Below, piece by piece: positions 1-64,000 of a stretch of DNA of 64,000 bases. The DNA is from Sphingobium lignivorans (GTDB taxonomy: Bacteria > Pseudomonadota > Alphaproteobacteria > Sphingomonadales > Sphingomonadaceae): the NCBI RefSeq assembly GCF_014203955.1, contig NZ_JACHKA010000001.1, positions 2,511,001 to 2,575,000 of the forward strand. Reading direction: 5' to 3'. The notes under the pieces were generated by a model that saw only the letters and a list, made by a program, of their open reading frames with translations, was not told the origin of the DNA and made no database searches. Position numbers and translations under genes: made by a program. How positions within the stretch are numbered: the stretch's first letter is position 1; the number at the start of each line of letters is the position of its first letter.

Positions 1-1
1 G

Positions 2-553
2 CTGGAATTCCTCGGCGACCGGGTGCTAGGCCTCGTCATGGCGGACTGGCTTTACCAGCGCTTCCCGCAGGAAAAGGAAGGACAGCTTTCCCGCCGCTTC
101 AACCATCTGGTCGCCGGCGGCACCTGCGCCCGGGTGGCCCGGGCGATCGGCGTGCGCACGCATCTGCGCCTCGGCAAGCAAGCACGCGACGATGGCGCGG
201 TGGACAGCGACAATGTGCTTGGCGACGTGATGGAAGCGCTCATCGGCGCGCTGTATCTCGATGCCGGCATGGACGCGGCGACCGGCTTCGTGCGGCGGCT
301 GTGGGAAGGCGAGCTGGACAGTCAGGCCAGCGCGCCCAAGCACCCCAAGTCCGCGCTCCAGGAATGGGCCGCCGCGAACCATCGCCGGCCCCCGGAATAC
401 AGCCTCGTCGAGCGCAGCGGACCCCAGCATGCATTGCGCTTCACGGTCAGCGTCACCATCAAGGGCGCTGGCGAGGCGCGCGGAGAAGGCCATTCCAAGC
501 AGGAAGCGGAAACCGCTGCTGCCACGGCGCTGCTGACGAAATTGTCGGGATGA
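2..553 (+). CDS. rnc: Ribonuclease III, 3' part (5' end outside window)
   Basis: Cleaves double-stranded RNA in rRNA maturation and mRNA processing; cytoplasmic. The reading frame is open from base 2 and begins inside the RNase III signature (LEFLGDRVLG). The second acidic motif DNVLGDVMEALIGALYLDAG supplies the other catalytic carboxylates. The last 70 or so residues form a double-stranded-RNA-binding domain (from HPKSALQEW to KQEAETAAA). Roughly 40 N-terminal residues lie upstream of the window. It is followed 78 bases later by era, the usual rnc-era order. The truncation is only the window edge. Confidence 0.96.
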   Translation: MEFLGDRVLGLVMADWLYQRFPQEKEGQLSRRFNHLVAGGTCARVARAIGVRTHLRLGKQARDDGAVDSDNVLGDVMEALIGALYLDAGMDAATGFVRRLWEGELDSQASAPKHPKSALQEWAAANHRRPPEYSLVERSGPQHALRFTVSVTIKGAGEARGEGHSKQEAETAAATALLTKLSG

Positions 554-631
554 AGCCCTCGGCGCTTCGACCGGCCGAACAGGAACGCGGAACCCGGACA
601 TCCCGGCGGTTCCGGACGAACGGAGACATTA

Positions 632-1540
632 TTGAACGCGAATGAAAAGCCCCAGCATTGCGGCGTGATTGCCGTCGTGGGTGCGCCCAATGCGGGCAAG
701 TCGACGCTGGTGAATGCGCTGGTGGGGCAGAAGGTGGCGATCACCAGCCCCAAGGCACAGACGACGCGCACACGCGTGCTGGGCATCGCCATCGAGGACC
801 AGACCCAGCTCGTGCTGGTGGACACGCCCGGCATCTTCCAGCCTTCCCGGCGACTCGACCGCGCCATGGTGCAGGCGGCATGGGGCGGCACGCAGGATGC
901 GGACCTGATCGCGCTCGTCGTCGACGGACGTGCCGGGCTTGGCCCCAAGATGGAGCCGATCCTCGAAGGTCTGGCAACGCGCCCCGAGGCGAAGTGGCTC
1001 ATCCTCAACAAGGTCGACATCGCCGCCAAGGACAAGCTGCTCGCGCTGACCAGCAAGCTGCACGAGCGCGTGCCCTTCGCCGAAATCTTCTTCGTGAGCG
1101 CGGCAACCGGTGACGGCCTGCCCGAACTGCGCACCGCGATGATGGCGGCGATGCCCGAAGGTCCCTGGCATTTCCCCGCCGATCAGGTGTCGGACGCGAC
1201 CGACCGCCTCCTCGCCACGGAGATCACCCGCGAGCAGCTTTATCACCAGTTGCATGACGAGCTGCCCTATCAGAGCGCGGTGGAAACCGAGCAATATAAG
1301 GAGCGGGAGGACGGATCAGTCGAGATCCACCAGCAGATCCTCGTCGCGCGTCCCACGCAGCGCGGGATCATCCTGGGCAAGGGCGGGCAGCGGCTGAAGG
1401 AGATCGGCTCAAAGGCCCGTGCCGAGCTTGCCGCCCTGCTCGGCTGCAAGGTGCATCTCTACCTGCACGTCAAGGTGAAGGAAGGCTGGGACGAGGACCG
1501 CCAGGTGTGGCGCGACATCGGTATGGACTGGGTGGAGTAA
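632..1540 (+). CDS. era: GTPase Era
   Basis: Ribosome-associated GTPase that binds the 3' end of 16S rRNA during 30S maturation. All GTPase motifs are visible: P-loop GAPNAGKST at residues 17-25, TTRTRV (G2), DTPG at 64-67, NKVD at 126-129, and SAATGDG (G5). A C-terminal KH domain carries the GKGG loop around residue 249. At 302 aa it is the normal length. The start is TTG at 632; a GGAG ribosome site lies seven bases upstream, and no ATG is in frame before the P-loop. The downstream GST gene is convergent, only 10 bases away. Confidence 0.96.
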   Translation: MNANEKPQHCGVIAVVGAPNAGKSTLVNALVGQKVAITSPKAQTTRTRVLGIAIEDQTQLVLVDTPGIFQPSRRLDRAMVQAAWGGTQDADLIALVVDGRAGLGPKMEPILEGLATRPEAKWLILNKVDIAAKDKLLALTSKLHERVPFAEIFFVSAATGDGLPELRTAMMAAMPEGPWHFPADQVSDATDRLLATEITREQLYHQLHDELPYQSAVETEQYKEREDGSVEIHQQILVARPTQRGIILGKGGQRLKEIGSKARAELAALLGCKVHLYLHVKVKEGWDEDRQVWRDIGMDWVE

Positions 1541-1550
1541 GGCCGGCCGG

Positions 1551-2177
1551 TCACCGGCTGTAGGCATAGGGTCCGCCCTTCTCCAGCGCCGTCCGATAAG
1601 CCGGCCGGGCATGCACCTTGTCCAGCCACGCGATAATATTCGGTCGCGCCTCGCCAAGCCCGCCGCGCGCACGGGCGGCTTCCAGCGGAAAGCTCATCAT
1701 GACGTCGGCGCCACTGATCTGCTCGCCGGCGAACCAGGGACGCTGCGCAAGCTCGGCTTCGATATAGTCCAGATGCACGTCGATCATTGGCTGGATGCGG
1801 CGCATCGCGATCCTGCCCATGATCGGCACGCGGCTGAGCACCAGCTTCACCAGCAGCGGGGGCATCACCGATCCTTCCGCATAATGCAGGAACATCCGGT
1901 AGCGCAGCGCCGCGTCCCGCCCAGCCGGCGGCCCGAACCGCCCGTCGGCCTTCTCGACCAGATACTCCACGATAGCGCCGCTCTCGGCAATCACGCGCCC
2001 CTCATCCTCGATCACCGGCGCCTTGCCGAGTGGATGGACGCGCCGCAGCTCGGGCGGCGCGAAGAGCGTGGCGGGATCGCGCTGGTAGCGCCGGATCTCA
2101 TAAGGCAGACCCAGTTCCTCCAGCAGCCACAGCACACGCTGCGAGCGGGAATTGTCGAGATGGTGGACGATGATCAT
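1551..2177 (-). CDS. Glutathione S-transferase family protein
   Basis: A 208-aa cytosolic GST. The N-terminal thioredoxin-like half starts MIIVHHLDNSRSQRVLW, with the Ser/Arg region typical of bacterial beta/theta-like GSTs. It then has the HPLGKAPVIEDEG cis-Pro motif and the ESGAIVEYL glutathione-contact motif. The C-terminal half is an all-helical GST_C domain. The start at 2177 was chosen because it places the first beta strand at the N-terminus; an AAAGG ribosome site precedes it, and longer in-frame extensions have no GST homology. The substrate cannot be told. Sphingomonads use GSTs in lignin beta-ether cleavage, but nothing here identifies it as one of those. Confidence 0.88.
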   Translation of the reverse strand: MIIVHHLDNSRSQRVLWLLEELGLPYEIRRYQRDPATLFAPPELRRVHPLGKAPVIEDEGRVIAESGAIVEYLVEKADGRFGPPAGRDAALRYRMFLHYAEGSVMPPLLVKLVLSRVPIMGRIAMRRIQPMIDVHLDYIEAELAQRPWFAGEQISGADVMMSFPLEAARARGGLGEARPNIIAWLDKVHARPAYRTALEKGGPYAYSR

Positions 2178-2421
2178 GGCGACCTTTCCGAAAGCGCGAT
2201 CCAGCGCGCCGTCTGATTTCCCCTCGCACCCGTGCATACAACGCGCGAGGCGGCGCGCCTATCCGCCTCCACGACAGGATGACCAGGGGCGCTTCCTGGA
2301 AGTTCCGCTCCGATAGACAAAATCAACGTCAGCGCTTGACCCCATGCCGCCCAGCAGGCAGCACGCCGCCTGTAGCGTCCGAACACATCCAGATCGATTT
2401 GCACGCAGTCAGGAGAGAAGC

Positions 2422-3306
2422 ATGAGCAATCGCCGCATGGTCACGATCGCGCCCACCGGGGGCACGACCTTCAAGAGCGCCAATCCGGCGCTGCCGACCC
2501 AGCCGCAGGAAATCGCCGACGACGTCTATGCCTGCTACAAGGCCGGCGCCGCCATCGCCGCGATCCACGCGCGCCGGCCGGACGACGAGGCGACCTGCAA
2601 TCCGGCGATCTATCGTGACATCAATGACCGCATCCGTGCGAAGTGCGACATCATCCTCAACAACTCCACCGGCGGCGGCAACAGCGGCGACATGCTGATC
2701 GAGCGGCCCGACGGCATGTTCGAGAACAGCTTCGAGGAGCGATTGAAGGGTACCGAGGGCGGCGCGGAAATGTGCACGTTCGACGGCGTGACCGTGGTCG
2801 ACACGATCAGCGGCAAGGATGTGCTCGTCATCACCCCGCCCTCGCGCTGCGAGACGCTGGTCAAGGCCATGGTCGACAAGGGCATCAAGCCGGAGTGGGA
2901 AGTCTTCTCGCCCGAGCACATCCTGCAGGACGTCACGCGCCTGATTCAGAAAGGCTATGACAAGCCGCCTTATTACATCAACATCGTGCTGGGCGGCGAG
3001 AAGGGCTTTCAGGGCGCCATGCCCTACACGCCCGACATTCTCGATTTCATGGTGAAATGCCTGCCGCCCCAGTCGATCTGGTGCATTTCCGGCATCGGAC
3101 CGGCGCAGCTCCCGGCCACCACGCAGGCGCTGCTGCTCGGCGGCCATGTCCGCGTCGGCCTGGAAGACAATCATTATTATTCGCGCGGCGTGAAGGCGAC
3201 CAATCTCATGCTGATCGAGCGGCAGGTCCGCATCATGGCCGAGATGGGCTACGAGCCCATGTCCGCTGCGGAATCGCGCGAACTGCTCGGCCTGAATCCG
3301 GTCTGA
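2422..3306 (+). CDS. BKACE family beta-keto acid cleavage enzyme (first copy)
   Basis: DUF849/BKACE enzymes condense a beta-keto acid with acetyl-CoA, giving acetoacetate and a CoA ester. This 294-aa protein has the family framework: NNSTGGG substrate loop, EMCTFDG strand, and VRVGLEDN near the C-terminus with the metal-ligand Glu. The first metal motif, His-x-His in most members and in the second copy at 17915, reads Ala-Ile-His-Ala-Arg, so the first His is replaced by Ala. An AGGAGA site precedes the ATG at 2422. It stands alone between GST and an unknown gene. The family is clear but the substrate is unknown, and the altered metal site makes activity uncertain. Confidence 0.85.
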   Translation: MSNRRMVTIAPTGGTTFKSANPALPTQPQEIADDVYACYKAGAAIAAIHARRPDDEATCNPAIYRDINDRIRAKCDIILNNSTGGGNSGDMLIERPDGMFENSFEERLKGTEGGAEMCTFDGVTVVDTISGKDVLVITPPSRCETLVKAMVDKGIKPEWEVFSPEHILQDVTRLIQKGYDKPPYYINIVLGGEKGFQGAMPYTPDILDFMVKCLPPQSIWCISGIGPAQLPATTQALLLGGHVRVGLEDNHYYSRGVKATNLMLIERQVRIMAEMGYEPMSAAESRELLGLNPV

Positions 3307-3486
3307 GGACGCCCCGCCCCGCCGGACCGGGCGTAGCGCCGGTTCTGCGGGGATTGCGGGGCGCATGATCGTTCCCCCCCGTAGCGCGCAACTGGCCGGG
3401 ATTTGACTTGCCGCCCCGGCCATCTGATACCGGCAGGCGCAGCCCCGTGCCGACTGGGAGAGCGCTCCGTGAGGAACCATGATGCG

Positions 3487-3918
3487 ATGTCCGCCATCAG
3501 CGGCCTCGCCACAGAATTCGCCAATGTTGCCCGCCTCTTCGCGCAGGCGGCCGATCTGCGCGCGGCGCAAGGCGCCCCCGAAGAGGTCGAGACCCTGCGC
3601 CGGTCCAGCGCGCTCAGGCAGCGCATCGCGGACAGGTTGCTCGCCGCCAGCGATAGCGCGCAAGGGCCAGCCGGCGGATCATGGCTTCCCACGCCCGAAG
3701 AGATCGAATTCGGCATCAAGGCGCGCCTGATGGGCGGCCGCGGCACCAGCGCGCTCGACGCCGCCGACCAGCAGCTCTTCGCACGGATCGACGATCTCCT
3801 GACCCATGGCGCGCCCTCGCGCGACACGCGAGAGACAGTGGAGGCCGCCAGGGAAATGTTGTCGACGGATTCGCGCGCCATTGCGAAGCCATCCGGCTTG
3901 CCGCATCAACCGGGCTGA
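3487..3918 (+). CDS. Hypothetical protein upstream of Kef-type antiporter
   Basis: About 143 aa, no family recognised. It is largely helical and rich in Ala, Arg and Glu, with no signal peptide or membrane segment and no Cys. ATG at 3487 is preceded by GAGGAA, ten bases upstream; a GTG at 3469 or a TTG at 3403 in the same frame could give longer forms. The stop lies 25 bases before the antiporter ATG, so the two are probably co-transcribed. Kef transporters often have a cytosolic partner (KefF/KefG), but this protein shows no flavodoxin features and is not one of those. Confidence 0.6.
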   Translation: MSAISGLATEFANVARLFAQAADLRAAQGAPEEVETLRRSSALRQRIADRLLAASDSAQGPAGGSWLPTPEEIEFGIKARLMGGRGTSALDAADQQLFARIDDLLTHGAPSRDTRETVEAAREMLSTDSRAIAKPSGLPHQPG

Positions 3919-3943
3919 CGCTCGCGAGCAGGGAAAGGGAAGC

Positions 3944-5773
3944 ATGGCCGACGCTGCCGGATATGGACTGGAACAGGCGGTCGTGCTGCTCGGCGCAGCC
4001 GTCGCGGCCGTGCCTCTCTTCCGCAAGCTCGGCCTGGGCTCGGTGCTGGGCTATCTTGCCGCCGGGCTCATCATTGGCCCCTTCGGCCTGCGTCTGGTGA
4101 GCGACGCCGAGACGCTGCTCCACATCTCGGAGCTCGGCGTCGTCATGTTCCTCTTCATCATCGGCCTCGAGATGCGGCCAAGGAAGCTGTGGAACCTGCG
4201 GCGGCAGATCTTCGGCCTCGGCGCGGCGCAAGTGCTGACTTGCGGGGCGCTGCTGACTCTGCTCGGCATGGCCGCCGGCGGCCTTCCTCCCGCCGTTGCG
4301 GCAGCGGCCGCCATGGGCTTCGTGCTCTCCTCGACCGCCGTCATCATGCAGATGCTGGAGGAAGCGGGCGACACCGCCACGGAGGAAGGGCAGAAAGCGA
4401 TCTCGATCCTGCTGCTGGAAGATCTGGCGATCGTCCCGCTGCTGGCGCTCGTGGCGCTCTGGGCCGCGTTCAACGGGCACGGCACGAGCGACGCGGCGCC
4501 GGTATGGCAAAGCATCGGCATCGCGCTCGCCGCGCTGGCTGTGCTGATCGCGGCCGGCATCTGGCTGCTCGACCCGCTGTTCGGGCTCATCGCCCGGTCC
4601 GGTGCCCGGGAAGTCCTGACGGCTGCGGCTCTTCTCATCGTCCTGGGATCGGCGCTGTTCATGCAGTCGGCCGGCCTCTCGATGGCGATGGGCGCTTTCC
4701 TCGCGGGCGTCCTGCTCTCGGAATCGAGCTATCGCCACCAGCTCGAGGCGGACATCGAGCCGTTTCGCGGCATCCTGCTCGGGCTTTTCTTCATCAGCGT
4801 GGGCATGTCGCTCGATCTTGCCACCGTCGTGCGGGAATGGCCGTTCGTCATTGCCGGCGTGCTGGGCTTCATGGCCCTCAAGGGCGCAGGCATCTATGTC
4901 ATCGCGCGCCTTTCCGGCTCCGTGCATCATGCGGCGCTGCATCGCGCGGCGCTGTTCGCGCAGGGCGGCGAATTCGCTTTCGTCCTCTATGCGGCGGCGC
5001 TGGGCGTCGGCCTGTTCGATGCCCGGGTCGCGGCGATCATGGCGGCCATCGTCATCCTTTCGATGGCACTGACGCCGCTCGTGCTGATCGCGCAGCGCCG
5101 GCTGGTCCGCGACGCACCCGTCTCGCTGGATGGGGTAGACGCGGCGGACGGCCTGCGGGGCCAGGTGCTGTGCATCGGCTTCGGCCGCTTCGGCCAGATC
5201 GTCAGCCAGACCCTGCTGGCGCGGCGCGTGGAAATGGCGGTAATCGAGAATGACGTGGAGATGATCCACGCGGCGGGCAATTTCGGCTTCAAGGTCCATT
5301 ATGGCGACGGTACGCGGCTGGACGTGCTCCACGCCTCCGGGGCCGGACGCGTCGACGCCATTCTGGTGTGCGTGGACAAGCCCGAAGCGGCGGACAGGAT
5401 CGTCGAGCTGTGCCGATCCGAATTTCCGCATGCCCGGCTGTTCGTGCGATCCTTCGATCGCGGGCACGCTCTGCGCCTCATCCAGGCGGGCGTCACGTTC
5501 CAGATCCGCGAGACATTCGAGTCCGCCCTGCTCTTTGGCCATGAAGTGCTGAAGGATCTCGGCTTCGACGAAAGCGAAGCCGACGATGCGGTCGACGACG
5601 TGCGGGATCGCGACGATCAGCGAGTGAAGCTCGAACTGGTCGGCGGCATCGCGGCGGGGCGCAAGCTGCTGCGAAACAACATGACGACGCCCGAGCCAGA
5701 GCCGTTCTTCCCGCGCGCGCGGTCCGGCGAGGACACACCGGCCGCGCCACAAGCCGCGCTCGAACGGGACTAG
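3944..5773 (+). CDS. CPA2-family cation:proton antiporter, KefB/KefC-like
   Basis: Inner-membrane monovalent cation/H+ antiporter of 609 aa. Residues about 5-380 form the Na_H_Exchanger domain with about 12 hydrophobic segments (GYLAAGLIIGPFG and LFIIGLEMRP are typical of the family). Residues about 405-520 form a TrkA-N/RCK nucleotide-binding domain starting VLCIGFGRFGQ (GxGxxG). Known relatives are K+ efflux systems gated by glutathione adducts that protect against electrophiles; that role is inferred here. The ATG at 3944 follows GGGAAAGGGA. A hairpin at 5782-5811 probably ends the transcript. Confidence 0.87.
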   Translation: MADAAGYGLEQAVVLLGAAVAAVPLFRKLGLGSVLGYLAAGLIIGPFGLRLVSDAETLLHISELGVVMFLFIIGLEMRPRKLWNLRRQIFGLGAAQVLTCGALLTLLGMAAGGLPPAVAAAAAMGFVLSSTAVIMQMLEEAGDTATEEGQKAISILLLEDLAIVPLLALVALWAAFNGHGTSDAAPVWQSIGIALAALAVLIAAGIWLLDPLFGLIARSGAREVLTAAALLIVLGSALFMQSAGLSMAMGAFLAGVLLSESSYRHQLEADIEPFRGILLGLFFISVGMSLDLATVVREWPFVIAGVLGFMALKGAGIYVIARLSGSVHHAALHRAALFAQGGEFAFVLYAAALGVGLFDARVAAIMAAIVILSMALTPLVLIAQRRLVRDAPVSLDGVDAADGLRGQVLCIGFGRFGQIVSQTLLARRVEMAVIENDVEMIHAAGNFGFKVHYGDGTRLDVLHASGAGRVDAILVCVDKPEAADRIVELCRSEFPHARLFVRSFDRGHALRLIQAGVTFQIRETFESALLFGHEVLKDLGFDESEADDAVDDVRDRDDQRVKLELVGGIAAGRKLLRNNMTTPEPEPFFPRARSGEDTPAAPQAALERD

Positions 5774-5781
5774 CGGTCGGT

Positions 5782-5811
5782 GCCGGCGCCGGACCTGCCT
5801 CCAGCGCCGGC
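5782..5811 (+). terminator. Candidate terminator between convergent antiporter and phasin genes
   Basis: Arms GCCGGCGC and GCGCCGGC extended by GGA/TCC across one mismatch, with a six-base loop, followed on the plus strand by CTTGTT. It sits between the two stop codons. Confidence 0.5.
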
Positions 5812-5831
5812 CTTGTTCAGGTCTTCCCTCG

Positions 5832-6221
5832 TCAGGCGGCCTTGACCGTAGCGCGCTGGCCCGGCCTCGCCTCAGGGACCTGCGTCGTCTCGATCTCGCG
5901 GGAAATCTCGGTCACGACCTGCGAACCGGCCTCGACGCTTTTCCGGGCTTCCTGCGAATAATCGTCCGAGGCGCGCTTGAAGAAGTTCGAAACGATCCCC
6001 GGCACGTCCGTCATGTCTTCCGTTTTGCTGAGCTGCTCCAGAAGCTCCATGTCGCGCTCGCAGCGCAGCGTCAGGAAGCTCAGCCATTCCTTCTGCTGCT
6101 GAAGCGCGATGTGGGCGAGGGATGCCTGCATCCGGGGCAGCGTGAAGGCGAAGCGCCGAACCTGCGGCAGCATGGCTTCCACGGCGGAAAAATCGGGATT
6201 GAACGAAACGCTGCTGACCAT
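5832..6221 (-). CDS. Phasin family protein
   Basis: A 129-aa helical, amphipathic protein, presumably coating polyhydroxyalkanoate granules. The core (about residues 10-100) has the phasin pattern: LPQVRRFAFTLPRMQASLAH, a helical stretch with WLSFLTLRCERDME, and a C-terminal helix SQEARKSVEAGSQVVTEISR. There is no signal peptide. The start at 6221 has an AAGGAG site; the longer frame upstream is low-complexity. It is divergent from a PHA synthase gene, which supports the call; sequence alone would be weaker. Confidence 0.72.
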   Translation of the reverse strand: MVSSVSFNPDFSAVEAMLPQVRRFAFTLPRMQASLAHIALQQQKEWLSFLTLRCERDMELLEQLSKTEDMTDVPGIVSNFFKRASDDYSQEARKSVEAGSQVVTEISREIETTQVPEARPGQRATVKAA

Positions 6222-6615
6222 CTCAGTCTCCTTGGTGAACGTGGCTGGCAAGCGGCGGCATGTCACCGCCTCGAAAGCGACCGATCCCGGCGTCGCGGGT
6301 GCGGTTCTCTTGTTGTGTCCGTGGCCACGCTCGACAGGACATTTCCTGGCAGCAGGAGCTCTCTCCCGAGGGCGCCCTGCCCTTCCGTGGTCACCGGCAA
6401 CCATTTCGGGCGGGCCTCAGGCCATGCGCCCTGCGAGGGAGGCCTTGAGGCCTCCGCATTGTTTGAGCCGCAAGATGGCAGAGGCGTCCTTGGGTCCATA
6501 TCCGCAATTCTACTGAGGTGGGCATGGTTCCGTTATGGCTGGACAGCCGGACGGAAAGCCTGTCGATTCATACGGTAAGGGCTTTTACCGATATGATTCG
6601 CATGAGGTTTGCAAG
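6222..6615. other. 394-base divergent intergenic region, phasin/phaC, with hairpin
   Basis: No gene is supported here. It must hold the promoters for phasin (leftward) and phaC (rightward). A perfect inverted repeat GGAGGCC-TTGA-GGCCTCC lies at 6438-6455. I looked for a CTGC-N3/4-GCAG site of the kind reported for PhaR in other alphaproteobacteria and found none. An in-frame ATG at 6535 could lengthen PhaC by 27 residues. Confidence 0.5.
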
Positions 6616-8376
6616 ATGGCGACACTCATGAACGCACCGCTGACTGCCAACGCCGACCAGGGGCACGACCCGCTGGATGGACTGGCGGAGACCATGGACC
6701 GCGCGTCCTTCGCCGCCATTGCGCAGATGACGCACGGGCTCTCGCCTGCGACGCTGGTGCAGGCCTTTTCCGACTGGGCGATGCATCTCGCTGTTTCCCC
6801 CGGCAAGCGTGCGCAGCTCGCGGCAAAGGCGGTGCGCAAGAACCTCCGCCTCGCCGAGCATCTGACGGACGGCAAGCCGGCCATTCTCCCGCTCCCGCAG
6901 GACCACCGCTTCGACGATCCTGCCTGGCAGGCGCAGCCCTGGTCGCTGCTCTCCCAGGCCTTCCTGCTCAATCAGCAATGGTGGCATGCCGCCACCACCG
7001 GCGTGATGGGCGTGACGGCGCATCATGAGGCGATCGTCGAGTTCGTCGCGCGGCAGATGCTCGACATGATGGCGCCCTCCAATTTCCTGCTCACCAATCC
7101 GGTGCTCCAGCAGCGCATCGCCGACACGGGCGGACAGTGCCTGGTCGAAGGCGCACACCTGCTGTTCGAGGACATGGTGAATGCCATGCGCGGCGATCCC
7201 TCGCCGGGCAGCGACGGCTTCATCACGGGCGAGACTGTGGCCGTGACGCCCGGCAAGGTCGTGTATCGCAACCGGCTGATGGAACTGATCCAGTATGCGC
7301 CGACGACGGGCACCGTGCGCCCCGAGCCGGTGCTCATCATCCCGGCCTGGATCATGAAATATTATATTCTCGACCTCTCGCCGGAGAACTCGCTGATCCG
7401 CTGGCTGGTCGGCCAAGGCTACACCGTCTTCGCGATCTCCTGGCACAATCCCGAAAGCGCGGACCGGGATCTCGACATGGACGCCTATCGCCGGCTCGGC
7501 CCGCTGGCCGCGCTGGATGCGATCGGCGCGATCACGGGCGCCGCGAAAACCCACGCGCTCGGCTATTGCCTCGGCGGCACGTTGCTCGCCGTCACGGCGG
7601 CGGCCATGGCGCGCGACGGGGACGAGCGGCTCGCCAGCCTCACGCTACTGGCCGCGCAGACGGATTTCTCCGAGCCCGGCGAACTCGGCCTGTTTATCGA
7701 CGAGGCGCAGATCAACCTGCTGGAAAGCCTGATGTGGAGCCGCGGCTATCTGGACAGCAGCCAGATGGGCGGCGCGTTCCAGCTCCTGCGCTCGAACGAT
7801 CTCATCTGGTCGCGCGTGCTGAACACTTATCTGATGGGCAAGCGCGAGCCGCTGAACGACCTCATGGCCTGGAATGCGGACGGGACGCGCATGCCCTATG
7901 CCATGCACAGCGGTTATCTGCGCAGCTTCTTCCTGGAGGATTCGCTCGCCGAGGGGCAATATGAAGTGGATGGACGCGCGATCAGCCTGACAGCCCTGCG
8001 CGCGCCGATGTTCGTCGTGGGCACGGAGCGGGATCATGTCGCGCCCTGGCGATCGGTGTACAAGATCCACGGGCTGACCCCGTCCGACATCAGCTTCGTG
8101 CTCACCAGCGGCGGGCACAATGCCGGCATCGTATCCGAACCCGGCCATCCGGGGCGGCACTTCCGCATGATCGAGCGGCCGGCGCAGGCGCATTCCCTCT
8201 CCCCCGACGAGTGGCTGGCGAGCGCGCCCGGTCATGACGGCTCATGGTGGCTCGCATGGGGCGACTGGCTGGGTACGCATTCGGGCGAGCCCGTGTCCCC
8301 GCCGCCGATGGGCGCGGCGGACAAGGGCTATCCCCCGCTGGGCGATGCGCCCGGCCTTTATGTCCTGGAGCGATGA
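6616..8376 (+). CDS. phaC: Class I poly(3-hydroxyalkanoate) synthase
   Basis: Polymerises (R)-3-hydroxyacyl-CoA into PHA at the granule surface. 586 aa. The N-terminal PhaC_N region spans about residues 60-260. The alpha/beta-hydrolase domain has the lipase-box variant GYCLGG with nucleophile Cys318, and the triad is completed by Asp473 (TERDHVAPW) and His501 (SGGHNAG). This spacing matches the class I enzymes. The ATG at 6616 has GAGG nine bases upstream; ATG 6535 is an alternative. The downstream MaoC-Pta gene begins four bases after the stop, so translation is probably coupled. The phasin gene is divergent. Confidence 0.92.
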   Translation: MATLMNAPLTANADQGHDPLDGLAETMDRASFAAIAQMTHGLSPATLVQAFSDWAMHLAVSPGKRAQLAAKAVRKNLRLAEHLTDGKPAILPLPQDHRFDDPAWQAQPWSLLSQAFLLNQQWWHAATTGVMGVTAHHEAIVEFVARQMLDMMAPSNFLLTNPVLQQRIADTGGQCLVEGAHLLFEDMVNAMRGDPSPGSDGFITGETVAVTPGKVVYRNRLMELIQYAPTTGTVRPEPVLIIPAWIMKYYILDLSPENSLIRWLVGQGYTVFAISWHNPESADRDLDMDAYRRLGPLAALDAIGAITGAAKTHALGYCLGGTLLAVTAAAMARDGDERLASLTLLAAQTDFSEPGELGLFIDEAQINLLESLMWSRGYLDSSQMGGAFQLLRSNDLIWSRVLNTYLMGKREPLNDLMAWNADGTRMPYAMHSGYLRSFFLEDSLAEGQYEVDGRAISLTALRAPMFVVGTERDHVAPWRSVYKIHGLTPSDISFVLTSGGHNAGIVSEPGHPGRHFRMIERPAQAHSLSPDEWLASAPGHDGSWWLAWGDWLGTHSGEPVSPPPMGAADKGYPPLGDAPGLYVLER

Positions 8377-8380
8377 TCCC

Positions 8381-9802
8381 ATGACCAAGCCGGACATGAT
8401 CGAGAACCGGACATTCGACGAGATTGCCGTCGGTGATCATGCGAGCCTCTCGCGCACGCTGGGCGAGCGGGAGATCCAGCTCTTCGCCCTCGCCTCGGGT
8501 GACGTCAATCCGGCGCATCTCGACCCGGACTATGCCGCCACGGACATCTTCCAGCGCGTCATTGCCCACGGCCTGTGGGGCGGCGGTCTCATTTCCGCCG
8601 TGCTCGGCACGGAGCTGCCCGGCCCCGGAACCATCTATCTGAGCCAGAGCCTGCGCTTCGTGCGGCCCGTCTGCCTGGGCGACACCATCACCGCGTCCGT
8701 TACGGTGAAGGAAAAGCGCCCGAAGACGCACGACCTCGTTCTTGATTGCCGGTGCAGCAACCAGCGCAACGAGGACGTCATCACCGGCGAGGCGCTGGTA
8801 CGCGCACCGACGGAGAAAGTGTGCCGGCCCCGCATCGCGCTGCCCGACGTGCGCGTGCCTGATCACGACGACTATCGGCGGCTCATCGAAGCGACGCGGG
8901 GCGGCGCGCCCGTGCCCACGGCCGTGGCGCACCCCTGCTCGGCAGCGGCCATCGCGGCGGCAGCGGAAGCCGCCGAAGCCGGCCTCATCGTGCCCATACT
9001 CGTCGGACCGGAAAGCAGGATCAGGGCGGCAGCACAGGAAGCGGAAGTGGATATCAGCGCTTTCCGCCTCGTGCCTGCCCCGCACAGCCATGCCGCCGCC
9101 GCGCAGGCAGTGGCGCTGGTGCGCGCCGGCAAAGCGCAACTGCTGATGAAAGGCTCGCTGCATACCGACGAGCTGATGAGCGCGATCGTGGCCCGCGAGA
9201 CGGGCCTGCGTACCGAGCGGCGGATTAGCCATGTCTACATCATGGACGTGCCCGGCCATCCCACGCCCCTGCTCATCACGGACGCGGCCATCAACATCGC
9301 GCCGACGCTGGAGGAAAAGGCCGACATCATCCGCAACGCCATCGACCTTGCCCATGTCATCGGCATCGAGACGCCCCGGGTCGCCATTCTCTCGGCCGTG
9401 GAGACGGTCAACCCCGCCCTCGCCTCCACGCTGGACGCCGCAGCGCTCTGCAAGATGGCGGATCGCGGCCAGATCGCCGGGGGCGTGCTCGACGGCCCCC
9501 TGGCCTTCGACAATGCAATCAGCGAGGCGGCCGCGAAGGAGAAAGGCATCGTCTCGCCGGTCGCCGGCAAGGCCGAGATCCTGATCGTGCCCAATATCGA
9601 GGCGGGGAACATGCTGGCCAAGCAGCTCACGTTCCTCGGGGGCGCGGATGCGGCGGGCATCGTGCTGGGCGCACGCGTGCCGGTCATCCTCACCAGCCGC
9701 GCCGATTCCGCGCGCACCCGCATGGCCTCCTGCGCGGTGGCGGTGCTGCTGGCCCGCGCCGCGACGAAGGCCGCGCCGGGCGTGGCGAGCCAGCCCGCAT
9801 GA
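8381..9802 (+). CDS. Bifunctional MaoC-like enoyl-CoA hydratase / phosphate acyltransferase
   Basis: 473-aa fusion. Residues about 1-155 are a MaoC/hydratase-2 hotdog domain with GDVNPAHLD and VIAHGLWGGGLIS (hydratase-2-type Asp/His motif). Residues about 165-468 are a phosphate acetyl/butyryltransferase (Pta/Ptb) domain with LMKGSLHTDELM, PLLITDAAIN and GILDGPLAFDNA-like motifs. The first domain could supply (R)-3-hydroxyacyl-CoA to PhaC; the second exchanges acyl-CoA for acyl phosphate. The GGAG site lies inside the end of phaC. The stop overlaps the ackA start by four bases (ATGA), so the phosphotransacylase is coupled to its kinase. Confidence 0.9.
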   Translation: MTKPDMIENRTFDEIAVGDHASLSRTLGEREIQLFALASGDVNPAHLDPDYAATDIFQRVIAHGLWGGGLISAVLGTELPGPGTIYLSQSLRFVRPVCLGDTITASVTVKEKRPKTHDLVLDCRCSNQRNEDVITGEALVRAPTEKVCRPRIALPDVRVPDHDDYRRLIEATRGGAPVPTAVAHPCSAAAIAAAAEAAEAGLIVPILVGPESRIRAAAQEAEVDISAFRLVPAPHSHAAAAQAVALVRAGKAQLLMKGSLHTDELMSAIVARETGLRTERRISHVYIMDVPGHPTPLLITDAAINIAPTLEEKADIIRNAIDLAHVIGIETPRVAILSAVETVNPALASTLDAAALCKMADRGQIAGGVLDGPLAFDNAISEAAAKEKGIVSPVAGKAEILIVPNIEAGNMLAKQLTFLGGADAAGIVLGARVPVILTSRADSARTRMASCAVAVLLARAATKAAPGVASQPA

Positions 9803-10998
9803 GCCAGGCGATCATCAGCCTCAATTCCGGTTCCTCCAGCATCAAGTTCGGTCTGTTCTCGCTGGAAGGCGGCGTGCCCGTCCATGCCGCCGGGGGCAAG
9901 CTGGAGAAGATCGGCATCGCGCCCCAGCTCACCATCCGGGATGGCGAGGGTAGCATCATCGCGGAGAAGGAATGGCCGCAGGGTGCGAGCCTTACGCATC
10001 AGGCGCTGCTCGACGATCTCTATGACTGGGCAGGCAGCCACCTCGCCGGGCACGAGATCATCGCGGTCGGGCATCGCGTCGTGCATGGCGGCGCCGATTT
10101 CGCCGCGCCGGTGCGGGTGGACGCGGCCATTCTGGCGCGGCTGGAAGCGCTCTGCCCGCTGGCGCCTCTGCACCAGCCGCACAATCTCGCCGCCATCCGG
10201 GCCATTGCTGCCCTGTCTCCCGACCTTCCCCAGATCGCCTGTTTCGACACCGCATTCCATCACGCCATGGAGCCGGTAGCGACGCGGCTCGCCCTGCCCC
10301 GCGCGATGTCCGACAGGGGCATTCGCCGCTATGGCTTCCATGGCCTTTCCTACGATTATATCGCCCGCCGGCTGCGCGAGATCGATCCTGAGCTGGCAAG
10401 CGGGCGCGTGATCGCGGGGCATCTCGGCAATGGCGCTTCGCTCTGCGCCATCCACGCGGGCCGCAGTGTCGACACGACGATGGGCTTCACGGCGCTCGAC
10501 GGCCTGATGATGGGCACGCGCAGCGGCGCACTCGATCCCGGCGTCGTGATCCACCTGATGAAGCAGGAGGGCATGAGCGCCGACGAGATCGAGACGCTGC
10601 TCTATCGGGAGAGCGGGCTGCTCGGCGTCTCCGGCATTTCGAGCGACATGCGCACGCTTCACGAGAGCGACGATCCGCGCGCGGCCGAGGCCATCGCGCT
10701 TTTCGTGTGGCGCGCCGCGCGGGAAGCCGGCGCACTCATCAGCGCCATGGGCGGGATCGACGGCATCGTGTTCACGGCCGGCATCGGCGAAAATGATCCG
10801 GTCATCCGCGCCGCCATCGCCGCGCGCCTCGCCTGGACGGGCCTGGAAATCGACGAGGCCGCCAATCGCGCCAATGCGCCGCTCATCAGCACCCCCGACA
10901 GCCGTGTCACGGCCCGGGTCATTCCCACGGACGAGGAACGGATGATCGCCCTGCACACGCTGGCGACCCTGCAAGCGGAAGCAACGCCCTGGGCATGA
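9799..10998 (+). CDS. ackA: Acetate kinase (or short-chain acyl kinase)
   Basis: Interconverts acetyl phosphate and acetate with ATP/ADP. 399 aa, normal length. ASKHA-fold signatures: N-terminal LNSGSSSIKF, the VVHGG motif, CFDTAFHHAM with the conserved His, GHLGNGASLCAI, and ETLLYRESGLLGVSGISSD. The start codon overlaps the preceding stop. Together with the Pta domain it forms an acyl-CoA/acyl-P/acid route that may drain or refill acyl-CoA when PHA is made or degraded. Propionate or butyrate as substrate cannot be excluded. Confidence 0.92.
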   Translation: MSQAIISLNSGSSSIKFGLFSLEGGVPVHAAGGKLEKIGIAPQLTIRDGEGSIIAEKEWPQGASLTHQALLDDLYDWAGSHLAGHEIIAVGHRVVHGGADFAAPVRVDAAILARLEALCPLAPLHQPHNLAAIRAIAALSPDLPQIACFDTAFHHAMEPVATRLALPRAMSDRGIRRYGFHGLSYDYIARRLREIDPELASGRVIAGHLGNGASLCAIHAGRSVDTTMGFTALDGLMMGTRSGALDPGVVIHLMKQEGMSADEIETLLYRESGLLGVSGISSDMRTLHESDDPRAAEAIALFVWRAAREAGALISAMGGIDGIVFTAGIGENDPVIRAAIAARLAWTGLEIDEAANRANAPLISTPDSRVTARVIPTDEERMIALHTLATLQAEATPWA

Positions 10999-11000
10999 CC

Positions 11001-11020
11001 GCCGGTGCCTTCCGGCTTTT
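11001..11020 (+). terminator. Candidate terminator after ackA
   Basis: Short hairpin GCCGG-TGCCTT-CCGGC directly followed by TTTT, three bases after the ackA stop. It lies between the convergent ackA and sulfite-oxidase-like genes. The stem is only five pairs, so this is moderate evidence. Confidence 0.45.
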
Positions 11021-11053
11021 CAGCCCCGGGACAGAACGCGCCTTCTCTCGCAC

Positions 11054-11710
11054 TCAGCCATAGCGCTCCTCCTTCCAGGGATCGCCGCGCATATGGTAGC
11101 CGTTCTGTTCCCAGAAGCCCGGCTTGTCGCCCCCGAGGAAATCGATGCCGCCGAGCCATTTGGCGCTTTTCCAGAAATAGAGATGCGGAATGACCAGCCG
11201 GACCGGCCCGCCATGGTCCCGCGTCAGCGGCTTCCCGTCCCAGCCATGGGCCAGCAGGGCATCGGGCGCGGCGAAATCCTCCAGCGGGACATTGGTCGTA
11301 TACCCGTCATAGCCGTGCAGCATGACATGCGTCGCTTCCTCGGCCGGGCCGACCAAATCCAGCAGGTCACGGGTCGCCACGCCCGTCCAGTCATTGTCGT
11401 AGCGCGACCAGGTGGTGACGCAGTGGATATCCGAGCGGACCTGGGTCTGCGGCAGGGCCATGAAGGCGGCCCAGTCCAGCGACACCGGTTCCGCGACCAT
11501 CCCGCCGATCCTCAGGCGCCACCGCTCGGTGGAGACGTCCGGCTGCCGGCCGAGATCGAGCACCGGCCAGTTGCGCACCAGATGCTGGCCGGGCGGCAGG
11601 CGCTCCTCCGCCGGGCGGGCGGGCGCGCCGGTGATGAACTTGTGTTCGCTCGCCCAGCGCCGCTTCGAGCGCGTCAGCTTGCTGTCCGGCGGAGTCGTCT
11701 CATCGTCCAT
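11054..11710 (-). CDS. Sulfite oxidase-like molybdopterin oxidoreductase
   Basis: 218 aa, matching the oxidoreductase molybdopterin-binding domain. Cys97 in DIHCVTTWSRYD is the expected molybdenum-coordinating Cys; LHGYDGYTTNVPLED, GPVRLVIPHLYFWKSAKW and the C-terminal FWEQNGYHMRGDPW pattern are typical of the cytosolic short members. No Tat signal is seen, unlike MsrP/YedY. Start 11710 was chosen because upstream residues are Arg-rich and unconserved; the ribosome site is weak. The substrate is unknown. It is convergent to ackA and divergent from the aromatic cluster. Confidence 0.85.
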   Translation of the reverse strand: MDDETTPPDSKLTRSKRRWASEHKFITGAPARPAEERLPPGQHLVRNWPVLDLGRQPDVSTERWRLRIGGMVAEPVSLDWAAFMALPQTQVRSDIHCVTTWSRYDNDWTGVATRDLLDLVGPAEEATHVMLHGYDGYTTNVPLEDFAAPDALLAHGWDGKPLTRDHGGPVRLVIPHLYFWKSAKWLGGIDFLGGDKPGFWEQNGYHMRGDPWKEERYG

Positions 11711-11880
11711 AGGCGGTTCCCGGAGAGGCGCGGCGTGCCAGCGCAGCATCCGCCAAACCGCAGCCGCGCGCAAGGCCGGAACGCGCAGGGAGCGTGCTGC
11801 CAGGTCCACCTGCCATCTCAATTTCCCACGATGAACGCAGCCCATTTCTGCTATGCCGAGGCTTGATATGACGGCCCCAA

Positions 11881-11904
11881 GCTGCTTTCTATCATGATAG
11901 GAAA
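11881..11904. promoter_or_regulatory. Palindromic operator candidate before the aromatic operon
   Basis: A perfect 12-base palindrome CTATCATGATAG (11886-11897) inside a wider, one-base-offset repeat of GCTTT and AAAAGC. It lies 55 bases upstream of the VOC gene start, in the divergent gap with the sulfite-oxidase-like gene. The IclR-family regulator at the end of this operon is the obvious candidate ligand; that is inference. Confidence 0.45.
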
Positions 11905-11952
11905 AGCCGGCGGCAAATATCGACCGCCGGCGCAGCGCGCAGGAGAGTAACC

Positions 11953-12366
11953 GTGCTCATCAAACGGCTCGATCACGTCAATATCCGCACGCGTGACCTG
12001 CCGCCGGTCGTCGCTTTCTATCGCGACATACTGGAGCTGGAGGAACGCGACCCGCCATCCAATCTCGACAGGACGATGGTGCGGTGGATGTACGATCACA
12101 AGGATGACCCGATCGTCCACATCAGCACGCCCGGCGCGCTCAGCGAGCATGGCATCTACGACAATATCACCGGGACGACCGGCGGGCTCGATCATGTCGC
12201 CTTCCAGTGCGTGGGCCTCGCGCCCCTCGTAGAGCGGCTGAAGAAGCATGGCGTGCCCTGGCGCGAGAACCGGGTGGACGTCATCAAGATGACGCAGGTG
12301 TTCCTGCACGATCCCACCGGCGTGCAGATCGAACTCAATGTGTTCGACGAGGATCCCGGCCCTTGA
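11953..12366 (+). CDS. VOC superfamily (glyoxalase/extradiol dioxygenase-like) protein
   Basis: 137 aa. Two beta-alpha-beta-beta-beta units: the first begins MLIKRLDHVNIRTRDL and FYRDILELEE, the second GGLDHVAFQCVGL and ends VFLHDPTGVQIELNVF. The metal-site His residues (His8 and the LDHVA His) and the C-terminal Glu are present. The start is GTG at 11953, following AGGAGAG. Members include glyoxalases, epimerases and dioxygenases, so the reaction is open. As first gene of a ten-gene series rich in aryl-ketone chemistry, it may act on a side-chain intermediate. Confidence 0.85.
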   Translation: MLIKRLDHVNIRTRDLPPVVAFYRDILELEERDPPSNLDRTMVRWMYDHKDDPIVHISTPGALSEHGIYDNITGTTGGLDHVAFQCVGLAPLVERLKKHGVPWRENRVDVIKMTQVFLHDPTGVQIELNVFDEDPGP

Positions 12367-12428
12367 GCGGCGGGGCCGCTCCACACGAATAAAGAAGAAA
12401 CAGAACCATAATCATCAGGAGAGAGACC

Positions 12429-12974
12429 ATGAACAAGCCCGAGGTGAAGATGACGGCTCCTCCCAGCCAGGAGCGCAAGATTGTCAACGTTCCCGAACTT
12501 TTCCCGGACCTGATCGCGAAGCATGCCCATCCCGGGCGGTTCGTCCATTATGACGAGAAGGACAGCCCCTGGGTGCCCTTCGGCGAGAATGCGGCGATCA
12601 AGCACCTACTCTTTGACACCCGCCACAACATCTATTCCAACATCCTCTGGATGAAAGGGCCGGCCGTGGTCGGCACGCACAAGCACCGGGGCTATGTGGT
12701 GATGATGTGCCTGGAAGGCAGCGTCCATTATCTCGAATATGACTGGCTCGCGACGCCCGGCTGCTTCATCTACGAAACGCCCGGCGAGGCCCATACGCTG
12801 GTCACCGACCATCCCGAGGGCTGCAAGCTCTTCGGCTGGATGCAGGGCCCCAACGAGTTCTACGATCCCGAGGGCAATCTCGTCATGACCGCCGATGTCT
12901 GGTGGTTCATGGATCATTACGAGAGCTACTGCCGCGAGCACGGCATCCCGCTCAATCCCGAACTCTATCTCTGA
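12429..12974 (+). CDS. Cupin, 2,4'-dihydroxyacetophenone dioxygenase-like
   Basis: 181-aa cupin. Candidate metal ligands are His84 and His86 (GTHKHRG) and His122 (TPGEAHTL). The 38/36-residue spacing fits what I recall for the three Fe ligands of 2,4'-dihydroxyacetophenone dioxygenase (DAD), and the length is also close to DAD. DAD cleaves the bond between the carbonyl and hydroxymethyl carbons of an aryl ketone, giving 4-hydroxybenzoate and formate. A close relative acting on a methoxylated aryl ketone would suit this locus, but the exact substrate is inference. AGGAGAGA precedes the ATG. Confidence 0.75.
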   Translation: MNKPEVKMTAPPSQERKIVNVPELFPDLIAKHAHPGRFVHYDEKDSPWVPFGENAAIKHLLFDTRHNIYSNILWMKGPAVVGTHKHRGYVVMMCLEGSVHYLEYDWLATPGCFIYETPGEAHTLVTDHPEGCKLFGWMQGPNEFYDPEGNLVMTADVWWFMDHYESYCREHGIPLNPELYL

Positions 12975-13019
12975 CGCCGCGCGCGCCGATCCAGTCGCCT
13001 ATCCTTTCGAAAGGACATC

Positions 13020-13856
13020 ATGGTGAGCCATCCTCCCAAAGCGCTCGAACAGTTCGACATTGCCGGCCGCAGCGCCATCGTGACCGGCGCCGCCTCCGGC
13101 ATCGGCCTTGCCTATGCCGAGACCATGGCCGAGGCCGGCGCCCGCGTGACACTGACCGATGTGGACGGCGCGGCGGCGGAGCGCGAGGCGGCGCGGTTGC
13201 GCGCGGAAGGATATGATGCACGCGCCGCGCAGCTCGACGTCTCCGACCGGGCGCGCACTACGCAGGTGTTCGACGAGCACGAAGCGGCCTATGGCGGGCT
13301 CGATATCGCTTTCGCTAATGCGGGCGTAGGCATCGGACCCGGCTTCTGGGACCCCAACGGCCACCGCGCCCCGGACGGTCAGGTGGACAGCTACAATCCC
13401 GAATATTGGGACCGGATCATCGCCATCAATCTCACCGGCGCCTACAACACGATGCGCGACGCCGTCCGGCTGATGAAGAAGGGCGGCAAGGGCGGATCGA
13501 TCATCGCCACCTCGTCCAACGCGGCGGTCATCTGCGAAGCGATCGTCCCCCTGCCCTACATGCCCGCCAAGGCCGGCGTCAGCCACATGGTGAAGCATCT
13601 CGCCTTCGAGCTGGCGGAATATCATATCCGGGTGAACGCCATCCTGCCCGGCCCCTTCGTCACCAACATCGCCGATGGCTCGCTCAAGGACCCGGTTGTG
13701 CGCGCGGCGTGGGACAAGTCGACGCCGATGGGCCGCATCGCCGAACCCTACCAGATCAAGCCGCTCGCGCTCTATCTCGCCTCGGATGCATCGAGCTACG
13801 TCACGGGTGCACAGATGTTGATTGACGGCGGCATGGCGCTGGGGAAATTCCACTAG
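13020..13856 (+). CDS. SDR family NAD(P)-dependent oxidoreductase
   Basis: 278-aa classical short-chain dehydrogenase. TGAASGIG nucleotide motif at residues 22-29, NAG strand (FANAGVGIG), a Ser in ATSSNAAV, and the catalytic pair Tyr180/Lys184 (YMPAKAG). The Asp after strand 2 (LTDVDG) suggests NAD preference. A 14-residue insert after the NAG motif is longer than average. The C-terminus VTGAQMLIDGGMA is typical. Probable job: oxidation of a secondary benzylic or side-chain alcohol in the pathway; inferred from neighbours. AAGG site upstream. Confidence 0.88.
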   Translation: MVSHPPKALEQFDIAGRSAIVTGAASGIGLAYAETMAEAGARVTLTDVDGAAAEREAARLRAEGYDARAAQLDVSDRARTTQVFDEHEAAYGGLDIAFANAGVGIGPGFWDPNGHRAPDGQVDSYNPEYWDRIIAINLTGAYNTMRDAVRLMKKGGKGGSIIATSSNAAVICEAIVPLPYMPAKAGVSHMVKHLAFELAEYHIRVNAILPGPFVTNIADGSLKDPVVRAAWDKSTPMGRIAEPYQIKPLALYLASDASSYVTGAQMLIDGGMALGKFH

Positions 13857-13926
13857 TCGCAAGCCACGCGCCGCCGCTGGCCGGACCGGCCATGCGGGGC
13901 CTGCACGGCAAGCCAAGGAGCAAGAC

Positions 13927-15045
13927 ATGACCACGACCACCCGCGCCGCCATCTGCTATGGGGCGGAAAAGCCCTTCTCCATAGAGGATGTCACGCTGGA
14001 CGATCCGCGCGAGGACGAAGTTCTGGTGCGCATCCACGCCTGCGGCATCTGCCATACCGACATGGCCGCGCGCGACAGCCAGATCCCGACACCGCTGCCG
14101 ATGGTGCTGGGCCATGAGGGCGCGGGCGTGGTCGAGAAGGTCGGTGCGGCCATCACGCATGTGAAGCCGGGCGACCGCGTCATCATGAGCTTCAACAGTT
14201 GCGGCCATTGCCCCTCCTGCGCCATCGACCGGCCGACTTACTGCTATAATTTCGTGCCGGAGAACTGGACCGGCAAGCGCGCCGACGGGAGCGCGACCGC
14301 GCATCAGGACGGGGGGGACGTCAACGCCAATTTCTTCGGCCAGTCGTCCTTCGCCGCGCACGCGCTGGCTCATGCCCGCAATGTGGTGAAAGTGCCCGAG
14401 AGCGCGGCCGCTATTCCCCTCGCGACGCTGGCACCGCTGGGCTGCGGGCTGATGACCGGTGCGGGCGCCGTGCTGCGCAGCATGAATGTGCGCGCGGGCA
14501 TGCCGATCGCCGTCTTCGGATCGGGCGCGGTGGGCCTCGCGGCGGTGATGGCGGCCAAGATCGCCGGGGCGAACCCGATCATCGCCGTCGACGTGCATGA
14601 CAATCGCCTTGCCCTCGCCCGCGAGATGGGCGCGACGCACAGCATCAACGGCAGGACGCAGGATTCCGTCGAGGAGATCCGCAGGATCAGCCCGCAGGGT
14701 CTCGCTTATGCCTTCGACACGACGGGCCTCAAGTCCATCATCGAGCAGGCCTTCGGGCTGCTGCTCCCGCTCGGTGTGCTGGGCCTTGTCGGCGCGTCGG
14801 GCCCTGCGGAAATGCTGAGCTTCAACGAATCCAGCCTGATGGGCGGCGGCAAGCGGGTGATCGGCATCCTCGGCGGCGATTCCGATCTCCAGACTTTCCT
14901 GCCGGAGCTGATCGAGCATCATCTCGCGGGCCGCTTCCCGCACGAGCGCCTGATCCGCACCTTCCCCTTCAGCCAGATCAACGAGGCTTTCCACGCCGGC
15001 GAGAGCGGCGAAGTGGTGAAGCCCGTGCTGGTGATGGAAGACTGA
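13927..15045 (+). CDS. Zinc-dependent (aryl-)alcohol dehydrogenase, MDR family
   Basis: 372 aa. Catalytic zinc ligands are the Cys of HACGICHTD, His of LGHEGAG and the Cys of APLGCGLMTGAGA. The structural-zinc lobe has four Cys (CGHCPSCAIDRPTYC). The Rossmann motif is FGSGAVGLAA. The C/GICHTDM and LAPLGCG patterns are those of benzyl/aryl-alcohol dehydrogenases (XylB-like), oxidising aromatic primary alcohols with NAD+. ATG at 13927 after AAGGAG; the upstream in-frame extension lacks homology. The substrate may be a side-chain alcohol of the same aromatic compound. Confidence 0.87.
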   Translation: MTTTTRAAICYGAEKPFSIEDVTLDDPREDEVLVRIHACGICHTDMAARDSQIPTPLPMVLGHEGAGVVEKVGAAITHVKPGDRVIMSFNSCGHCPSCAIDRPTYCYNFVPENWTGKRADGSATAHQDGGDVNANFFGQSSFAAHALAHARNVVKVPESAAAIPLATLAPLGCGLMTGAGAVLRSMNVRAGMPIAVFGSGAVGLAAVMAAKIAGANPIIAVDVHDNRLALAREMGATHSINGRTQDSVEEIRRISPQGLAYAFDTTGLKSIIEQAFGLLLPLGVLGLVGASGPAEMLSFNESSLMGGGKRVIGILGGDSDLQTFLPELIEHHLAGRFPHERLIRTFPFSQINEAFHAGESGEVVKPVLVMED

Positions 15046-15085
15046 ACCCGGCACGCGCCGAACCTGCCGAGAGGATGACACCGAT

Positions 15086-16093
15086 ATGCGCGCCGCCATC
15101 ATGCAGGGCCTGCACAAGCCCCTTCGCGTGGATACGCTTCCCGATCCCGTGCCCGGCGAAGGCGAACTGGTGGTGAAGGTCGGCCGCTGCGGCATCTGCG
15201 GCTCCGACCTGCACATGACCGAGGACCCCGGCTACGGGAAAGGCGCAGGCGACGTGCTCGGCCACGAGTTCGCCGGCGAGATCGTCGCTCTGGGCAAGGG
15301 CGTCACCGGCCTGCGCACCGGCGACCTCGTCTCGGTGAGCCCGCTCAGGAGCTGCGGCCACTGCGCCGCCTGCCGGGCGGGCGATGTTGCCTGGTGCGCG
15401 CATTTCGGGCTGCAGGCAGGCGGTTACGCGGAATATGCGCTCACCCGCCCCAATCAGTGCGTGAAGCTCCCCGACACGCTGAGCCTTGCCGATGGCGCCA
15501 TCGTGGAGCCGCTGGCCGTGGCGCGGCACGGCATTGCCCTGTCCGGCATCCGCGCGGGCGACCGGGTGCTGGTGCTGGGCGCCGGGCCGATCGGTCTGGC
15601 CGTGGCATTCTGGGCGCGCCGGGCAGGCGCGGCGGCCGTGATCGTGCAGGACATCGCCGACTGGCAGCGCGAGCGCGCGCTCATCATGGGCGCGACCGGC
15701 TTCATCGTCGACAGGGACGATCCGGTGGGTGCCGCGACCCGCGCGCTCGGCGGCCCGGCGGACATCGTGTTCGAGTGCGTCGGCGTGCCCGGCCTCATCG
15801 CGCAGGCCGTGCAGCAGGTTCGCCCACGCGGCACCATCCTGCTGCTTGGCCTGTGCAACCAGCCCGACACGTTCAACAGCTTCGCCATGCTTTCCAAGGA
15901 GATCCGGCTGGTCACCTCGGCCTTCTTCACGCAGGGCGAATATGAGGCGGCGCTTGACGCGCTGGACCGGGGCGCCGCCGAACCGCGCGCGCTCGTGACC
16001 GAAACGATCAGCCTCGCCCGGACGCCGGAGATCTTCGAAAGCCTCAAGCGCCGCACGCATCAGTGCAAGGTGATGATCGCGCCGGGCGAATAG
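15086..16093 (+). CDS. Zinc-dependent dehydrogenase, threonine/sorbitol dehydrogenase-like MDR
   Basis: 335 aa. Catalytic zinc site: Cys in GRCGICGSDLH, HE in LGHEFAG and Glu in AIVEPLAVARH. Structural-zinc Cys cluster CGHCAACRAGDVAWC. Rossmann motif LGAGPIGLAV. The GICGSD signature places it in the polyol/threonine dehydrogenase branch, distinct from the preceding aryl-alcohol type. It sits 40 bases downstream of that gene, so the operon carries two different MDR enzymes, perhaps for successive oxidations. Confidence 0.85.
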   Translation: MRAAIMQGLHKPLRVDTLPDPVPGEGELVVKVGRCGICGSDLHMTEDPGYGKGAGDVLGHEFAGEIVALGKGVTGLRTGDLVSVSPLRSCGHCAACRAGDVAWCAHFGLQAGGYAEYALTRPNQCVKLPDTLSLADGAIVEPLAVARHGIALSGIRAGDRVLVLGAGPIGLAVAFWARRAGAAAVIVQDIADWQRERALIMGATGFIVDRDDPVGAATRALGGPADIVFECVGVPGLIAQAVQQVRPRGTILLLGLCNQPDTFNSFAMLSKEIRLVTSAFFTQGEYEAALDALDRGAAEPRALVTETISLARTPEIFESLKRRTHQCKVMIAPGE

Positions 16094-16140
16094 CCGCGCC
16101 CACGCAGGGACCGCAATGGCGCTTTCGGGCCACTATTTCC

Positions 16141-16172
16141 TTCGCATATGTGATCGTTTCATATACGGCGAA
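16141..16172. promoter_or_regulatory. Imperfect inverted repeat before the decarboxylase gene
   Basis: Outer arms TTCGC and GCGAA flank inner ATATG and CATAT. The left part TTCGCATATGTGA matches 10 of 13 positions of the perfect palindrome at 22411-22428. It lies 45 bases upstream of the TPP enzyme start, in the largest gap of the operon (123 bases), so an internal promoter and operator is possible. Confidence 0.35.
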
Positions 16173-16216
16173 CCCGGAATCAAGAACCATGAGTCTCGGG
16201 TAAGCGGAGTAAGGAC

Positions 16217-17833
16217 ATGACGGCACGCGGTCTGACGGTGGAAAAACCAGCACGGGCAGAAGGCCCCACGGTGCGCGATGCAGTGATGACCCTGCTGCGT
16301 GATCTCGGCATGACCACCCTGTTCGGCAATCCCGGCTCCACCGAGCTTCCGCTGTTCCGCGACATGCCGCAGGACTTCCGTTATATCCTCGGCCTGCAGG
16401 AAAGCGTCGTCGTCGGCATGGCCGATGGCTTCGCGCAGATGAGCGGCAATGCCGCCTTCGTGAACCTGCACAGCTCGGCCGGCACGGGCCATGCGCTGGG
16501 CAATATCTTCACCGCCTTTCGCAACCAGACGCCGCTGGTCATCACCGCCGGGCAGCAGGCGCGCAGCATCTTCCCTTACGACCCATTCCTCTATGCCGAG
16601 CGCGCCACGGAATTTCCGCAGCCCTTCGTCAAATGGACCTGCGAACCGGCCCGTGCGGAAGACGTGCCGCTCGCCATCCTGCGCGCCTATCACATGGCAA
16701 TGCAGGCACCGCGCGGCCCGGTGTTCGTCTCCGTGCCCATCGACGATTGGGATCGCGCCTGCACGCCCATCGACGTCTCGACCGTATCGCAGGACGTGAT
16801 GGCCTCGCCCGCGCTGATCGGCGCGGCTGCTGAAGCGCTGGACAAGGCAAGGTCGCCGGTCATCGTGGCTGGCGCGGGCGTGGGCCGCGAGAATGCGCGC
16901 GCCGCGCTCGCCAAGCTCGCCGAGGCGCACAAGGCGCGCGTCTTCGTCGCCCCGATGGCCGCGCGCGCCGTGTTCCCGGAGGATCACCCGCTGTTCGCCG
17001 GTTTCCTCCCGGCCTCGCGCGAGGCTGTCGTCTCCGCGCTCAAGGGGCATGATCTGGTGCTGGTGCTCGGCGCGCCCGTCTTCACTTATCATGTCGAGGG
17101 CTTCGGCCCCTATGTGCCCGAGGGAGCCTCGCTCATCCAGATCGTCGATGACCCGTCGGTCGCCGCCCGCACGCCGGTGGGCACGGCCATCATCGGCAAT
17201 GTCGCCGACGCCATTGCCCGGCTGAGCGCTGCCACAAGCCCCGCCCCGCCGCGCGCCGTGCCGGACGCCGCTCTTCCCGCGCCCAATGTGGTGGGCAGCG
17301 GAACGGCCATCGAGGAAGCATTGCTGATGCAGCAACTCGCGACGCTGCGCCCGAAAGGCATCATCATCAGCGAGGAAGCGCCCAGCACGCGCGGGCCGAT
17401 GCACGATCATTTCCCGATCCGGCTCGAAGACGAGTTCATGGCGACGGCAAGCGGTGGCCTGGGCTTCGCGCTGCCGGCCGCGGTCGGCGCGGCGATCGCG
17501 CAGCCCGATCGCACGGTTCTCTGCCTGCTTGGCGACGGATCGTCCATGTATTCGATCCAGGGGCTGTGGACGGCTGCCGAGATGGGCCTCGACGTGCGCT
17601 TCCTGATCGTCAACAATGGCGGCTATGCCGCGCTCGACCAGTTCGGCGCGCTGTTCGACATCGAAGTGGTGGGAAGCAAGCTGCCCGGCCTCGATTTCGT
17701 GAAGATCGCCGAGGGCATGGGCGTGCCGGGCGCGCGTGTCTCGACCGTCGATGCGCTCGACGAGGCGATCCGGGAACTGTTCGCCGGAAAGGGTCCGCGA
17801 CTGCTCGAAGTCGTGGTCCAGCGCCCGGCATGA
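16217..17833 (+). CDS. Benzoylformate decarboxylase-like TPP enzyme
   Basis: ThDP-dependent decarboxylase of 2-aryl-2-oxo acids to aldehydes. 538 aa, three TPP domains. Residues matching benzoylformate decarboxylase: Ser41 (GNPGSTELP), Glu62 (LQESVVVG), His85 (NLHSSAGTG) and His292 (GAPVFTYH), i.e. the Ser/Glu/His/His set of MdlC with an N-terminal offset of about 15. The TPP/Mg motif is GDGSSMYSI...NNGGYAAL. The C-terminal domain ASGGLGFALPAAVG closely follows the MdlC pattern. An aroylformate derived from a lignin ketone is the likely substrate; oxalyl-CoA or acetolactate activity is less likely given the two His. Confidence 0.85.
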   Translation: MTARGLTVEKPARAEGPTVRDAVMTLLRDLGMTTLFGNPGSTELPLFRDMPQDFRYILGLQESVVVGMADGFAQMSGNAAFVNLHSSAGTGHALGNIFTAFRNQTPLVITAGQQARSIFPYDPFLYAERATEFPQPFVKWTCEPARAEDVPLAILRAYHMAMQAPRGPVFVSVPIDDWDRACTPIDVSTVSQDVMASPALIGAAAEALDKARSPVIVAGAGVGRENARAALAKLAEAHKARVFVAPMAARAVFPEDHPLFAGFLPASREAVVSALKGHDLVLVLGAPVFTYHVEGFGPYVPEGASLIQIVDDPSVAARTPVGTAIIGNVADAIARLSAATSPAPPRAVPDAALPAPNVVGSGTAIEEALLMQQLATLRPKGIIISEEAPSTRGPMHDHFPIRLEDEFMATASGGLGFALPAAVGAAIAQPDRTVLCLLGDGSSMYSIQGLWTAAEMGLDVRFLIVNNGGYAALDQFGALFDIEVVGSKLPGLDFVKIAEGMGVPGARVSTVDALDEAIRELFAGKGPRLLEVVVQRPA

Positions 17834-17914
17834 CCCAGTGTCTTGTGCGCAGCATCGCCCGCAGCAAATGCGGGCCTGCGCACGGCACGACCATAATCAC
17901 AGGAGAGCGATAAC

Positions 17915-18793
17915 ATGGCCAAGACCTTCATCACCTGCGCGATCACCGGCGCCTCCCCGATGCCCAAGCATCCCAATTTCCCCTTCCGCCCGGAGCATGT
18001 CGCGCAGGAAGCGCTGGACGCGGCGGCGGCCGGCGCCTCGATCATCCATGTCCATGTGCGTAACGGCGCGGACGGCACGCCGAGCCAGGAGCTTGAGGAT
18101 TATCGCAAGGTCGTGGGCCTCATCCGCGAGAAGAACACCGACGTGATCCTGAACGTCACCACCGGGCCCGGCTGCATGTGGTTCCCCAAGAGCGCCGAGG
18201 AGCCGGCCGTGCCGGACATGGAAAAGACGCTGATGTTCACCGCCGAGCGGCGCATCGAGCATATCCTTGAGCTCAAGCCGGACATGTGCACGCTCGACAT
18301 CTGCACGATGAACCTGTGGGGCGGCATCGCGATGAACCTGGAGATGATCGTCGGCAAGATGGGCACCATGCTGCAGGATGCAGGCGTGCTCACCGAGATC
18401 GAGTGTTTCGAGGCGGGGGATTTCGTTTTCGCCGACGATCTGATGGCCAAGGGCCTCATCCCGAAGAACTCGCCCTTCACCTTCGTGCTCGGCACGAAAT
18501 ACGGCCTGCCCGCCACGCCCGAGGCCATGATGTATTCCAGGAACCAGATCCCGCGCGGCGCGCACTTCACCGGCTTCGGCGTCTCGCGGCACAGCTTCCC
18601 CATGGCCGCGCAGTCCGTGCTGCTCGGCGGGCATATGCGCGTCGGCTTCGAGGACACGATCTACCTGCGCAAGGGCATGCTCGCGAACAGCAATGCCGAG
18701 CTGGTCGAATGGGGCGCGGACATCGTGAACAAGCTGGGCGGCGAAGTGGCCAGCCCGGGCGAGACGCGCGAGATGCTCGGCCTCAAGAGCTGA
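17915..18793 (+). CDS. BKACE family beta-keto acid cleavage enzyme (second copy)
   Basis: 292 aa. Complete metal site: His-x-His in IIHVHVRNG and Glu in RVGFEDTIY. The NVTTGPG substrate loop and CTLDICTMN strand follow the family. The expected reaction is beta-keto acid + acetyl-CoA to acyl-CoA + acetoacetate. In Sphingobium SYK-6, vanilloyl acetate conversion is, as I recall, carried out by a protein of this type (VceA), so an aroylacetate is a reasonable guess here. AGGAGAG precedes the ATG; 81 bases after the decarboxylase and 32 before the IclR gene. It differs from the copy at 2422 in having both metal His. Confidence 0.86.
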   Translation: MAKTFITCAITGASPMPKHPNFPFRPEHVAQEALDAAAAGASIIHVHVRNGADGTPSQELEDYRKVVGLIREKNTDVILNVTTGPGCMWFPKSAEEPAVPDMEKTLMFTAERRIEHILELKPDMCTLDICTMNLWGGIAMNLEMIVGKMGTMLQDAGVLTEIECFEAGDFVFADDLMAKGLIPKNSPFTFVLGTKYGLPATPEAMMYSRNQIPRGAHFTGFGVSRHSFPMAAQSVLLGGHMRVGFEDTIYLRKGMLANSNAELVEWGADIVNKLGGEVASPGETREMLGLKS

Positions 18794-18825
18794 GCGACGG
18801 CGCATTGCCGGGAGGGGGCGGAAAC

Positions 18826-19575
18826 ATGATCCAGAAGGTGGACTCGTCGTCGGTCAAGTCGGCGACGCGCACGCTCGATATCCTCGAGTTCGTGGTCGGC
18901 TGCGGCCGGGCCGTCAGCGCCGCCGAGATCGCCGCGGCCCTCGCGATCCCGGTGAGCAGCCTCTCCTATCTGCTCGGCACGCTGGTCGAGCGGGGCTATC
19001 TCACCCGCAACGGCCGCCTCCATTTGCCGGGACCGGCGCTTGCGCGCCTCGGCGCCGGGGAACGCAGCGCGACACTGGCGGAGCGCGTTTATCCCGTCGT
19101 CCGCTCGGTCTCGCTGCAGCTCAACGAGACGGCCTCCTTCTTCGTGCGGCATGGTCATGAGATGGAAGCCATCACCGGCGAAGTCGCGCCGCAGGCCTTG
19201 CGCTATACGATCGAGGTAGGGCGGCCCGTGCCGCTCCATGCCTTCGCGGCCGGCAAGGCCATTCTCGCGACGTTCGACGAGACGGAGCTGAACGCCTATT
19301 TCGCCGCCAGCCGCCGCGATGCCTTCACGGCCCACACGCTGACCAGCGAGGGCGATCTGCGCCGGGAACTGGCCGCCATCGCCCGCACCGGCACCGCCCG
19401 CACCATTGAGGAATATACCCCCGGCATCATCGGCATCGGCCGCGCGGTCATTTCCGGCGGGCAATTGCTGGGCGCGATCAGCGTGGCGATCCCTGCCGCA
19501 CGCACGACACCGCAGCTCGAGGAACGGGCCATCCAGATGCTCCAGCGCGCCGCCGAGGCGCTTGGCGACCGCTGA
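18826..19575 (+). CDS. IclR family transcriptional regulator
   Basis: 249 aa. An N-terminal winged helix-turn-helix (about residues 10-75, with SATRTLDILEFVV and VSSLSYLLGTLVERGYL) and an IclR effector domain (about 90-245, with GRPVPLHAFAAGKAILA, TIEEYTPGIIGIGRAVI and GAISVAIP). It is the third-last gene of the series, 32 bases after BKACE, with a GGAGGGGG site. IclR regulators commonly control aromatic catabolic operons; the palindrome at 11886-11897 and the repeat at 16141 are candidate sites. Whether it activates or represses is not visible. Confidence 0.9.
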   Translation: MIQKVDSSSVKSATRTLDILEFVVGCGRAVSAAEIAAALAIPVSSLSYLLGTLVERGYLTRNGRLHLPGPALARLGAGERSATLAERVYPVVRSVSLQLNETASFFVRHGHEMEAITGEVAPQALRYTIEVGRPVPLHAFAAGKAILATFDETELNAYFAASRRDAFTAHTLTSEGDLRRELAAIARTGTARTIEEYTPGIIGIGRAVISGGQLLGAISVAIPAARTTPQLEERAIQMLQRAAEALGDR

Positions 19576-19588
19576 AGGCGCGGGCCCC

Positions 19589-19903
19589 GTGAACCTGCTC
19601 CACTCCCTGCCCCCGGCGCGGAATGAAGAGGACTTCACGGATATCCTCGCCCGGCCCGGCCTGCGCATCGAGCGGATCGTCTCGCATGGCCAGGTCACGC
19701 CGCCCGACGCGCCCTATGACCAGTCCCACGAGGAATGGGTCCTGTTGCTTGCCGGCGCCGCGCGGCTGTGGCTGGAGGATCGCGGCGAGGTCGCGCTCGA
19801 GCCGGGCGACAGCCTGCTCATCCCGGCCCATGTCCGCCATCGCGTCATCTATACGCAGGCCGACCCGCCCACCATATGGCTTGCCGTCCATCTGGAGGGC
19901 TGA
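19589..19903 (+). CDS. Small single-domain cupin protein
   Basis: About 104 aa, a single cupin_2 barrel: SHEEWVLLLAGAARLWLEDRG for motif 1 and LEPGDSLLIPAHVRHRV for motif 2, with His in the HEEW and HVRHR positions as probable metal ligands. The start is uncertain: GTG at 19589 or TTG at 19562, the latter inside the IclR gene. Function is unknown. It is coupled to the upstream regulator and four bases from the next gene. Confidence 0.75.
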   Translation: MNLLHSLPPARNEEDFTDILARPGLRIERIVSHGQVTPPDAPYDQSHEEWVLLLAGAARLWLEDRGEVALEPGDSLLIPAHVRHRVIYTQADPPTIWLAVHLEG

Positions 19904-19907
19904 GGCC

Positions 19908-20117
19908 ATGGCCGAGATCATCAATCTGCGCATGGCCCGCAAGGCGAAGAAGCGCGCCGACGCCGCGCAGCAGGCGGCCGAGAACCGGGCGAAGTTCGGG
20001 CGGACGAAAGAGCGCAAGCAGCAGGAACGCATGGAAGCCGAGCGCGCTGCCCGCACGATCGAGAGCGCACGACGCGAAGGCCCTGCCGTCGAGGATTCCC
20101 CGCGCGAGGACGACTGA
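19908..20117 (+). CDS. DUF4169-like small basic protein
   Basis: 69 aa, strongly charged and helical, beginning MAEIINLRMARKAKKR, which matches the DUF4169 N-terminal pattern as I recall it. No signal, membrane segment or Cys. The middle (RTKERKQQERMEAERAARTI) is likely a coiled coil. ATG at 19908, four bases after the cupin stop, with TGAGG overlapping. Function unknown. It is widespread in alphaproteobacteria and probably not pathway-specific. Confidence 0.8.
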   Translation: MAEIINLRMARKAKKRADAAQQAAENRAKFGRTKERKQQERMEAERAARTIESARREGPAVEDSPREDD

Positions 20118-20174
20118 GGCCAGCCGTCCTTCGCGCCCATGATCGGGCGCTCTCGGGATATGCGGACAAGCGAA

Positions 20175-20200
20175 CGGCCGCCGGATCGCTCCGGCGGCCG
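20175..20200. terminator. Bidirectional terminator candidate between convergent genes
   Basis: Perfect ten-pair stem CGGCCGCCGG-ATCGCT-CCGGCGGCCG between the convergent DUF4169-like gene and the O-demethylase gene. There is no long T run on either side (TTCGCTT on the minus strand), so efficiency is uncertain. Confidence 0.5.
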
Positions 20201-20232
20201 CCTGTCATGCGCTTTCTGGCGAACCGGCCCGA

Positions 20233-21621
20233 TCAGGCCTTCTTGGTGCGCCAGCTGTCGGCATAGCCCGTGCGTGCCACAGCCGAGTACGGCACCGGCG
20301 CCACGACCGCCTTGATCTCCGTCTGCTCGTGCGGCTCGACGGTCGGCTTGGAGGTGCCGCCATTGGGCTCGCCCCAGAGCAGCGAGACTTCCGTGCCGGG
20401 CTTGGCATATTTGGGATCGATCATCGCCAGCGTGAGCATCTTGCCCTCGTTCGACGAGTAGCCGACCCAGGTCGAGACGCCGACATGCTTGCCGTCGACC
20501 AGCACCGAGTCATAGGGGTGCATCGAATAGACCGCGCTCGGGAACTCGAAATATTTCGCACGACCGGAGTCCGAGAAATAGCTGCTCATCACGCGCAGCA
20601 TGTCCTCGTCATCCAGCGCCAGCGTTACCTTCTCGAGGTGCGGCTCGTTCGCCATCTTCTCCAGCGCTTCCTTGCCGATGAAGTCATGGTCGAACTTGAC
20701 GATGATGCCATAGCCGATGTCCCAGGGCGTCAGGCCATAGCCTTCCAGGCTCTCGGGCACATAGGAACCGCCGATGGAGCACTTGGCGCCATAGCTGTTC
20801 TCGCCGGCCCACTTGCGGAAGTCGGCCGAGCCTTCGCCGAAGAGATAGCCCGGGAACGGCGAGGGCACCCAGCCGGATTCCAGCGTGTTGGACGAATAGG
20901 CACGGCCGCCGACAAGTGCCAGCCCATGGTTCTTGCCCGCCGCGACCAGCGCCGAATGAACCGCCTCATAATCCGCCCAAGGACCGTAGAGCTCATAGCC
21001 CGGCTGACCGGCCATGCCGTGACGCAGCGCGCCGACGGTCTTCCCGGCGATCTGGATGTCCGCCATGTTGAAGAATTTGAGGTCCGGCGGGGTCTGGCCC
21101 ATCGCGTCCGTCAGGATCGCCATGGCGTTGGGGCCCTGCAGCTGGAAGCGATAGTGGCGGCGCACACCGTCGGTGCGCAGCGCGGTGCGCTCGTCACGGG
21201 TGAGCGTGACGTTCCACTTGCCGGTGGCGGCATGGAACTCGGCCCACTCGATGGCCGGCGCGCGGCCGACGAGGTTGAACTGGTTCTCGGCGAGATAGAA
21301 CAGGATCACGTCGCCGATGACATAGCCCTCGGCCGTCACCGGAACCCACTGCTTGGCCTTGCCGGGCGCGAAGTTCTTGAAGCTGTTGATGCCGAGATAG
21401 TTGAGGAAGGCGAAGGCGTCGGGGCCTTCGACCATCAGCTCGACCATGTGGTAGCTCTGGTTGAAGAGCACGGCGGTCTTGGCCCATGCGCGCTGCTCGT
21501 TGCGCCAGTTGGAATATTCTGCCGGGACGCCGGGATAGACGTTCGGGCCGGTCTGCTGGTTGCGCAGGAAATCGACTGCATTTCCGGCATTATCCAGCAC
21601 ATCTTGAAGACTTTTCGCCAT
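20233..21621 (-). CDS. Tetrahydrofolate-dependent aryl O-demethylase, LigM/DesA type
   Basis: Transfers the methyl group of a methoxy-aromatic acid (vanillate, syringate or 3-O-methylgallate in known members) to tetrahydrofolate. 462 aa with a GcvT-like fold. Motifs shared with LigM/DesA: NWRNEQRAW, LFNQSYHMVEL, KAKQWVPVTAEGYVIGD, YRFQLQGPNAM, LRHGMAGQPGYEL, GGRAYSSNTLESGW, VKFDHDFIGKEAL and the C-terminal PVPYSAVAR. It looks closer to DesA than to LigM, but I cannot separate vanillate from syringate. Cytosolic. It is the last gene of the minus-strand group that begins with the hydrolase, 23 bases upstream, fitting demethylation of the ring after FerA/FerB shorten the side chain. Confidence 0.88.
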   Translation of the reverse strand: MAKSLQDVLDNAGNAVDFLRNQQTGPNVYPGVPAEYSNWRNEQRAWAKTAVLFNQSYHMVELMVEGPDAFAFLNYLGINSFKNFAPGKAKQWVPVTAEGYVIGDVILFYLAENQFNLVGRAPAIEWAEFHAATGKWNVTLTRDERTALRTDGVRRHYRFQLQGPNAMAILTDAMGQTPPDLKFFNMADIQIAGKTVGALRHGMAGQPGYELYGPWADYEAVHSALVAAGKNHGLALVGGRAYSSNTLESGWVPSPFPGYLFGEGSADFRKWAGENSYGAKCSIGGSYVPESLEGYGLTPWDIGYGIIVKFDHDFIGKEALEKMANEPHLEKVTLALDDEDMLRVMSSYFSDSGRAKYFEFPSAVYSMHPYDSVLVDGKHVGVSTWVGYSSNEGKMLTLAMIDPKYAKPGTEVSLLWGEPNGGTSKPTVEPHEQTEIKAVVAPVPYSAVARTGYADSWRTKKA

Positions 21622-21644
21622 TCTACTCTCCTTCAGACTAAAGT

Positions 21645-22397
21645 TCAGGAATTCAGGATTCTGTCTTTTTCCGCGGCTTGCACCGCATCCAGCCAGGCCG
21701 CGAGGACGCGCGTCATCGCCGCTGGCTGCTCGACCGGGACCATATGGCCCGCATCGGGAATGATCGTCAGCGTCGCGCCGGGAATCGCGGCGGCGATGGC
21801 TTCATGCTGCACCGGCGGTGCCCAGGCGTCATCGGCGCCGGTGGCCACGAGCACGGGGCAGCGGATGGTCGGCAGCAGGCTTTCCACTTCCGGGCGCGCA
21901 AGCAAGGCGCGCATCTGCCGCTCATACATGTCGAGACCCGCATCGCTGCACATCTGCCACAGCATGTCCATCAGGCCCGGGCGCGAGCGATTGGCCTCGC
22001 CGACCATCGGGGGAAGCCATGCGTCGATGAGGGCGTCCATGCCCTGCTCCACGCCGCGCGCCAGCAGGGCAAAGCGACCATCGGCCTCGCCGGGCCGGGG
22101 CAAATGAATGCCGGTGCTGATGAGGCCGAGGCCCGCGACCCGCTCCGGGGCCCGGCGAATGATTTCCAGCGCGACCCGGCCGCCCATGGAATGGCCGACC
22201 ACGGCAAAGCGCTCCGGCGCCTGTGCAAGCACCTGCTCGGCCATGGCGCCAAGGCTGTCCGCTTCCCCATAGCCCGCAACCGCCGTCACCGGATGATGCG
22301 CGCCCAGGGCCTCGGCCTGCGGTGCCCAGATACGGGCATCGCAGATCAGGCCGGGCAACAACAGCAGGGGCGCTGCCTTGGAAGGCGAGTGACTCAT
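21645..22397 (-). CDS. Alpha/beta-fold hydrolase
   Basis: 250 aa. Nucleophile elbow GHSMGG, oxyanion region LLLPGLICDAR, acid in GADDAWAP and catalytic His in PDAGHMVPVEQP. No signal peptide. The substrate is unknown; an ester or thioester linked to aromatic acids (for example a feruloyl ester or an aroyl-CoA) would fit the flanking feruloyl-CoA genes and O-demethylase. A perfect 18-base palindrome lies 13 bases before its start codon, so this gene and the O-demethylase probably have their own regulated promoter. The ribosome site is weak. Confidence 0.85.
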   Translation of the reverse strand: MSHSPSKAAPLLLLPGLICDARIWAPQAEALGAHHPVTAVAGYGEADSLGAMAEQVLAQAPERFAVVGHSMGGRVALEIIRRAPERVAGLGLISTGIHLPRPGEADGRFALLARGVEQGMDALIDAWLPPMVGEANRSRPGLMDMLWQMCSDAGLDMYERQMRALLARPEVESLLPTIRCPVLVATGADDAWAPPVQHEAIAAAIPGATLTIIPDAGHMVPVEQPAAMTRVLAAWLDAVQAAEKDRILNS

Positions 22398-22410
22398 GGA
22401 AATCCGATGT

Positions 22411-22428
22411 TCTTCGTATATACGAAGA
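22411..22428. promoter_or_regulatory. Perfect 18-base palindrome, operator candidate
   Basis: TCTTCGTATATACGAAGA is its own reverse complement. It sits just upstream of the hydrolase/O-demethylase pair, within its leader or promoter. Binding by the MarR-type or IclR-type regulator of the region is inference. Confidence 0.6.
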
Positions 22429-22550
22429 TTTCATCTACTCGAAGACCGGCCTGAATGCCAGCCCCAAATGTGCAACACGCGCACAATTGAAAGGTCATGC
22501 TGCGGCACGACGTGCAGCATTTGCCGCACGTCGTGCAGAGGGAAAACCGG

Positions 22551-24680
22551 TCAGTCCACCAGCATCAGGGCATCGAGCGCAATGGCCCCCTGCCCTTCGG
22601 GGTAAACCACCACCGGATTGAGATCGAGTTCCTGGATGCGCGGTTCGCCGCGCAGCAATCGGCCGACCTGGCTGATCAGCTCCGCCACCGCGCCCACGTC
22701 CAGCGCGGGCGATCCGCGATAACCGTGTAGCAAAGCCTCCTGCTTGAGCTTGCCGAGCTCGGCGACGATCGCCTCCTTGGTCATGTCCGGCGAGAGCAGG
22801 CGCACATCCTGCAGGATCTCGGCCGTCACGCCGCCGAAGCCGGCGAGGATCACCGGACCCCATTGCGGATCGTTCTTGGCGCCGACGATCAGTTCCAGCC
22901 CGCGCGCGCCCATCGCCTCGATCAGCACGCCGTCCAGAATGATGGAGGCGTCATAGCGCTGCACATCCGCGAACATCTTGTCCCAGGCTGCGCGGATCGC
23001 GTCGGCCCCGACGAGATTGAGCGCCACGCCGCCGGCATCGCTCTTGTGGCTGAGCGCGGCGGCCTGCGCCTTCATCACCACCGGGCCGCCGATCGCTTCT
23101 GCCGCCGCGATGGCGTCCTCGACCGTCGCGGCAAACTGTCCCTTGGGAAAGCTGATGCCGAGCGGTGCGAGCAGTGCCTTCGCCTTATATTCGGGCACCA
23201 CGCCCTTCTCGCTCACCAGCGCGGGCACGCTCGCCGGCGCCGCATCGGTCTTGCTCGCATCGCGCGCGCCAGCGGCTGAGAGACGGCGAATGGCGCGGAG
23301 TGCGCGCTCCGTGGTCGGGAAATAGGGAATGCCCTCGGCGCGCAGCTGCTCGATCCAGTCGGCCGGCACATCCGCGCCTTCGTCCACGCCGCCGAAGATG
23401 ACCGGCTTGGTCGCCTTGAGCTCGCGCACGGCCTTGAGGAACGGCGGCAGCTTGATGCCGATGGTCGCCGGATTGGTCTGGATGATGCCGGCGAAGATCG
23501 TGCCGACGCGATCGTCCTCGAACAGGGCCGCCAGCGTGCGATAATACATGTCCGGGTCGACCAGACCCTGCGCCGTCAGATCGAGCGGATTGCTGACCGG
23601 CACGAACTCGGGCAGCGCCGCGCGCAGTGCCGGTGCATTGCCGTCATCGAGCGTCGGCAGCGCCAGCTCCAGCTCCTCGGCCAGATCGAGCGTCAGAGCC
23701 TTGAGCGCGCCGGATTCGCCCAGCACCGCCGTGCCGCCGCTCGGCAGCGCGGGGCAGCGCGCGGCGATCTCGGTGATGTCGCCCAGTTCCTCCAGCGTCT
23801 CGGCCACGACTACGCCGGCCCGCTCCACCTTGGCGCGCATCAGCTTGTAGTCGCCGGCCATGGCGCCGGTATGCGTCGCGGCGGATTCGCGCGCGGCGCT
23901 GCTCTTGCCGGGGTGCAGCAGGACGACCAGCTTGCCGGCCGCATTCGCCTTCTCCATCAGTGCGAGGAAGCGGGCGGGATCGCGGAACTGCTCGACGATC
24001 ATCGCGATGATCCGCGTCTTCTCGTCGGCAATCATGAACTCGACATAATCCTCGACACCGCTGCCGGCCTCGTTGCCGGTCGAGACGGAGTAAGTGAGGT
24101 CGAGCGTGCGGCTCTCCAGCATCACGGCGAGCACGGCCGCCATGGCGCCGCTCTGCGAGACGATGCCCACGCCCCCCGGGCTCGGCGCCTTGATGTCGGT
24201 ATCGATGAAGGTGAGCGGAATGCGGTCGAGATAATTCACCGAGCCGAGGCAGTTGGGCCCTTCCACCACGATGCCGGCCTCATGCGCGATGCGGCCGATT
24301 TCCTGCTGGTCGGCCATGCCCTGCTCGCCGCCCTCGGCGAAGCCCGCGGCAAAGATGATCGCGGCGCCGGCCTTGCGCGCGGCAAGCTGGCGCATCGTGT
24401 CCAGCACGGCGACGCGCGGAATGGCGAGGATCGCGCAATCGACGCCCTCGGGCAGCGCGTCCACGCTCGGCACCGCCGGACGTCCGCTGATCGTCTCGCG
24501 CTTGGGATTGACGAGATGGATGTCGCCGGGGAATTCGTTGCGGACGAGGTTGGCAAGCACGCTCGCGCCAAGCGAGCCGGGCGTCTCCGATGCTCCGACG
24601 ATCGCGATGGACCGGGGGCGCAGCAGGCGATTGATGTCACGCGCCCCAGCCTGGGGACGCACTCCGGCCTCAACCGTCAT
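22551..24680 (-). CDS. ferA: NDP-forming acyl-CoA synthetase, feruloyl-CoA synthetase (FerA)-like
   Basis: Activates hydroxycinnamates (ferulate, p-coumarate, caffeate) to CoA thioesters with ATP. 709 aa, the ACS/ACD superfamily in its fused form: CoA-binding Rossmann (about 20-110, SIAIVGASETPGSLG), CoA-ligase part (GPNCLGSVN, GIVSQSGAMAA, TGNEAGSGVEDY, THTGAMAGD with the phospho-His region), then an ATP-grasp domain (about 500-705). SYK-6 FerA is of this NDP-forming type rather than the AMP-forming Fcs. The FerA assignment rests on pairing with the FerB-like gene 121 bases upstream and a MarR gene divergent to it. AAGGAGAG site. Confidence 0.85.
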   Translation of the reverse strand: MTVEAGVRPQAGARDINRLLRPRSIAIVGASETPGSLGASVLANLVRNEFPGDIHLVNPKRETISGRPAVPSVDALPEGVDCAILAIPRVAVLDTMRQLAARKAGAAIIFAAGFAEGGEQGMADQQEIGRIAHEAGIVVEGPNCLGSVNYLDRIPLTFIDTDIKAPSPGGVGIVSQSGAMAAVLAVMLESRTLDLTYSVSTGNEAGSGVEDYVEFMIADEKTRIIAMIVEQFRDPARFLALMEKANAAGKLVVLLHPGKSSAARESAATHTGAMAGDYKLMRAKVERAGVVVAETLEELGDITEIAARCPALPSGGTAVLGESGALKALTLDLAEELELALPTLDDGNAPALRAALPEFVPVSNPLDLTAQGLVDPDMYYRTLAALFEDDRVGTIFAGIIQTNPATIGIKLPPFLKAVRELKATKPVIFGGVDEGADVPADWIEQLRAEGIPYFPTTERALRAIRRLSAAGARDASKTDAAPASVPALVSEKGVVPEYKAKALLAPLGISFPKGQFAATVEDAIAAAEAIGGPVVMKAQAAALSHKSDAGGVALNLVGADAIRAAWDKMFADVQRYDASIILDGVLIEAMGARGLELIVGAKNDPQWGPVILAGFGGVTAEILQDVRLLSPDMTKEAIVAELGKLKQEALLHGYRGSPALDVGAVAELISQVGRLLRGEPRIQELDLNPVVVYPEGQGAIALDALMLVD

Positions 24681-24801
24681 ATCTCAACTCTCCTTAGCGG
24701 AACCAAATACAGGCAATCAGGCCATTCCCCGCGTGGCGAGGGGCGCGGCGCAAACCGGGATGGACGAGGCGACCGGGAAGATGCCCGGCCGCCCCATGCC
24801 A

Positions 24802-25656
24802 TCAGACCTCGGTCTTGGTCTTGTCATAGTGCCCGAGACCGGGCTTGAACGTCTTGTCGTCGAGGAACTGCTTCATGGCGACATGCCGGCCGTCCGACTT
24901 GTCGAACCAGTTGAGGCCTTCCTGCAGGCGGATCAGATAGTCTTCTGCATTGTCGTACGTCATTTCCTTGACGCGACGCACCGCATCCTTGGTGTATTTC
25001 ACCGTCGCCCAGTTCTTCTGGATGAGCGTCTCGGCCACCTGCTTCACGCGGGCCTTGAGCTGATCGGCGGGCATCGACTCATTGACGAGATTGTAGCGCG
25101 CCGCATCCTGGCCCGAGAGATTCTCGCCCATCATGGCGTGATACATGGCGACCCTCATCGGCATGAGGTCGACCGCGACCTTGGTCGCGCCGCCGCCGGG
25201 CAGGATGCCCCAGTTCACTTCGGAGAGGCCGAACTGCGCCTCGTCCGCCGCGAAGGCGAGATCGCAGGCGAAGAGCGGGCCATAAGCGCCGCCGAAGCAC
25301 CAGCCATGGACCATGGCGATGGTCGGCTTCTGATACCAGCGCAGACGCTCCCACCAGGTATAGGCCTCGCGCTGCGCCTTGCGCGTGCCGGCCAGGCCCT
25401 CGGCTTCCGTCTCGCGGAAATATTCCTTGAGGTCCATGCCCGCGCACCAGGCCGGGCCTTCGCCGCCGAGCACCAGCACGCCGACATCGTCGCGGAACTC
25501 GAGTTCGGTGAGCACCTTCAGCATCTGCCGGTTGAGCTTGGGGCTCTGCGCATTCCGTTTGGTGGGGCGATTATAATAGACCCACGCCACGTTGTTCACG
25601 ATCTCGTAGCGGACGGTATCCTCTTCCCGTTCCACCGGCTTATTCTCCTCGGACAT
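24802..25656 (-). CDS. ferB: Feruloyl-CoA hydratase/lyase (FerB-like), crotonase family
   Basis: Hydrates and cleaves feruloyl-CoA to vanillin and acetyl-CoA. 284 aa crotonase fold: oxyanion-hole segments EGPAWCAGMDLKEY and GWCFGGAYGPLFACD, then FGLSEVNWGILPGG with the catalytic Glu. The WWERLRWYQKPTIAMVHGWC stretch is characteristic of p-hydroxycinnamoyl-CoA hydratase/lyases. ATG at 25656 with AAGGAA. It is first gene of the ferB-ferA unit, and its promoter region holds a 19-base inverted repeat at 25681-25699. The resulting vanillin would need a dehydrogenase found elsewhere. Confidence 0.9.
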   Translation of the reverse strand: MSEENKPVEREEDTVRYEIVNNVAWVYYNRPTKRNAQSPKLNRQMLKVLTELEFRDDVGVLVLGGEGPAWCAGMDLKEYFRETEAEGLAGTRKAQREAYTWWERLRWYQKPTIAMVHGWCFGGAYGPLFACDLAFAADEAQFGLSEVNWGILPGGGATKVAVDLMPMRVAMYHAMMGENLSGQDAARYNLVNESMPADQLKARVKQVAETLIQKNWATVKYTKDAVRRVKEMTYDNAEDYLIRLQEGLNWFDKSDGRHVAMKQFLDDKTFKPGLGHYDKTKTEV

Positions 25657-25680
25657 GCGATTTTCCTTTTCAGGCTAATT

Positions 25681-25699
25681 ATGCTATAAGCCATAGCAT
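25681..25699. promoter_or_regulatory. FerC-type operator candidate, ferB-marR intergenic region
   Basis: Perfect inverted repeat ATGCTAT-AAGCC-ATAGCAT, 24 bases upstream of the ferB start and 43 bases upstream of the divergent MarR start. SYK-6 FerC represses ferBA by binding inverted repeats in the same position and is released by hydroxycinnamoyl-CoA (established for that system). Homology of the site is inferred. Confidence 0.65.
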
Positions 25700-25742
25700 T
25701 CACCGCCGATGGGAGCAAGCCATCGAACGAGGTCAGGGAAAC

Positions 25743-26219
25743 ATGGGCGAACGAATGAGGCAGGACGATCAGAACGCAGGGAACGGCAGTGAGGATACGC
25801 CGGCGGCGTTGCTCCCCAGCCCACTCGACAACATGATGGGCTATCGCATCCGGCGCGCCTCGATGGCCATGATGCATGATCTGGCCCATGCGCTGCGGCC
25901 CTTCGACATCAGCGTGGGTGAAGCGTCCCTGCTCATCATGGTCGGCGCCAATCCCGGCTGCCGGCAAAGCGACCTCGGCCGCGCCCTCGAGATCAAGCGC
26001 GCGAACATGACGCCGCTCGTCGGCCGCCTGAAGGCGCGCGGCCTCATCACCGACGCGCCGATCGACGGGCGCTCGCTCAGCCTCACGCTCACGGAAGAGG
26101 GAGAGACCCTGCAGAAAGTCCTGCTGGCGCACGCTCAGGCAAGCAACGACCGCTTCCGCAAACGCCTCGCCCTCGACGAGAAGGACCTGATCGCCGCGAT
26201 GGCCGCCCTGGCACGCTGA
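25743..26219 (+). CDS. ferC: MarR family regulator, FerC-like
   Basis: 158 aa. Winged helix core with PGCRQSDLGRALEIKRANMTPLVGRLKARGLI (recognition region) and DGRSLSLTLTEEGE (wing). The N-terminal 35 residues are flexible. ATG at 25743 is used; ATG at 25755 is an alternative. It is divergent to ferB with the inverted repeat between them, the arrangement of ferC in Sphingobium SYK-6, where the protein represses hydroxycinnamate catabolism. The gene symbol rests on context, not on a residue-level match. Confidence 0.8.
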   Translation: MGERMRQDDQNAGNGSEDTPAALLPSPLDNMMGYRIRRASMAMMHDLAHALRPFDISVGEASLLIMVGANPGCRQSDLGRALEIKRANMTPLVGRLKARGLITDAPIDGRSLSLTLTEEGETLQKVLLAHAQASNDRFRKRLALDEKDLIAAMAALAR

Positions 26220-26301
26220 GGCGCCGCGCGGATGGGCCGCGAAAAAGCCCGTCGCTTTGCTCTTCCCCCCGCAACGCAAAGCTGATAGCGGGCCTCTCCA
26301 C

Positions 26302-26378
<77 letters not shown>

Positions 26379-26582
26379 AAGCTCCCCATGAAATCAGCAC
26401 GTCAAGCGGGACTCCCCAGCGGCCTTTGAGCTCGACCTGGCTGGCGCCCCGCAAACCCGGATGTCGTCGGCCCGCGGCCAGCGGGCTTTCCGCCCACCTT
26501 TGGGAGTTGCCTTCACAAGTCACGAACCTCGGGCAGCTATCAGCGACGTGCGCCCCCCCTTTCCGATTGAGGCGATTACGTA

Positions 26583-26613
26583 TTGATCCTGACACGATGT
26601 CAGACCCTACATC
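26583..26613 (+). promoter_or_regulatory. MerR/CueR-type promoter candidate for the copper ATPase
   Basis: -35 TTGATC (26583-26588) and -10 TACATC (26608-26613) are separated by 19 bases, the over-long spacer of MerR-activated promoters. The spacer contains the dyad CTGACA-CGA-TGTCAG (26589-26603). CueR is encoded downstream in the same operon. If right, transcription begins after 26613 and the ATG at 26597 cannot be used. Confidence 0.55.
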
Positions 26614-26638
26614 GTCAGGCGTCGGAAGGAGCAAGGCG

Positions 26639-28936
26639 ATGAACGAAGCGGACGTCAAGGATCCGGTGTGCGGGATGACGGTCGATCCGGCCAGGACTGC
26701 GCACCATGCCCGGCATGGCGGCAAGACCTATCATTTCTGCAGCGCGGGGTGCCGCTCGAAGTTCATCGCCGAACCTGCCCGCTACCTGGGCCCGCCTGCG
26801 GCCCCGGCCGCGGTCCCCAAAGGCACGATCTGGACATGCCCGATGCATCCGGAAATTCGACAGGACCATCCGGGCGCTTGCCCGATCTGCGGCATGGCGC
26901 TCGAACCGGCAACCGTGACGGCCGATTCCGGCCCCAGCCACGAGCTGATCGACATGACGCGGCGCTTCTGGATCGGCCTGGCGCTCGCCATCCCGGTCTT
27001 CATCCTCGAAATGGGCGCACACCTCTTCCCGGGGGTCCATCGCCTGATTCCCATGTCCGTCTCGGTGTGGGTCCAGTTCGTCCTGGCGACTCCCGTGGTC
27101 CTGTGGGCCGGCTGGCCCTTCTTTGAGCGGGGCTGGGCGTCGCTGCGAACGCGCAATCTCAACATGTTCACGCTCATTGCCATGGGAACGGGCGTGGCCT
27201 GGACCTACAGCGTCGTCGCGACGCTTGCACCGCAGCTCTTCCCGCCCGCGTTCCGCAACGCCGACGGGATGGTCGCGGTCTATTTCGAGGCCGCAGCCGT
27301 CATCACCGTTCTCGTGCTGCTGGGCCAGGTGCTCGAGCTGCGCGCCCGCGAGCGCACCTCTGGCGCGATCAAGGCGCTTCTCAACCTCGCTCCGAAGACC
27401 GCACGCCGGATCGCCCCGGACGGCAGCGAGGAGGAAGTGACGCTTGATCTCGTCGCGGTGGGCGACCGGCTGCGCGTGCGGCCGGGTGAGAAAGTGCCTG
27501 TCGACGGCGTGGTTGCCGAAGGCCGTTCCTCCCTCGATGAGTCCATGGTCACCGGCGAGGCCATGCCCGTTACCAAGGCGGCCGGGGACAAGGTCATCGG
27601 CGGCACGCTCAACCAGACCGGCGCCCTTGTCATCGTCGCCGACAAGGTTGGACGGGATACCATGCTGGCCCGCATCGTCCAGATGGTCGCCGAGGCACAG
27701 CGCTCGCGCGCGCCGATCCAGCGCATGGCCGATCAGGTCTCCGGCTGGTTCGTGCCCGTCGTCATCGGCATCGCGGTGATCGCCTTTGCCGCCTGGGGCA
27801 TCTGGGGACCCGAGCCGCGTTTCGCCTACGGGCTCGTCGCGGCCGTCGCCGTCCTCATCATCGCCTGCCCGTGCGCGCTGGGGCTCGCGACGCCGATGTC
27901 GATCATGGTGGGGGTCGGCAGGGGCGCCGGGCTCGGCGTCCTCATCAAGAATGCCGAGGCGCTCGAGCATATGGAGAAGGTCGACACGCTCGTCGTCGAC
28001 AAGACCGGTACGCTGACCGAAGGGCGCCCCGCCGTCACCGGGATCGTCGAGGCCGACGGGTTCGACGAGGCCGAACTGCTGCGTCTCGCCGCTTCGGTCG
28101 AGCGTGCATCCGAACATCCGCTCGCACTCGCGATCGTCGAGGCGGCGAACGAGCGCGGCATCGCGACGAGCGAAGTCAGCGCGTTCGACTCCCCGACCGG
28201 ACGCGGGGCCCTGGGCATGGTGGACGGCCGGCAGATCGTCCTCGGCAATGCCCGCTTCCTTGGCGAGGAAGGCGTCGCCACCCAGTCGCTCGCTGCGCAG
28301 GCCGATGCGCTTCGCCGTGGCGGCGCCACAGCGATCTTCATCGGCGTCGACGGCAACGTCGCGGGCGCGTTCGCGATCGCCGATCCGGTGAAGAAGACGA
28401 CCCCCGAGGCACTGGCCGCGCTTAAGGCGGAGGGGATTCGCGTCGTCATGCTGACCGGTGACAACCGCACGACCGCCGAGGCGGTCGCCGCGCAGCTCGG
28501 CATTGACGAGGTCGAGGCGGAAGTCCTGCCGGATCAGAAGAGCGCGGTGGTCGCGCGCCTCAAGAGCGAGGGCCGCGTGGTCGCCATGGCCGGCGATGGT
28601 GTCAACGATGCGCCCGCACTCGCCGCCGCCGATGTCGGCATCGCCATGGGCTCAGGCACTGACGTCGCGATCGAAAGCGCCGGTGTCACGCTGCTGAAGG
28701 GCGATCTCACGGGAATCGTGCGCGCCCGGCGGCTCAGTCAGGCGACCATGTCCAACATCCGCCAGAACCTCGTCTTCGCCTTCATTTACAATGTCGCGGG
28801 CGTGCCGGTCGCGGCCGGAGCGCTCTATCCGACGTTCGGCATCCTGCTCTCGCCGATCATCGCGGCGGCGGCCATGGCATTGTCTTCGGTCAGCGTCGTC
28901 ACCAACGCGCTCCGGCTGAACCGGCACGCGCTGTGA
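26639..28936 (+). CDS. copA: Copper-exporting P1B-type ATPase with YHS and heavy-metal-binding domains
   Basis: Pumps Cu(I) out of the cytoplasm. 765 aa. The N-terminus has a YHS domain (about 6-50, DPVCGMTVD...[10 protein letters not shown]) and a second metal-binding motif (about 64-91, WTCPMHPEI...CPICGM) in place of the usual GMTCxxC domains. The P-type core follows: actuator SMVTGEAMP, transmembrane CPC motif (IIACPCALG), DKTGTLTEG phosphorylation site, SEHPLA and [10 protein letters not shown]. About eight membrane helices. ATG 26639 follows AAGGAG. The stop overlaps the cueR start, so the pair is one operon. Confidence 0.93.
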
Positions 28937-29328
28937 ACATCGGGCAGGCATCGAAAGCGAGCGGAGTCTCGCAGCGCATGATCCGCCACTATGAGAAGAT
29001 CGGCCTCATCCCACCCCCGCCGCGACGGGGCGCCGGCTATCGCGACTTTGACAATAGCGATCTTCACCGGCTTCGGTTCATCGCCAACGCCCGCGATCTC
29101 GGTTTCCCGATCGAGGAGATCAGGACGTTGCTCGGCCTGTGGTCGGATAACTGTCGCAGCAGCGCGGAGGTCAAACGGCTCGCGCTTGCCCGGGCCGGGG
29201 AACTCCAGCGCAAGGCAGAGGCCCTGACCGCGATGCAACGCACCCTGGTCGATCTGGCCGAACGCTGTCACGGTGACGAGCGGCCCGATTGCCCGATCAT
29301 CGCGGAGCTTGCCGGGGGCCATCGATAG
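28933..29328 (+). CDS. cueR: Copper-responsive MerR family regulator CueR
   Basis: 131 aa. MerR helix-turn-helix at the N-terminus ([20 protein letters not shown]), a coiled dimerisation helix, and a Cys-x7-Cys metal loop at Cys112 and Cys120, the same positions that bind Cu(I) in E. coli CueR. The start is GTG at 28933, overlapping the copA stop (GTGA), so it is translationally coupled. It probably activates the 19-bp-spacer promoter at 26583. An extra Cys74 is present. Confidence 0.93.
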
Positions 29329-29466
29329 AGCCGGCAACCACTGACACAACCAATCGTTCAGCCGTCGCGTTGACTCGACGAGGGGGACCAGCGACATGCG
29401 GTGGAAGATGCAAATGCCCGCCCCCACGCCCGCCAACGCCCTTCGGTCCGGGCCGTCGCGCGCCAT

Positions 29467-29980
29467 GAATATGCTCCGGCGCAGCAAAGCGATGCCGCTG
29501 TCGCTCCTCGCCCTGCTGGCGATAACCTTGCCAGCGATTGAAAGTGACCTTCCATGAAGGCGGCCCGGCAAGCTTTCTGGCCGGCGAGAAGCGCGTTGCG
29601 ACATTAGCGTTCGAGACGAGAATATCCCCAATATCCCATTGATCCCCGCGCGCATCGGCGATCTCGATGCGATCGTGAGTCTGGATACCGGCATGTATGG
29701 CTCTTTGAGCATTCCTCAGGACAAGAAGCAGCGTCTGCTGGCTGGCGGCCATTTGAAGCCGACGGGGGAACCGGACACTTTCGACCTGACCGGGGTCCGT
29801 CTTGGCGACAAGGTCGACATCGCCGCGCCTGGCATTGAAGTCGAGGAAGGACCATCGGCCAGTGCGAAGGCCGTCGGCGTCACCGAGGATACCGAACTCG
29901 AACTGGGCTTCGTTTTCCTGAAGAATTACAAGACCGTGTGGGATTATAGACGCAAGCAGCTTTACCTGCTTGCGCGATGA
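29467..29980 (+). pseudogene. Retropepsin-like aspartic protease remnant, frameshifted
   Basis: Three reading-frame pieces appear to be one former gene. From ATG 29467 runs a signal peptide (MLRRSKAMPLSLLALLAITL) ending at a TGA near 29558. A second frame from about 29537 (LKVTFHEGGPASFLAGEKRV) ends at a TGA near 29641. The third (open through 29639 to 29980) has NIPLIPARIGDLDAIVSLDTG with the catalytic Asp-Thr-Gly and ends with WDYRRKQLYLLAR, the usual C-terminal strands of this family. At least two shifts are needed. The single Asp-Thr-Gly fits a retropepsin-like dimer-forming domain. The alternative is a short intact cytosolic protein starting at 29639 (113 aa). Confidence 0.6.
29951..29974 (+). 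terminator. Hairpin at the end of the protease remnant
   Basis: Perfect nine-pair inverted repeat CGCAAGCAG-CTTTAC-CTGCTTGCG overlapping the last codons. No T run follows, so a termination role is doubtful. Confidence 0.35.
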
Positions 29981-30022
29981 GGCTCGTGACAGGGTACAGT
30001 CCCGCTGCCCGCTTCGCGGCTT

Positions 30023-30694
30023 TCAGTCCCCCGCGTCTTCCAATGTCCTGAGGCCCATCACTTTCTCGACGGCATCTTCCAGCAGGACGGGAAACATCTC
30101 GTCCTCCAGGAACACGGGACCCGGCCTGTTGAGAAGGCTGTTGTTGAGCGCGGCGAGGAGCATCTGCACGGCAAAGCGGATCGCCGGTTCCTTCACCGAT
30201 GCCTGATCGATCGTGGCCTCTGCCCTGATCCGATCCAGCAGATAATTGGCAAGCTCGTGACTGTTCCTGCGAAAAGGCTCCCAGGCTTCGGGATCCTCCA
30301 GGGACACCTTCACGGCACTGCGCAGGAAGATCGCGTTCGCCAGATAGGCCTGCACCATTCGCCGGATGGTCGCTCCGAGCATATCCCGGAACGGGACGGC
30401 ATCCAGCTGCGCCTGGGACTGGGCACGGGAGCTCATCGCGTGCTTGATGATCAGGGCCTTGAAGAAGGATACCTTGTCGGGAAAGCGCGCATAGAAAGCG
30501 CCTGTCGAACAGCCGGCGTCCGCGCAGATCCGCGCGACGGACAGGTCTTCGAAATCCACCCGCCTGGCGAGCGCCAGACCGGTCTCCAGGAGCGCGTCGC
30601 GCATCTGCTTGCTGCGCTGTTGCTGCGCGGGAAATGCGCCGGCCGTCCTGAGCTGTTCTTCCAGATCACGCGCCAAAAGCCACTTGCTCCTCAT
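30023..30694 (-). CDS. TetR family transcriptional regulator
   Basis: 223 aa from ATG 30694 (a GTG at 30739 could extend it). N-terminal TetR helix-turn-helix at about residues 35-80 with LSVARICADAGCSTGAFYARFPDK, then a helical ligand-binding domain without a recognisable subclass. The 84-base divergent gap to the sulfatase gene contains TTGACA at 30707, suggesting it regulates the sulfatase and receptor genes. The effector is unknown. Confidence 0.87.
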   Translation of the reverse strand: MRSKWLLARDLEEQLRTAGAFPAQQQRSKQMRDALLETGLALARRVDFEDLSVARICADAGCSTGAFYARFPDKVSFFKALIIKHAMSSRAQSQAQLDAVPFRDMLGATIRRMVQAYLANAIFLRSAVKVSLEDPEAWEPFRRNSHELANYLLDRIRAEATIDQASVKEPAIRFAVQMLLAALNNSLLNRPGPVFLEDEMFPVLLEDAVEKVMGLRTLEDAGD

Positions 30695-30778
30695 TTTCCG
30701 CACGGTTGACACAGAAGCGTCCCTATCGCAAATGCTCACAAAACATAATGAGAGTCTGATTCTTTTTTAGGAGGGGTT

Positions 30779-32155
30779 ATGTTTTCTCGTCGCGCATTCC
30801 TTGGAACGGCCGCCGCACTGCCTCTCGCGGCCCGTGTCGAGGCCGCCCCTGCCCGGCCGCCGCACATCGTGTTCATCATGGCCGATGACCTGGGCTATGC
30901 GGACCTCAGCTTCACGGGCCGAACCGAATACGCCACGCCGCACATCGACAGCATTGCCGAGCAGGGCTGCTTCTTCTCGGATGCCTATGCCAATTCGTCG
31001 GTCTGTTCGCCGACCCGCATGGCGCTGGCGACGGGTCGCTACCAGTATCGGCTTCGCGGCGGTCTCGACGAACCCATTGGCGGTGGCCCGGAGCCTGTCG
31101 GCCTTCCGCCCGAGCATCCGACGATCGCCTCTCGCTTGCGGGAGGCTGGATACCGGACGGTCCTGGTCGGGAAGTGGCATCTGGGATCGCCTCCCCGGTT
31201 CAGCCCGTTGCTGAGCGGCTATGATCGCTTTTTCGGCATTCACGGCGGCGGCGCGGACTATTTCACGCACAGCCAGTCCATGCAGGGCGGCGGCTCCAGC
31301 GATCTGTACGACGGCAGCAGCGTCACGGACCGCCACGGCTATCTCACCGAGATCCTGACCGAGCGCGCCGTGGCGGAAATCGATCTTGCGGCGAGGACGC
31401 GCAAGCCGCTGTTTCTCAGCCTCCATTACACGGCCCCGCATTGGCCATGGGAAGGCCCCGAGGACGAAGCGCTCGCCGCGCAGATCAAGTCGCTGCTCAA
31501 TTATGACGGCGGCAGCGATTCGACCTTCGCGAAGATGGTGCAGGCGCTCGACAAGGGGGTCGGCAAAGTGCTCGCCGCTCTGGAAGCCCAGGGCATGAGC
31601 CAGGACACGATCGTCGTGTTCACCAGTGACAATGGCGGCGAGCGCTTCTCCAAGGTCTGGCCATTCGACGGCATGAAGGGCGATCTGCTGGAGGGCGGCA
31701 TCAGAGTGCCGATGATGATGCGCTGGCCCGGGAAGATTCCCCCCGGTTCCCGGACCGCCCAGATCGCGATGACCATGGACTATATGCCGACATTCCTCGC
31801 GACCGCGGGCGGTTCGGCGGATCCCGCCTTTCCCAGCGATGGCATCAACCTGATGCCGGCAGCCCTCGGCCAGAGCGCTCCGGCCCCGCGAACGGTCTTC
31901 TGGCGCTACAAGGCGGGCGAACAGGCGGCCGCCCGCTCCGGCGACTGGAAAATGCTCAGCGTGAACGGGCATGAATATCTGTTCAATCTGGCCGACGACA
32001 AACAGGAACGCGCCAATCTCAAGGATTCAAATCCTGAGTTGTTCAGAAAACTCAAGGACGAATGGCGCGCATGGAACGAGACCATGCTGCCTTATCCCGA
32101 CAATTCCCCCAGCTATTCGAGCAGAGGCAAAGGATATCTGGCGGTTCATGATTGA
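30779..32155 (+). CDS. Tat-exported sulfatase (arylsulfatase family)
   Basis: Hydrolyses sulfate esters, probably in the periplasm. 458 aa. N-terminal twin-arginine signal SRRAFLG within the first 22 residues, ending at ARVEA. Sulfatase signature Cys76-Ser-Pro-Thr-Arg80, where Cys is converted to formylglycine by a maturation enzyme not in this window. Metal ligands Asp36/Asp37 (ADDLGY) and DN in FTSDNGGE; GKWHLG active-site Lys/His. The strong AGGAGGGG site is six bases from ATG. The TonB receptor starts 32 bases downstream, so the pair likely imports and desulfates one compound. The substrate is unknown. Confidence 0.9.
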   Translation: MFSRRAFLGTAAALPLAARVEAAPARPPHIVFIMADDLGYADLSFTGRTEYATPHIDSIAEQGCFFSDAYANSSVCSPTRMALATGRYQYRLRGGLDEPIGGGPEPVGLPPEHPTIASRLREAGYRTVLVGKWHLGSPPRFSPLLSGYDRFFGIHGGGADYFTHSQSMQGGGSSDLYDGSSVTDRHGYLTEILTERAVAEIDLAARTRKPLFLSLHYTAPHWPWEGPEDEALAAQIKSLLNYDGGSDSTFAKMVQALDKGVGKVLAALEAQGMSQDTIVVFTSDNGGERFSKVWPFDGMKGDLLEGGIRVPMMMRWPGKIPPGSRTAQIAMTMDYMPTFLATAGGSADPAFPSDGINLMPAALGQSAPAPRTVFWRYKAGEQAAARSGDWKMLSVNGHEYLFNLADDKQERANLKDSNPELFRKLKDEWRAWNETMLPYPDNSPSYSSRGKGYLAVHD

Positions 32156-32187
32156 AACGAAACGATATAATAAAAGGGAGGACATAG

Positions 32188-35040
32188 GTGAGACCATTTT
32201 CCGCATTTCGTTCGCTTGCAACGACATCGTCCATCATCGCCATGGCGTTTTGCCATCACGCGCCGCTCATGGCCCAGCAGGATGATGCGGCGACCTCTTC
32301 GACGGCTGACAATGCGCCGTCCACGGAAGCCATCGTCGTCACCGGCAGTCGGCTGGCCCGGGGAGGCTTTCAGGCTCCCACGCCCGTCACCGTGCTCGGG
32401 CAGGAGGAAATCGCACGGCAGGGTTCAGCGAATATCGGCGACGCGCTGAATCAGCTGCCCTCGTTCCGCGCGCAGTCCACCCCCGCCACGGCCGGCGTGT
32501 CCCTCGCCAACGCGGGCGCACAACTGTCCGACCTTCGGGGCCTTGGCGCCAACCGCACGCTCGTGCTGGTCAATGGACGGCGCTTCATTTCGGGGACGGT
32601 CGCGGGCAATCCCCTCTCCCCTGCCGGCGCGGTCGACCTCAACATGATCCCGACCTCGCTGGTGGCCCGGACGGAGGTGGTGACGGGCGGCGCGTCGGCG
32701 GCCTACGGCTCGGATGCCGTGGCCGGCGTGGTCAACCTGATCCTCGATGACCGGCTGGAAGGCCTGCGCGGTTCGGCACAGCTCGGCATGGCCGAGCGCG
32801 GGGACAATGTGGAGCGCTTCTACTCCCTCGCCGCAGGAACCAGCTTCGCGGGCGGCGCCGGGCACATCGTCCTTGCCGGCGAATATGCCGGTTCCGATGG
32901 CATCGGCTCCTGTTATGATCGCCCGTTCTGCGCGGCGGAAGTCGCGCCCATCACCAACCCGACCCCCCAGGCGAATGGCCTGCCCCGGCAGGTCCTGCTT
33001 CCCAATGCGCGGCCCGCCACGGCCTCATGGGGCGGCCTCATCGTGTCCGGGCCATTGCGCGGCACCGAGTTCGCGGATGACGGGTCCACCTTCCAGCATG
33101 ATTATGGCGTCTATTATGGGGCAGGCCTGTTCCAGTCCGGCGGCAGCGCGGATCCGCGCAATGCCTATTTCGACAATTTCCCGCTCGTCGCGCCGGTCGA
33201 GCGTTATTCGCTCTACGGCCAGTTGCGCTACGATCTGGGGTCGGACCTCGAATTCAAGATGGATGCGTCCTACGGGCGCGTGACGGCGGAACTCGTCGGC
33301 GCGCAGACCCGGGATACCAACATCGTCATCCAGCGCGACAACCCCTTCCTGCCGGAGTCGGTGGTCGACCGCATGACCGCGCTCGGGCTGACGTCCTTCA
33401 CCTTCGGCCGCATCGGCCAGGATCTGGGGCCGATGGTCGGCAGGACGACGCGCGAGACGGCCCGGATCGCTGCCGGGCTGGAGGGCCGGATCGGCCAGGG
33501 CTGGTCATGGGACGTCTATTATCAATACGGCCAGACCGATTATGCGCAGACCGCCTCCAACAACCGCATCAACGACAATTTCCTTCGCGCGGTGGACGCC
33601 GTCGAGGCAAGCGATGGATCGATCGTCTGCCGCTCGACGCTCACCGACCCGACCAATCAGCTGGTCCAGGGCTGCGCGCCGCTGAACCTGTTCGGCCAGA
33701 ACAACTTCTCGGCGGCCGCAAAGGCCTATGCCTATGGAACGGCGCAGCAGAACACCAAGCTCACCCAGCATGTCGTGGCAGCCACGCTGCGCGGCGACCT
33801 TTTCGAAGGCTGGGCGGGCGCCATCCCGGTCGCGATCGGTGCCGAATACCGGGTAGAGGACGCCGAAGGATCAGCCGATCCGGTCTCCACGGCCCTGCGC
33901 TTCTACACCAGCCCGGGCTCCGGCATCACCGGCCCCGCCGTCGAAGTGAAGGAAGCCTTTGCCGAGGCCGCCCTGCCGCTCGCCCGTGACCTGCCCTTCA
34001 TGCAGAGCCTGGAACTGAACGGCGCCGTGCGCGTGACCGATTATTCCACGAGCGGCACGGTCACGACGTGGAAAGTCGGCGGCGTCTGGGACGTCTCCAG
34101 CCTCCTGCGCGTGCGCGCGACACGGTCGCGTGATATCCGCGCACCCAATTTCTTCGAGCTCTACAGCCCGCCCAGCACTTCCTTCCAGCGCATCGACGAC
34201 CCGCGCTTCGACGGTGCCAGCGAGCTGGTGCCCGTGCTGATCGGCGGGAACGAGCAGCTGAGGCCGGAAACGGCGGACACCTTCACCGCGGGCGTCGTGG
34301 TCTCGCCGATGCGTGGTCTTCGCATCGCGGCCGACTATTACGACATCAGGCTCGACGGCGCGATCTCCACGCTGGGCGGCGGGACGATCGTCGCGCGGTG
34401 CGAGCAGGGCGCGACCGAGTTCTGCGCACTGATCGATCGCGACCCCGTGACCCAGCAATTGCTGGGCGTGCGGAACATCAATCTCAACGTCAATTCCCTC
34501 AAGGTCCGGGGCGTTGACTTCGAGGCGAGCTACCGCACAGGGCTGGCGGACGGGACACTGGATATCCGCCTGCTCGGCACGCATGTGATCGATCTCATCA
34601 CGGTCGACAGCGGCGGGACCGTCGATCGCGCCGGCATGAATGGTGCCCCGACATCGCAGACATCAGGCGTGCCCAGCTGGACCGTGACGGGCAATATCGG
34701 GTGGTCCAAGGGGCCGTTCGCCGCACAGCTGCAGGGCCGCTATGTCTCGTCCGGCGTGTATAATGCGCTGCTCATCGGCCCCGGCGAGGAGGGATACGCC
34801 CCGACCGCGCCGAACAGCATCAGCGACAACAGGATCGGCGCGCGGGTCTATCTCAACCTGAACTCGCAGATCACCGTCTATGAATCGGGCAGGCAGAAGC
34901 TGGAGCTGTTCGGCGTCGCGAACAATCTGCTCGATACGATGCCGCCCAACAACACCCCGTCAAGCTCCGGCCCGGGCAATGCCGTGCTCTACGACGTGAT
35001 CGGCCGCGCCTACAAGATCGGCGTCCGCTTCGCTTACTGA
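32188..35040 (+). CDS. TonB-dependent receptor (sulfatase-linked)
   Basis: Outer-membrane active transporter of 950 aa. Signal peptide to about residue 29 (PLMAQ), then a TonB-box-like segment EAIVVTGSRL, plug domain (about 55-180, with NLRDLRG-type motif, TLVLVNGRRF and GSDAVAGVVNLI) and a 22-strand barrel ending with aromatic-terminated YKIGVRFAY. No STN domain. GTG start at 32188 with GGGAGG. It is co-transcribed with the sulfatase; the TetR regulator upstream probably controls both. Confidence 0.9.
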   Translation: MRPFSAFRSLATTSSIIAMAFCHHAPLMAQQDDAATSSTADNAPSTEAIVVTGSRLARGGFQAPTPVTVLGQEEIARQGSANIGDALNQLPSFRAQSTPATAGVSLANAGAQLSDLRGLGANRTLVLVNGRRFISGTVAGNPLSPAGAVDLNMIPTSLVARTEVVTGGASAAYGSDAVAGVVNLILDDRLEGLRGSAQLGMAERGDNVERFYSLAAGTSFAGGAGHIVLAGEYAGSDGIGSCYDRPFCAAEVAPITNPTPQANGLPRQVLLPNARPATASWGGLIVSGPLRGTEFADDGSTFQHDYGVYYGAGLFQSGGSADPRNAYFDNFPLVAPVERYSLYGQLRYDLGSDLEFKMDASYGRVTAELVGAQTRDTNIVIQRDNPFLPESVVDRMTALGLTSFTFGRIGQDLGPMVGRTTRETARIAAGLEGRIGQGWSWDVYYQYGQTDYAQTASNNRINDNFLRAVDAVEASDGSIVCRSTLTDPTNQLVQGCAPLNLFGQNNFSAAAKAYAYGTAQQNTKLTQHVVAATLRGDLFEGWAGAIPVAIGAEYRVEDAEGSADPVSTALRFYTSPGSGITGPAVEVKEAFAEAALPLARDLPFMQSLELNGAVRVTDYSTSGTVTTWKVGGVWDVSSLLRVRATRSRDIRAPNFFELYSPPSTSFQRIDDPRFDGASELVPVLIGGNEQLRPETADTFTAGVVVSPMRGLRIAADYYDIRLDGAISTLGGGTIVARCEQGATEFCALIDRDPVTQQLLGVRNINLNVNSLKVRGVDFEASYRTGLADGTLDIRLLGTHVIDLITVDSGGTVDRAGMNGAPTSQTSGVPSWTVTGNIGWSKGPFAAQLQGRYVSSGVYNALLIGPGEEGYAPTAPNSISDNRIGARVYLNLNSQITVYESGRQKLELFGVANNLLDTMPPNNTPSSSGPGNAVLYDVIGRAYKIGVRFAY

Positions 35041-35060
35041 GCGCAAGACCATCTGGTCGT

Positions 35061-35088
35061 GAGGCAGCCGGTCCGGATCGGCTGCCTC
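35061..35088. terminator. Terminator candidate between convergent TonB receptor genes
   Basis: Perfect ten-pair stem GAGGCAGCCG-GTCCGGAT-CGGCTGCCTC midway between the two convergent stop codons. A smaller hairpin GACC-ATCT-GGTC precedes it at 35047. No clear T run. Confidence 0.5.
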
Positions 35089-35096
35089 CGGTCGGG

Positions 35097-38000
35097 TCAT
35101 AAAGCGATTTTCATGTCGAGCCGGACGAACCGTCCGAGCGGATCGTAGAATTGCGGGAAGGTGTTGCCGTTGCCGAGCACGCCGATCAGCGAGTCCGCCG
35201 CGACCAGAGGCGGGTCGCGGTCCAGCACATTCAGTACCGACAGGCTGAGCGTCAGACGGCTGGAGGCCGGGATGGCCAGGCTCAGGTCAAAATAGTCCTG
35301 GCGAGGGATCTTCCCGCGATCGGGCGAAACGGCCCCGGCGAGAAGCGGATCGGCACTGCTCCGGTCGACCCGGACGGCGCCCAGCCGACGCCAGGTCAGC
35401 ATCGTGGAGATTGCCCCGTCCGTCACCCAGGTCACCGATGCACGCTGGCGCCAGCGAGGCGTCGGCAGGCCGCACACCAGCCCATACAGCCCCACACAAT
35501 CGAAGCGGCCAAGTTCAGGCGCGCGCTCGGCCTGCTGACGGAAGACGTGGCTGGCGACGAGCGAGAGCCGTATCTCCCCACCCGGCCCGGCCGGCAGAGC
35601 CATAGTGTAGCGCAGACCGATATCCACACCGGAGGTCGACAGGGCGCCGATGTTGCGCAACGGATCGGCGACATAGCCGTCGTTGCCAAGGTCGAGCGAG
35701 CCGTTGATGGGCGATCGATGGACCAGCTGGCACAGGCTCGGGGCGCCGGTCTGTACGCAGTTGGCGAGGATAAGATTGGCCCCGATCTGGCCGATCGCGT
35801 TGCGTACGCGGATGTCGAAATAATCCAGGCTCAGGCTGAAGCGCGGCATCTCCGGCGGCGCGATGCTGACGCCGAGCGTGAGAGTGTCGGCTATCTCGGG
35901 CTGCAACGCCGGGTTCCCACCGGTGCGAATGTTGAACAGCCGGGCCGGATTGACGGCGATGTTGCCGAACTGGGCCGCCGTGACGCCGGATGCCGCGCAG
36001 GCCGCGAAGTCGTTGCCGTTCACGAGGCCGTTCGTCGCGGGGCCGGCGCAGGGATCCCAGCCACTGAACGTCGGATTGCGGGCTGGTGCAAACAGTTCGG
36101 CCACATTTGGCGCGCGCACGGCACGATTATAGCTTCCCCGCAAGCTCAGCCCGCGCCTTGCCCAGGTGAAACCGGCCTTGCGACTGTGTGACCAGCCCGA
36201 TGTCGAATAGCGGCTGATGCGCCCTCCGAATTCCAGCGTGATCCGTCCGACCGCATGGGCGACGCCGGTCAGCGGCAATTGCAATTCGCCGAAGGCTTCC
36301 ACCACATCGAACGCGCCATGCTGGTCGAGCCGGCGAGTCCCGCTCTGGCCCGAAAGGTCGCCGCTTTCGAAGGTCTCGTTGAAGTCGAGGGCGAGTATCT
36401 CACGACGATATTCACCGCCGATCACCACGCCGACCGCCTCGCCAGCCCATGGGCTGCGGATTCCCGCCGCGTCCAACCGACCGGTCAGAGCCACATTTGC
36501 CACCCACTCCTCAGTGCGCCCACGCATCGAGGCCGTCGCGGCAAGATAGTCCACGGCTTGCTGGTCGGCCGGGCCCACGCGCCAGACATCATAGGGGCGG
36601 CAGGCCAGGTCGATTCCGGTCAGGACGGCAGCGCAGACCGGACGCCCGACAGTCGGACTGGCAGGCCTGTCATCCAGCGTCACATCAAGGGCCCGCCCGA
36701 TGCGCGTCCGGGAGAGATCGCCGGTGAAGACTTCCCGAAGATCGACCCGGCCATATTGCACATGGCTTTCATACTGCCAGTCCGCGTTCGCTTCGCCCCG
36801 CAGCCCCACAATGGCGCGGAACGAGCGATGCCGGATATCGTCCACCCTCGGCCCGCCTTCGACATTGCGGCGCCCGATCGACACAAGACGCCGCGCGCCC
36901 GTCCCCGCGGCGATTCCACAAACGGCGTCCTGCTGGCTCGCGGAAAGCAGCGGATTGTCGCACGCGATGGGGAAGAGCTCACCGAATATGCCCGAGGGCG
37001 CAATGCGGGCCCGGGTGTGGTCATCCGCGATCATGAATTCCGCGAAGGGGACGAAAGCGGAGCTCAACTCGTAATGACCGATCAGCCCTGCCGCGATCCG
37101 GCGATCGGGCCGCTGGAGGTGATTGTCGGGCGCGTAATTGAAGGAATCGCGACTGGTCACATAAGGGCGGAATCCGTCAGAACCCGGATCGAGCGTGACC
37201 GCCGGCCCCGCCCCACCGTCCAGGATGAAACGGGCCGGGACCGTCGTGCTGGAGCCCAGGCAGCTCAGCGCATTGTCGGTCGCGCGGGCCCTGCTCAGCC
37301 CGCAGGCGCTGTAATCCCGCTGTCGCTGCAAGACCCCATCCACCTGCCGGAACGTGCTATAGGCCACGATATGCCCTCGGTCCCCCAGCCGCGAGCCCGC
37401 CTGAAGAGTCACTTCGCGGCTCCATCCGTCAGCGACCAGTCCCGCCGGGGACGCATAGCCCGCTCTCGTCACGATGGCTCGCGCCGGACTGTCATTGTCA
37501 TGGATATAGGCGCCGAGGCTCGCGGAGGCAGTCACGCCCTCGAAATGATCGTCGGTAATGAAATTGATTACGCCGGCGACGGCATCGGACCCGTAGATGC
37601 TCGATCCGCCGCCGGAAACCACCTCCATCCGCTTCACCACCGGCAGGGGAATGCTGTTGAGATCGGCCACCAGAGCCAGCGGATCGCCGGGCATCATGCG
37701 GCGTCCATTGATGAGCAGCAGCGTGCGCGCGCTGCCCAGGCCGCGCAAATTGACCGTGGCGGTGCCGGTCGCCTGACCGGAAAGGAAGGCGCCCTGCTCG
37801 GTGCCGGCGAATGGAAGGCTGGCGACCAGATCCTCGGCCCTGAGCATCTGCCCGGGATGCTGCGCAGCGAGATCCAGCGAGAAGACCGGGCCGACCGGCT
37901 CCTCGCTCGGGGGGCGGATGCGCGAGCCGGTGAGGATGATCGTTTCCTCAGCGGGCGCCGCACCCACCTGAGCGAGCGATGGCGGTGCCCGTGCAGGCCT

Positions 38001-38378
38001 CGTCGCGATGCTGGCCCGTCTCGCCCTCGTGATCACGAAAATGCCGCTGGGCCTGCGCGCAGCCCGCAATCCGGTTCCGGCCAGCATCCGGCGCAGAGCT
38101 TCGGCCGTGCCCAGCCGTCCCGCGATCGCGTGCGTGCGGAACCCAGCCACGTCTTCTTCCCGAAAAGCGATCTGCGCGCCGGTAAGGCGACCGAGGGTGC
38201 GGAGAGCGTCGCCGGCCGGACCCGAGGCGACCCGCACGACGTCATCGCGTACCTGGTCCCGCGCAGCAACCGGACTGGCCATCGACGCCGCGAGCGCCAG
38301 CACGAGACAGGACGAGCGGAAAAGCAGGACGTGAACCGAAAAGGCCCTCGACCGAACTCTGCAGATGAGACACGTCAA
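35097..38378 (-). CDS. TonB-dependent transducer receptor with STN domain (FecA-like)
   Basis: 1093 aa. Signal peptide to about residue 39; STN signalling domain about 45-120 (VASGPAGDALRTLGRLTGAQ...); plug with TIILTGSRI, NLRGLGSARTLLLINGRR and GSDAVAGVINFI; then a barrel ending FVRLDMKIAL. The STN domain contacts a FecR anti-sigma in the periplasm, so this receptor both imports and signals. It follows fecI and fecR in the same direction. Its barrel is clearly paralogous to the receptor at 42964. The start is TTG at 38378 with GGAG six bases upstream; a later GTG is possible. Confidence 0.9.
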   Translation of the reverse strand: MTCLICRVRSRAFSVHVLLFRSSCLVLALAASMASPVAARDQVRDDVVRVASGPAGDALRTLGRLTGAQIAFREEDVAGFRTHAIAGRLGTAEALRRMLAGTGLRAARRPSGIFVITRARRASIATRPARAPPSLAQVGAAPAEETIILTGSRIRPPSEEPVGPVFSLDLAAQHPGQMLRAEDLVASLPFAGTEQGAFLSGQATGTATVNLRGLGSARTLLLINGRRMMPGDPLALVADLNSIPLPVVKRMEVVSGGGSSIYGSDAVAGVINFITDDHFEGVTASASLGAYIHDNDSPARAIVTRAGYASPAGLVADGWSREVTLQAGSRLGDRGHIVAYSTFRQVDGVLQRQRDYSACGLSRARATDNALSCLGSSTTVPARFILDGGAGPAVTLDPGSDGFRPYVTSRDSFNYAPDNHLQRPDRRIAAGLIGHYELSSAFVPFAEFMIADDHTRARIAPSGIFGELFPIACDNPLLSASQQDAVCGIAAGTGARRLVSIGRRNVEGGPRVDDIRHRSFRAIVGLRGEANADWQYESHVQYGRVDLREVFTGDLSRTRIGRALDVTLDDRPASPTVGRPVCAAVLTGIDLACRPYDVWRVGPADQQAVDYLAATASMRGRTEEWVANVALTGRLDAAGIRSPWAGEAVGVVIGGEYRREILALDFNETFESGDLSGQSGTRRLDQHGAFDVVEAFGELQLPLTGVAHAVGRITLEFGGRISRYSTSGWSHSRKAGFTWARRGLSLRGSYNRAVRAPNVAELFAPARNPTFSGWDPCAGPATNGLVNGNDFAACAASGVTAAQFGNIAVNPARLFNIRTGGNPALQPEIADTLTLGVSIAPPEMPRFSLSLDYFDIRVRNAIGQIGANLILANCVQTGAPSLCQLVHRSPINGSLDLGNDGYVADPLRNIGALSTSGVDIGLRYTMALPAGPGGEIRLSLVASHVFRQQAERAPELGRFDCVGLYGLVCGLPTPRWRQRASVTWVTDGAISTMLTWRRLGAVRVDRSSADPLLAGAVSPDRGKIPRQDYFDLSLAIPASSRLTLSLSVLNVLDRDPPLVAADSLIGVLGNGNTFPQFYDPLGRFVRLDMKIAL

Positions 38379-38401
38379 CTGCTTCTCCGCATGTGCCCGG
38401 C

Positions 38402-39379
38402 TCAGCGTCTCCCGGGTTCGAAGCGGATCACCTTGCCATCGGTCTCTGCCCGTACATCGAGCAGAGACGTCACGGCGTCCACGAAGCCGTCGATCTCCCC
38501 GGATCGGAATACGCCGCTCACCTTGAAGGATGCGACGGCAGGGTCAACCTCGATCTGCCTCGTCGCCATGCGATTGACGCGCTGGACGGCGATGGCCAGC
38601 GTTTCGTCGACAAGGACCACCTCGCCCGTGACCCAGGCCCTGCTGCGATCGTCCAGCAGGCGCTCCATGAGCGCCGGCCGGCCATCGCCATGGATCACGA
38701 GCCGCGTCCCCGGCTTCAGCGCCTGCTCGAAGCGATGTGCCGGCGACCGCACGATGACGCCCCCTTCATACAGTTCGACCTGGATCTGGTCGTCCAGACG
38801 CTCGACCGAGAACAATGTCCCCGTTGCGGTGACGCTGATCCCGCTCGCCGCGACCACGAAAGGCCTCGCCTTGTCCGATCGGACGGCGAAGAGAGCCCGC
38901 CCCCCCGCCAGTTCGAGCGCGCGTGACTGGCTCGTATCGCGCATCAGGACCCTGCTGTCGCCATCGAGCGTGACGACAGATCCGTCGGGTAACGTGGTCA
39001 CCCTGCGCTCTCCGGCCGCCGTGCGCAGATCGACAGGCGCGGTCGGGGGCACCCCGGAAGGGATCATGACCAGCGCCAGGGAGGCCGCCAGGGCCATCGC
39101 GGCAACGGCGCCACCGCCAAGGAACCATCTCCGGTCGATGCGCCGCACCTCGGGTGCCGGCTCTGCCGGTGCAGGCTCTGCCGGTGCCATCGCCTCCGGG
39201 CGCTCCTGCAGCGCATCCCAGGTTTCGCTCACGCGCGTGAACGCTTCCAGATTGGCCGGCGCTGCGGCCAGCCATCGGTCAAAGGCGGCGCCTTCTTCGG
39301 CCGTCAATCGTCCCTGCAACAGCAGGGCATACCACTGCGCGGCCGCATCGATGGGGTCGTGGGGGGCATGCATCGTCAT
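38402..39379 (-). CDS. FecR-family anti-sigma/sigma-regulator
   Basis: 325 aa. N-terminal cytoplasmic DUF4880-like part (about 10-60, AAQWYALLLQGRLTAEEGAAFDRWL), one membrane helix about 84-106 (GGGAVAAMALAASLALVMIP), a periplasmic FecR domain about 115-215 (GERRVTTLPDGSVVTLDGDS, VTATGTLFSV), and a C-terminal STN-like portion. It relays ligand occupancy of the transducer receptor to the sigma factor. Start ATG 39379 overlaps the sigma stop by four bases; the receptor gene starts 23 bases downstream. Confidence 0.92.
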   Translation of the reverse strand: MTMHAPHDPIDAAAQWYALLLQGRLTAEEGAAFDRWLAAAPANLEAFTRVSETWDALQERPEAMAPAEPAPAEPAPEVRRIDRRWFLGGGAVAAMALAASLALVMIPSGVPPTAPVDLRTAAGERRVTTLPDGSVVTLDGDSRVLMRDTSQSRALELAGGRALFAVRSDKARPFVVAASGISVTATGTLFSVERLDDQIQVELYEGGVIVRSPAHRFEQALKPGTRLVIHGDGRPALMERLLDDRSRAWVTGEVVLVDETLAIAVQRVNRMATRQIEVDPAVASFKVSGVFRSGEIDGFVDAVTSLLDVRAETDGKVIRFEPGRR

Positions 39380-39912
39380 TTCGGATCCCCCAGCCGACGC
39401 ACCAGATGGGCGATGGCCTGCGCCAGTCCCTTCTCCACCGTGCTCAGCGATACACCGAGCCGATCGGCGATCTCGCGCTGGGAGACATTCTCGAACCGGG
39501 CGAGCATGAAAATCGTGCGCGTCCGTTCGCTCAGTTCCTGCAGGGCCTGGGTGACGATGGCCAGTCGCTCCCGACCAATCAACACGCGCTCAGGATCGAT
39601 CACGTCGATGTCCGATGAAACAGCGGCAATATCCTTGCTGTGGCGCATCCGGACCGCCAGCCTGCGCGAGCGATCCGCCAGCAGATTGGCCGCGACACCG
39701 AACAGATAGGCGTCGATGCGATCGGCTCCCTCCCCGTGCCGGTCCGTCCGGATCAAGACTTCCTGCGCCATGTCCTCGGCATCGGCATAGGCGACGCCGC
39801 GACGCAAGAAATAAGTGATGAGGGGCAACCGAAAACGGCCGTTGAGCGCGGTCATGGTGGCGGCCGGCACATCCGTGCCGCCACATAGCCTCAACCGGTC
39901 AGCAGCGGCCAT
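39376..39912 (-). CDS. FecI-like ECF sigma factor
   Basis: 178 aa. Region 2 (about 25-90; YFLRRGVAYADAEDMAQEVLIR, AYLFGVAANLLAD) and region 4 (about 120-172; LSERTRTIFMLARFENVSQREIADRLGVSLSTVEKGL). No anti-sigma anchor or extra domain. ATG 39912 with GGGGAG; Met20 (39855) is an alternative. It lies 112 bases after paralogue D and directly upstream of fecR, so it may be read both from the operon promoter and from its own. Expected targets are this operon and the TonB receptor promoters. Confidence 0.92.
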   Translation of the reverse strand: MAAADRLRLCGGTDVPAATMTALNGRFRLPLITYFLRRGVAYADAEDMAQEVLIRTDRHGEGADRIDAYLFGVAANLLADRSRRLAVRMRHSKDIAAVSSDIDVIDPERVLIGRERLAIVTQALQELSERTRTIFMLARFENVSQREIADRLGVSLSTVEKGLAQAIAHLVRRLGDPK

Positions 39913-40024
39913 GGCCAGCGCTCCCCGTCGGCCGGACGCAGGCGAACGGGATGCCGGCGCTCTGCGCCGCGCGATCTCTGCTTTCCGTCCGCCTGTCCGT
40001 CATGTCGTTCCGATACCGTATCCG

Positions 40025-40975
40025 TCAGCGGCCCTGCCAGCCATCCGGCTGGCCATAAGGCAAGCCGACTTCGACCGCTTCGATCGCCCGGATCTTGTTG
40101 TCACGGATATTGAAGGCTTCCGCGATCAGCACATGGCTCGGTATCCGTGCATTGGCCGGCATCGCAACCTTGCCGTGCGTGGGCGAGTCGACTTCCTTGA
40201 TCGTCCCCGGATGGACGAACATGAACATGCCCACCACATTGCCCCGCTCCTCGTCGACCAGCACATAACGGCGCGGCTCGACGCGCTGGATGTAGCGCCA
40301 AAGTCCGGTCTTCATGTTCTGGTCGCACGTCATGTTGAACGGGTTGAAGGCCGGATCCGGAAAGCTCGGCGACTTGTGCTCCGGATTGTTCGTGGTCTGG
40401 ATGCCGTTCTCGACCCTGTTGCAATCGCTGGTGAAGGCCACGGGGGCACCACTGGTCAATCCGTTGAAGTAGCTGTCCGCTGCCTTCACCAGCGCCTCAC
40501 GGGACGGCCGCTGCCCCTTGGGGAGCGTTTCGTCGAAAGCGGGCATCTTGGCGCGCGCTTCCAGTTTCGCGACGTGTTCGGCATTGCGATAAATCAGCAT
40601 CTCGGCTTCGGCGACCTTGCGATCGACCACCTTGAGGCGCAGCGAGACGAGCACCGGGCGATCCGCCTCACGCGCCGTCCCGAACCAGACCACCTGGCCG
40701 GCCGGAACGTCCGCGAAATAACGGCTGTAGCTGCCCTTGTTCTGGTACGTCGCCCAGAAGCCGTCCCCCAGCGTCAGCGGCACGCTGTTTTCGGTATAGT
40801 GAAATCCGGCCGCGACCGGAACCTTCGCGGGATCCTTCGCGTCCATGGCCGCCATGAAGCCGGCAGCGACACCCTCCAGGCACGCACGGTCGCAGCTCGC
40901 CTGAGCCAGGGCCGGTGATGCCGCGATGGCGGCAAAGCCCAGCAGCGCAGTGGCGATCGTCTTCCTCAAACCCAT
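40025..40975 (-). CDS. Secreted DUF8021-like protein, paralogue D
   Basis: 316 aa with a signal peptide (ATALLGFAAIAASPALAQA). The mature protein begins CDRACLEG. It shows the family's repeated motif twice: YTENS...GDGFW in the first half and VENGIQTTNN in the second, then YVLVDEERG. This suggests two NTF2/SnoaL-like units in tandem (from memory the family resembles DUF8021). Enzymatic function is unknown. Fourth and last of the secreted paralogues before the sigma factor. ATG 40975 with GGGAG. Confidence 0.75.
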   Translation of the reverse strand: MGLRKTIATALLGFAAIAASPALAQASCDRACLEGVAAGFMAAMDAKDPAKVPVAAGFHYTENSVPLTLGDGFWATYQNKGSYSRYFADVPAGQVVWFGTAREADRPVLVSLRLKVVDRKVAEAEMLIYRNAEHVAKLEARAKMPAFDETLPKGQRPSREALVKAADSYFNGLTSGAPVAFTSDCNRVENGIQTTNNPEHKSPSFPDPAFNPFNMTCDQNMKTGLWRYIQRVEPRRYVLVDEERGNVVGMFMFVHPGTIKEVDSPTHGKVAMPANARIPSHVLIAEAFNIRDNKIRAIEAVEVGLPYGQPDGWQGR

Positions 40976-40998
40976 TCTCGATACTCCCGCGACAATCA

Positions 40999-41970
40999 TC
41001 AATCCCATCCGCTTCCGCGGCCATAAGCATAGCTCGTGCCGATCGCCTCGATCCGGCGAACGCCCGTCCTGTCGACCTTGAAAGCTTCGAAAATGCCGAC
41101 GCTGCTGGGACGGAGAAGATTGGGGGGCACCGCGACCGGGCCGCCCTTCGTGTCGAGCGTCTTCTTGTCCCCGTCATGCTCGAACAGCGCCATGCCCACC
41201 ACGATGCCGCGTTCCTCGTCGACGATCGTGTAGCGACGATACTGGATACGGCTGACGAAATCGAAGAAGCGACTGTCGATGTTGTCCTTGCAGTTGAGGC
41301 TGTAAGGCTGGAACTCGGACTCGAAGCTGCGCGACCGATAGGTGGGATTGCTGGTGGTCTGGAGGCCGTTCTCAAGACGGAAGCAGTCGCTGGCAAAGGT
41401 GATACCGGCAGAACTGTCCTGTTCGATCGCGTCGAAATAGCGATCCGCCACCTGGATCAGACTATTGCGCGAGAGGCGCTGCGCCGCCGGAACCGGCTGG
41501 CTCCAGAGAGGGTCCACGCCCTTGGCATTGAGCGCCGCCGCGTGGGGTGCATTACGCACGACGATGATCTCCGACTCGCGGATCGCCTTGTTCACGACCT
41601 TGAGGCGGACGGTCAGCAGCCCGTCGATGCCATTCTCCTGCATCGTCGCAAAGGCGTTTATCTCGCCGCGTGCCGCGTCCGAGAAATTGACGCGATAAGC
41701 GCCGAGATCGCTCCCGAGCGACCAGAATCCTTTGTTCAGCGGAAGCTCGACGCCGTTCTCCGTGTGACGGAAGTCGCGCGCCAGCGGCAGGCTCGAGGCA
41801 TCATGTGCGCGCATCGCCTTGAGATAGGCGTCCATCACGCTCTCGAGGCAGGCCCGCTCGCAATCCATTTCGCCCGGCTTGGGCGGCGCGCCATGCGGGG
41901 CGGGAGATGCAACCGAGGCACCCGGCGGCGCCACCGCAAGCAGAGCGGCGACAAGGGACAGACGGATCAT
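40999..41970 (-). CDS. Secreted DUF8021-like protein, paralogue C
   Basis: 323 aa. Signal peptide MIRLSLVAALLAVAPPGASV, then CERACLES (the Asp of the motif is Glu here), HTENGVEL...GFW, LENGLQTTSN and YTIVDEERG. The GDG of the first half is NKG, a divergence from A, B and D. The ATG overlaps the stop of paralogue B by four bases (ATGA), and paralogue D starts 23 bases after its stop. Function unknown. Confidence 0.75.
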   Translation of the reverse strand: MIRLSLVAALLAVAPPGASVASPAPHGAPPKPGEMDCERACLESVMDAYLKAMRAHDASSLPLARDFRHTENGVELPLNKGFWSLGSDLGAYRVNFSDAARGEINAFATMQENGIDGLLTVRLKVVNKAIRESEIIVVRNAPHAAALNAKGVDPLWSQPVPAAQRLSRNSLIQVADRYFDAIEQDSSAGITFASDCFRLENGLQTTSNPTYRSRSFESEFQPYSLNCKDNIDSRFFDFVSRIQYRRYTIVDEERGIVVGMALFEHDGDKKTLDTKGGPVAVPPNLLRPSSVGIFEAFKVDRTGVRRIEAIGTSYAYGRGSGWD

Positions 41971-42905
41971 GGTTGTTTCTCCACCCAGCCTGAAGGCATC
42001 TTGTAGGGCACGGCGAGATGCGCGGCCTCGATCTGACGGATCTTCCCGTCCTCGATCTTGAAGAGTTCGCCCATCATCAGCGTGAAGGGCCGCGTGAACG
42101 GGTAAGGCACTTTCATCACTTTGCCGTCGGCGAGCGTGACCTGCGGGATGTTGCCGCGGTGATCCCAGAACATGATCGAATAGACGAGCCCCCGCTCCTC
42201 ATCGACGATGGGGAAACGACGCTCCCGAACGTCCGTGACGAACTTTGAGAAGCCGCTGTCGAACTGTGCCTGACAGCCCACGGCATGCAGCGTCCCCACA
42301 TAGCGCTCGGCCTTGCTGCTGGTGGTCTGGGTGCCATTCTCGAACCGAATGCAGTCCGGATGGAACGGCGTCAGCTTGCCGGTCGCTTGCACGATGCCCT
42401 CGAAATAGGAGTCCGCGATCCGGATCAGCTCGGCGCGCGACGACCGCTTTCCCGGGGGGACGACCGCGTGAAAGGCCGGCTTGTCGTAGGACGCTTCGAG
42501 CGGGCGCTTGTCCTCCCGCGCAACGATCGCTTCCATCTCGCTGATCTTGCGATCAATCACCTTGAGACGGAGATTGAGCAGGGCACGCGTGCCGTTTTCC
42601 TCGACCTCGGCGAACAGGGCCGTCTCGCCGGCCTTCACGTCAGAAAAGTGCAGCCGGTAAGGGCCAAGGCCCGTGACGCTGGCCCACATGCCATCGCCGA
42701 GCGCCATCGTCTGGCCATTCTCGGTGTAGCGCGCGCCGGCAGAGAGCGGCAAGCCCGCCGCGTCCTTGGCGGCCAGGGCTGCCAGATAGGCATTGCCCAG
42801 CCCTTCCAGACAGGCACGATCGCAGTCTGCGCCTGCCTCGGCCTTCCCTGCCTGCGCCATCAGCAGCAAGGGTGCTGCGAGCAGAGCCAATCTCCGTTTC
42901 TTCAT
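41967..42905 (-). CDS. Secreted DUF8021-like protein, paralogue B
   Basis: 312 aa from ATG 42905 (GAGGAA upstream). Signal peptide KKRRLALLAAPLLLMAQAG, then CDRACLEG, YTENGQTMALGDGMW, FENGTQTT, VGCQAQF and FPIVDEERG. Starts 58 bases after the stop of the receptor at 42964. Of the four it looks closest to the consensus. Function unknown; periplasmic or extracellular location is inferred from the signal. Confidence 0.75.
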   Translation of the reverse strand: MKKRRLALLAAPLLLMAQAGKAEAGADCDRACLEGLGNAYLAALAAKDAAGLPLSAGARYTENGQTMALGDGMWASVTGLGPYRLHFSDVKAGETALFAEVEENGTRALLNLRLKVIDRKISEMEAIVAREDKRPLEASYDKPAFHAVVPPGKRSSRAELIRIADSYFEGIVQATGKLTPFHPDCIRFENGTQTTSSKAERYVGTLHAVGCQAQFDSGFSKFVTDVRERRFPIVDEERGLVYSIMFWDHRGNIPQVTLADGKVMKVPYPFTRPFTLMMGELFKIEDGKIRQIEAAHLAVPYKMPSGWVEKQP

Positions 42906-42963
42906 CGATTTCTGGTTCCTCGAAAAAGGCGGCGGGATCGCGAACGACCCCGCCCCGTCTCGT

Positions 42964-45936
42964 TCAGAATGTGACCGTGGCGCCGACATAGATGTAGCGG
43001 CCGAGAGGGTCATAGACCTGCGGGTAGGTGTTGCCGTTGCCGAGAACGCCGGTGAGCGAGCTCGTGCTGATCAGCGGCGGTGCCTTGTCGAACAGGTTGT
43101 TCACGCCGGCGCGGAGATTGAACTGGCCGGCCACGTTGGTCGAATAGGCCAGGTCGAAATAATGGCGATCGCCCACGCGGCGGTCGACTTCCGCGACGCG
43201 TCCGGTCAGCAGGGGATCGCTGCTGGCGCGATCGACGGTGACGGCACCGATATAGCGCCAGTTGAGCGAGAAATCGCCGACCCAGGGCGTCGCCCAGACC
43301 AGCCGCGCGCGGTGCCGCCATTCCGGCGAGGGTACGCCGCAGGTCAGGCCGAAATAGCCCTTGCACTCGTAGGTGCCGAGACCCGGCAGCGGCTCGGTCT
43401 TGAGCGAACCCAGCCATGTGCCGTTGAACGACATGGAGAGGGACCCAACATTGCCGAGGCCGACCTCGTCGAGCGCAAGGCGGTAATCGACGGAAAGATC
43501 GATGCCGCTGGTCGATTTCGAACCCGTGTTGCGACGGATGTCGAGCACATAGCCGTCATTGCCGAGATAGATGGAACCGTTGACCGGCGACCGCAGGACG
43601 AGGTCGCAGTAGAAGGGGTCCGCCGTCTGCACGCACTGGCGCAGGATCAGATTGCCGCCGATCACGTCGATCGTGTCCTCGACGCGGATGTTGAAATAGT
43701 CGGCGGTGATCGAGAGCCCCGGAAGGAATGTCGGCGTCGCGACGAAGCCCGCCGTCCAGGTATAGGCCGTCTCCGGCCTCAGGCCGGGGTTGCCGCCCGT
43801 ACGACTGTTGTACTGGCCCGCCGGATTGGCGATGATCGTGCCGAACTGCGCTTGCGTGACGCCGGAAGCCGCGCACTGCGCGAAGGTGTAGCCGTTCACG
43901 CGGCCATCGACGGCCGGGCCCGCGCAGGGGTCCGTGCCGGTGAACCCGGGGGCGCCAAGCGGCGAGAAGAGCTCGGAGACGTTCGGCGCGCGAACCGCCT
44001 TGTTGTAGCCGGCACGGAATCGGATGTCGCGGCTGGGTGCCCAGTCACCACCGATCTTGAAGGTGTGCGTCGAGCCTGCCGTGCTGTATTCGGAGAACCG
44101 GTAGCCCATGTTCAGCGACAGGGAGTGGAACAGCGGGCGCTCCTCCACGATCGGCACATTGGCTTCGCCGAACAGCTCGAAGACGTCGAACTTGCCGTCC
44201 ATGTTGACGCGGCGGCTGCCATTCTGGCCCGCCAGCTCGCCGTTACGGAAGGTCTCGTCGAAGCGACTGGAGAGGGACTCCTCGCGATATTCCGCGCCAA
44301 GCGCCACGCTGACGCCATTCTCGGCCCAGGGAAGCTGCACGCCATATTTGCCCAGGTCGCCGGAGAACGAAAGGCCGGCCACCTTCTCCTTCGTATCGCC
44401 GGTCCAGAAGGCCGCGATCTGGAGGTAGTTCACGGCCTGCGGCGTCACGCCGTTCACGGACCAGACGTTGTAGGGGACGCAGTTCGGGTCCACACCGTTC
44501 AGAACCGCCGCGCAGACCGGGCTGCCGAACGTCGCGCTGCCCGGGCGCGTGTCGGTGACGACATTCAGCGCACGGCCGATCCGCGAGAGGGCGAAGTCAC
44601 GCTGGAACATCTCGGTGAGCGTCGTGAGGCCGAACTGCCCGTACACGTCGTAGCTCCAGGCATCGCCCAGGTCGCCCCGCGCACCGGCGACGATGCGGTA
44701 GGACTGGTGGCGAAGATCGTCGAGCCGGCCGCCGCCTTCCACGTTGCGCTTGCCGATCGAGACTCCCCTCGTCGCGCTCGTCCCGCTGGCGGCGCCGCAG
44801 ATGGCGCTCATCTGGCTCGCGGAGAGCAACGGATTATTGCAGTTGATCTGGAAGATCTGGCCGAAGATGCCGGAAGGCGCGAGCTGGGCGACCGTGCGGT
44901 CGTCCATGTACATCACGTCGAGATAGGGGACGAAAGCCTTGCTCACTTCATAGCTTGCGAAGGCGCCCATGGTGTAGCGCCGGTCGGGGCGCTGGAAGTA
45001 GTTGATGGGCGTGTAATTGTAGGAGTCCCGCAGCACATTGTAGGGACGGAAGCTGTTGCCTTCGCCAGCCGGGTCCAACGTGACCTCCGCACCCGAACCA
45101 CTGTTCAGGACGAACCGCGCGGGACTGGTGGTGCTCGATCCGAGGCAGGCATGCGTGCTGCCGGTCGGGCCCGTGGCGCCAAGCGCGCAGGCGACATAGT
45201 CGCGATTGCCCTGGAACGACGCGTCCAGCTTGCGATAGCCGCCATAGACCGTGATGTTGCCGCGGCCACCTTCCAGGTTGATGCCGATCTTGGCCGACAG
45301 ATCCAGGCCATGGCCGTCTGTCACGCTGCCCGTCGGCACGTCGTAGCCGGCCGCCCGGGCGAGCGGCGCGACGATGCTGTCGCGATTATTGTGCTGATAG
45401 AAGCTGTGCTGGGCGGAGATCTGCACGCCCTCGAACCTGCGATCCATGATGAAGTTCACCACGCCCGCCACGGCATCGGAACCATAGACCGCCGAGGCGC
45501 CGCCCGTCACCACGTCGACGCGGCGGATCATGTTGCCGGGGATGAAGTTCAGGTCCGGCACCAGCGCCATCGGGCTGCCAGGCATCAGGCGCTTGCCGTC
45601 GATCAGGACCAGCGTTCGCGTCGACCCGAGATTACGGAGATTGGCGTTGGCGGTGCCGGTTGCCTGACCGCCGATGAAGGCGCCCTGCCCGGCCGTGAAC
45701 GCCGGAAGCGTGTTGACCACGTCCTCGATGCGCATCGCGCCCGTCAGCTTGATGTCTTCCTCGCCCACTGTCGTCACGGGGCTCAGGGCGGAGAGACCGG
45801 GCTGACGAATGCGCGATCCGGTAACGACGATGGAGCTGGTGCTCGCAGCGCCATCCTCGTCCTGCGCCCAGGCGGGTCCGCCCGGGATCGCGACGGTAGC
45901 CGACGCCAGCATGAGAGAAAGAACACTCTTCTTCAT
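42964..45936 (-). CDS. TonB-dependent receptor without STN domain
   Basis: 990 aa. Signal peptide KKSVLSLMLASATVAIPGGPAWA, TonB-box-like SIVVTGSRIR, plug (about 35-170; NLGSTRTLVLIDGKR, GSDAVAGVVNFIM) and barrel ending YIYVGATVTF. It aligns along the barrel with the STN receptor at 35097; for example both have TGGNP, DPCAGPA and ASGVT segments in the same order. ATG 45936 with AGGGGG. It sits between paralogues A and B, so the secreted proteins and the receptor probably handle the same ligand. Confidence 0.92.
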   Translation of the reverse strand: MKKSVLSLMLASATVAIPGGPAWAQDEDGAASTSSIVVTGSRIRQPGLSALSPVTTVGEEDIKLTGAMRIEDVVNTLPAFTAGQGAFIGGQATGTANANLRNLGSTRTLVLIDGKRLMPGSPMALVPDLNFIPGNMIRRVDVVTGGASAVYGSDAVAGVVNFIMDRRFEGVQISAQHSFYQHNNRDSIVAPLARAAGYDVPTGSVTDGHGLDLSAKIGINLEGGRGNITVYGGYRKLDASFQGNRDYVACALGATGPTGSTHACLGSSTTSPARFVLNSGSGAEVTLDPAGEGNSFRPYNVLRDSYNYTPINYFQRPDRRYTMGAFASYEVSKAFVPYLDVMYMDDRTVAQLAPSGIFGQIFQINCNNPLLSASQMSAICGAASGTSATRGVSIGKRNVEGGGRLDDLRHQSYRIVAGARGDLGDAWSYDVYGQFGLTTLTEMFQRDFALSRIGRALNVVTDTRPGSATFGSPVCAAVLNGVDPNCVPYNVWSVNGVTPQAVNYLQIAAFWTGDTKEKVAGLSFSGDLGKYGVQLPWAENGVSVALGAEYREESLSSRFDETFRNGELAGQNGSRRVNMDGKFDVFELFGEANVPIVEERPLFHSLSLNMGYRFSEYSTAGSTHTFKIGGDWAPSRDIRFRAGYNKAVRAPNVSELFSPLGAPGFTGTDPCAGPAVDGRVNGYTFAQCAASGVTQAQFGTIIANPAGQYNSRTGGNPGLRPETAYTWTAGFVATPTFLPGLSITADYFNIRVEDTIDVIGGNLILRQCVQTADPFYCDLVLRSPVNGSIYLGNDGYVLDIRRNTGSKSTSGIDLSVDYRLALDEVGLGNVGSLSMSFNGTWLGSLKTEPLPGLGTYECKGYFGLTCGVPSPEWRHRARLVWATPWVGDFSLNWRYIGAVTVDRASSDPLLTGRVAEVDRRVGDRHYFDLAYSTNVAGQFNLRAGVNNLFDKAPPLISTSSLTGVLGNGNTYPQVYDPLGRYIYVGATVTF

Positions 45937-45980
45937 GATAAACCCCCTGTTTGTTTCCTTGATGACGGCGTGCGCCGCAC

Positions 45981-47081
45981 TCACTGGCGAGGCGGCGGCA
46001 ATTTGCTGAAGGTTCTGGGCAGGTCGGCGTCGCGCGCGCCGGGCCAGCCCGAAGGCATTCCGTAGGGCGCTGCCGTGAGGACCGCCTCGATCGTCCGGAT
46101 CTTGCCGCTCTCGAGCTTGAAGGCCTCGGCGATCTCCCAGGTCATCGGCGTGTCGGGACCAAAGTCCTTCAGCATCGTTCCATCCGCCAGCGGGAAGTTG
46201 CGGATCGTACCGCTGTGGTCGAAGAAGCCGAACGCGAAGACGGCGCCGCGCTCGACGTCCACGACCGGAAAGCGGCGGTCCCGGACCCGGTCGACGAAGC
46301 GAAAAAAGCCTGTCTTGAACTGCGCGGTGCAACTCAACGCCGAGAGGCGCGCGATCGGGTTCGCGGCGGCAGCGGCCTCGCCCTGCTGGCCCGCGAGGCG
46401 GCGATTGATGTCGGCATAGTCGATATCGGGATTGTTCGTGGTCTGAACACCGTTCTCGTGCCGCAGACAGTCATCCGTGAAAGGGTAGTCGGCGTGGCCG
46501 TCATTGAGCTCGATCGCCGCGAAATAATTGTTCGCACCCCGGACGAGTTGTTCGCGCGTCTCGCGGCGCTCGGCCGGAATGATTTCACTCCAGGAAGGAT
46601 GCGGCGCACCGCGCTCCTCCAGCATGGCCGGGCCGCGACTGATGTTGCCCGAGCCGCTCGACCGCGAGATGATCGTCTCGATCTCGGTGAACTTGCCATC
46701 CTTGACCTGAAGCCGCCCCGCATAGAGCGCGAGCTTCTTGGCCTCCTTCATCACGGCGACGAAGCCGATCTGCTGCGTATCGATATCGATGAAGATGTTG
46801 CGATATCGCCCGGCTGCTTCGACCGTGCCCCAGAAACCGTCCCCCGGAGACAGGGTCTGGCCGTTTTCGGTCAGCCGGACATCTGCCGCGAGAGGCAAGT
46901 TCGCGGTCTTCTTCCCGCCGACCGCATCGACGAACTGGTCCGCCATTCCCTGAAGACAGGACCGATCGCAGTCCGACGCGGCGTGGACCGGAGCCGCCAC
47001 AAAGGCGGCCGCCAGCGCGGCACCAAGAGTGATAACATGTGCGCGCCGATAACGGAGCGCTGCCGCGCTGCGGATGTTCAT
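45981..47081 (-). CDS. Secreted DUF8021-like protein, paralogue A
   Basis: 366 aa, the longest and most divergent of the four, with a C-terminal extension of about 17 residues and an Ala/Gly-rich insert (QQGEAAAAANPIA) before the conserved Cys. Signal peptide (VITLGAALAAAFVAAPVHAA), then CDRSCLQG, LTENGQTLSPGDGFW, HENGVQTTNN and FPVVDVERG. ATG 47081 with GGGAGG. First gene of the eight-gene minus-strand unit; its upstream 173 bases must hold the operon promoter. Confidence 0.75.
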   Translation of the reverse strand: MNIRSAAALRYRRAHVITLGAALAAAFVAAPVHAASDCDRSCLQGMADQFVDAVGGKKTANLPLAADVRLTENGQTLSPGDGFWGTVEAAGRYRNIFIDIDTQQIGFVAVMKEAKKLALYAGRLQVKDGKFTEIETIISRSSGSGNISRGPAMLEERGAPHPSWSEIIPAERRETREQLVRGANNYFAAIELNDGHADYPFTDDCLRHENGVQTTNNPDIDYADINRRLAGQQGEAAAAANPIARLSALSCTAQFKTGFFRFVDRVRDRRFPVVDVERGAVFAFGFFDHSGTIRNFPLADGTMLKDFGPDTPMTWEIAEAFKLESGKIRTIEAVLTAAPYGMPSGWPGARDADLPRTFSKLPPPRQ

Positions 47082-47254
47082 AGTCGCCTCCCGGTCCGCC
47101 CCTTGTCGGGCGATCACGGAGAAGACGCGCGACCGTCACAAACCCGTAAGATTTTTTATCCGGCCGGCTCGGGCCTCCGGGCGGCATGCCGCATAGTCCG
47201 CTTCTGCACCCGCCGAACGACCCGCCAGGGAAGGGAAGGAAAGGACTCGCCTGC

Positions 47255-47740
47255 CTACGGCATGCGGGAAGCATCCGCGCCGGCCGCGTCCGCTTCCCGG
47301 AGCCGCCACCGCGGGTCGTCAGCGCAGCGTGCCTCCAGGCCCCGGCCCAGCTCCGCGAGGCTCACCGCGCCCAGCCGCTCGACCATCAACGCCTCCGCAT
47401 CGCGAAGCACATCTTCTACCGCGGCGTTGACGAGTTGCTCGACTGCACAGGCCGGGTTGGAATGCTCGTTCCCGATCGCGAAAAGCCGGGGGCCGCCGAC
47501 TGCGCGATAGACGTCCAGGAGCGACACGCGTTCCAGGTCGCAGGCAATGGCCCAGCCGCCGCCATGCCCCTTCTCGGAGCGGACATAGCCCGCATCGCGC
47601 AGTCCCGCCAATGTGCGCCGGACGACGACCGGGTTGGTCCCCAGCATCATGCCGATCGCTTCCGATTTCATGGGGCCGTCATGCCGCGCCATGTGGAGCA
47701 GCACGTGCAGCATGCGGGAAAGGCGGCTGTCGTTTCGCAT
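47255..47740 (-). CDS. Rrf2 family transcriptional regulator
   Basis: 161 aa. Winged HTH about residues 1-80: RLSRMLHVLLHMARHDG, SEAIGMMLGTNPVVVRRTLAGLRDAGYV and KGHGGGWAIA, typical of Rrf2. The only Cys residues (ACDLE, PACAVE, ARCADD) do not form the three-Cys Fe-S pattern of IscR/NsrR, so it is probably a non-cluster, YwnA-like member. Start 47740; the ribosome site is weak. Divergent from a methyltransferase gene with a 27-base inverted repeat between them. Confidence 0.87.
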   Translation of the reverse strand: MRNDSRLSRMLHVLLHMARHDGPMKSEAIGMMLGTNPVVVRRTLAGLRDAGYVRSEKGHGGGWAIACDLERVSLLDVYRAVGGPRLFAIGNEHSNPACAVEQLVNAAVEDVLRDAEALMVERLGAVSLAELGRGLEARCADDPRWRLREADAAGADASRMP

Positions 47741-47783
47741 GGGGCGATCTTCGCATGTCTCCGCCCATTGGCAAGGGCACGCC

Positions 47784-47810
47784 ATCATGATACTTATGAA
47801 GTTACATGAT
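47784..47810. promoter_or_regulatory. Rrf2 operator candidate
   Basis: Two 12-base arms, ATCATGATACTT and AAGTTACATGAT, separated by ATG and matching at 10 of 12 positions as inverted copies. It is in the 85-base gap between the Rrf2 gene and the divergent methyltransferase gene, where autoregulation would be expected. Confidence 0.55.
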
Positions 47811-47825
47811 TCGCGAGGGAAAGAC

Positions 47826-48605
47826 ATGCGGGAATTCGAGAATCCGGACCATTGGGACAATGCGGCGCGCCATTATCAGCAGACCGCCCATCCTTTCACG
47901 GCGCTCTTTGCGGAGGACGCGCTGGCGCGGCTGCCCCTGACGCCCGGGAGCCGCGTGCTCGATGTCGCGGCCGGCACCGGCGCGCTCGCTCTCGCCGCCG
48001 CGCGCAGCGGTGCGCAGGTGCTGGCGACCGATTTCTCCCCCGGCATGGTGGAGTGCATTGCCGCCGCCGGCCTGCCCAATGTCGAGGCGCGCGTGATGGA
48101 CGGGCAGGCGCTGGACCTGCCGGACGCGCAGTTCGATGCCGTCTTTTCGATCTTCGGCGTCATCATGTTTCCCGACTGGCGCAAGGGCCTTGCGGAAATG
48201 GCCCGGGTGACGCGGCCCGGCGGGCATGGCGTGGTCGCCACATGGCAGTCCCGGGGCGCGGCGACGTTCCTCCTGCTGGGCGAGATCCGGCAGAAGCTGT
48301 TCCCGGAGCGGCCGGGCATGGCCATGCCCGAAGCCGTCCAGGCGCTCAGCGATCCGGACGATTTCGCCCGCGCCCTCGTCGCTGCCGGCTATCGCGATCC
48401 CTGTATCGAGGCTGTGACGCATAATTATCGGCTGGACGTGGCGGCGCTCGATGCCCCCGATACGCTGTTCGGCATGTCGCCCGACTGGACCAGTCTGGAC
48501 GATGTCGAGAAGGCCGCGGTGGTCGCCGAGGTGCGGGATCGGGCGGCTGATCGCCCAATCCTGCCCATCCCCTCGACCGCCCTTATCGGCGTGGCGGAAC
48601 GGTGA
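47826..48605 (+). CDS. Class I SAM-dependent methyltransferase
   Basis: 259 aa. Motif I VLDVAAGTGALAL, acidic loop ATDFSPGM, motif post-I MDGQALDLPDAQFDAVFSIFG and motif III LAEMARVTRPGGHG (Methyltransf_11/25 type). The substrate is unknown; the family includes UbiE- and arsenite-like methyltransferases, but no Cys trio for arsenic is present. ATG 47826 follows GAGGGA. Probably controlled by the divergent Rrf2 regulator. Confidence 0.87.
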   Translation: MREFENPDHWDNAARHYQQTAHPFTALFAEDALARLPLTPGSRVLDVAAGTGALALAAARSGAQVLATDFSPGMVECIAAAGLPNVEARVMDGQALDLPDAQFDAVFSIFGVIMFPDWRKGLAEMARVTRPGGHGVVATWQSRGAATFLLLGEIRQKLFPERPGMAMPEAVQALSDPDDFARALVAAGYRDPCIEAVTHNYRLDVAALDAPDTLFGMSPDWTSLDDVEKAAVVAEVRDRAADRPILPIPSTALIGVAER

Positions 48606-48871
48606 GGATCGCACGGAACCTCAGGGCTTGATCTCGAGCGAGGCGATGTCGTCCCGAAGGCCGAAGACGTATCCCAGGTCGATGGGGAATGAGCGCATGG
48701 CTCCGGCGCCTTCCGGGACGCCGGATCATGGAGATCACATCGCGGCGCAGATCGGCCGCCGCCGATATCACCGCTGCGCACAGCGTTCTTGAACTGCCGG
48801 CCCGACGGGCTCATTCCTGATGGACGGCTCCACCCCTTCGCAGCGGGAGAGGAGTCCGGAACGGGGCAGTC

Positions 48872-49867
48872 ATGGCACAGCAGGAGGCAAGTCCAGTCTC
48901 GCGCAGCCGTCGGATCGGACGATGGCTTGCCATCACGGTTGGCGTCGGGGCCGCCGGCCTGCTCGTGCGCCATCTCACGGACCTTGAGCATTTCGCGATT
49001 CTGGTGCGGCAGGCTCAGCCGCTCTGGCTTCTGGTCGGCCTCGGCCTTCAGGTTTCCACTTATGTGATGGTTGCGCTGAGCTGGAAACTCGTCCTGCTCC
49101 GCGCGGGATTGCGCCGGAAGCTGCATGTCCTGCTGCCAGTCTCGATCTCCAAGCTGTTCGCCGACCAGGCCCTGCCAGGCGCGGGCCTGGGTGGCCATGT
49201 GCTGCTGGTCGATCGCCTCATGGCGCTGGGCGCGCCGCGGGGGGCGGCGGCCGCGACGCTGCTCATCTCCATGATCGGCTATTATCTCGCTTACATGGTG
49301 CTTGCGCTGGCCATGCTGCTGGTTCTCTGGCTGCATCATCGCGCGACGCCGCTGCTGTCCGGGCTGGTCACGACTTTCCTTCTCGTCGCCCTTGCCATTC
49401 CCCTGCTGGCCCTGTGGCTGCGGCATCGTGGCAGCCAGCCCCTGCCGCCCTGGCTGGAGCGAGTGGGTCCGGTCCGCTCGATCCTCACCACCATCGGCGA
49501 GGCGCCGGTGGACCTCGTCGGCGATCGGCGCCTGCTGGTCCGGGTGTCCCTGCTGAATGGCGGCGTCTTTCTGGCCGATGCGGCGACGCTTGCCGTCTGC
49601 ATGCGGGCGCTGGGCATGGCCTGGGATCCGGCCACTGCCTTTCTGGCTCTCATGGCCGGGTCGATCGCGGCCACGCTGGCGCCCATTCCGCTGGGATTGG
49701 GTAGCTTCGAGGCCAGCTCGACGGCCATGATGGCGTCTCTCGGCGTTCCGGTCGAGGCGGCCTTGACGTCTACGCTTCTCCTGCGCGGCCTCACGCTCTG
49801 GCTTCCCCTGTTGCCAGGCCTGGTCCTGATGCGGCCAGGATGGCACGGGAAAAGGGAGCGGCAATGA
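48872..49867 (+). CDS. Lysylphosphatidylglycerol synthase-like membrane protein
   Basis: 331 aa with about eight hydrophobic helices, matching the LPG_synthase_TM/UPF0104 flippase-like domain (WKLVLLRAGLR, FADQALPGAGLGGHVLLVDRL, PIPLGLGSFEASS). No synthase domain follows, so it is the stand-alone membrane type, whose role is uncertain. Its stop overlaps the start of the P-type ATPase gene by four bases (ATGA). The 266 bases before it hold no gene I can support. Confidence 0.8.
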   Translation: MAQQEASPVSRSRRIGRWLAITVGVGAAGLLVRHLTDLEHFAILVRQAQPLWLLVGLGLQVSTYVMVALSWKLVLLRAGLRRKLHVLLPVSISKLFADQALPGAGLGGHVLLVDRLMALGAPRGAAAATLLISMIGYYLAYMVLALAMLLVLWLHHRATPLLSGLVTTFLLVALAIPLLALWLRHRGSQPLPPWLERVGPVRSILTTIGEAPVDLVGDRRLLVRVSLLNGGVFLADAATLAVCMRALGMAWDPATAFLALMAGSIAATLAPIPLGLGSFEASSTAMMASLGVPVEAALTSTLLLRGLTLWLPLLPGLVLMRPGWHGKRERQ

Positions 49868-52407
49868 TTGAGGGCTTCTGGAGCATGTCCGGCGAGCAGG
49901 CGCTCACGGCTTTGCACAGCACGCCAGCGGGGCTCGAGTCCGGCGAGGCCGCGGCCCGGCTGGAGGCGGACGGGCCGAACGCGATCGAGGAGGCGCGTTC
50001 ATTCCCTGCCCTGCGGTTGCTGGCGAGGCAGTTCAAAAGCCCGCTGGTGCTGATCCTCGTCTTCGGCGCGATGGTTTCGATGGTGCTGCGCGAGTGGCTC
50101 GACGCGACCATCATCCTGCTGATCGTGAGCGGAAGCTGCCTGCTGAGCTTCCTCCAGGAATATCGGGCATCGAAAGCCGTTGCCGCGCTGCGGGACCGGC
50201 TGGCGCTCAAAGCCCGCGTGCTGCGTGACGGACAGGAAATCGAGATCCCGACGCGCGAGATCGTGCCCGGCGACATCGTGCTGCTGTCGGCTGGCAACAT
50301 GGTGCCTGCCGATGGCCTGCTGATCGCCGCACAGGATTGCCTCGTCAATCAGGCCGCCCTGACCGGGGAGTCGCTCCCTGTGGAGAAGGCGCCCTGCGTG
50401 CTCCCCGCGGCGGCGGCGATGGGCGAGCGCACCAATGCCCTGTTCGCCGGCTCGTCCCTGCGCAGCGGCACCGCGAGGATGCTGGTCGTCCAGACCGGGT
50501 CGCGCACCGCATTCGGCCAGATCACCAGCCGGATCGGTGCCGCTGACGAGGAGACGGAGTTCGAACGGGGCGTGCGGACCTTCGGCATGATGCTTGTCCG
50601 CGTGATGATCGTCATGGTGCTCGCGGTGTTGACCGTGAACCAGCTGATGGACCGCCCGTTCGTGGAGTCCCTGCTGTTCGCGGTCGCGCTGGCGGTCGGT
50701 CTGTCGCCGGAGCTGCTGCCGGCGATCATCAGCGTCACGCTCGCCAAGGGCGCGCGTCATCTGGCCGCGCGCGGCGTGATCGTCCGGCGACTGGACGCGA
50801 TCGAGAATCTGGGCAGCATGGATATTCTCTGCACCGACAAGACCGGCACGCTCACCAGCGGCAAGGTCAGGCTGGAGGCAGCGGTCGATCTGGAGGGCGT
50901 GCCCTCGACACAGGTTCTGCAGGCGGCATTCCTCAATGCCTGCTTCGAGACCGGGATCGCCAACCCGCTGGACGAAGCGATCGTGGAGGCCGCGCCGGCC
51001 GTGCATCTTTCGAGCGAGGCCTGGCGCAAGCTCGACGAGATCCCTTATGATTTCAGCCGGCGGCGGCTCAGCATCCTGGTCGAGGAAAAAGGCGCGCCGG
51101 GCCAGTCCCGCATGGTCACCAAGGGCGCCTTTGCGGAAATGCTCGCCGTCTCCGGCCGCCTCCGGGAGCGCGGTACGGACCGTCCCCTGCTCGACGAGGA
51201 CAGGCGCCGGATAGAAGCTCTGTTCGAGGAGAAGGGAAAGGCCGGTTTCCGCGTGCTGGCTGTGGCCGAGCGGCAGTTCAGCACCGGCCATGACCGGGTG
51301 ACTCACGAGGATGAGGCCGATCTCACACTCATTGGCCTGCTGCTGTTCCTCGATCCTCCCAAGGAGGGTGTGGAGCGGACCATCCGCGATCTGCGGGACC
51401 TGGGCATCACCACCAAGATGATCAGTGGCGACAACCGGCACGTTGCCGCCCATGTCGCGGCCCAGGTGGGGCTCGATGCCACCGCCGTGCTGACCGGCGA
51501 CGAGATCGCCGGCATGTCGAGCGAGGCCCTGTGTCATCGCGCCGGGCAGGTCGCGGTGTTCGCCGAGATCGATCCGCAGCAGAAGGAGCAGATAATCCAT
51601 GCCCTGCAAAAGGCGGGACATGCCGTCGGCTACATGGGTGACGGCATCAACGATGCCCCTGCCCTGCGCCTCGCCGATGTCGGGATTTCGGTGGATCAGG
51701 CCGTCGATGTCGCGCGTGAGAGCGCCGACATCGTGCTCCTGCAGCAGGATCTGAATGTGCTGCGCCAGGGCATCGTTGATGGCCGCCATACCTTCGCCAA
51801 CACGCTCAAATATATCTCGATCACCACGAGCGCCAATTTCGGCAACATGGTGAGCATGGCGCTCGCCACGCCTTTGCTGCCGTTCCTGCCGCTGCTTCCC
51901 AAGCAGATCCTGCTCAACAATTTCCTGTCCGACATTCCCTCGATCGCGATTTCCAGCGACAATGTCGACCCCGAGCATCTCGAGGTGCCGCAGCGCTGGA
52001 GCATCCGGAATGTTCAGGCCTTCATGATCGTGTTCGGTCTCGTCAGCTCGGTTTTCGATCTGCTGACCTTCGGTGCGCTGCTCTGGATATTCCGGACGGA
52101 CGCGGCGACTTTCCAGACCGTCTGGTTCGTGATTTCCCTGCTCACGGAACTGGTCGTCGTGCTGGTCCTGCGCACGCGGCGGCTGAGCTGGAAGAGCCGG
52201 CCCGGGGGCCTGTTGCTCCGCACGACGCTGGTCATGATCGCGGTCGGGCTCATCCTGCCGTTCGTGCCCGGTCTCGACGGCCTGTTCGGTTTCGAGCGAC
52301 CGTCCGCCCGGATCATGGGCTTCAGCATCGCTATCGTAGCCTGCTATGCGCTGGCGACAGAAGTCACCAAGCGCCTGTTCTTCCCCCGACGCGAGAAGCA
52401 GGCCTGA
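49864..52407 (+). CDS. Magnesium-importing P-type ATPase, MgtA/MgtB type
   Basis: 847 aa, P3-type: short N-terminus, actuator ALTGESLPVEK, DKTGTLTSGK phosphorylation site, IPYDFSRRRLSI (MgtA-type nucleotide domain), GDGINDAPALRLADVG and ten membrane helices; the ASVDSAVDVARE-type and NNFLSDIPS stretches suit MgtA. Known members import Mg2+ under limitation. Start ATG 49864 with GGGAG. It is coupled to the flippase-like gene and followed by a bestrophin gene 47 bases on. No leader peptide or riboswitch was evident. Confidence 0.87.
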   Translation: MIEGFWSMSGEQALTALHSTPAGLESGEAAARLEADGPNAIEEARSFPALRLLARQFKSPLVLILVFGAMVSMVLREWLDATIILLIVSGSCLLSFLQEYRASKAVAALRDRLALKARVLRDGQEIEIPTREIVPGDIVLLSAGNMVPADGLLIAAQDCLVNQAALTGESLPVEKAPCVLPAAAAMGERTNALFAGSSLRSGTARMLVVQTGSRTAFGQITSRIGAADEETEFERGVRTFGMMLVRVMIVMVLAVLTVNQLMDRPFVESLLFAVALAVGLSPELLPAIISVTLAKGARHLAARGVIVRRLDAIENLGSMDILCTDKTGTLTSGKVRLEAAVDLEGVPSTQVLQAAFLNACFETGIANPLDEAIVEAAPAVHLSSEAWRKLDEIPYDFSRRRLSILVEEKGAPGQSRMVTKGAFAEMLAVSGRLRERGTDRPLLDEDRRRIEALFEEKGKAGFRVLAVAERQFSTGHDRVTHEDEADLTLIGLLLFLDPPKEGVERTIRDLRDLGITTKMISGDNRHVAAHVAAQVGLDATAVLTGDEIAGMSSEALCHRAGQVAVFAEIDPQQKEQIIHALQKAGHAVGYMGDGINDAPALRLADVGISVDQAVDVARESADIVLLQQDLNVLRQGIVDGRHTFANTLKYISITTSANFGNMVSMALATPLLPFLPLLPKQILLNNFLSDIPSIAISSDNVDPEHLEVPQRWSIRNVQAFMIVFGLVSSVFDLLTFGALLWIFRTDAATFQTVWFVISLLTELVVVLVLRTRRLSWKSRPGGLLLRTTLVMIAVGLILPFVPGLDGLFGFERPSARIMGFSIAIVACYALATEVTKRLFFPRREKQA

Positions 52408-52454
52408 CGCAGAGCGGCCTTGACTAGACCGCCCCGGCAGGAAAAGGCTGGCGC

Positions 52455-53351
52455 GTGATCGTTCGCTCCAAACCCGGCCTGCGCGAGATACTCTTCGCGC
52501 TTCACGGCACCATCCTGGTGCAGATCCTCGGTCGCCTGTCCATCATCGCGGTGGTCTGCGTCTGCGCCGTTCTGGCCGCGCTCACCTGGCCGGGCCTGTT
52601 CGCGCAGATCAGGGGCATTCCCTTCGCGCTGATCGGCATCTCGCTCTCGATCTTCATGAGCTTCCGCAACGGCGCCTGCTATGATCGCTGGTGGGAGGCG
52701 CGCAAGCTGTGGGGCGCGCTGGTCATCGCCTGCCGGTCCTTCGCCCGCCAGAGCGGCACGCTGGACGAGGCGGACCGGGCGGTGCTGCTGCGTTATCTCT
52801 GCGGCTTCACGGCAGGGCTCGCCGCCCGGCTGCGCGGCAATGACGAGCCTGCCGTCATTCGCGCCCATTGCGGCGAGGGATCGTGGACGACCTCCCCCAA
52901 CCCGACCGATGCCGTGCTGCAGCAGGCGGGCCGGCATTGCCTCGAACTTGCCGCGAGCCGAAAGATCACGTCCATCCACCATTCGCTGCTGGAGGGGCAG
53001 CTCGTCGCGCTCAGCCAGGTCCAGGCCGGGTGCGAGCGGATCGTCACGACGCCGATCCCCTTCACTTACTCGCTGGTCCTGCACCGCACGACCTACATCT
53101 TCTGCCTGCTGCTGCCTTTCGCGCTGGCCGGGATGCTCGGCTGGTGGACGCTGCTTCCCGTGCTGCTGGCGAGCTACACATTCTTCGGCCTCGATGCGCT
53201 GGCCGACCAACTCGAGGATCCCTTCGGCCTTGAACCCAACGACTTGCCGATCGATGCCATCACGCGCACCGTGGAGCGCGAGCTGCTGGCGTTGCTGGGC
53301 GAGGCAGACCTGCCCCCGCCGCTGGAGCCGCAGCGCTACATCCTGACCTGA
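52455..53351 (+). CDS. Bestrophin family ion channel
   Basis: 298 aa, four membrane helices. Bestrophin/UPF0187 features: FRNGACYDRWWEARKLWGALV, SQVQAGCERIVTTPIPFTYSLVLHRT, then the DALADQLEDPFGLEPNDLPID acidic motif typical of the C-terminal half. Bacterial members are pentameric channels, often sodium-selective. GTG start at 52455 with AGGAAAAGG. Its last 16 bases overlap the end of the convergent ogt gene. Confidence 0.9.
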   Translation: MIVRSKPGLREILFALHGTILVQILGRLSIIAVVCVCAVLAALTWPGLFAQIRGIPFALIGISLSIFMSFRNGACYDRWWEARKLWGALVIACRSFARQSGTLDEADRAVLLRYLCGFTAGLAARLRGNDEPAVIRAHCGEGSWTTSPNPTDAVLQQAGRHCLELAASRKITSIHHSLLEGQLVALSQVQAGCERIVTTPIPFTYSLVLHRTTYIFCLLLPFALAGMLGWWTLLPVLLASYTFFGLDALADQLEDPFGLEPNDLPIDAITRTVERELLALLGEADLPPPLEPQRYILT

Positions 53352-53863
53352 AAGAGCCCGCCCTCCATGGCATCGACGGGGACGGCCATGCCTTCCAGCG
53401 CCAGCAGGAAGCGCTTGGCCGCAAGGCCGCCGGCAAATCCCGTCAGCGCGCCATCGGCCCCGACCACGCGATGGCAGGGCGCCACGATGGAGATGGGGTT
53501 CCTGCCATTGGCCGCGCCCACCGCGCGCACTGCGCTGGGCCGACCGATCGCGCGGGCGATATCCGCATAGCTGCGCGTCTCGCCGAACGGGATTGCGAGC
53601 AGCGCCGTCCAGACCTGCTTCTGGAAATCCGTCCCCTCGAAATCGAGCGGAAGATCGAAGCGCTGGCGCGTGCCGTCGAAATAGCCACCCAGCTGGCGCG
53701 CCGCCTCGTCGAGCATCGGATGATCGCCCGCCTCCACGCGTGGCCCGCGCTTCACCCGCGCCGGATCGTCATTCTCCCAGAGGACCGCCGAAAGGCCACG
53801 CTCGCTCGCGAGCAAAGTGAGCACGCCGAGCGGCGAATTCATGGTGCGGACTGCGTAACTCAT
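53336..53863 (-). CDS. ogt: Methylated-DNA-protein-cysteine methyltransferase
   Basis: Removes alkyl groups from O6-alkylguanine in a suicide reaction. 175 aa. The acceptor Cys130 lies in APCHRVVGADG; the FQKQVWTALLAIPFGETRSY helix and the AVRAVGAANGRNP Arg-finger helix are present. No Ada N-terminal domain, so this is the Ogt type. Start at 53863. Divergent from lexA, 191 bases away. Convergent overlap with the bestrophin gene. Confidence 0.93.
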   Translation of the reverse strand: MSYAVRTMNSPLGVLTLLASERGLSAVLWENDDPARVKRGPRVEAGDHPMLDEAARQLGGYFDGTRQRFDLPLDFEGTDFQKQVWTALLAIPFGETRSYADIARAIGRPSAVRAVGAANGRNPISIVAPCHRVVGADGALTGFAGGLAAKRFLLALEGMAVPVDAMEGGLFQVRM

Positions 53864-53992
53864 GCCGGGCTCCTGTCATGGAAATGCCGCCATAAAGGCA
53901 CGGGCGCGCGCGCACATCCCGCAGCTTGCGTTCAAACCGCACCGGCGAAGGCGCCACCAGGCATCGTCATCGGGCGCGATCGGGAAGGTTGC

Positions 53993-54035
53993 TTGACTTA
54001 GCGCCATTCGTTTCCTAAACGTTCACTGTCCGTTC
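53993..54035 (+). promoter_or_regulatory. lexA promoter with SOS box
   Basis: -35 TTGACT (53993) and -10 TAAACG (54016) have a 17-base spacer. The SOS box GTTC-ACTGTCC-GTTC at 54021-54035 fits the alphaproteobacterial LexA consensus GTTC-N7-GTTC exactly, overlapping the probable start of transcription. Supports LexA autorepression. Confidence 0.85.
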
Positions 54036-54054
54036 CAACTTTCAGGGCCATGCC

Positions 54055-54750
54055 ATGCTGACCGCCAAGCAACAGCAACTGCTAAGCTATATCAAGCAGC
54101 ATCTCGACCAGGGCGGCGTCTCGCCCAGCTTCGAGGAAATGAAGGAAGCGCTGGACCTCAAGTCGAAGTCGGGCATCCATCGGCTGATCAGCGCGCTCGA
54201 GGAGCGCGGCTTCATTCGCCGCCTGCCCAATCGGGCGCGGGCGCTGGAGATCGTCAAGCTGCCGGACAGCCTGTCGTCGAGCGCCCATGCCGCGCCGGGC
54301 GCGAATGTGGTCCCGCTTCGCAAGCCCACCCCTGCCCCGCTCGCCGCGTCGACGATCGCCGCCAATGACGTGGTGGAGATTCCGCTCCATGGGCGCATCG
54401 CCGCCGGTGTGCCGATCGAGGCGATGGAAGGGCAGACCATGTTGTCCGTGCCCGCCGCACTGCTCGGATCAGGCGATCATTATGCGCTCGAAGTGTCCGG
54501 CGATTCCATGATCGAGGCCGGCATCCTCGATGGCGATTTCGCGCTGATCCAGCGCGCGGACACCGCCCGGCCGGGCCAGATCGTCGTCGCGCTGATCGAC
54601 GAGAACGAGGCGACACTCAAATATTTCCAGCCCGAAGGCCGCAAGGTTCGGCTGGCGCCCGCCAATCGCGATTATGATCCGCAAGTCTATGATGCGGATC
54701 AGGTGCGGGTGCAGGGCAGGCTCGCGGGTCTGCTGCGCCGTTATAATTGA
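54055..54750 (+). CDS. lexA: LexA repressor
   Basis: 231 aa. N-terminal winged HTH ([38 protein letters not shown]). The cleavable peptide bond is Ala117-Gly118 (RIAAGVP), and the serine protease dyad is Ser151 (SGDSMIEAG) and Lys189 (EATLKYF). Self-cleavage on RecA filaments releases the SOS regulon. Preceded by its own SOS box. Confidence 0.97.
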
Positions 54751-54912
54751 CCGCGGCATCTGGCGGGGGCGGCGTCCTCGCTGAACCGGCGCGGACGACG
54801 GACCGGTAACGGACGGCCCCCGGCGCTGCGCTGCGTTCCTCACCCGGGATCCAGCCGCGTCTGCGGTCGGGACCCCGACGAGGCGCGCCGGCCCGCCCCC
54901 GGAAAATGCCGG

Positions 54913-57048
54913 TCATCTGTCGCGGATGATCCAGGGATGCTCGTCCCGGGGATCGCGCCCGCCAATGATCCTTCGGTCCCGCAAGGAGATCATCGCGCCG
55001 CCCATCGCCGCCAGCACCGGCCGGTCGAGCTTTGCCCAGCGGGGCAGGCAGGCATTGGGCAGCCTGCGATCGGCAATGGCGACGTCCGCCCGGGCACAGG
55101 CAGCGACGAGCGCCTGCCACGGCACGCGCAGGCTGGACCGGGTCATCAGCAGCCGGACGGACTCGGCATCGGCGCGCCGGAGCGTCACTTCGCACAGGTC
55201 CCGCGAACAGGCCGCCTCGCCGGTGTCGGCCAGCACGGCGAATGCGCCTTCATAGCCCGCCGCCTCGGCAAGGGTGGTGCGCACATAGTCCCCAGCGCGG
55301 TCGCGCAGCAGGGCCATTTCCCCGTTCGCCACGCGCAGGGCCACATGCCGCCCGTCCGCGGTGACCAGCACGTCGGGCGCGGGCGCGGCCAGCGTGAACG
55401 CGAGGCCGATCACCGCGGCCGGCGCGCCCAGCCAGCGGACCCGACTGCGCCAGAGCATCAGCCAGATGAAGCCGATCATCGCCAGCGCGAAGGCGAAATT
55501 CCCCGATGTCGGCCGGACCATCGTGGCGAAGGGCTGGTCCGCCACGAAATGCGCGAGCGCCAGCAACAGTGCCAGCGCCGCTTCCACGATCCACCAGGCC
55601 GGCCTGCCGAGGCCGACGATGTCCAGCATCAGCGCGAGCGCCTCGAAGGGCATGATGACGAAGCTCGTCAGCGGAATGGCGATCATGTTCGCCAGCGCGC
55701 CAAGCAGGCCGGCGCGATGAAAATGCGCGAAAGCGATCGGCGTGAGCACAATCTCGACGACGAGCCCGGTAGCGAGCAGCGCGCCCAGATGGCGCAGGAG
55801 GCGCCGCCAGCGCGCTTCCTCCCGCCGCGCGAAGAAGGCCCGCGCCGGCGGATATTCGTAAAGCGCGACGATCGCGGTGACGGCGGCGAAGCTCATCTGG
55901 AAGCTGGGGCCCGGCACGCTCTCCGGCCAGAAGAGCATGACGATGAGGGCGCCGACCGCGATCATGCGCAGGCTGATCGCCTCGCGCCCCAGCGCCAGCC
56001 CGCAAATGACGAGCAGCGCCGCGATGCACGAGCGGACCGTCGGCACTTCCGCGCCGGTGAACAGGGTGTAAGCGATTCCCGCCACCCCGCCGAGGCACGC
56101 GGCCACGAGGAGGATCGGCCATCGCAGCGCCAGTCCCGGCGAGAGGGCGAGCAGTCGCATTGCCACGAGCATCACGCCGCCGATGAGCGCGGAGACATGG
56201 AGGCCGCTGATCGAGAGCAGATGCGCGAGGCCGCTGCGGCGCATCGCTTCCGCGTCCGCCTCGCTGATGCGCGTGCGGTCCCCGGTCGCCAGCGTCACGG
56301 CGATCGCGCCTTCGCCGCCGGGAAGGCGCTCGGCGATGTGCGCGGCCATCCGCGCCCGCGCGCCGGGCCCGCTGTCGCCCCCGCTGACCCTGCGGACCGT
56401 CCCGATCACCCGGCCGGACGCGCCGATCCCCGCGAAATAAGCCCGCTCGGCAAAATCATAGGCGCCGGGCACGGCGGAAGGTGCCGGCGGCATCAGCCGC
56501 GTGCGCAGCGCGACGACATCGCCCCGCCCCGGGCTTTGGGGCAATTGCGCAGGTTCCGCGTTCACGCGAATACGCCGGGGCAGGTCCGGCCGGTCGAGCG
56601 GCGCGAGATCGAGCCGGACGAGCCCGCGCGAGAGCAGCGACTCGACCCCCGTCACGCGCGCGTTCAGCTCCACCATGGCCGGCCGGGCGAGCGGCATGGC
56701 GCCCATCAGCAGCGCCTTGGCCCATATCAGCAGGCAGCCCGCCGCCAGCAGCATGGCGCCCGTCGCAAGTGTCGGCGCCAGCCGCCCGCCCCGGCCCAGC
56801 ATCCCGACCGCCATCGCGAAGCCCAGCCAGCCGACGACCCAGGCGACCCAATGCAGCGATGTCGGCAGGGCAAACCACGCGCAGATGCCCGCTCCCAGTG
56901 CGACCGGACACCACAAGGGCAGTTGGGCGCGCTCATCCTCCAGCCATGCCTCCACCCATGTGCGCAGGCGTGAGACAGCAGCGCTGCTGCGGTGCAACAG
57001 CGGGATTTGTCGACTGGAAAAAGCCGTGCTAGGGGCGTGCTCGTTCAA
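54913..57048 (-). CDS. comEC: ComEC/Rec2 family DNA-uptake membrane protein
   Basis: 711 aa from a TTG at 57048. Hydrophobic N-terminal segments and DUF4131 region (about 60-230), then the Competence domain with [34 protein letters not shown] and [12 protein letters not shown], and a C-terminal region ending before any clear metallo-beta-lactamase motif, so the hydrolase part may be degenerate. The start is uncertain. TTG 57048 has a GGGGAAGGGG site but coincides with the divergent gltX region; a later start such as GTG 56958 would leave room for promoters. Natural competence cannot be inferred. Confidence 0.85.
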
Positions 57049-57080
57049 TGGACCCCTTCCCCCCTGGAGCTGAGCATAGC

Positions 57081-58508
57081 GTGACGGACGGTTTGAAAAC
57101 AACGAGCAAGGTCGTCACCCGCTTCGCCCCCTCGCCCACGGGTTTCCTGCATATTGGCGGCGCCCGCACCGCGCTGTTCAATTATCTCTTCGCCCGGCAT
57201 CATGGCGGCCGATTCCTGCTGCGGATCGAGGATACCGACCGCGCCCGCTCTACCGAGCAGGCGATCGAGGCGATCTTCGACGGGCTGGGCTGGCTGGGCC
57301 TGGAGGGCGATGAAGAGCCTGTCTTCCAGTTCGCTCGCCTCCATCGCCACGCCGAAGTCGCGCAGCAGATGCTGGCGGCCGGTCACGCCTATAAATGCTT
57401 CGCGACGCCCGAGGAACTGGCCGAGCTGCGCGAGCAGCAGCGCGCCGCCCGCCAGCCGATGCGCTATGACGGCCGCTGGCGCGACCGCGATCCCGCCGAG
57501 GGTGGCGACAAGCCCTTCGTGATCCGCCTCAAGGCGCCGCGGGACGGCGAAACGGTAATCGAGGACGCGGTGCAGGGCCGCGTCGTCGTCCAGAACAACG
57601 AGCTCGATGACATGATCCTGCTCCGCTCGGACGGCACGCCGACCTATATGCTCGCCGTGGTCGTGGACGATCACGACATGGGCATCACGCATGTCATCCG
57701 GGGCGACGATCATCTCAACAATGCCTTCCGCCAGCTCGGCATCATCCGCGCGATGGGCTGGCCCGAGCCGGTCTATGCCCACATCCCGCTCATCCACGGG
57801 GCAGACGGTGCCAAGCTCTCGAAGCGCCATGGCGCCATGGGCGTCGACGCCTATCGCGACGAGCTGGGCATGCTGCCCGAGGCAGTGAACAATTATCTGC
57901 TCCGGCTGGGCTGGGGCCATGGCGACGAAGAGATCATCGATCGCGCGCGCGCCGTCGAGCTGTTCGACCTCTCCGGCGTGGGCCGCTCTCCCTCCCGCTT
58001 CGACATCAAGAAGCTGGAAAGCCTCAATGGCCATTGTATCCGCGAGGCCGATGACGGGCGCCTCGCCCTGCTGGTCGCGGAGCGCATGGCACCACTGGAC
58101 GACAGCGCCGCTGCGCAGGCGCGCCTCCACAAGCTGGCCGACATCATGCCCGCCCTCAAGCCCCGCGCGAAAACGCTGCAGGAATTGACCGAGGGCGCCG
58201 CTTTCCTCTTTGCCACGCGACCGATTCATGTCGACGAGGCCGCCGCGAAGTTGCTAGACACAGACGCGCGGACCTTGATCAAGACCGTGGCCGATGCCCT
58301 TGGAAAGCTGCCGGACTGGTCGCTCGAAGGGATCGAGACCGCGATACGGACCGTGGCTGAGGATGCCGGTCTGGGACTTGGCAAGGTGGCACAACCGCTG
58401 CGCGCCGCATTGACCGGGCGAACGACTTCGCCTGGTATTTTCGACGTGCTCTACCATCTTGGACAGGAAGAGACACTCGGGCGTCTTGGTGACCAGATCC
58501 GGGACTGA
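57081..58508 (+). CDS. gltX: Glutamyl-tRNA synthetase
   Basis: 475 aa from GTG 57081; an ATG at 57048 gives 486 aa. Class I aaRS: HIGH motif HIGGART and KMSKS-equivalent KLSKRHGA, with [19 protein letters not shown] in the Rossmann core. The C-terminal helical anticodon domain is complete. Divergent to comEC. Followed 33 bases later by gltA. Confidence 0.94.
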
Positions 58509-58541
58509 CCAGCCGCGAACAAAGGAACGAGGGGTGAAGGA

Positions 58542-59825
58542 ATGACCGATAATGTCAAACTGAACGTCGACGCTAAAGAGGTGGACCTCAAGGTGCTCTC
58601 CGGTTCGGTGGGCCCGCAGGTCATCGACGTGCGCAAGCTTTACGCGCAGACGGGGATGTTCACTTACGATCCCGGCTTCACCTCCACGGCGAGCTGCGAT
58701 TCGGCTCTGACGTACATCGATGGCGACAAGGGCGTCCTGCTCCACCGCGGTTACCCGATCGAGGAACTGTCCGAGCATTCGAGCTTCATGGAAGTCGCCT
58801 ATCTGCTGCTGCGCGGGGATCTGCCCTCCAAGGACGAGCTGGACAAGTTCGTCTGGACCATCACGCGCCACACCATGGTGCATGAGCAGCTCAGCACCTT
58901 CTTCCGCGGTTTCCGGCGCGACGCGCACCCGATGGCGATCATGTGCGGCGTCGTTGGCGCCCTGTCGGCCTTCTATCACGATTCGACCGACATCACGGAC
59001 CCCGTCCAGCGGATGATCGCGAGCCACCGCCTCATCGCGAAGATGCCAACGCTGGCTGCCATGGCCTACAAATATTCGGTCGGCCAGCCCTTCGTCTATC
59101 CGCGCAATGACCTGAGCTACACCGGCAATTTCCTGCACATGACCTTCTCGGTCCCGGCCGAGGAATATGTCGTGAACCCGGTGATCGAGCGGGCGCTGGA
59201 CCGCATCTTCATCCTGCACGCCGACCATGAGCAGAACGCGTCGACCTCGACCGTCCGCCTCGCCGGCTCGTCGGGCGCGAATCCGTTCGCCTGCATCGCG
59301 GCGGGCATCGCCTGCCTGTGGGGCCCCGCGCATGGCGGCGCCAACGAAGCGGCGCTGAACATGCTCCGCGAGATCGGGACGCCCGAGCGCATCCCGGCCT
59401 ATATCGCCCGCGCCAAGAACAAGGACGATCCTTTCCGGCTGATGGGCTTTGGCCATCGCGTCTACAAGAATTACGATCCGCGCGCGACAGTGATGCAGAA
59501 GACGGTGCGCGAAGTGCTCTCCGAGCTCAAGGTGAGCGACCCGATCTTCGACGTTGCCCTGCAGCTCGAGGAAATGGCGCTCAAGGACGATTATTTCGCC
59601 GAGAAGAAGCTCTTCCCGAACGTCGATTTCTATTCGGGCATCATCCTTTCGGCCATCGGCTTCCCGACCGACATGTTCACGGTGCTTTTCGCACTGGCGC
59701 GGACTGTCGGCTGGGTGGCGCACTGGAACGAAATGATCTCGGATCCAGAGCAGAAGATCGGCCGCCCCCGCCAGCTCTACACCGGCCCGGCGCAGCGCCC
59801 CTACGTGCCTGTCGCCGAGCGCTGA
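58542..59825 (+). CDS. gltA: Type II citrate synthase
   Basis: 427 aa, condenses acetyl-CoA and oxaloacetate. Catalytic His in [10 protein letters not shown] and in [14 protein letters not shown], and Asp in the [13 protein letters not shown] region, all conserved for the hexameric, NADH-sensitive bacterial type. The N-terminal small domain (about 1-40) is present. GAAGGA before the ATG. A strong terminator follows at 59838. Confidence 0.96.
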
Positions 59826-59837
59826 GAACGAATATCG

Positions 59838-59871
59838 GCCGGACGGCAGCGAGCCTGTCGTCCGGCTTCTT
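59838..59871 (+). terminator. Rho-independent terminator after gltA
   Basis: Twelve-pair stem GCCGGACGGCAG / CTGTCGTCCGGC (one G-U pair), five-base loop, followed by TTCTT. Twelve bases after the gltA stop. Confidence 0.8.
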
Positions 59872-60139
59872 CCATGGATCACCCCGGCGCTCCACTCGCG
59901 AGGCTCCGCTTTCCCGCCCTCCCCGTCCGCTCCCTCGCTCGGCCTCTCCGCGCGGCTGGGCGATTGCCGTCCGTCGAAAGATCGGCTACCGATCCCCGCA
60001 GGGTCAGCAGTTCACCCAGGCGTCACCGTCCCGCGAGGGAAGCTAAACCTGCCGAAAACCAGACAAACGACTCCAGCCCTCGTGCCGCGTCGCAAGCCGG
60101 TGACCCTCGATATCCAGCAGGCACATGCGAGGATTGGTC
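59872..60139. other. Non-coding gap after gltA terminator
   Basis: 268 bases without a supported gene or RNA. The DUF2087-like gene's promoter should lie here; nothing stands out except AAACCTG repeats and a pyrimidine-rich stretch. Confidence 0.4.
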
Positions 60140-60721
60140 ATGTCCAGAACGATCTTGCCGTTCGCTGCTCCGGATTTTTCCGCTCTTGCCCGCTCGCTGC
60201 GCCAGCAGCTTGTCGGGCGCACCGCAGCGCCCGGTCATCTTGAACTGATGAACATGCTGGCGCGGGCCGCCGGCAGCCGCAATTACCAGCATTACCGGGC
60301 GCAGGCACTCGCCACGCCCACGCAGCAAGCGCACGCTGCGCCCCCGGCCACGCACGACATCGAGGCGGCGGACGCCCCGCCCGTGCGCCCCGAACGCCTC
60401 GAAAAAGCCCTGCGCTGCTTCGATCGGGATGGCCGGCTCACTCGCTGGCCGGCGCGCACCGTGCTCCAGCATCTCTGCCTGTGGCCGCTCTGGGCGGATT
60501 TCCCCCCGGCCCGCACGCTCGATGAGAAGCAGGTCAACGACTATCTTAAGAGCCGCAACAGCTTCTCGGATCATGCCATCCTGCGGCGGGAGATGTGCAA
60601 CACCGGGCTCCTCAGCCGCACGCGCGACGGCCGGGCCTATCGGCGGCTGGAGCGGCGCCCGCCGCCCGAAGCGCTCATGATGATCCGCCTGCAAGCCGAC
60701 AAGTGCCGCAAGGCGGGGTGA
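60140..60721 (+). CDS. DUF2087 domain protein
   Basis: 193 aa from ATG 60140. N-terminal helix region (FSALARSLRQQL), Ala/Pro-rich linker, then a C-terminal DUF2087 domain (about 100-175): ALRCFDRDGRLTRWPARTVL, EKQVNDYLKSRNSFSDHAIL, RREMCNTGLLSRTRDGRAY. The domain resembles small winged helices attached to regulators. Function unknown. GG-rich ribosome site. Confidence 0.75.
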   Translation: MSRTILPFAAPDFSALARSLRQQLVGRTAAPGHLELMNMLARAAGSRNYQHYRAQALATPTQQAHAAPPATHDIEAADAPPVRPERLEKALRCFDRDGRLTRWPARTVLQHLCLWPLWADFPPARTLDEKQVNDYLKSRNSFSDHAILRREMCNTGLLSRTRDGRAYRRLERRPPPEALMMIRLQADKCRKAG

Positions 60722-60777
60722 CAGGGGAATGAACGTCAGCAGGAAGGTTCGGGGCCCATGTCCCGGCCTTTCCGGGC

Positions 60778-61308
60778 TCAGGCAGCCTTGCGAGTCTTCG
60801 CCAGCTTCTTGAGAAGCATGTCCCGCTTCAGGCGCGAGAGATGGTCGATGAAGAGAATGCCTTCGAGATGATCCATCTCATGCTGGAGGCAGGTGGCGAG
60901 CAGCCCTTCCAGCTCTTCCTCGTGGATGCGGCCCTGCCGGTCCATCCAGCTTGCCCGGATGCGCGCGGGGCGATCCACCTCGGCATATTGGTCGGGCACC
61001 GAGAGGCAGCCCTCATTATAGACCGAGTGCTCGGCCGAGCCTTCGAGAATGCGCGGATTGATGAACACCAGCGGGTTCTTCACCGGCGGCGCGCCCTCCT
61101 CGTCCGACTCGGGCTCCTGCAGGTCGATCACGAGCACGCGCTTGGGAACGCCGATCTGGATGGCTGCAAGGCCGATACCGGGCGCGGCGTACATCGTCTC
61201 GAACATGTCGTCGATCAGCGTCTGCAACGCATCGTCGATGGTCTCGACGGGCGTCGAAATCGTCCGCAGGCGCGGATCGGGCGTCTCGATGATAGGACGG
61301 ATGGCCAT
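60778..61308 (-). CDS. def: Peptide deformylase
   Basis: 176 aa. Metal site: [10 protein letters not shown] (44-53), EGCLSVP with Cys101, and QHEMDHLEG with His143, Glu144 and His147. Removes the N-formyl group from nascent proteins. The start at 61308 gives a normal length; no Shine-Dalgarno-like sequence is visible upstream (CCCCCTC), so initiation may be leaderless or the true ribosome site differs. Confidence 0.95.
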
Positions 61309-61461
61309 GAGGGGGAGATATGAGAGCGGCCACGCAAGATCAAGGGCGGCGTTGATGCTTTGTTCCGATCAATCTGATCGAACGCAAAGACAGGCCTCGT
61401 GCGTTACCCCATTGTTTCGGCGGCAAACGGGCCTTTCGCAAGGCGGATGACGGGAGGGGCA

Positions 61462-63015
61462 ATGCGCGACAGCCAGAGCCAGCAGGCGGTGATCGACTTT
61501 CTCTCGCGCCCCGGCGTGCTCGCCCCCGGCCGCCCGGAGCGAATCGATACGCATGGCGCCATCCTCTTCCTGGCCGGAGACCGGGTGTTCAAGCTCAAGC
61601 GCGCCGTGCGCTATTCCTATCTTGATTTCTCGACCATCGAGAAGCGGCGCCGCGTCTGCGAGGCGGAACTGCGCCTCAATCGCCGCACGGCGCCCGACCT
61701 GTATCTGGAAGTGCGCAGCGTCAATGCGCAGGCGGACGGCAGGCTGGGCTTCGAGCCCGGCACGCCGGTCGACTGGCTGGTGGTGATGCGCCGCTTCGAA
61801 GCGGAGGACCTGCTCGAAAGCGTCGCCGCGCGGGGCGGGCTAACGGCGCCTCTCACCCGCCTGCTCGCGGACCGGATCGCGGCCTTTCACCGCGAGGCGG
61901 AAGTGGCCATCGTCCCGGATGGCGCCGCGCGGGTGCGGGCGATCATCGAGGGCAACCGGGCGAGCATGGCGGATTGCGACGCGGCGGTGCTCCCGCTCGA
62001 AGACTGCGCCCGCCTGCTCCAGCGCAGCCTCGCCGCGCTCGAAGGGCTTGTCCCCTGCCTCGATGCACGCGGCCGGAACGGACATGTCCGTCACTGCCAT
62101 GGCGACTTGCATCTGGCCAATATCTGCCTGTGGCGCGGCGAGCCGACCCTGTTCGACTGTCTGGAATTCAGCACCGACCTCGCCACGACGGACGTGCTGT
62201 ACGATCTCGCTTTCCTCGTCATGGACATGTGGGAAAAGGGCCTTCACGCGCAGGCCTCGCTGCTGTTCAATCGCTATCTGGACCTGACCGGGGAAGAGGA
62301 CGCCATCGCGGCGATCCCGCTCTTCCTCTCCATGCGAGCAGCGATCCGCGCGCATGTCAGCGCCGTGGCGGCGCAGACACAGGGCGATGCGGCCGGGGCG
62401 GAGGGGAAGCGCCGGTCCGCTGGCGCCTATCTGCGCGCGGCGCTTGCCTTTCTCGATCAGCCGTCCCCGATGCTGGTCGCCGTCGGCGGCTTCAGCGGCA
62501 CCGGCAAGTCGACGCTTGCCGGGGCGTTGGCGCCGGGCCTTGGCGGTGCGCCGGGCGCGCGGTGGCTGCGCACGGACGTGCTGCGCAAGCGACTCGCGGG
62601 ATTGGCGCCCGAGGAGCACCTGCCCGCCGCCGCCTACACGCCGGAACAGTCGGCGCGGGTCTATGAGACGCTCGGCGAATCCGCCGGCGCGAGCCTCGCG
62701 GCAGGCAGAAGCGTCATCGTGGACGGCGTCTTCGCCAGCCCGGAAGAGCGCGCCGCGATCCGCGCGGTAGCAGCGGCCCATGGCCTGCCCTTCATCGGCC
62801 TCTGGCTCGAAGCGCCCGCCGCCCTGCTCATGGACCGGGTGTCCGCCCGGCACGGCGATGCCTCGGACGCGGACGCGCGCGTCGTTTCCCTGCAACTTCA
62901 ATATGATCTCGGCGATCTTTCGGACTGGCGGCGGATCGATGCGTCCGGCGCTCCGGAGGATGTCGCGCGCCGGGCAATGTCGGCACTGGAGGAGGATCAA
63001 CGCTCATGGCCCTGA
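61462..63015 (+). CDS. Bifunctional APH-like / P-loop kinase fusion protein
   Basis: 517 aa. N-terminal aminoglycoside-phosphotransferase-like domain (about 1-320) with the Brenner-type loop HCHGDLHLANICLW and the FDCLEFSTDLATTD metal motif. C-terminal P-loop kinase (about 335-515) with GGFSGTGKSTLA and the LRTDVLRKRL, IVDGVFA motifs. This COG2187/COG0645-like fusion is widespread and its substrate is not known. ATG 61462 with GGGAGGGG. It overlaps the zinc dehydrogenase start by ten bases. Confidence 0.85.
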   Translation: MRDSQSQQAVIDFLSRPGVLAPGRPERIDTHGAILFLAGDRVFKLKRAVRYSYLDFSTIEKRRRVCEAELRLNRRTAPDLYLEVRSVNAQADGRLGFEPGTPVDWLVVMRRFEAEDLLESVAARGGLTAPLTRLLADRIAAFHREAEVAIVPDGAARVRAIIEGNRASMADCDAAVLPLEDCARLLQRSLAALEGLVPCLDARGRNGHVRHCHGDLHLANICLWRGEPTLFDCLEFSTDLATTDVLYDLAFLVMDMWEKGLHAQASLLFNRYLDLTGEEDAIAAIPLFLSMRAAIRAHVSAVAAQTQGDAAGAEGKRRSAGAYLRAALAFLDQPSPMLVAVGGFSGTGKSTLAGALAPGLGGAPGARWLRTDVLRKRLAGLAPEEHLPAAAYTPEQSARVYETLGESAGASLAAGRSVIVDGVFASPEERAAIRAVAAAHGLPFIGLWLEAPAALLMDRVSARHGDASDADARVVSLQLQYDLGDLSDWRRIDASGAPEDVARRAMSALEEDQRSWP

Positions 63016-63995
63016 TGCATGCCATGCAACTCGATGCGCCGGGCGAACGACTGCGTCCCGTCGCGCGTCCGCTGCCCGAGCCGGCGGCCGGACAGATCCG
63101 CCTCGCCATTTCCGCCTGCGGTGTCTGCCGCACGGACCTGCATGTGATGGACGGGGACATCCATGGCGTCCTGCCGATCATCCCGGGGCACGAGATCGTC
63201 GGCCGCGTCGATGCGCTCGGCCCCGGCGTGACTGGCCTTGCGCCGGGCGACCGCGTCGGCGTGCCCTGGCTCGGCCATAGCTGCGGCACCTGCCGGTTCT
63301 GCCTGAACGGGCAGGAGAATCTGTGCGACGCCCCGCTCTTCACCGGCTTCACGCGCGATGGCGGCTATGCCAGCCATTGCATCGCGGACGCACGCTATTG
63401 CTTCCCCATTCCGGACATGTTCGACGATGTCCATGCCGCCCCGCTGCTCTGCGCGGGGCTGATCGGCTATCGCGCTTACCGGCTCGCCGGGGATGCGCCC
63501 ACGCTCGGCCTCTATGGCTTCGGCGCCGCCGCGCACATCCTTGCCCAGCTCGCCATCTGGCAGGGGCGCCGCGTGCTGGCCTTCACGCGCGAGGGGGACG
63601 CGCGCAGCCAGCACTTCGCTCGCGCGCTCGGCTGCGCCTGGGCCGGGTCGTCCACGCAGCCCTCGCCCGAGCCGCTCGATGCCGCCATCATCTTCGCGCC
63701 GGATGGAGCGCTGGTGCCCCGCGCGCTCAAGGCCGTCCGCAAGGGCGGGCGCGTGGTCTGCGCCGGCATCCACATGTCCGATATCCCGGCCTTTCCCTAT
63801 GCCGATCTGTGGGAGGAGCGCAGCATCCTCTCGGTCGCCAATCTGACGCGCGCCGACGGGCTGGAGTTCCTGCCCCTCGCCGCGCAGGCCGCCATCCGCA
63901 CCAGCGTGACGGCGCTGCCGCTCGATCAGGCAAACGAAGCGCTCGATCGCCTGCGGCGCGGCGATGTCGACGGCGCGCTCGTCCTCACCATGTGA
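63006..63995 (+). CDS. Zinc-dependent alcohol dehydrogenase, MDR family
   Basis: 329 aa. Catalytic zinc: SACGVCRTDLH and GHEIVGR. Structural zinc: CGTCRFCLNGQENLC. The Rossmann motif LGLYGFGAAAHI is atypical (GFGAAA rather than GxGxxG). It resembles the AdhA/propanol-preferring branch (CGVCRTDLHV). Its ATG lies within the last codons of the kinase gene, so translation is coupled. The gene is complete, ending five bases before the window edge. Confidence 0.87.
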   Translation: MALMHAMQLDAPGERLRPVARPLPEPAAGQIRLAISACGVCRTDLHVMDGDIHGVLPIIPGHEIVGRVDALGPGVTGLAPGDRVGVPWLGHSCGTCRFCLNGQENLCDAPLFTGFTRDGGYASHCIADARYCFPIPDMFDDVHAAPLLCAGLIGYRAYRLAGDAPTLGLYGFGAAAHILAQLAIWQGRRVLAFTREGDARSQHFARALGCAWAGSSTQPSPEPLDAAIIFAPDGALVPRALKAVRKGGRVVCAGIHMSDIPAFPYADLWEERSILSVANLTRADGLEFLPLAAQAAIRTSVTALPLDQANEALDRLRRGDVDGALVLTM

Positions 63996-64000
63996 AGCAC

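Follow-up and report, generated by a model that had tools for sequence, protein, structure and literature searches.

A run of eight genes on one strand joins FecI/FecR-type cell-surface signalling and two related TonB-dependent receptors to four exported-looking proteins, A to D, from a family that carries conserved acid and amide residues and lies near dioxygenase genes more often than expected. Our tentative reading, held with slightly less than even confidence, is that A-D are exported cofactor-free acid-base enzymes that would act on aromatic oligomers imported by the receptors, within an uptake and processing module signalled through FecIR.

Organization of the eight-gene run

The run occupies 35097..47081 of the window, by which we mean the whole 64,000-nucleotide stretch analysed. 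The open reading frame list places all eight genes on the minus strand with short spacers, and the close, same-strand spacing claimed in a preliminary description of this DNA is confirmed by the coordinates. From 5' to 3' on that strand, the genes are A, receptor 1, B, C, D, sigma, FecR and the STN receptor:

47082..47254, minus strand: 173-base spacer upstream of A; possible promoter region
45981..47081, minus strand: A, exported family protein, 366 aa, N-terminal Cys-x3-Cys (open reading frame, homology, signal-like N-terminus)
42964..45936, minus strand: TonB-dependent receptor 1, 990 aa, plug and barrel, no STN match (Pfam)
42931..42954, minus strand: GC-rich hairpin, 10 pairs and a 4-base loop, then T5; possible terminator or attenuator; identical in SYK-6
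41967..42905, minus strand: B, exported family protein, ATG at 42905 (open reading frame, homology, signal-like N-terminus)
40999..41970, minus strand: C, exported family protein, 323 aa (open reading frame, homology, signal-like N-terminus)
40025..41008, minus strand: D, exported family protein, 327 aa; mature form modelled (pLDDT 95.1), two NTF2-like domains
39376..39912, minus strand: FecI-like ECF sigma factor, 178 aa (Pfam)
38402..39379, minus strand: FecR-like sigma regulator (DUF4880 and FecR), 325 aa (Pfam)
35097..38378, minus strand: TonB-dependent transducer, STN, plug and barrel; TTG start at 38378, start codon uncertain

With B starting at 42908, the intergenic distances in gene order are 44, 55, -4, -10, 112, -4 and 23 bases. 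We prefer the ATG at 42905 as the start of B, so that 44 bases separate A from receptor 1 and 58 rather than 55 separate receptor 1 from B; B and C overlap by 4 bases, C and D either overlap by 10 bases (first ATG of D) or lie 23 bases apart (ATG at 40975), D and sigma are 112 bases apart, sigma and FecR overlap by 4 bases, and the STN receptor follows FecR after 23. All eight genes are also intact in Sphingobium sp. SYK-6, with dN/dS between the two strains, in gene order, of 0.21, 0.057, 0.085, 0.098, 0.066, 0.045, 0.050 and 0.158. Among the open reading frames and Pfam matches of the run there is no dioxygenase, dehydrogenase or inner-membrane transporter, and Pfam recognised no iron gene in it. 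Genes that we take to serve ferulate and syringate catabolism lie 9-15 kb away.

A-D belong to a family of probable tandem NTF2-like proteins

A-D had been described as four signal-peptide-bearing members of an uncharacterised family, and this holds: all four have signal-peptide-like N-termini, as called by a hydrophobicity rule rather than SignalP, and no Pfam or NCBIfam model matches any of them. Identity to A is 41% for B, 34% for C and 38% for D. Of 396 Sphingomonadales genomes, 31 have the family, and the window genome carries 10 copies. C and D pair in the tree (support 87), but the earlier term "paralogues" should not be taken to mean recent local amplification. Recent tandem amplification is weakly rejected, as FastTree on 135 rows sets A, B and C+D apart, and an AU test gives mild evidence against a single A-D clade (p 0.026). 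The AU test used 59 rows, after removal of near-copies, of the SYK-6 rows for four loci and of 11 rows that were odd or had long branches. Long branches soften both results.

The family has an exported form, which carries an N-terminal Cys-x3-Cys, and an unexported form, which lacks it. A signal-like N-terminus is present in 71 of the 115 full-length copies, which we count as exported; Cys-x3-Cys occurs in 67 of these 71 and in 4 of the 44 others, and each of those four shares a long open frame with a first copy. Three homologues (L036, L042 and L051) have lipoprotein-like signals, judged by eye. Across 135 copies, a set of mostly acid and amide residues is strongly conserved (in D numbering, E73 0.97, N74 0.93, W85 0.95, D100 0.97, E200 0.96, N201 0.96 and D252 1.00), and within either form the lowest value for any of these is 0.89.

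In the predicted model of mature D (pLDDT 95.1), both domains take the cone-shaped alpha+beta form of the NTF2-like fold. Domain 1 matches ketosteroid isomerase (KSI) with Z 12.2 over 105 aligned residues (rmsd 2.2 A), while domain 2, predicted alone, matches SalBIII (Z 11.5, 120 aligned, rmsd 2.9) and KSI (Z 11.4, 113-114 aligned); designed binders are also among the fold matches. A profile comparison by hhalign also matches the two domains to one another (probability 96, E 2e-9) and places their E-N pairs, and an Asp, in register. Family proteins are thus probably two NTF2-like domains in tandem, by modelling for D and by homology for A-C.

At the sequence level, the only hint of NTF2 for domain 2 is a SnoaL_2 match (E 0.15) in one fused copy, and sequence searches of the PDB, with E limits of 1 and 10, gave no convincing relative. 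We assume that the formaldehyde lyases LdpA and PcfL match SnoaL_4. Neither D nor the L014 copy matches this model at E up to 5, and none of 28 A3 members has it among its family matches at E up to 0.1; the proteins that do match it, L014:9076-9762 (2.8e-30) and L011:13601-14320 (1.1e-26), are neighbouring single-domain proteins. LdpA is not named among the matches listed for either the fold or the sequence searches.

Neighbours of family genes and the two receptors

The exported form lies more often beside TonB receptors, and the unexported form beside MFS, SDR and PQQ-type genes. A TonB receptor is found within 1.5 kb of 19/71 exported copies vs 1/44 unexported copies (P 6e-4). The earlier suggestion that the secreted proteins bind or modify the ligand fits this preference, together with the predicted tandem NTF2-like fold and the conserved acid and amide residues.

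Of the 88 family clusters, 16 have a gene of the RPE65 (lignostilbene-dioxygenase) type within 3 kb, against 1.2 expected from uniform random placement. These cases span five genera, though clustering of catabolic genes in islands could inflate the linkage. By form, the counts are 8/71 exported and 12/44 unexported (P 0.04), so that the linkage is not limited to unexported copies. SnoaL_4 neighbours within 1.5 kb do not distinguish the forms (9/71 exported vs 4/44 unexported, P 0.76). The NTF2-fold enzymes LdpA and PcfL are described as producing stilbenes for lignostilbene-type dioxygenases (PMC12997858, PMC11323797). Unexported family copies in SYK-6 adjoin two dioxygenases that gene order identifies as LSD5 and LSD8, to which the excerpted text of PMC8191317 assigns no pathway.

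Receptor 1 (plug and barrel, without an STN match) and the STN receptor (STN, plug and barrel) are 49% identical over 970 residues. Relatives of receptor 1 (37-50% identity in the rows listed, E up to 1e-150, two candidates scored per genome) occur in 82 other genomes of 396, only two of which carry the A-D family, and the eight inspected lie beside genes judged by eye to be peptidase-like or TPR-like. As a clue to the ligand, receptor 1 led nowhere. In SYK-6, DdvT is reported to be the TonB receptor that imports the dimer DDVA, and lignin-derived compounds are reported to affect 17 of 74 receptor genes (PMC6874591).

Signalling genes and control of the run

The FecI, FecR and transducer parts named in the preliminary description are all present. 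The sigma factor matches Sigma70_r4_2 above cut-off (5.8e-15), with region 2 just under it (23.4 bits vs 24), and adjoins a gene matching FecR (1.3e-20) and DUF4880 (9.2e-11); the STN domain of the receptor scores 29.8 bits vs a cut-off of 28.4. A second such cluster (L012) exists in the same genome, with the gene order FecI-FecR-family-receptor-family; STN in its receptor reaches only 20.6 bits (E 3.9e-4), below cut-off. Under random placement with seven FecR genes, at least two of five family clusters would lie within 3 kb of FecR with P 0.0018. Because the analysis began from the window cluster, the fairer figure is the chance that another of four clusters adjoins one of the other six FecR genes, P 0.047.

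Family co-occurrence with FecIR outside this strain, which had been put forward as a check, is seen in SYK-6 but not elsewhere: FecR lies within 10 kb of 3/88 family clusters, two in the window genome and one in SYK-6, both of one species, and near none in the 31 other family-bearing genomes. A general association of the family with FecIR is rejected, FecR being near the family in only 2 of 33 family-bearing genomes.

Whether the run forms one co-regulated set, as had been claimed, is a mixed case: the close spacing stands, while a single transcript is made less certain by the GC-rich hairpin and T5 that precede B and by the D-sigma spacer. With its flanks, the latter is 90.7% identical to SYK-6 vs about 97% for the region and is the least conserved of the five spacers compared; the spacer upstream of A, with flanks, has 1 difference across 233 bases. 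A sigma-70 promoter scan, which does not cover ECF promoters, found none.

A possible uptake and processing module and its alternatives

We infer the enzyme activity of A-D, the class of their ligand, a periplasmic site of action and control of A-D by the sigma factor, in a scheme that would run as follows. The STN receptor would sense a ligand at the outer membrane and, via FecR, free the FecI-like sigma factor, which may induce the module at least in part. The ligand, which the receptors would carry into the periplasm, is most likely an aromatic oligomer from plants or lignin. A-D would convert it there by acid-base chemistry without a cofactor; like other NTF2-fold enzymes, they might catalyse dehydration, isomerisation or formaldehyde loss, and each probably handles a different substrate or stereoisomer. 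In favour of the scheme are the fold and conserved residues, the export signals, the receptor neighbours of exported copies, the dioxygenase linkage of the family as a whole, the published roles of LdpA, PcfL and DdvT, and the catabolic genes 9-15 kb away. The link to lignin is drawn from relatives elsewhere, not from the run itself. Counted against the scheme were the lack of a dioxygenase, dehydrogenase or inner-membrane transporter in the run, the dioxygenase linkage (given its placement null and its presence in both forms), the uninformative receptor 1, the hairpin and the restriction of FecR to one species.

A-D could instead be non-catalytic periplasmic or surface binders with a SusD-like role, capturing a hydrophobic aromatic ligand or handing it over for the receptors to take up. 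NTF2-like folds also serve as plain binders, such as the designed ones among the fold matches, and the receptor preference of exported copies and the lipoprotein-like signals would suit this role. However, unexported copies keep the same acid and amide residues yet rarely adjoin receptors, and a receptor-partner role would leave their MFS, SDR and PQQ-type company unexplained; we regard this alternative as unlikely. Just as unlikely, in our view, is that the sigma-FecR-STN trio forms a separate unit controlling itself or unrelated genes, with A-receptor 1 and B-C-D under other control. The hairpin, the long and divergent D-sigma spacer and the 31 of 33 genomes without FecR near the family favour such a separation, whereas the second, unrelated FecIR-receptor set adjoining family genes and the similarity of the two receptors speak against it.

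A role in iron-siderophore or haem uptake, which most FecIR systems serve, with the exported proteins as accessories, seems very improbable. Iron carriers are the best-known setting of the FecI-FecR-STN architecture (PMC9249621), but the run has no recognised iron gene, and the siderophore/haem-clade receptors of SYK-6, as given in the excerpted text of PMC7376174, are SLG_04340, 04380, 10860, 17010 and FiuA, SLG_34550. Interpolation between eight lignostilbene-dioxygenase tags places the locus near SLG_25110-25220 in SYK-6, and its receptors are therefore probably none of these.

SYK-6 and its relatives, among which the window strain is close, are models for bacterial lignin use. A review of lignin-dimer pathways covers NTF2-fold lyases as well as stilbene dioxygenases; the words "periplasm" and "secreted" are absent from its main text (PMC12997858). 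A 10-copy family without a Pfam or NCBIfam model, tied to receptors and dioxygenases, points to unassigned pathway steps, and the receptor pair with FecIR could represent surface signalling for a carbon source, not iron. On a wider reading, which we consider doubtful, the tandem-NTF2 family would provide sphingomonads with a periplasmic first stage of lignin-oligomer catabolism, dehydrating, isomerising or deformylating the oligomers that receptors import, its unexported sisters would feed cytoplasmic stilbene dioxygenases, and the system would be FecIR-switched in SYK-6-type strains. If true, such a FecIR-switched periplasmic stage would be a lignin counterpart of polysaccharide-utilisation loci.

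Comparison with known systems

The run resembles FecI-FecR-FecA signalling in its ECF sigma factor, its FecR with DUF4880, its STN receptor, their order and the sigma/FecR overlap. It differs in having a second receptor, 49% identical and without STN, in including four exported proteins from a different family, and in having no recognised iron gene. Lsd19, the lasalocid epoxide hydrolase (PDB 3rga and 4rzm, 281-283 residues), which we take to be a two-domain NTF2-fold enzyme, is among the tied best domain 2 matches (Z 11.3 and 11.2), but it belongs to a polyketide pathway and is 15% identical over the aligned part. Fungal DUF8021 proteins may have a sequence pattern like that of the A-D family.

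With the LdpA and PcfL formaldehyde lyases of the NTF2 superfamily, the family shares an NTF2-like fold and a location near RPE65-type dioxygenases beyond expectation (PMC12997858, PMC11323797). Unlike these lyases as described, it has tandem domains, lacks a SnoaL_4 match and is exported in 71 of 115 full-length copies. The CUT loci of Xanthomonas and Caulobacter are described as combining a TonB receptor, degradative enzymes, an inner-membrane transporter and a regulator (PMC1790865). Like them, the run joins TonB receptors, exported putative enzymes and a regulator; unlike them, it has no inner-membrane transporter, NTF2-like proteins take the place of carbohydrate enzymes, and the regulator is of the FecIR type.

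Layout of the eight-gene run

The eight genes lie on the minus strand, running from 47081 to 35097, with the coordinates and gene order that the preliminary description had assigned to them: exported protein A, a TonB-dependent receptor (receptor 1), the related exported proteins B, C and D, a FecI-like sigma factor, a FecR-like regulator and an STN-bearing receptor. The two receptors are 49% identical over 970 aligned residues. In gene order, the spacers measure 44, 58, -4, -10, 112, -4 and 23 bases; the second is 58 with the start of B at the ATG at 42905 and 55 if the preceding codon is taken, and the C-D spacer varies with the choice of ATG for D. The surroundings are as follows.

47255-47860, same strand as A: Rrf2-like regulator, 173 bases upstream of A; a divergent methyltransferase is nearby
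30023-35040, convergent with the FecIR run: TetR-like regulator, sulfatase-like protein with a signal-like start, third TonB receptor
20233-26219, near the run: genes like a desA/ligM-type demethylase, ferA, ferB and a MarR regulator, which we take to be a ferulate/syringate catabolism cluster

Judged from the sequence, the eight genes may form a single transcription unit, a candidate operon, with the spacer before B as a caution. This spacer contains a hairpin of 10 pairs, 8 of them GC, with TTTTT within three bases after it, and the hairpin is identical in Sphingobium sp. SYK-6. The spacer as a whole has a folding energy of -26.5 kcal/mol (z -2.3; 6 of 200 shuffles equally stable). Because terminator-like sites in the region are no commoner than in shuffles (5 observed, 6.3 expected), we regard it as a warning, not proof.

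SYK-6 carries the sole near-identical locus among the 22 found in a contig scan (98% for protein A; next best 48%). Compared with the host genome (4,207,152 bases, single contig), the run region is 96.9% identical across 21,098 bases, and all eight genes align at full length. The dN/dS values are 0.21 for A, 0.057 for receptor 1, 0.085 for B, 0.098 for C, 0.066 for D, 0.045 for the sigma factor, 0.050 for FecR and 0.158 for the STN receptor. Counting 30-base flanks, the spacer upstream of A differs at 1 of 233 bases, and the D-sigma spacer is the least conserved of five compared (90.7%).

A-D are predicted to be duplicated NTF2-like proteins

No Pfam match was found for A-D at E <= 0.01 (for D, at E <= 5), nor any NCBIfam match at E <= 1. 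Searching 28 diverse family members against Pfam (E <= 0.1) gave no model in common, with isolated members matching four unrelated models; one fused copy matches SnoaL_2 weakly (E 0.15). A PDB sequence search with the family returned no convincing relative. Mature D, modelled by AlphaFold from 28 aligned rows, reached a pLDDT of 95.1 and a pTM of 0.92. By Foldseek and VIA-align, the modelled domain 1 resembles NTF2-like proteins (ketosteroid isomerase, Z 12.2, 105 residues, 2.2 A). Domain 2, modelled alone (pLDDT 94.4), also resembles the NTF2-like fold (SalBIII, Z 11.5 over 120 residues; ketosteroid isomerase, Z 11.4 over 113-114; Lsd19, Z 11.3 and 11.2). Compared as profiles, the two halves match each other (probability 96, E 2e-9), and their alignment places an E-N pair and an Asp of one half opposite those of the other. 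Since both domains match this fold and the halves match as profiles, D, and its relatives by homology, is predicted to be an internally duplicated NTF2-like domain. Residues E73, N74, W85, D100, E200, N201 and D252 (numbering of D) are each conserved in at least 93% of 135 copies.

Family distribution and its two forms

The host genome has 10 family copies (11 matches, one copy being split). A narrower profile matched 3 of 41 drawn genomes, the host among the 41; of 396 genomes from the order, a broader one (E <= 1e-10) matched 31, which represent 9 of the 84 genera covered. The family also occurs in MAGs labelled Gammaproteobacteria, several acidobacterial groups and KSB1. Regions around family genes yielded 161 domain rows. 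Several loci have unusual architectures.

L011:11808-13604: fusion of a family copy with a strictosidine-synthase/SMP-30-like part (weak Pfam matches); next come three SnoaL_4-like proteins along with a PQQ-dehydrogenase-like gene; order repeated in L110, L118, L153 and L163, with second-copy open frames of 609-668 aa
L042:9998-12007, also L088, L100, L103, L134, L141: two family units per long open frame, making four NTF2-like domains
L014:9076-10637, also L123, L126: SnoaL_4 gene overlapping an unexported family copy, SDR and MFS genes next, and an RPE65 (lignostilbene-dioxygenase-type) gene on the opposite strand ~2-3 kb off; this looks like a compact undescribed pathway

The order's genomes hold 129 unique copies, 115 of them full length; the other 14, which end before profile position 300 or score < 100, were dropped. 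A hydrophobic-stretch rule predicts 71 full-length copies to be exported and 44 not. An N-terminal Cys-x3-Cys occurs in 67/71 exported copies versus 4/44 unexported ones, and all four of the latter have a first copy in the same long open frame. A TonB receptor is found 1.5 kb or less from 19/71 exported copies versus 1/44 unexported copies (Fisher P 6e-4). With 73 receptors in the host genome, a 1-kb gene placed at random there would lie this close to one about 11% of the time. Within the same distance, unexported copies are the more often accompanied by MFS (4/71 exported versus 13/44 unexported), SDR (6/71 versus 18/44) and PQQ-dehydrogenase-like genes (8/71 versus 20/44), with ALDH at 4/71 versus 8/44 (P 0.056) and SnoaL_4 at 9/71 versus 4/44 (P 0.76). 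These counts are lower bounds, because the neighbour profiles were built from few seeds, and related genomes, host and SYK-6 included, count separately because only identical sequences were removed.

Links to FecIR systems and stilbene cleavage

FecIR adjoins the family twice within one species and nowhere else in the sample, since a FecR gene lies 10 kb or less from only 3 of the 88 family clusters, of which two belong to the host genome and one to SYK-6. The co-occurrence outside this strain that the preliminary description had proposed as a check is seen in one cluster in SYK-6 and not in the rest of the sample. In the second host cluster, L012, the order is sigma, FecR, family copy, receptor, family copy; the STN domain of this receptor falls below the Pfam cut-off, and the receptor is 26-28% identical to the window receptors in the main aligned parts. 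None of the five remaining FecR genes in SYK-6 has a family copy within 10 kb. Two of five host family clusters beside FecR genes gives P 0.0018, or 0.047 when the second is counted alone, because the window cluster was the given starting point.

An RPE65-family gene lies within 3 kb of 16 of the 88 clusters (1.2 expected) and within 10 kb of 21 (2.9 expected; 33 family-bearing genomes, uniform placement). The 16 are spread over 14 genomes and five genera; leaving out one sampled genome, G000, gives 15/83. Both forms are involved (8/71 exported, 12/44 unexported copies, within 3 kb). Among 109 FecR genes, a weak control for catabolic islands, none has RPE65 within 3 or 10 kb (0.8 and 2.2 expected). 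RPE65-type dioxygenases at L013:12774-14306 and L014:13767-15245, each near a family copy, correspond by order to LSD8 and LSD5 of SYK-6. Because the eight RPE65 genes of SYK-6 follow the order of the eight published LSD locus tags, LSD8 (SLG_27300) and LSD5 (SLG_27970) probably adjoin unexported family copies there (PMC8191317). According to that paper, LSD5 favours lignostilbene over DCA-S and LSD8 is insoluble.

A possible role, and comparison with known systems

We consider it possible, though a little short of probable, that TonB receptors import aromatic oligomers, which A-D would process in the periplasm through acid-base chemistry without a cofactor, the module being under FecIR control. 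The ligand class is suggested by the relatives' neighbour genes, by DDVA import and receptor induction in SYK-6, and by the ferulate/syringate-type genes at 20233-26219. In the SYK-6 study, DDVA is taken up via DdvT and 17 of 74 receptor genes are induced by lignin-derived compounds (PMC6874591). Two points weigh most against this reading: the eight-gene run holds no catabolic gene, and the receptor relatives give no ligand clue.

We found no published description of the operon or family among the matches listed (mostly open literature, titles and abstract starts), which is weak evidence of absence. As far as could be seen, the tandem-NTF2 exported family and its FecIR adjacency are undescribed; both FecIR systems and catabolic loci linked to TonB receptors are already known. 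The formaldehyde lyases LdpA and PcfL are NTF2-fold enzymes that form stilbenes via formaldehyde loss, according to PMC12997858 and PMC11323797. A-D are predicted to have the NTF2-like fold in common with them; A-D give no match to the SnoaL_4 model, which adjoining single-domain proteins do match.
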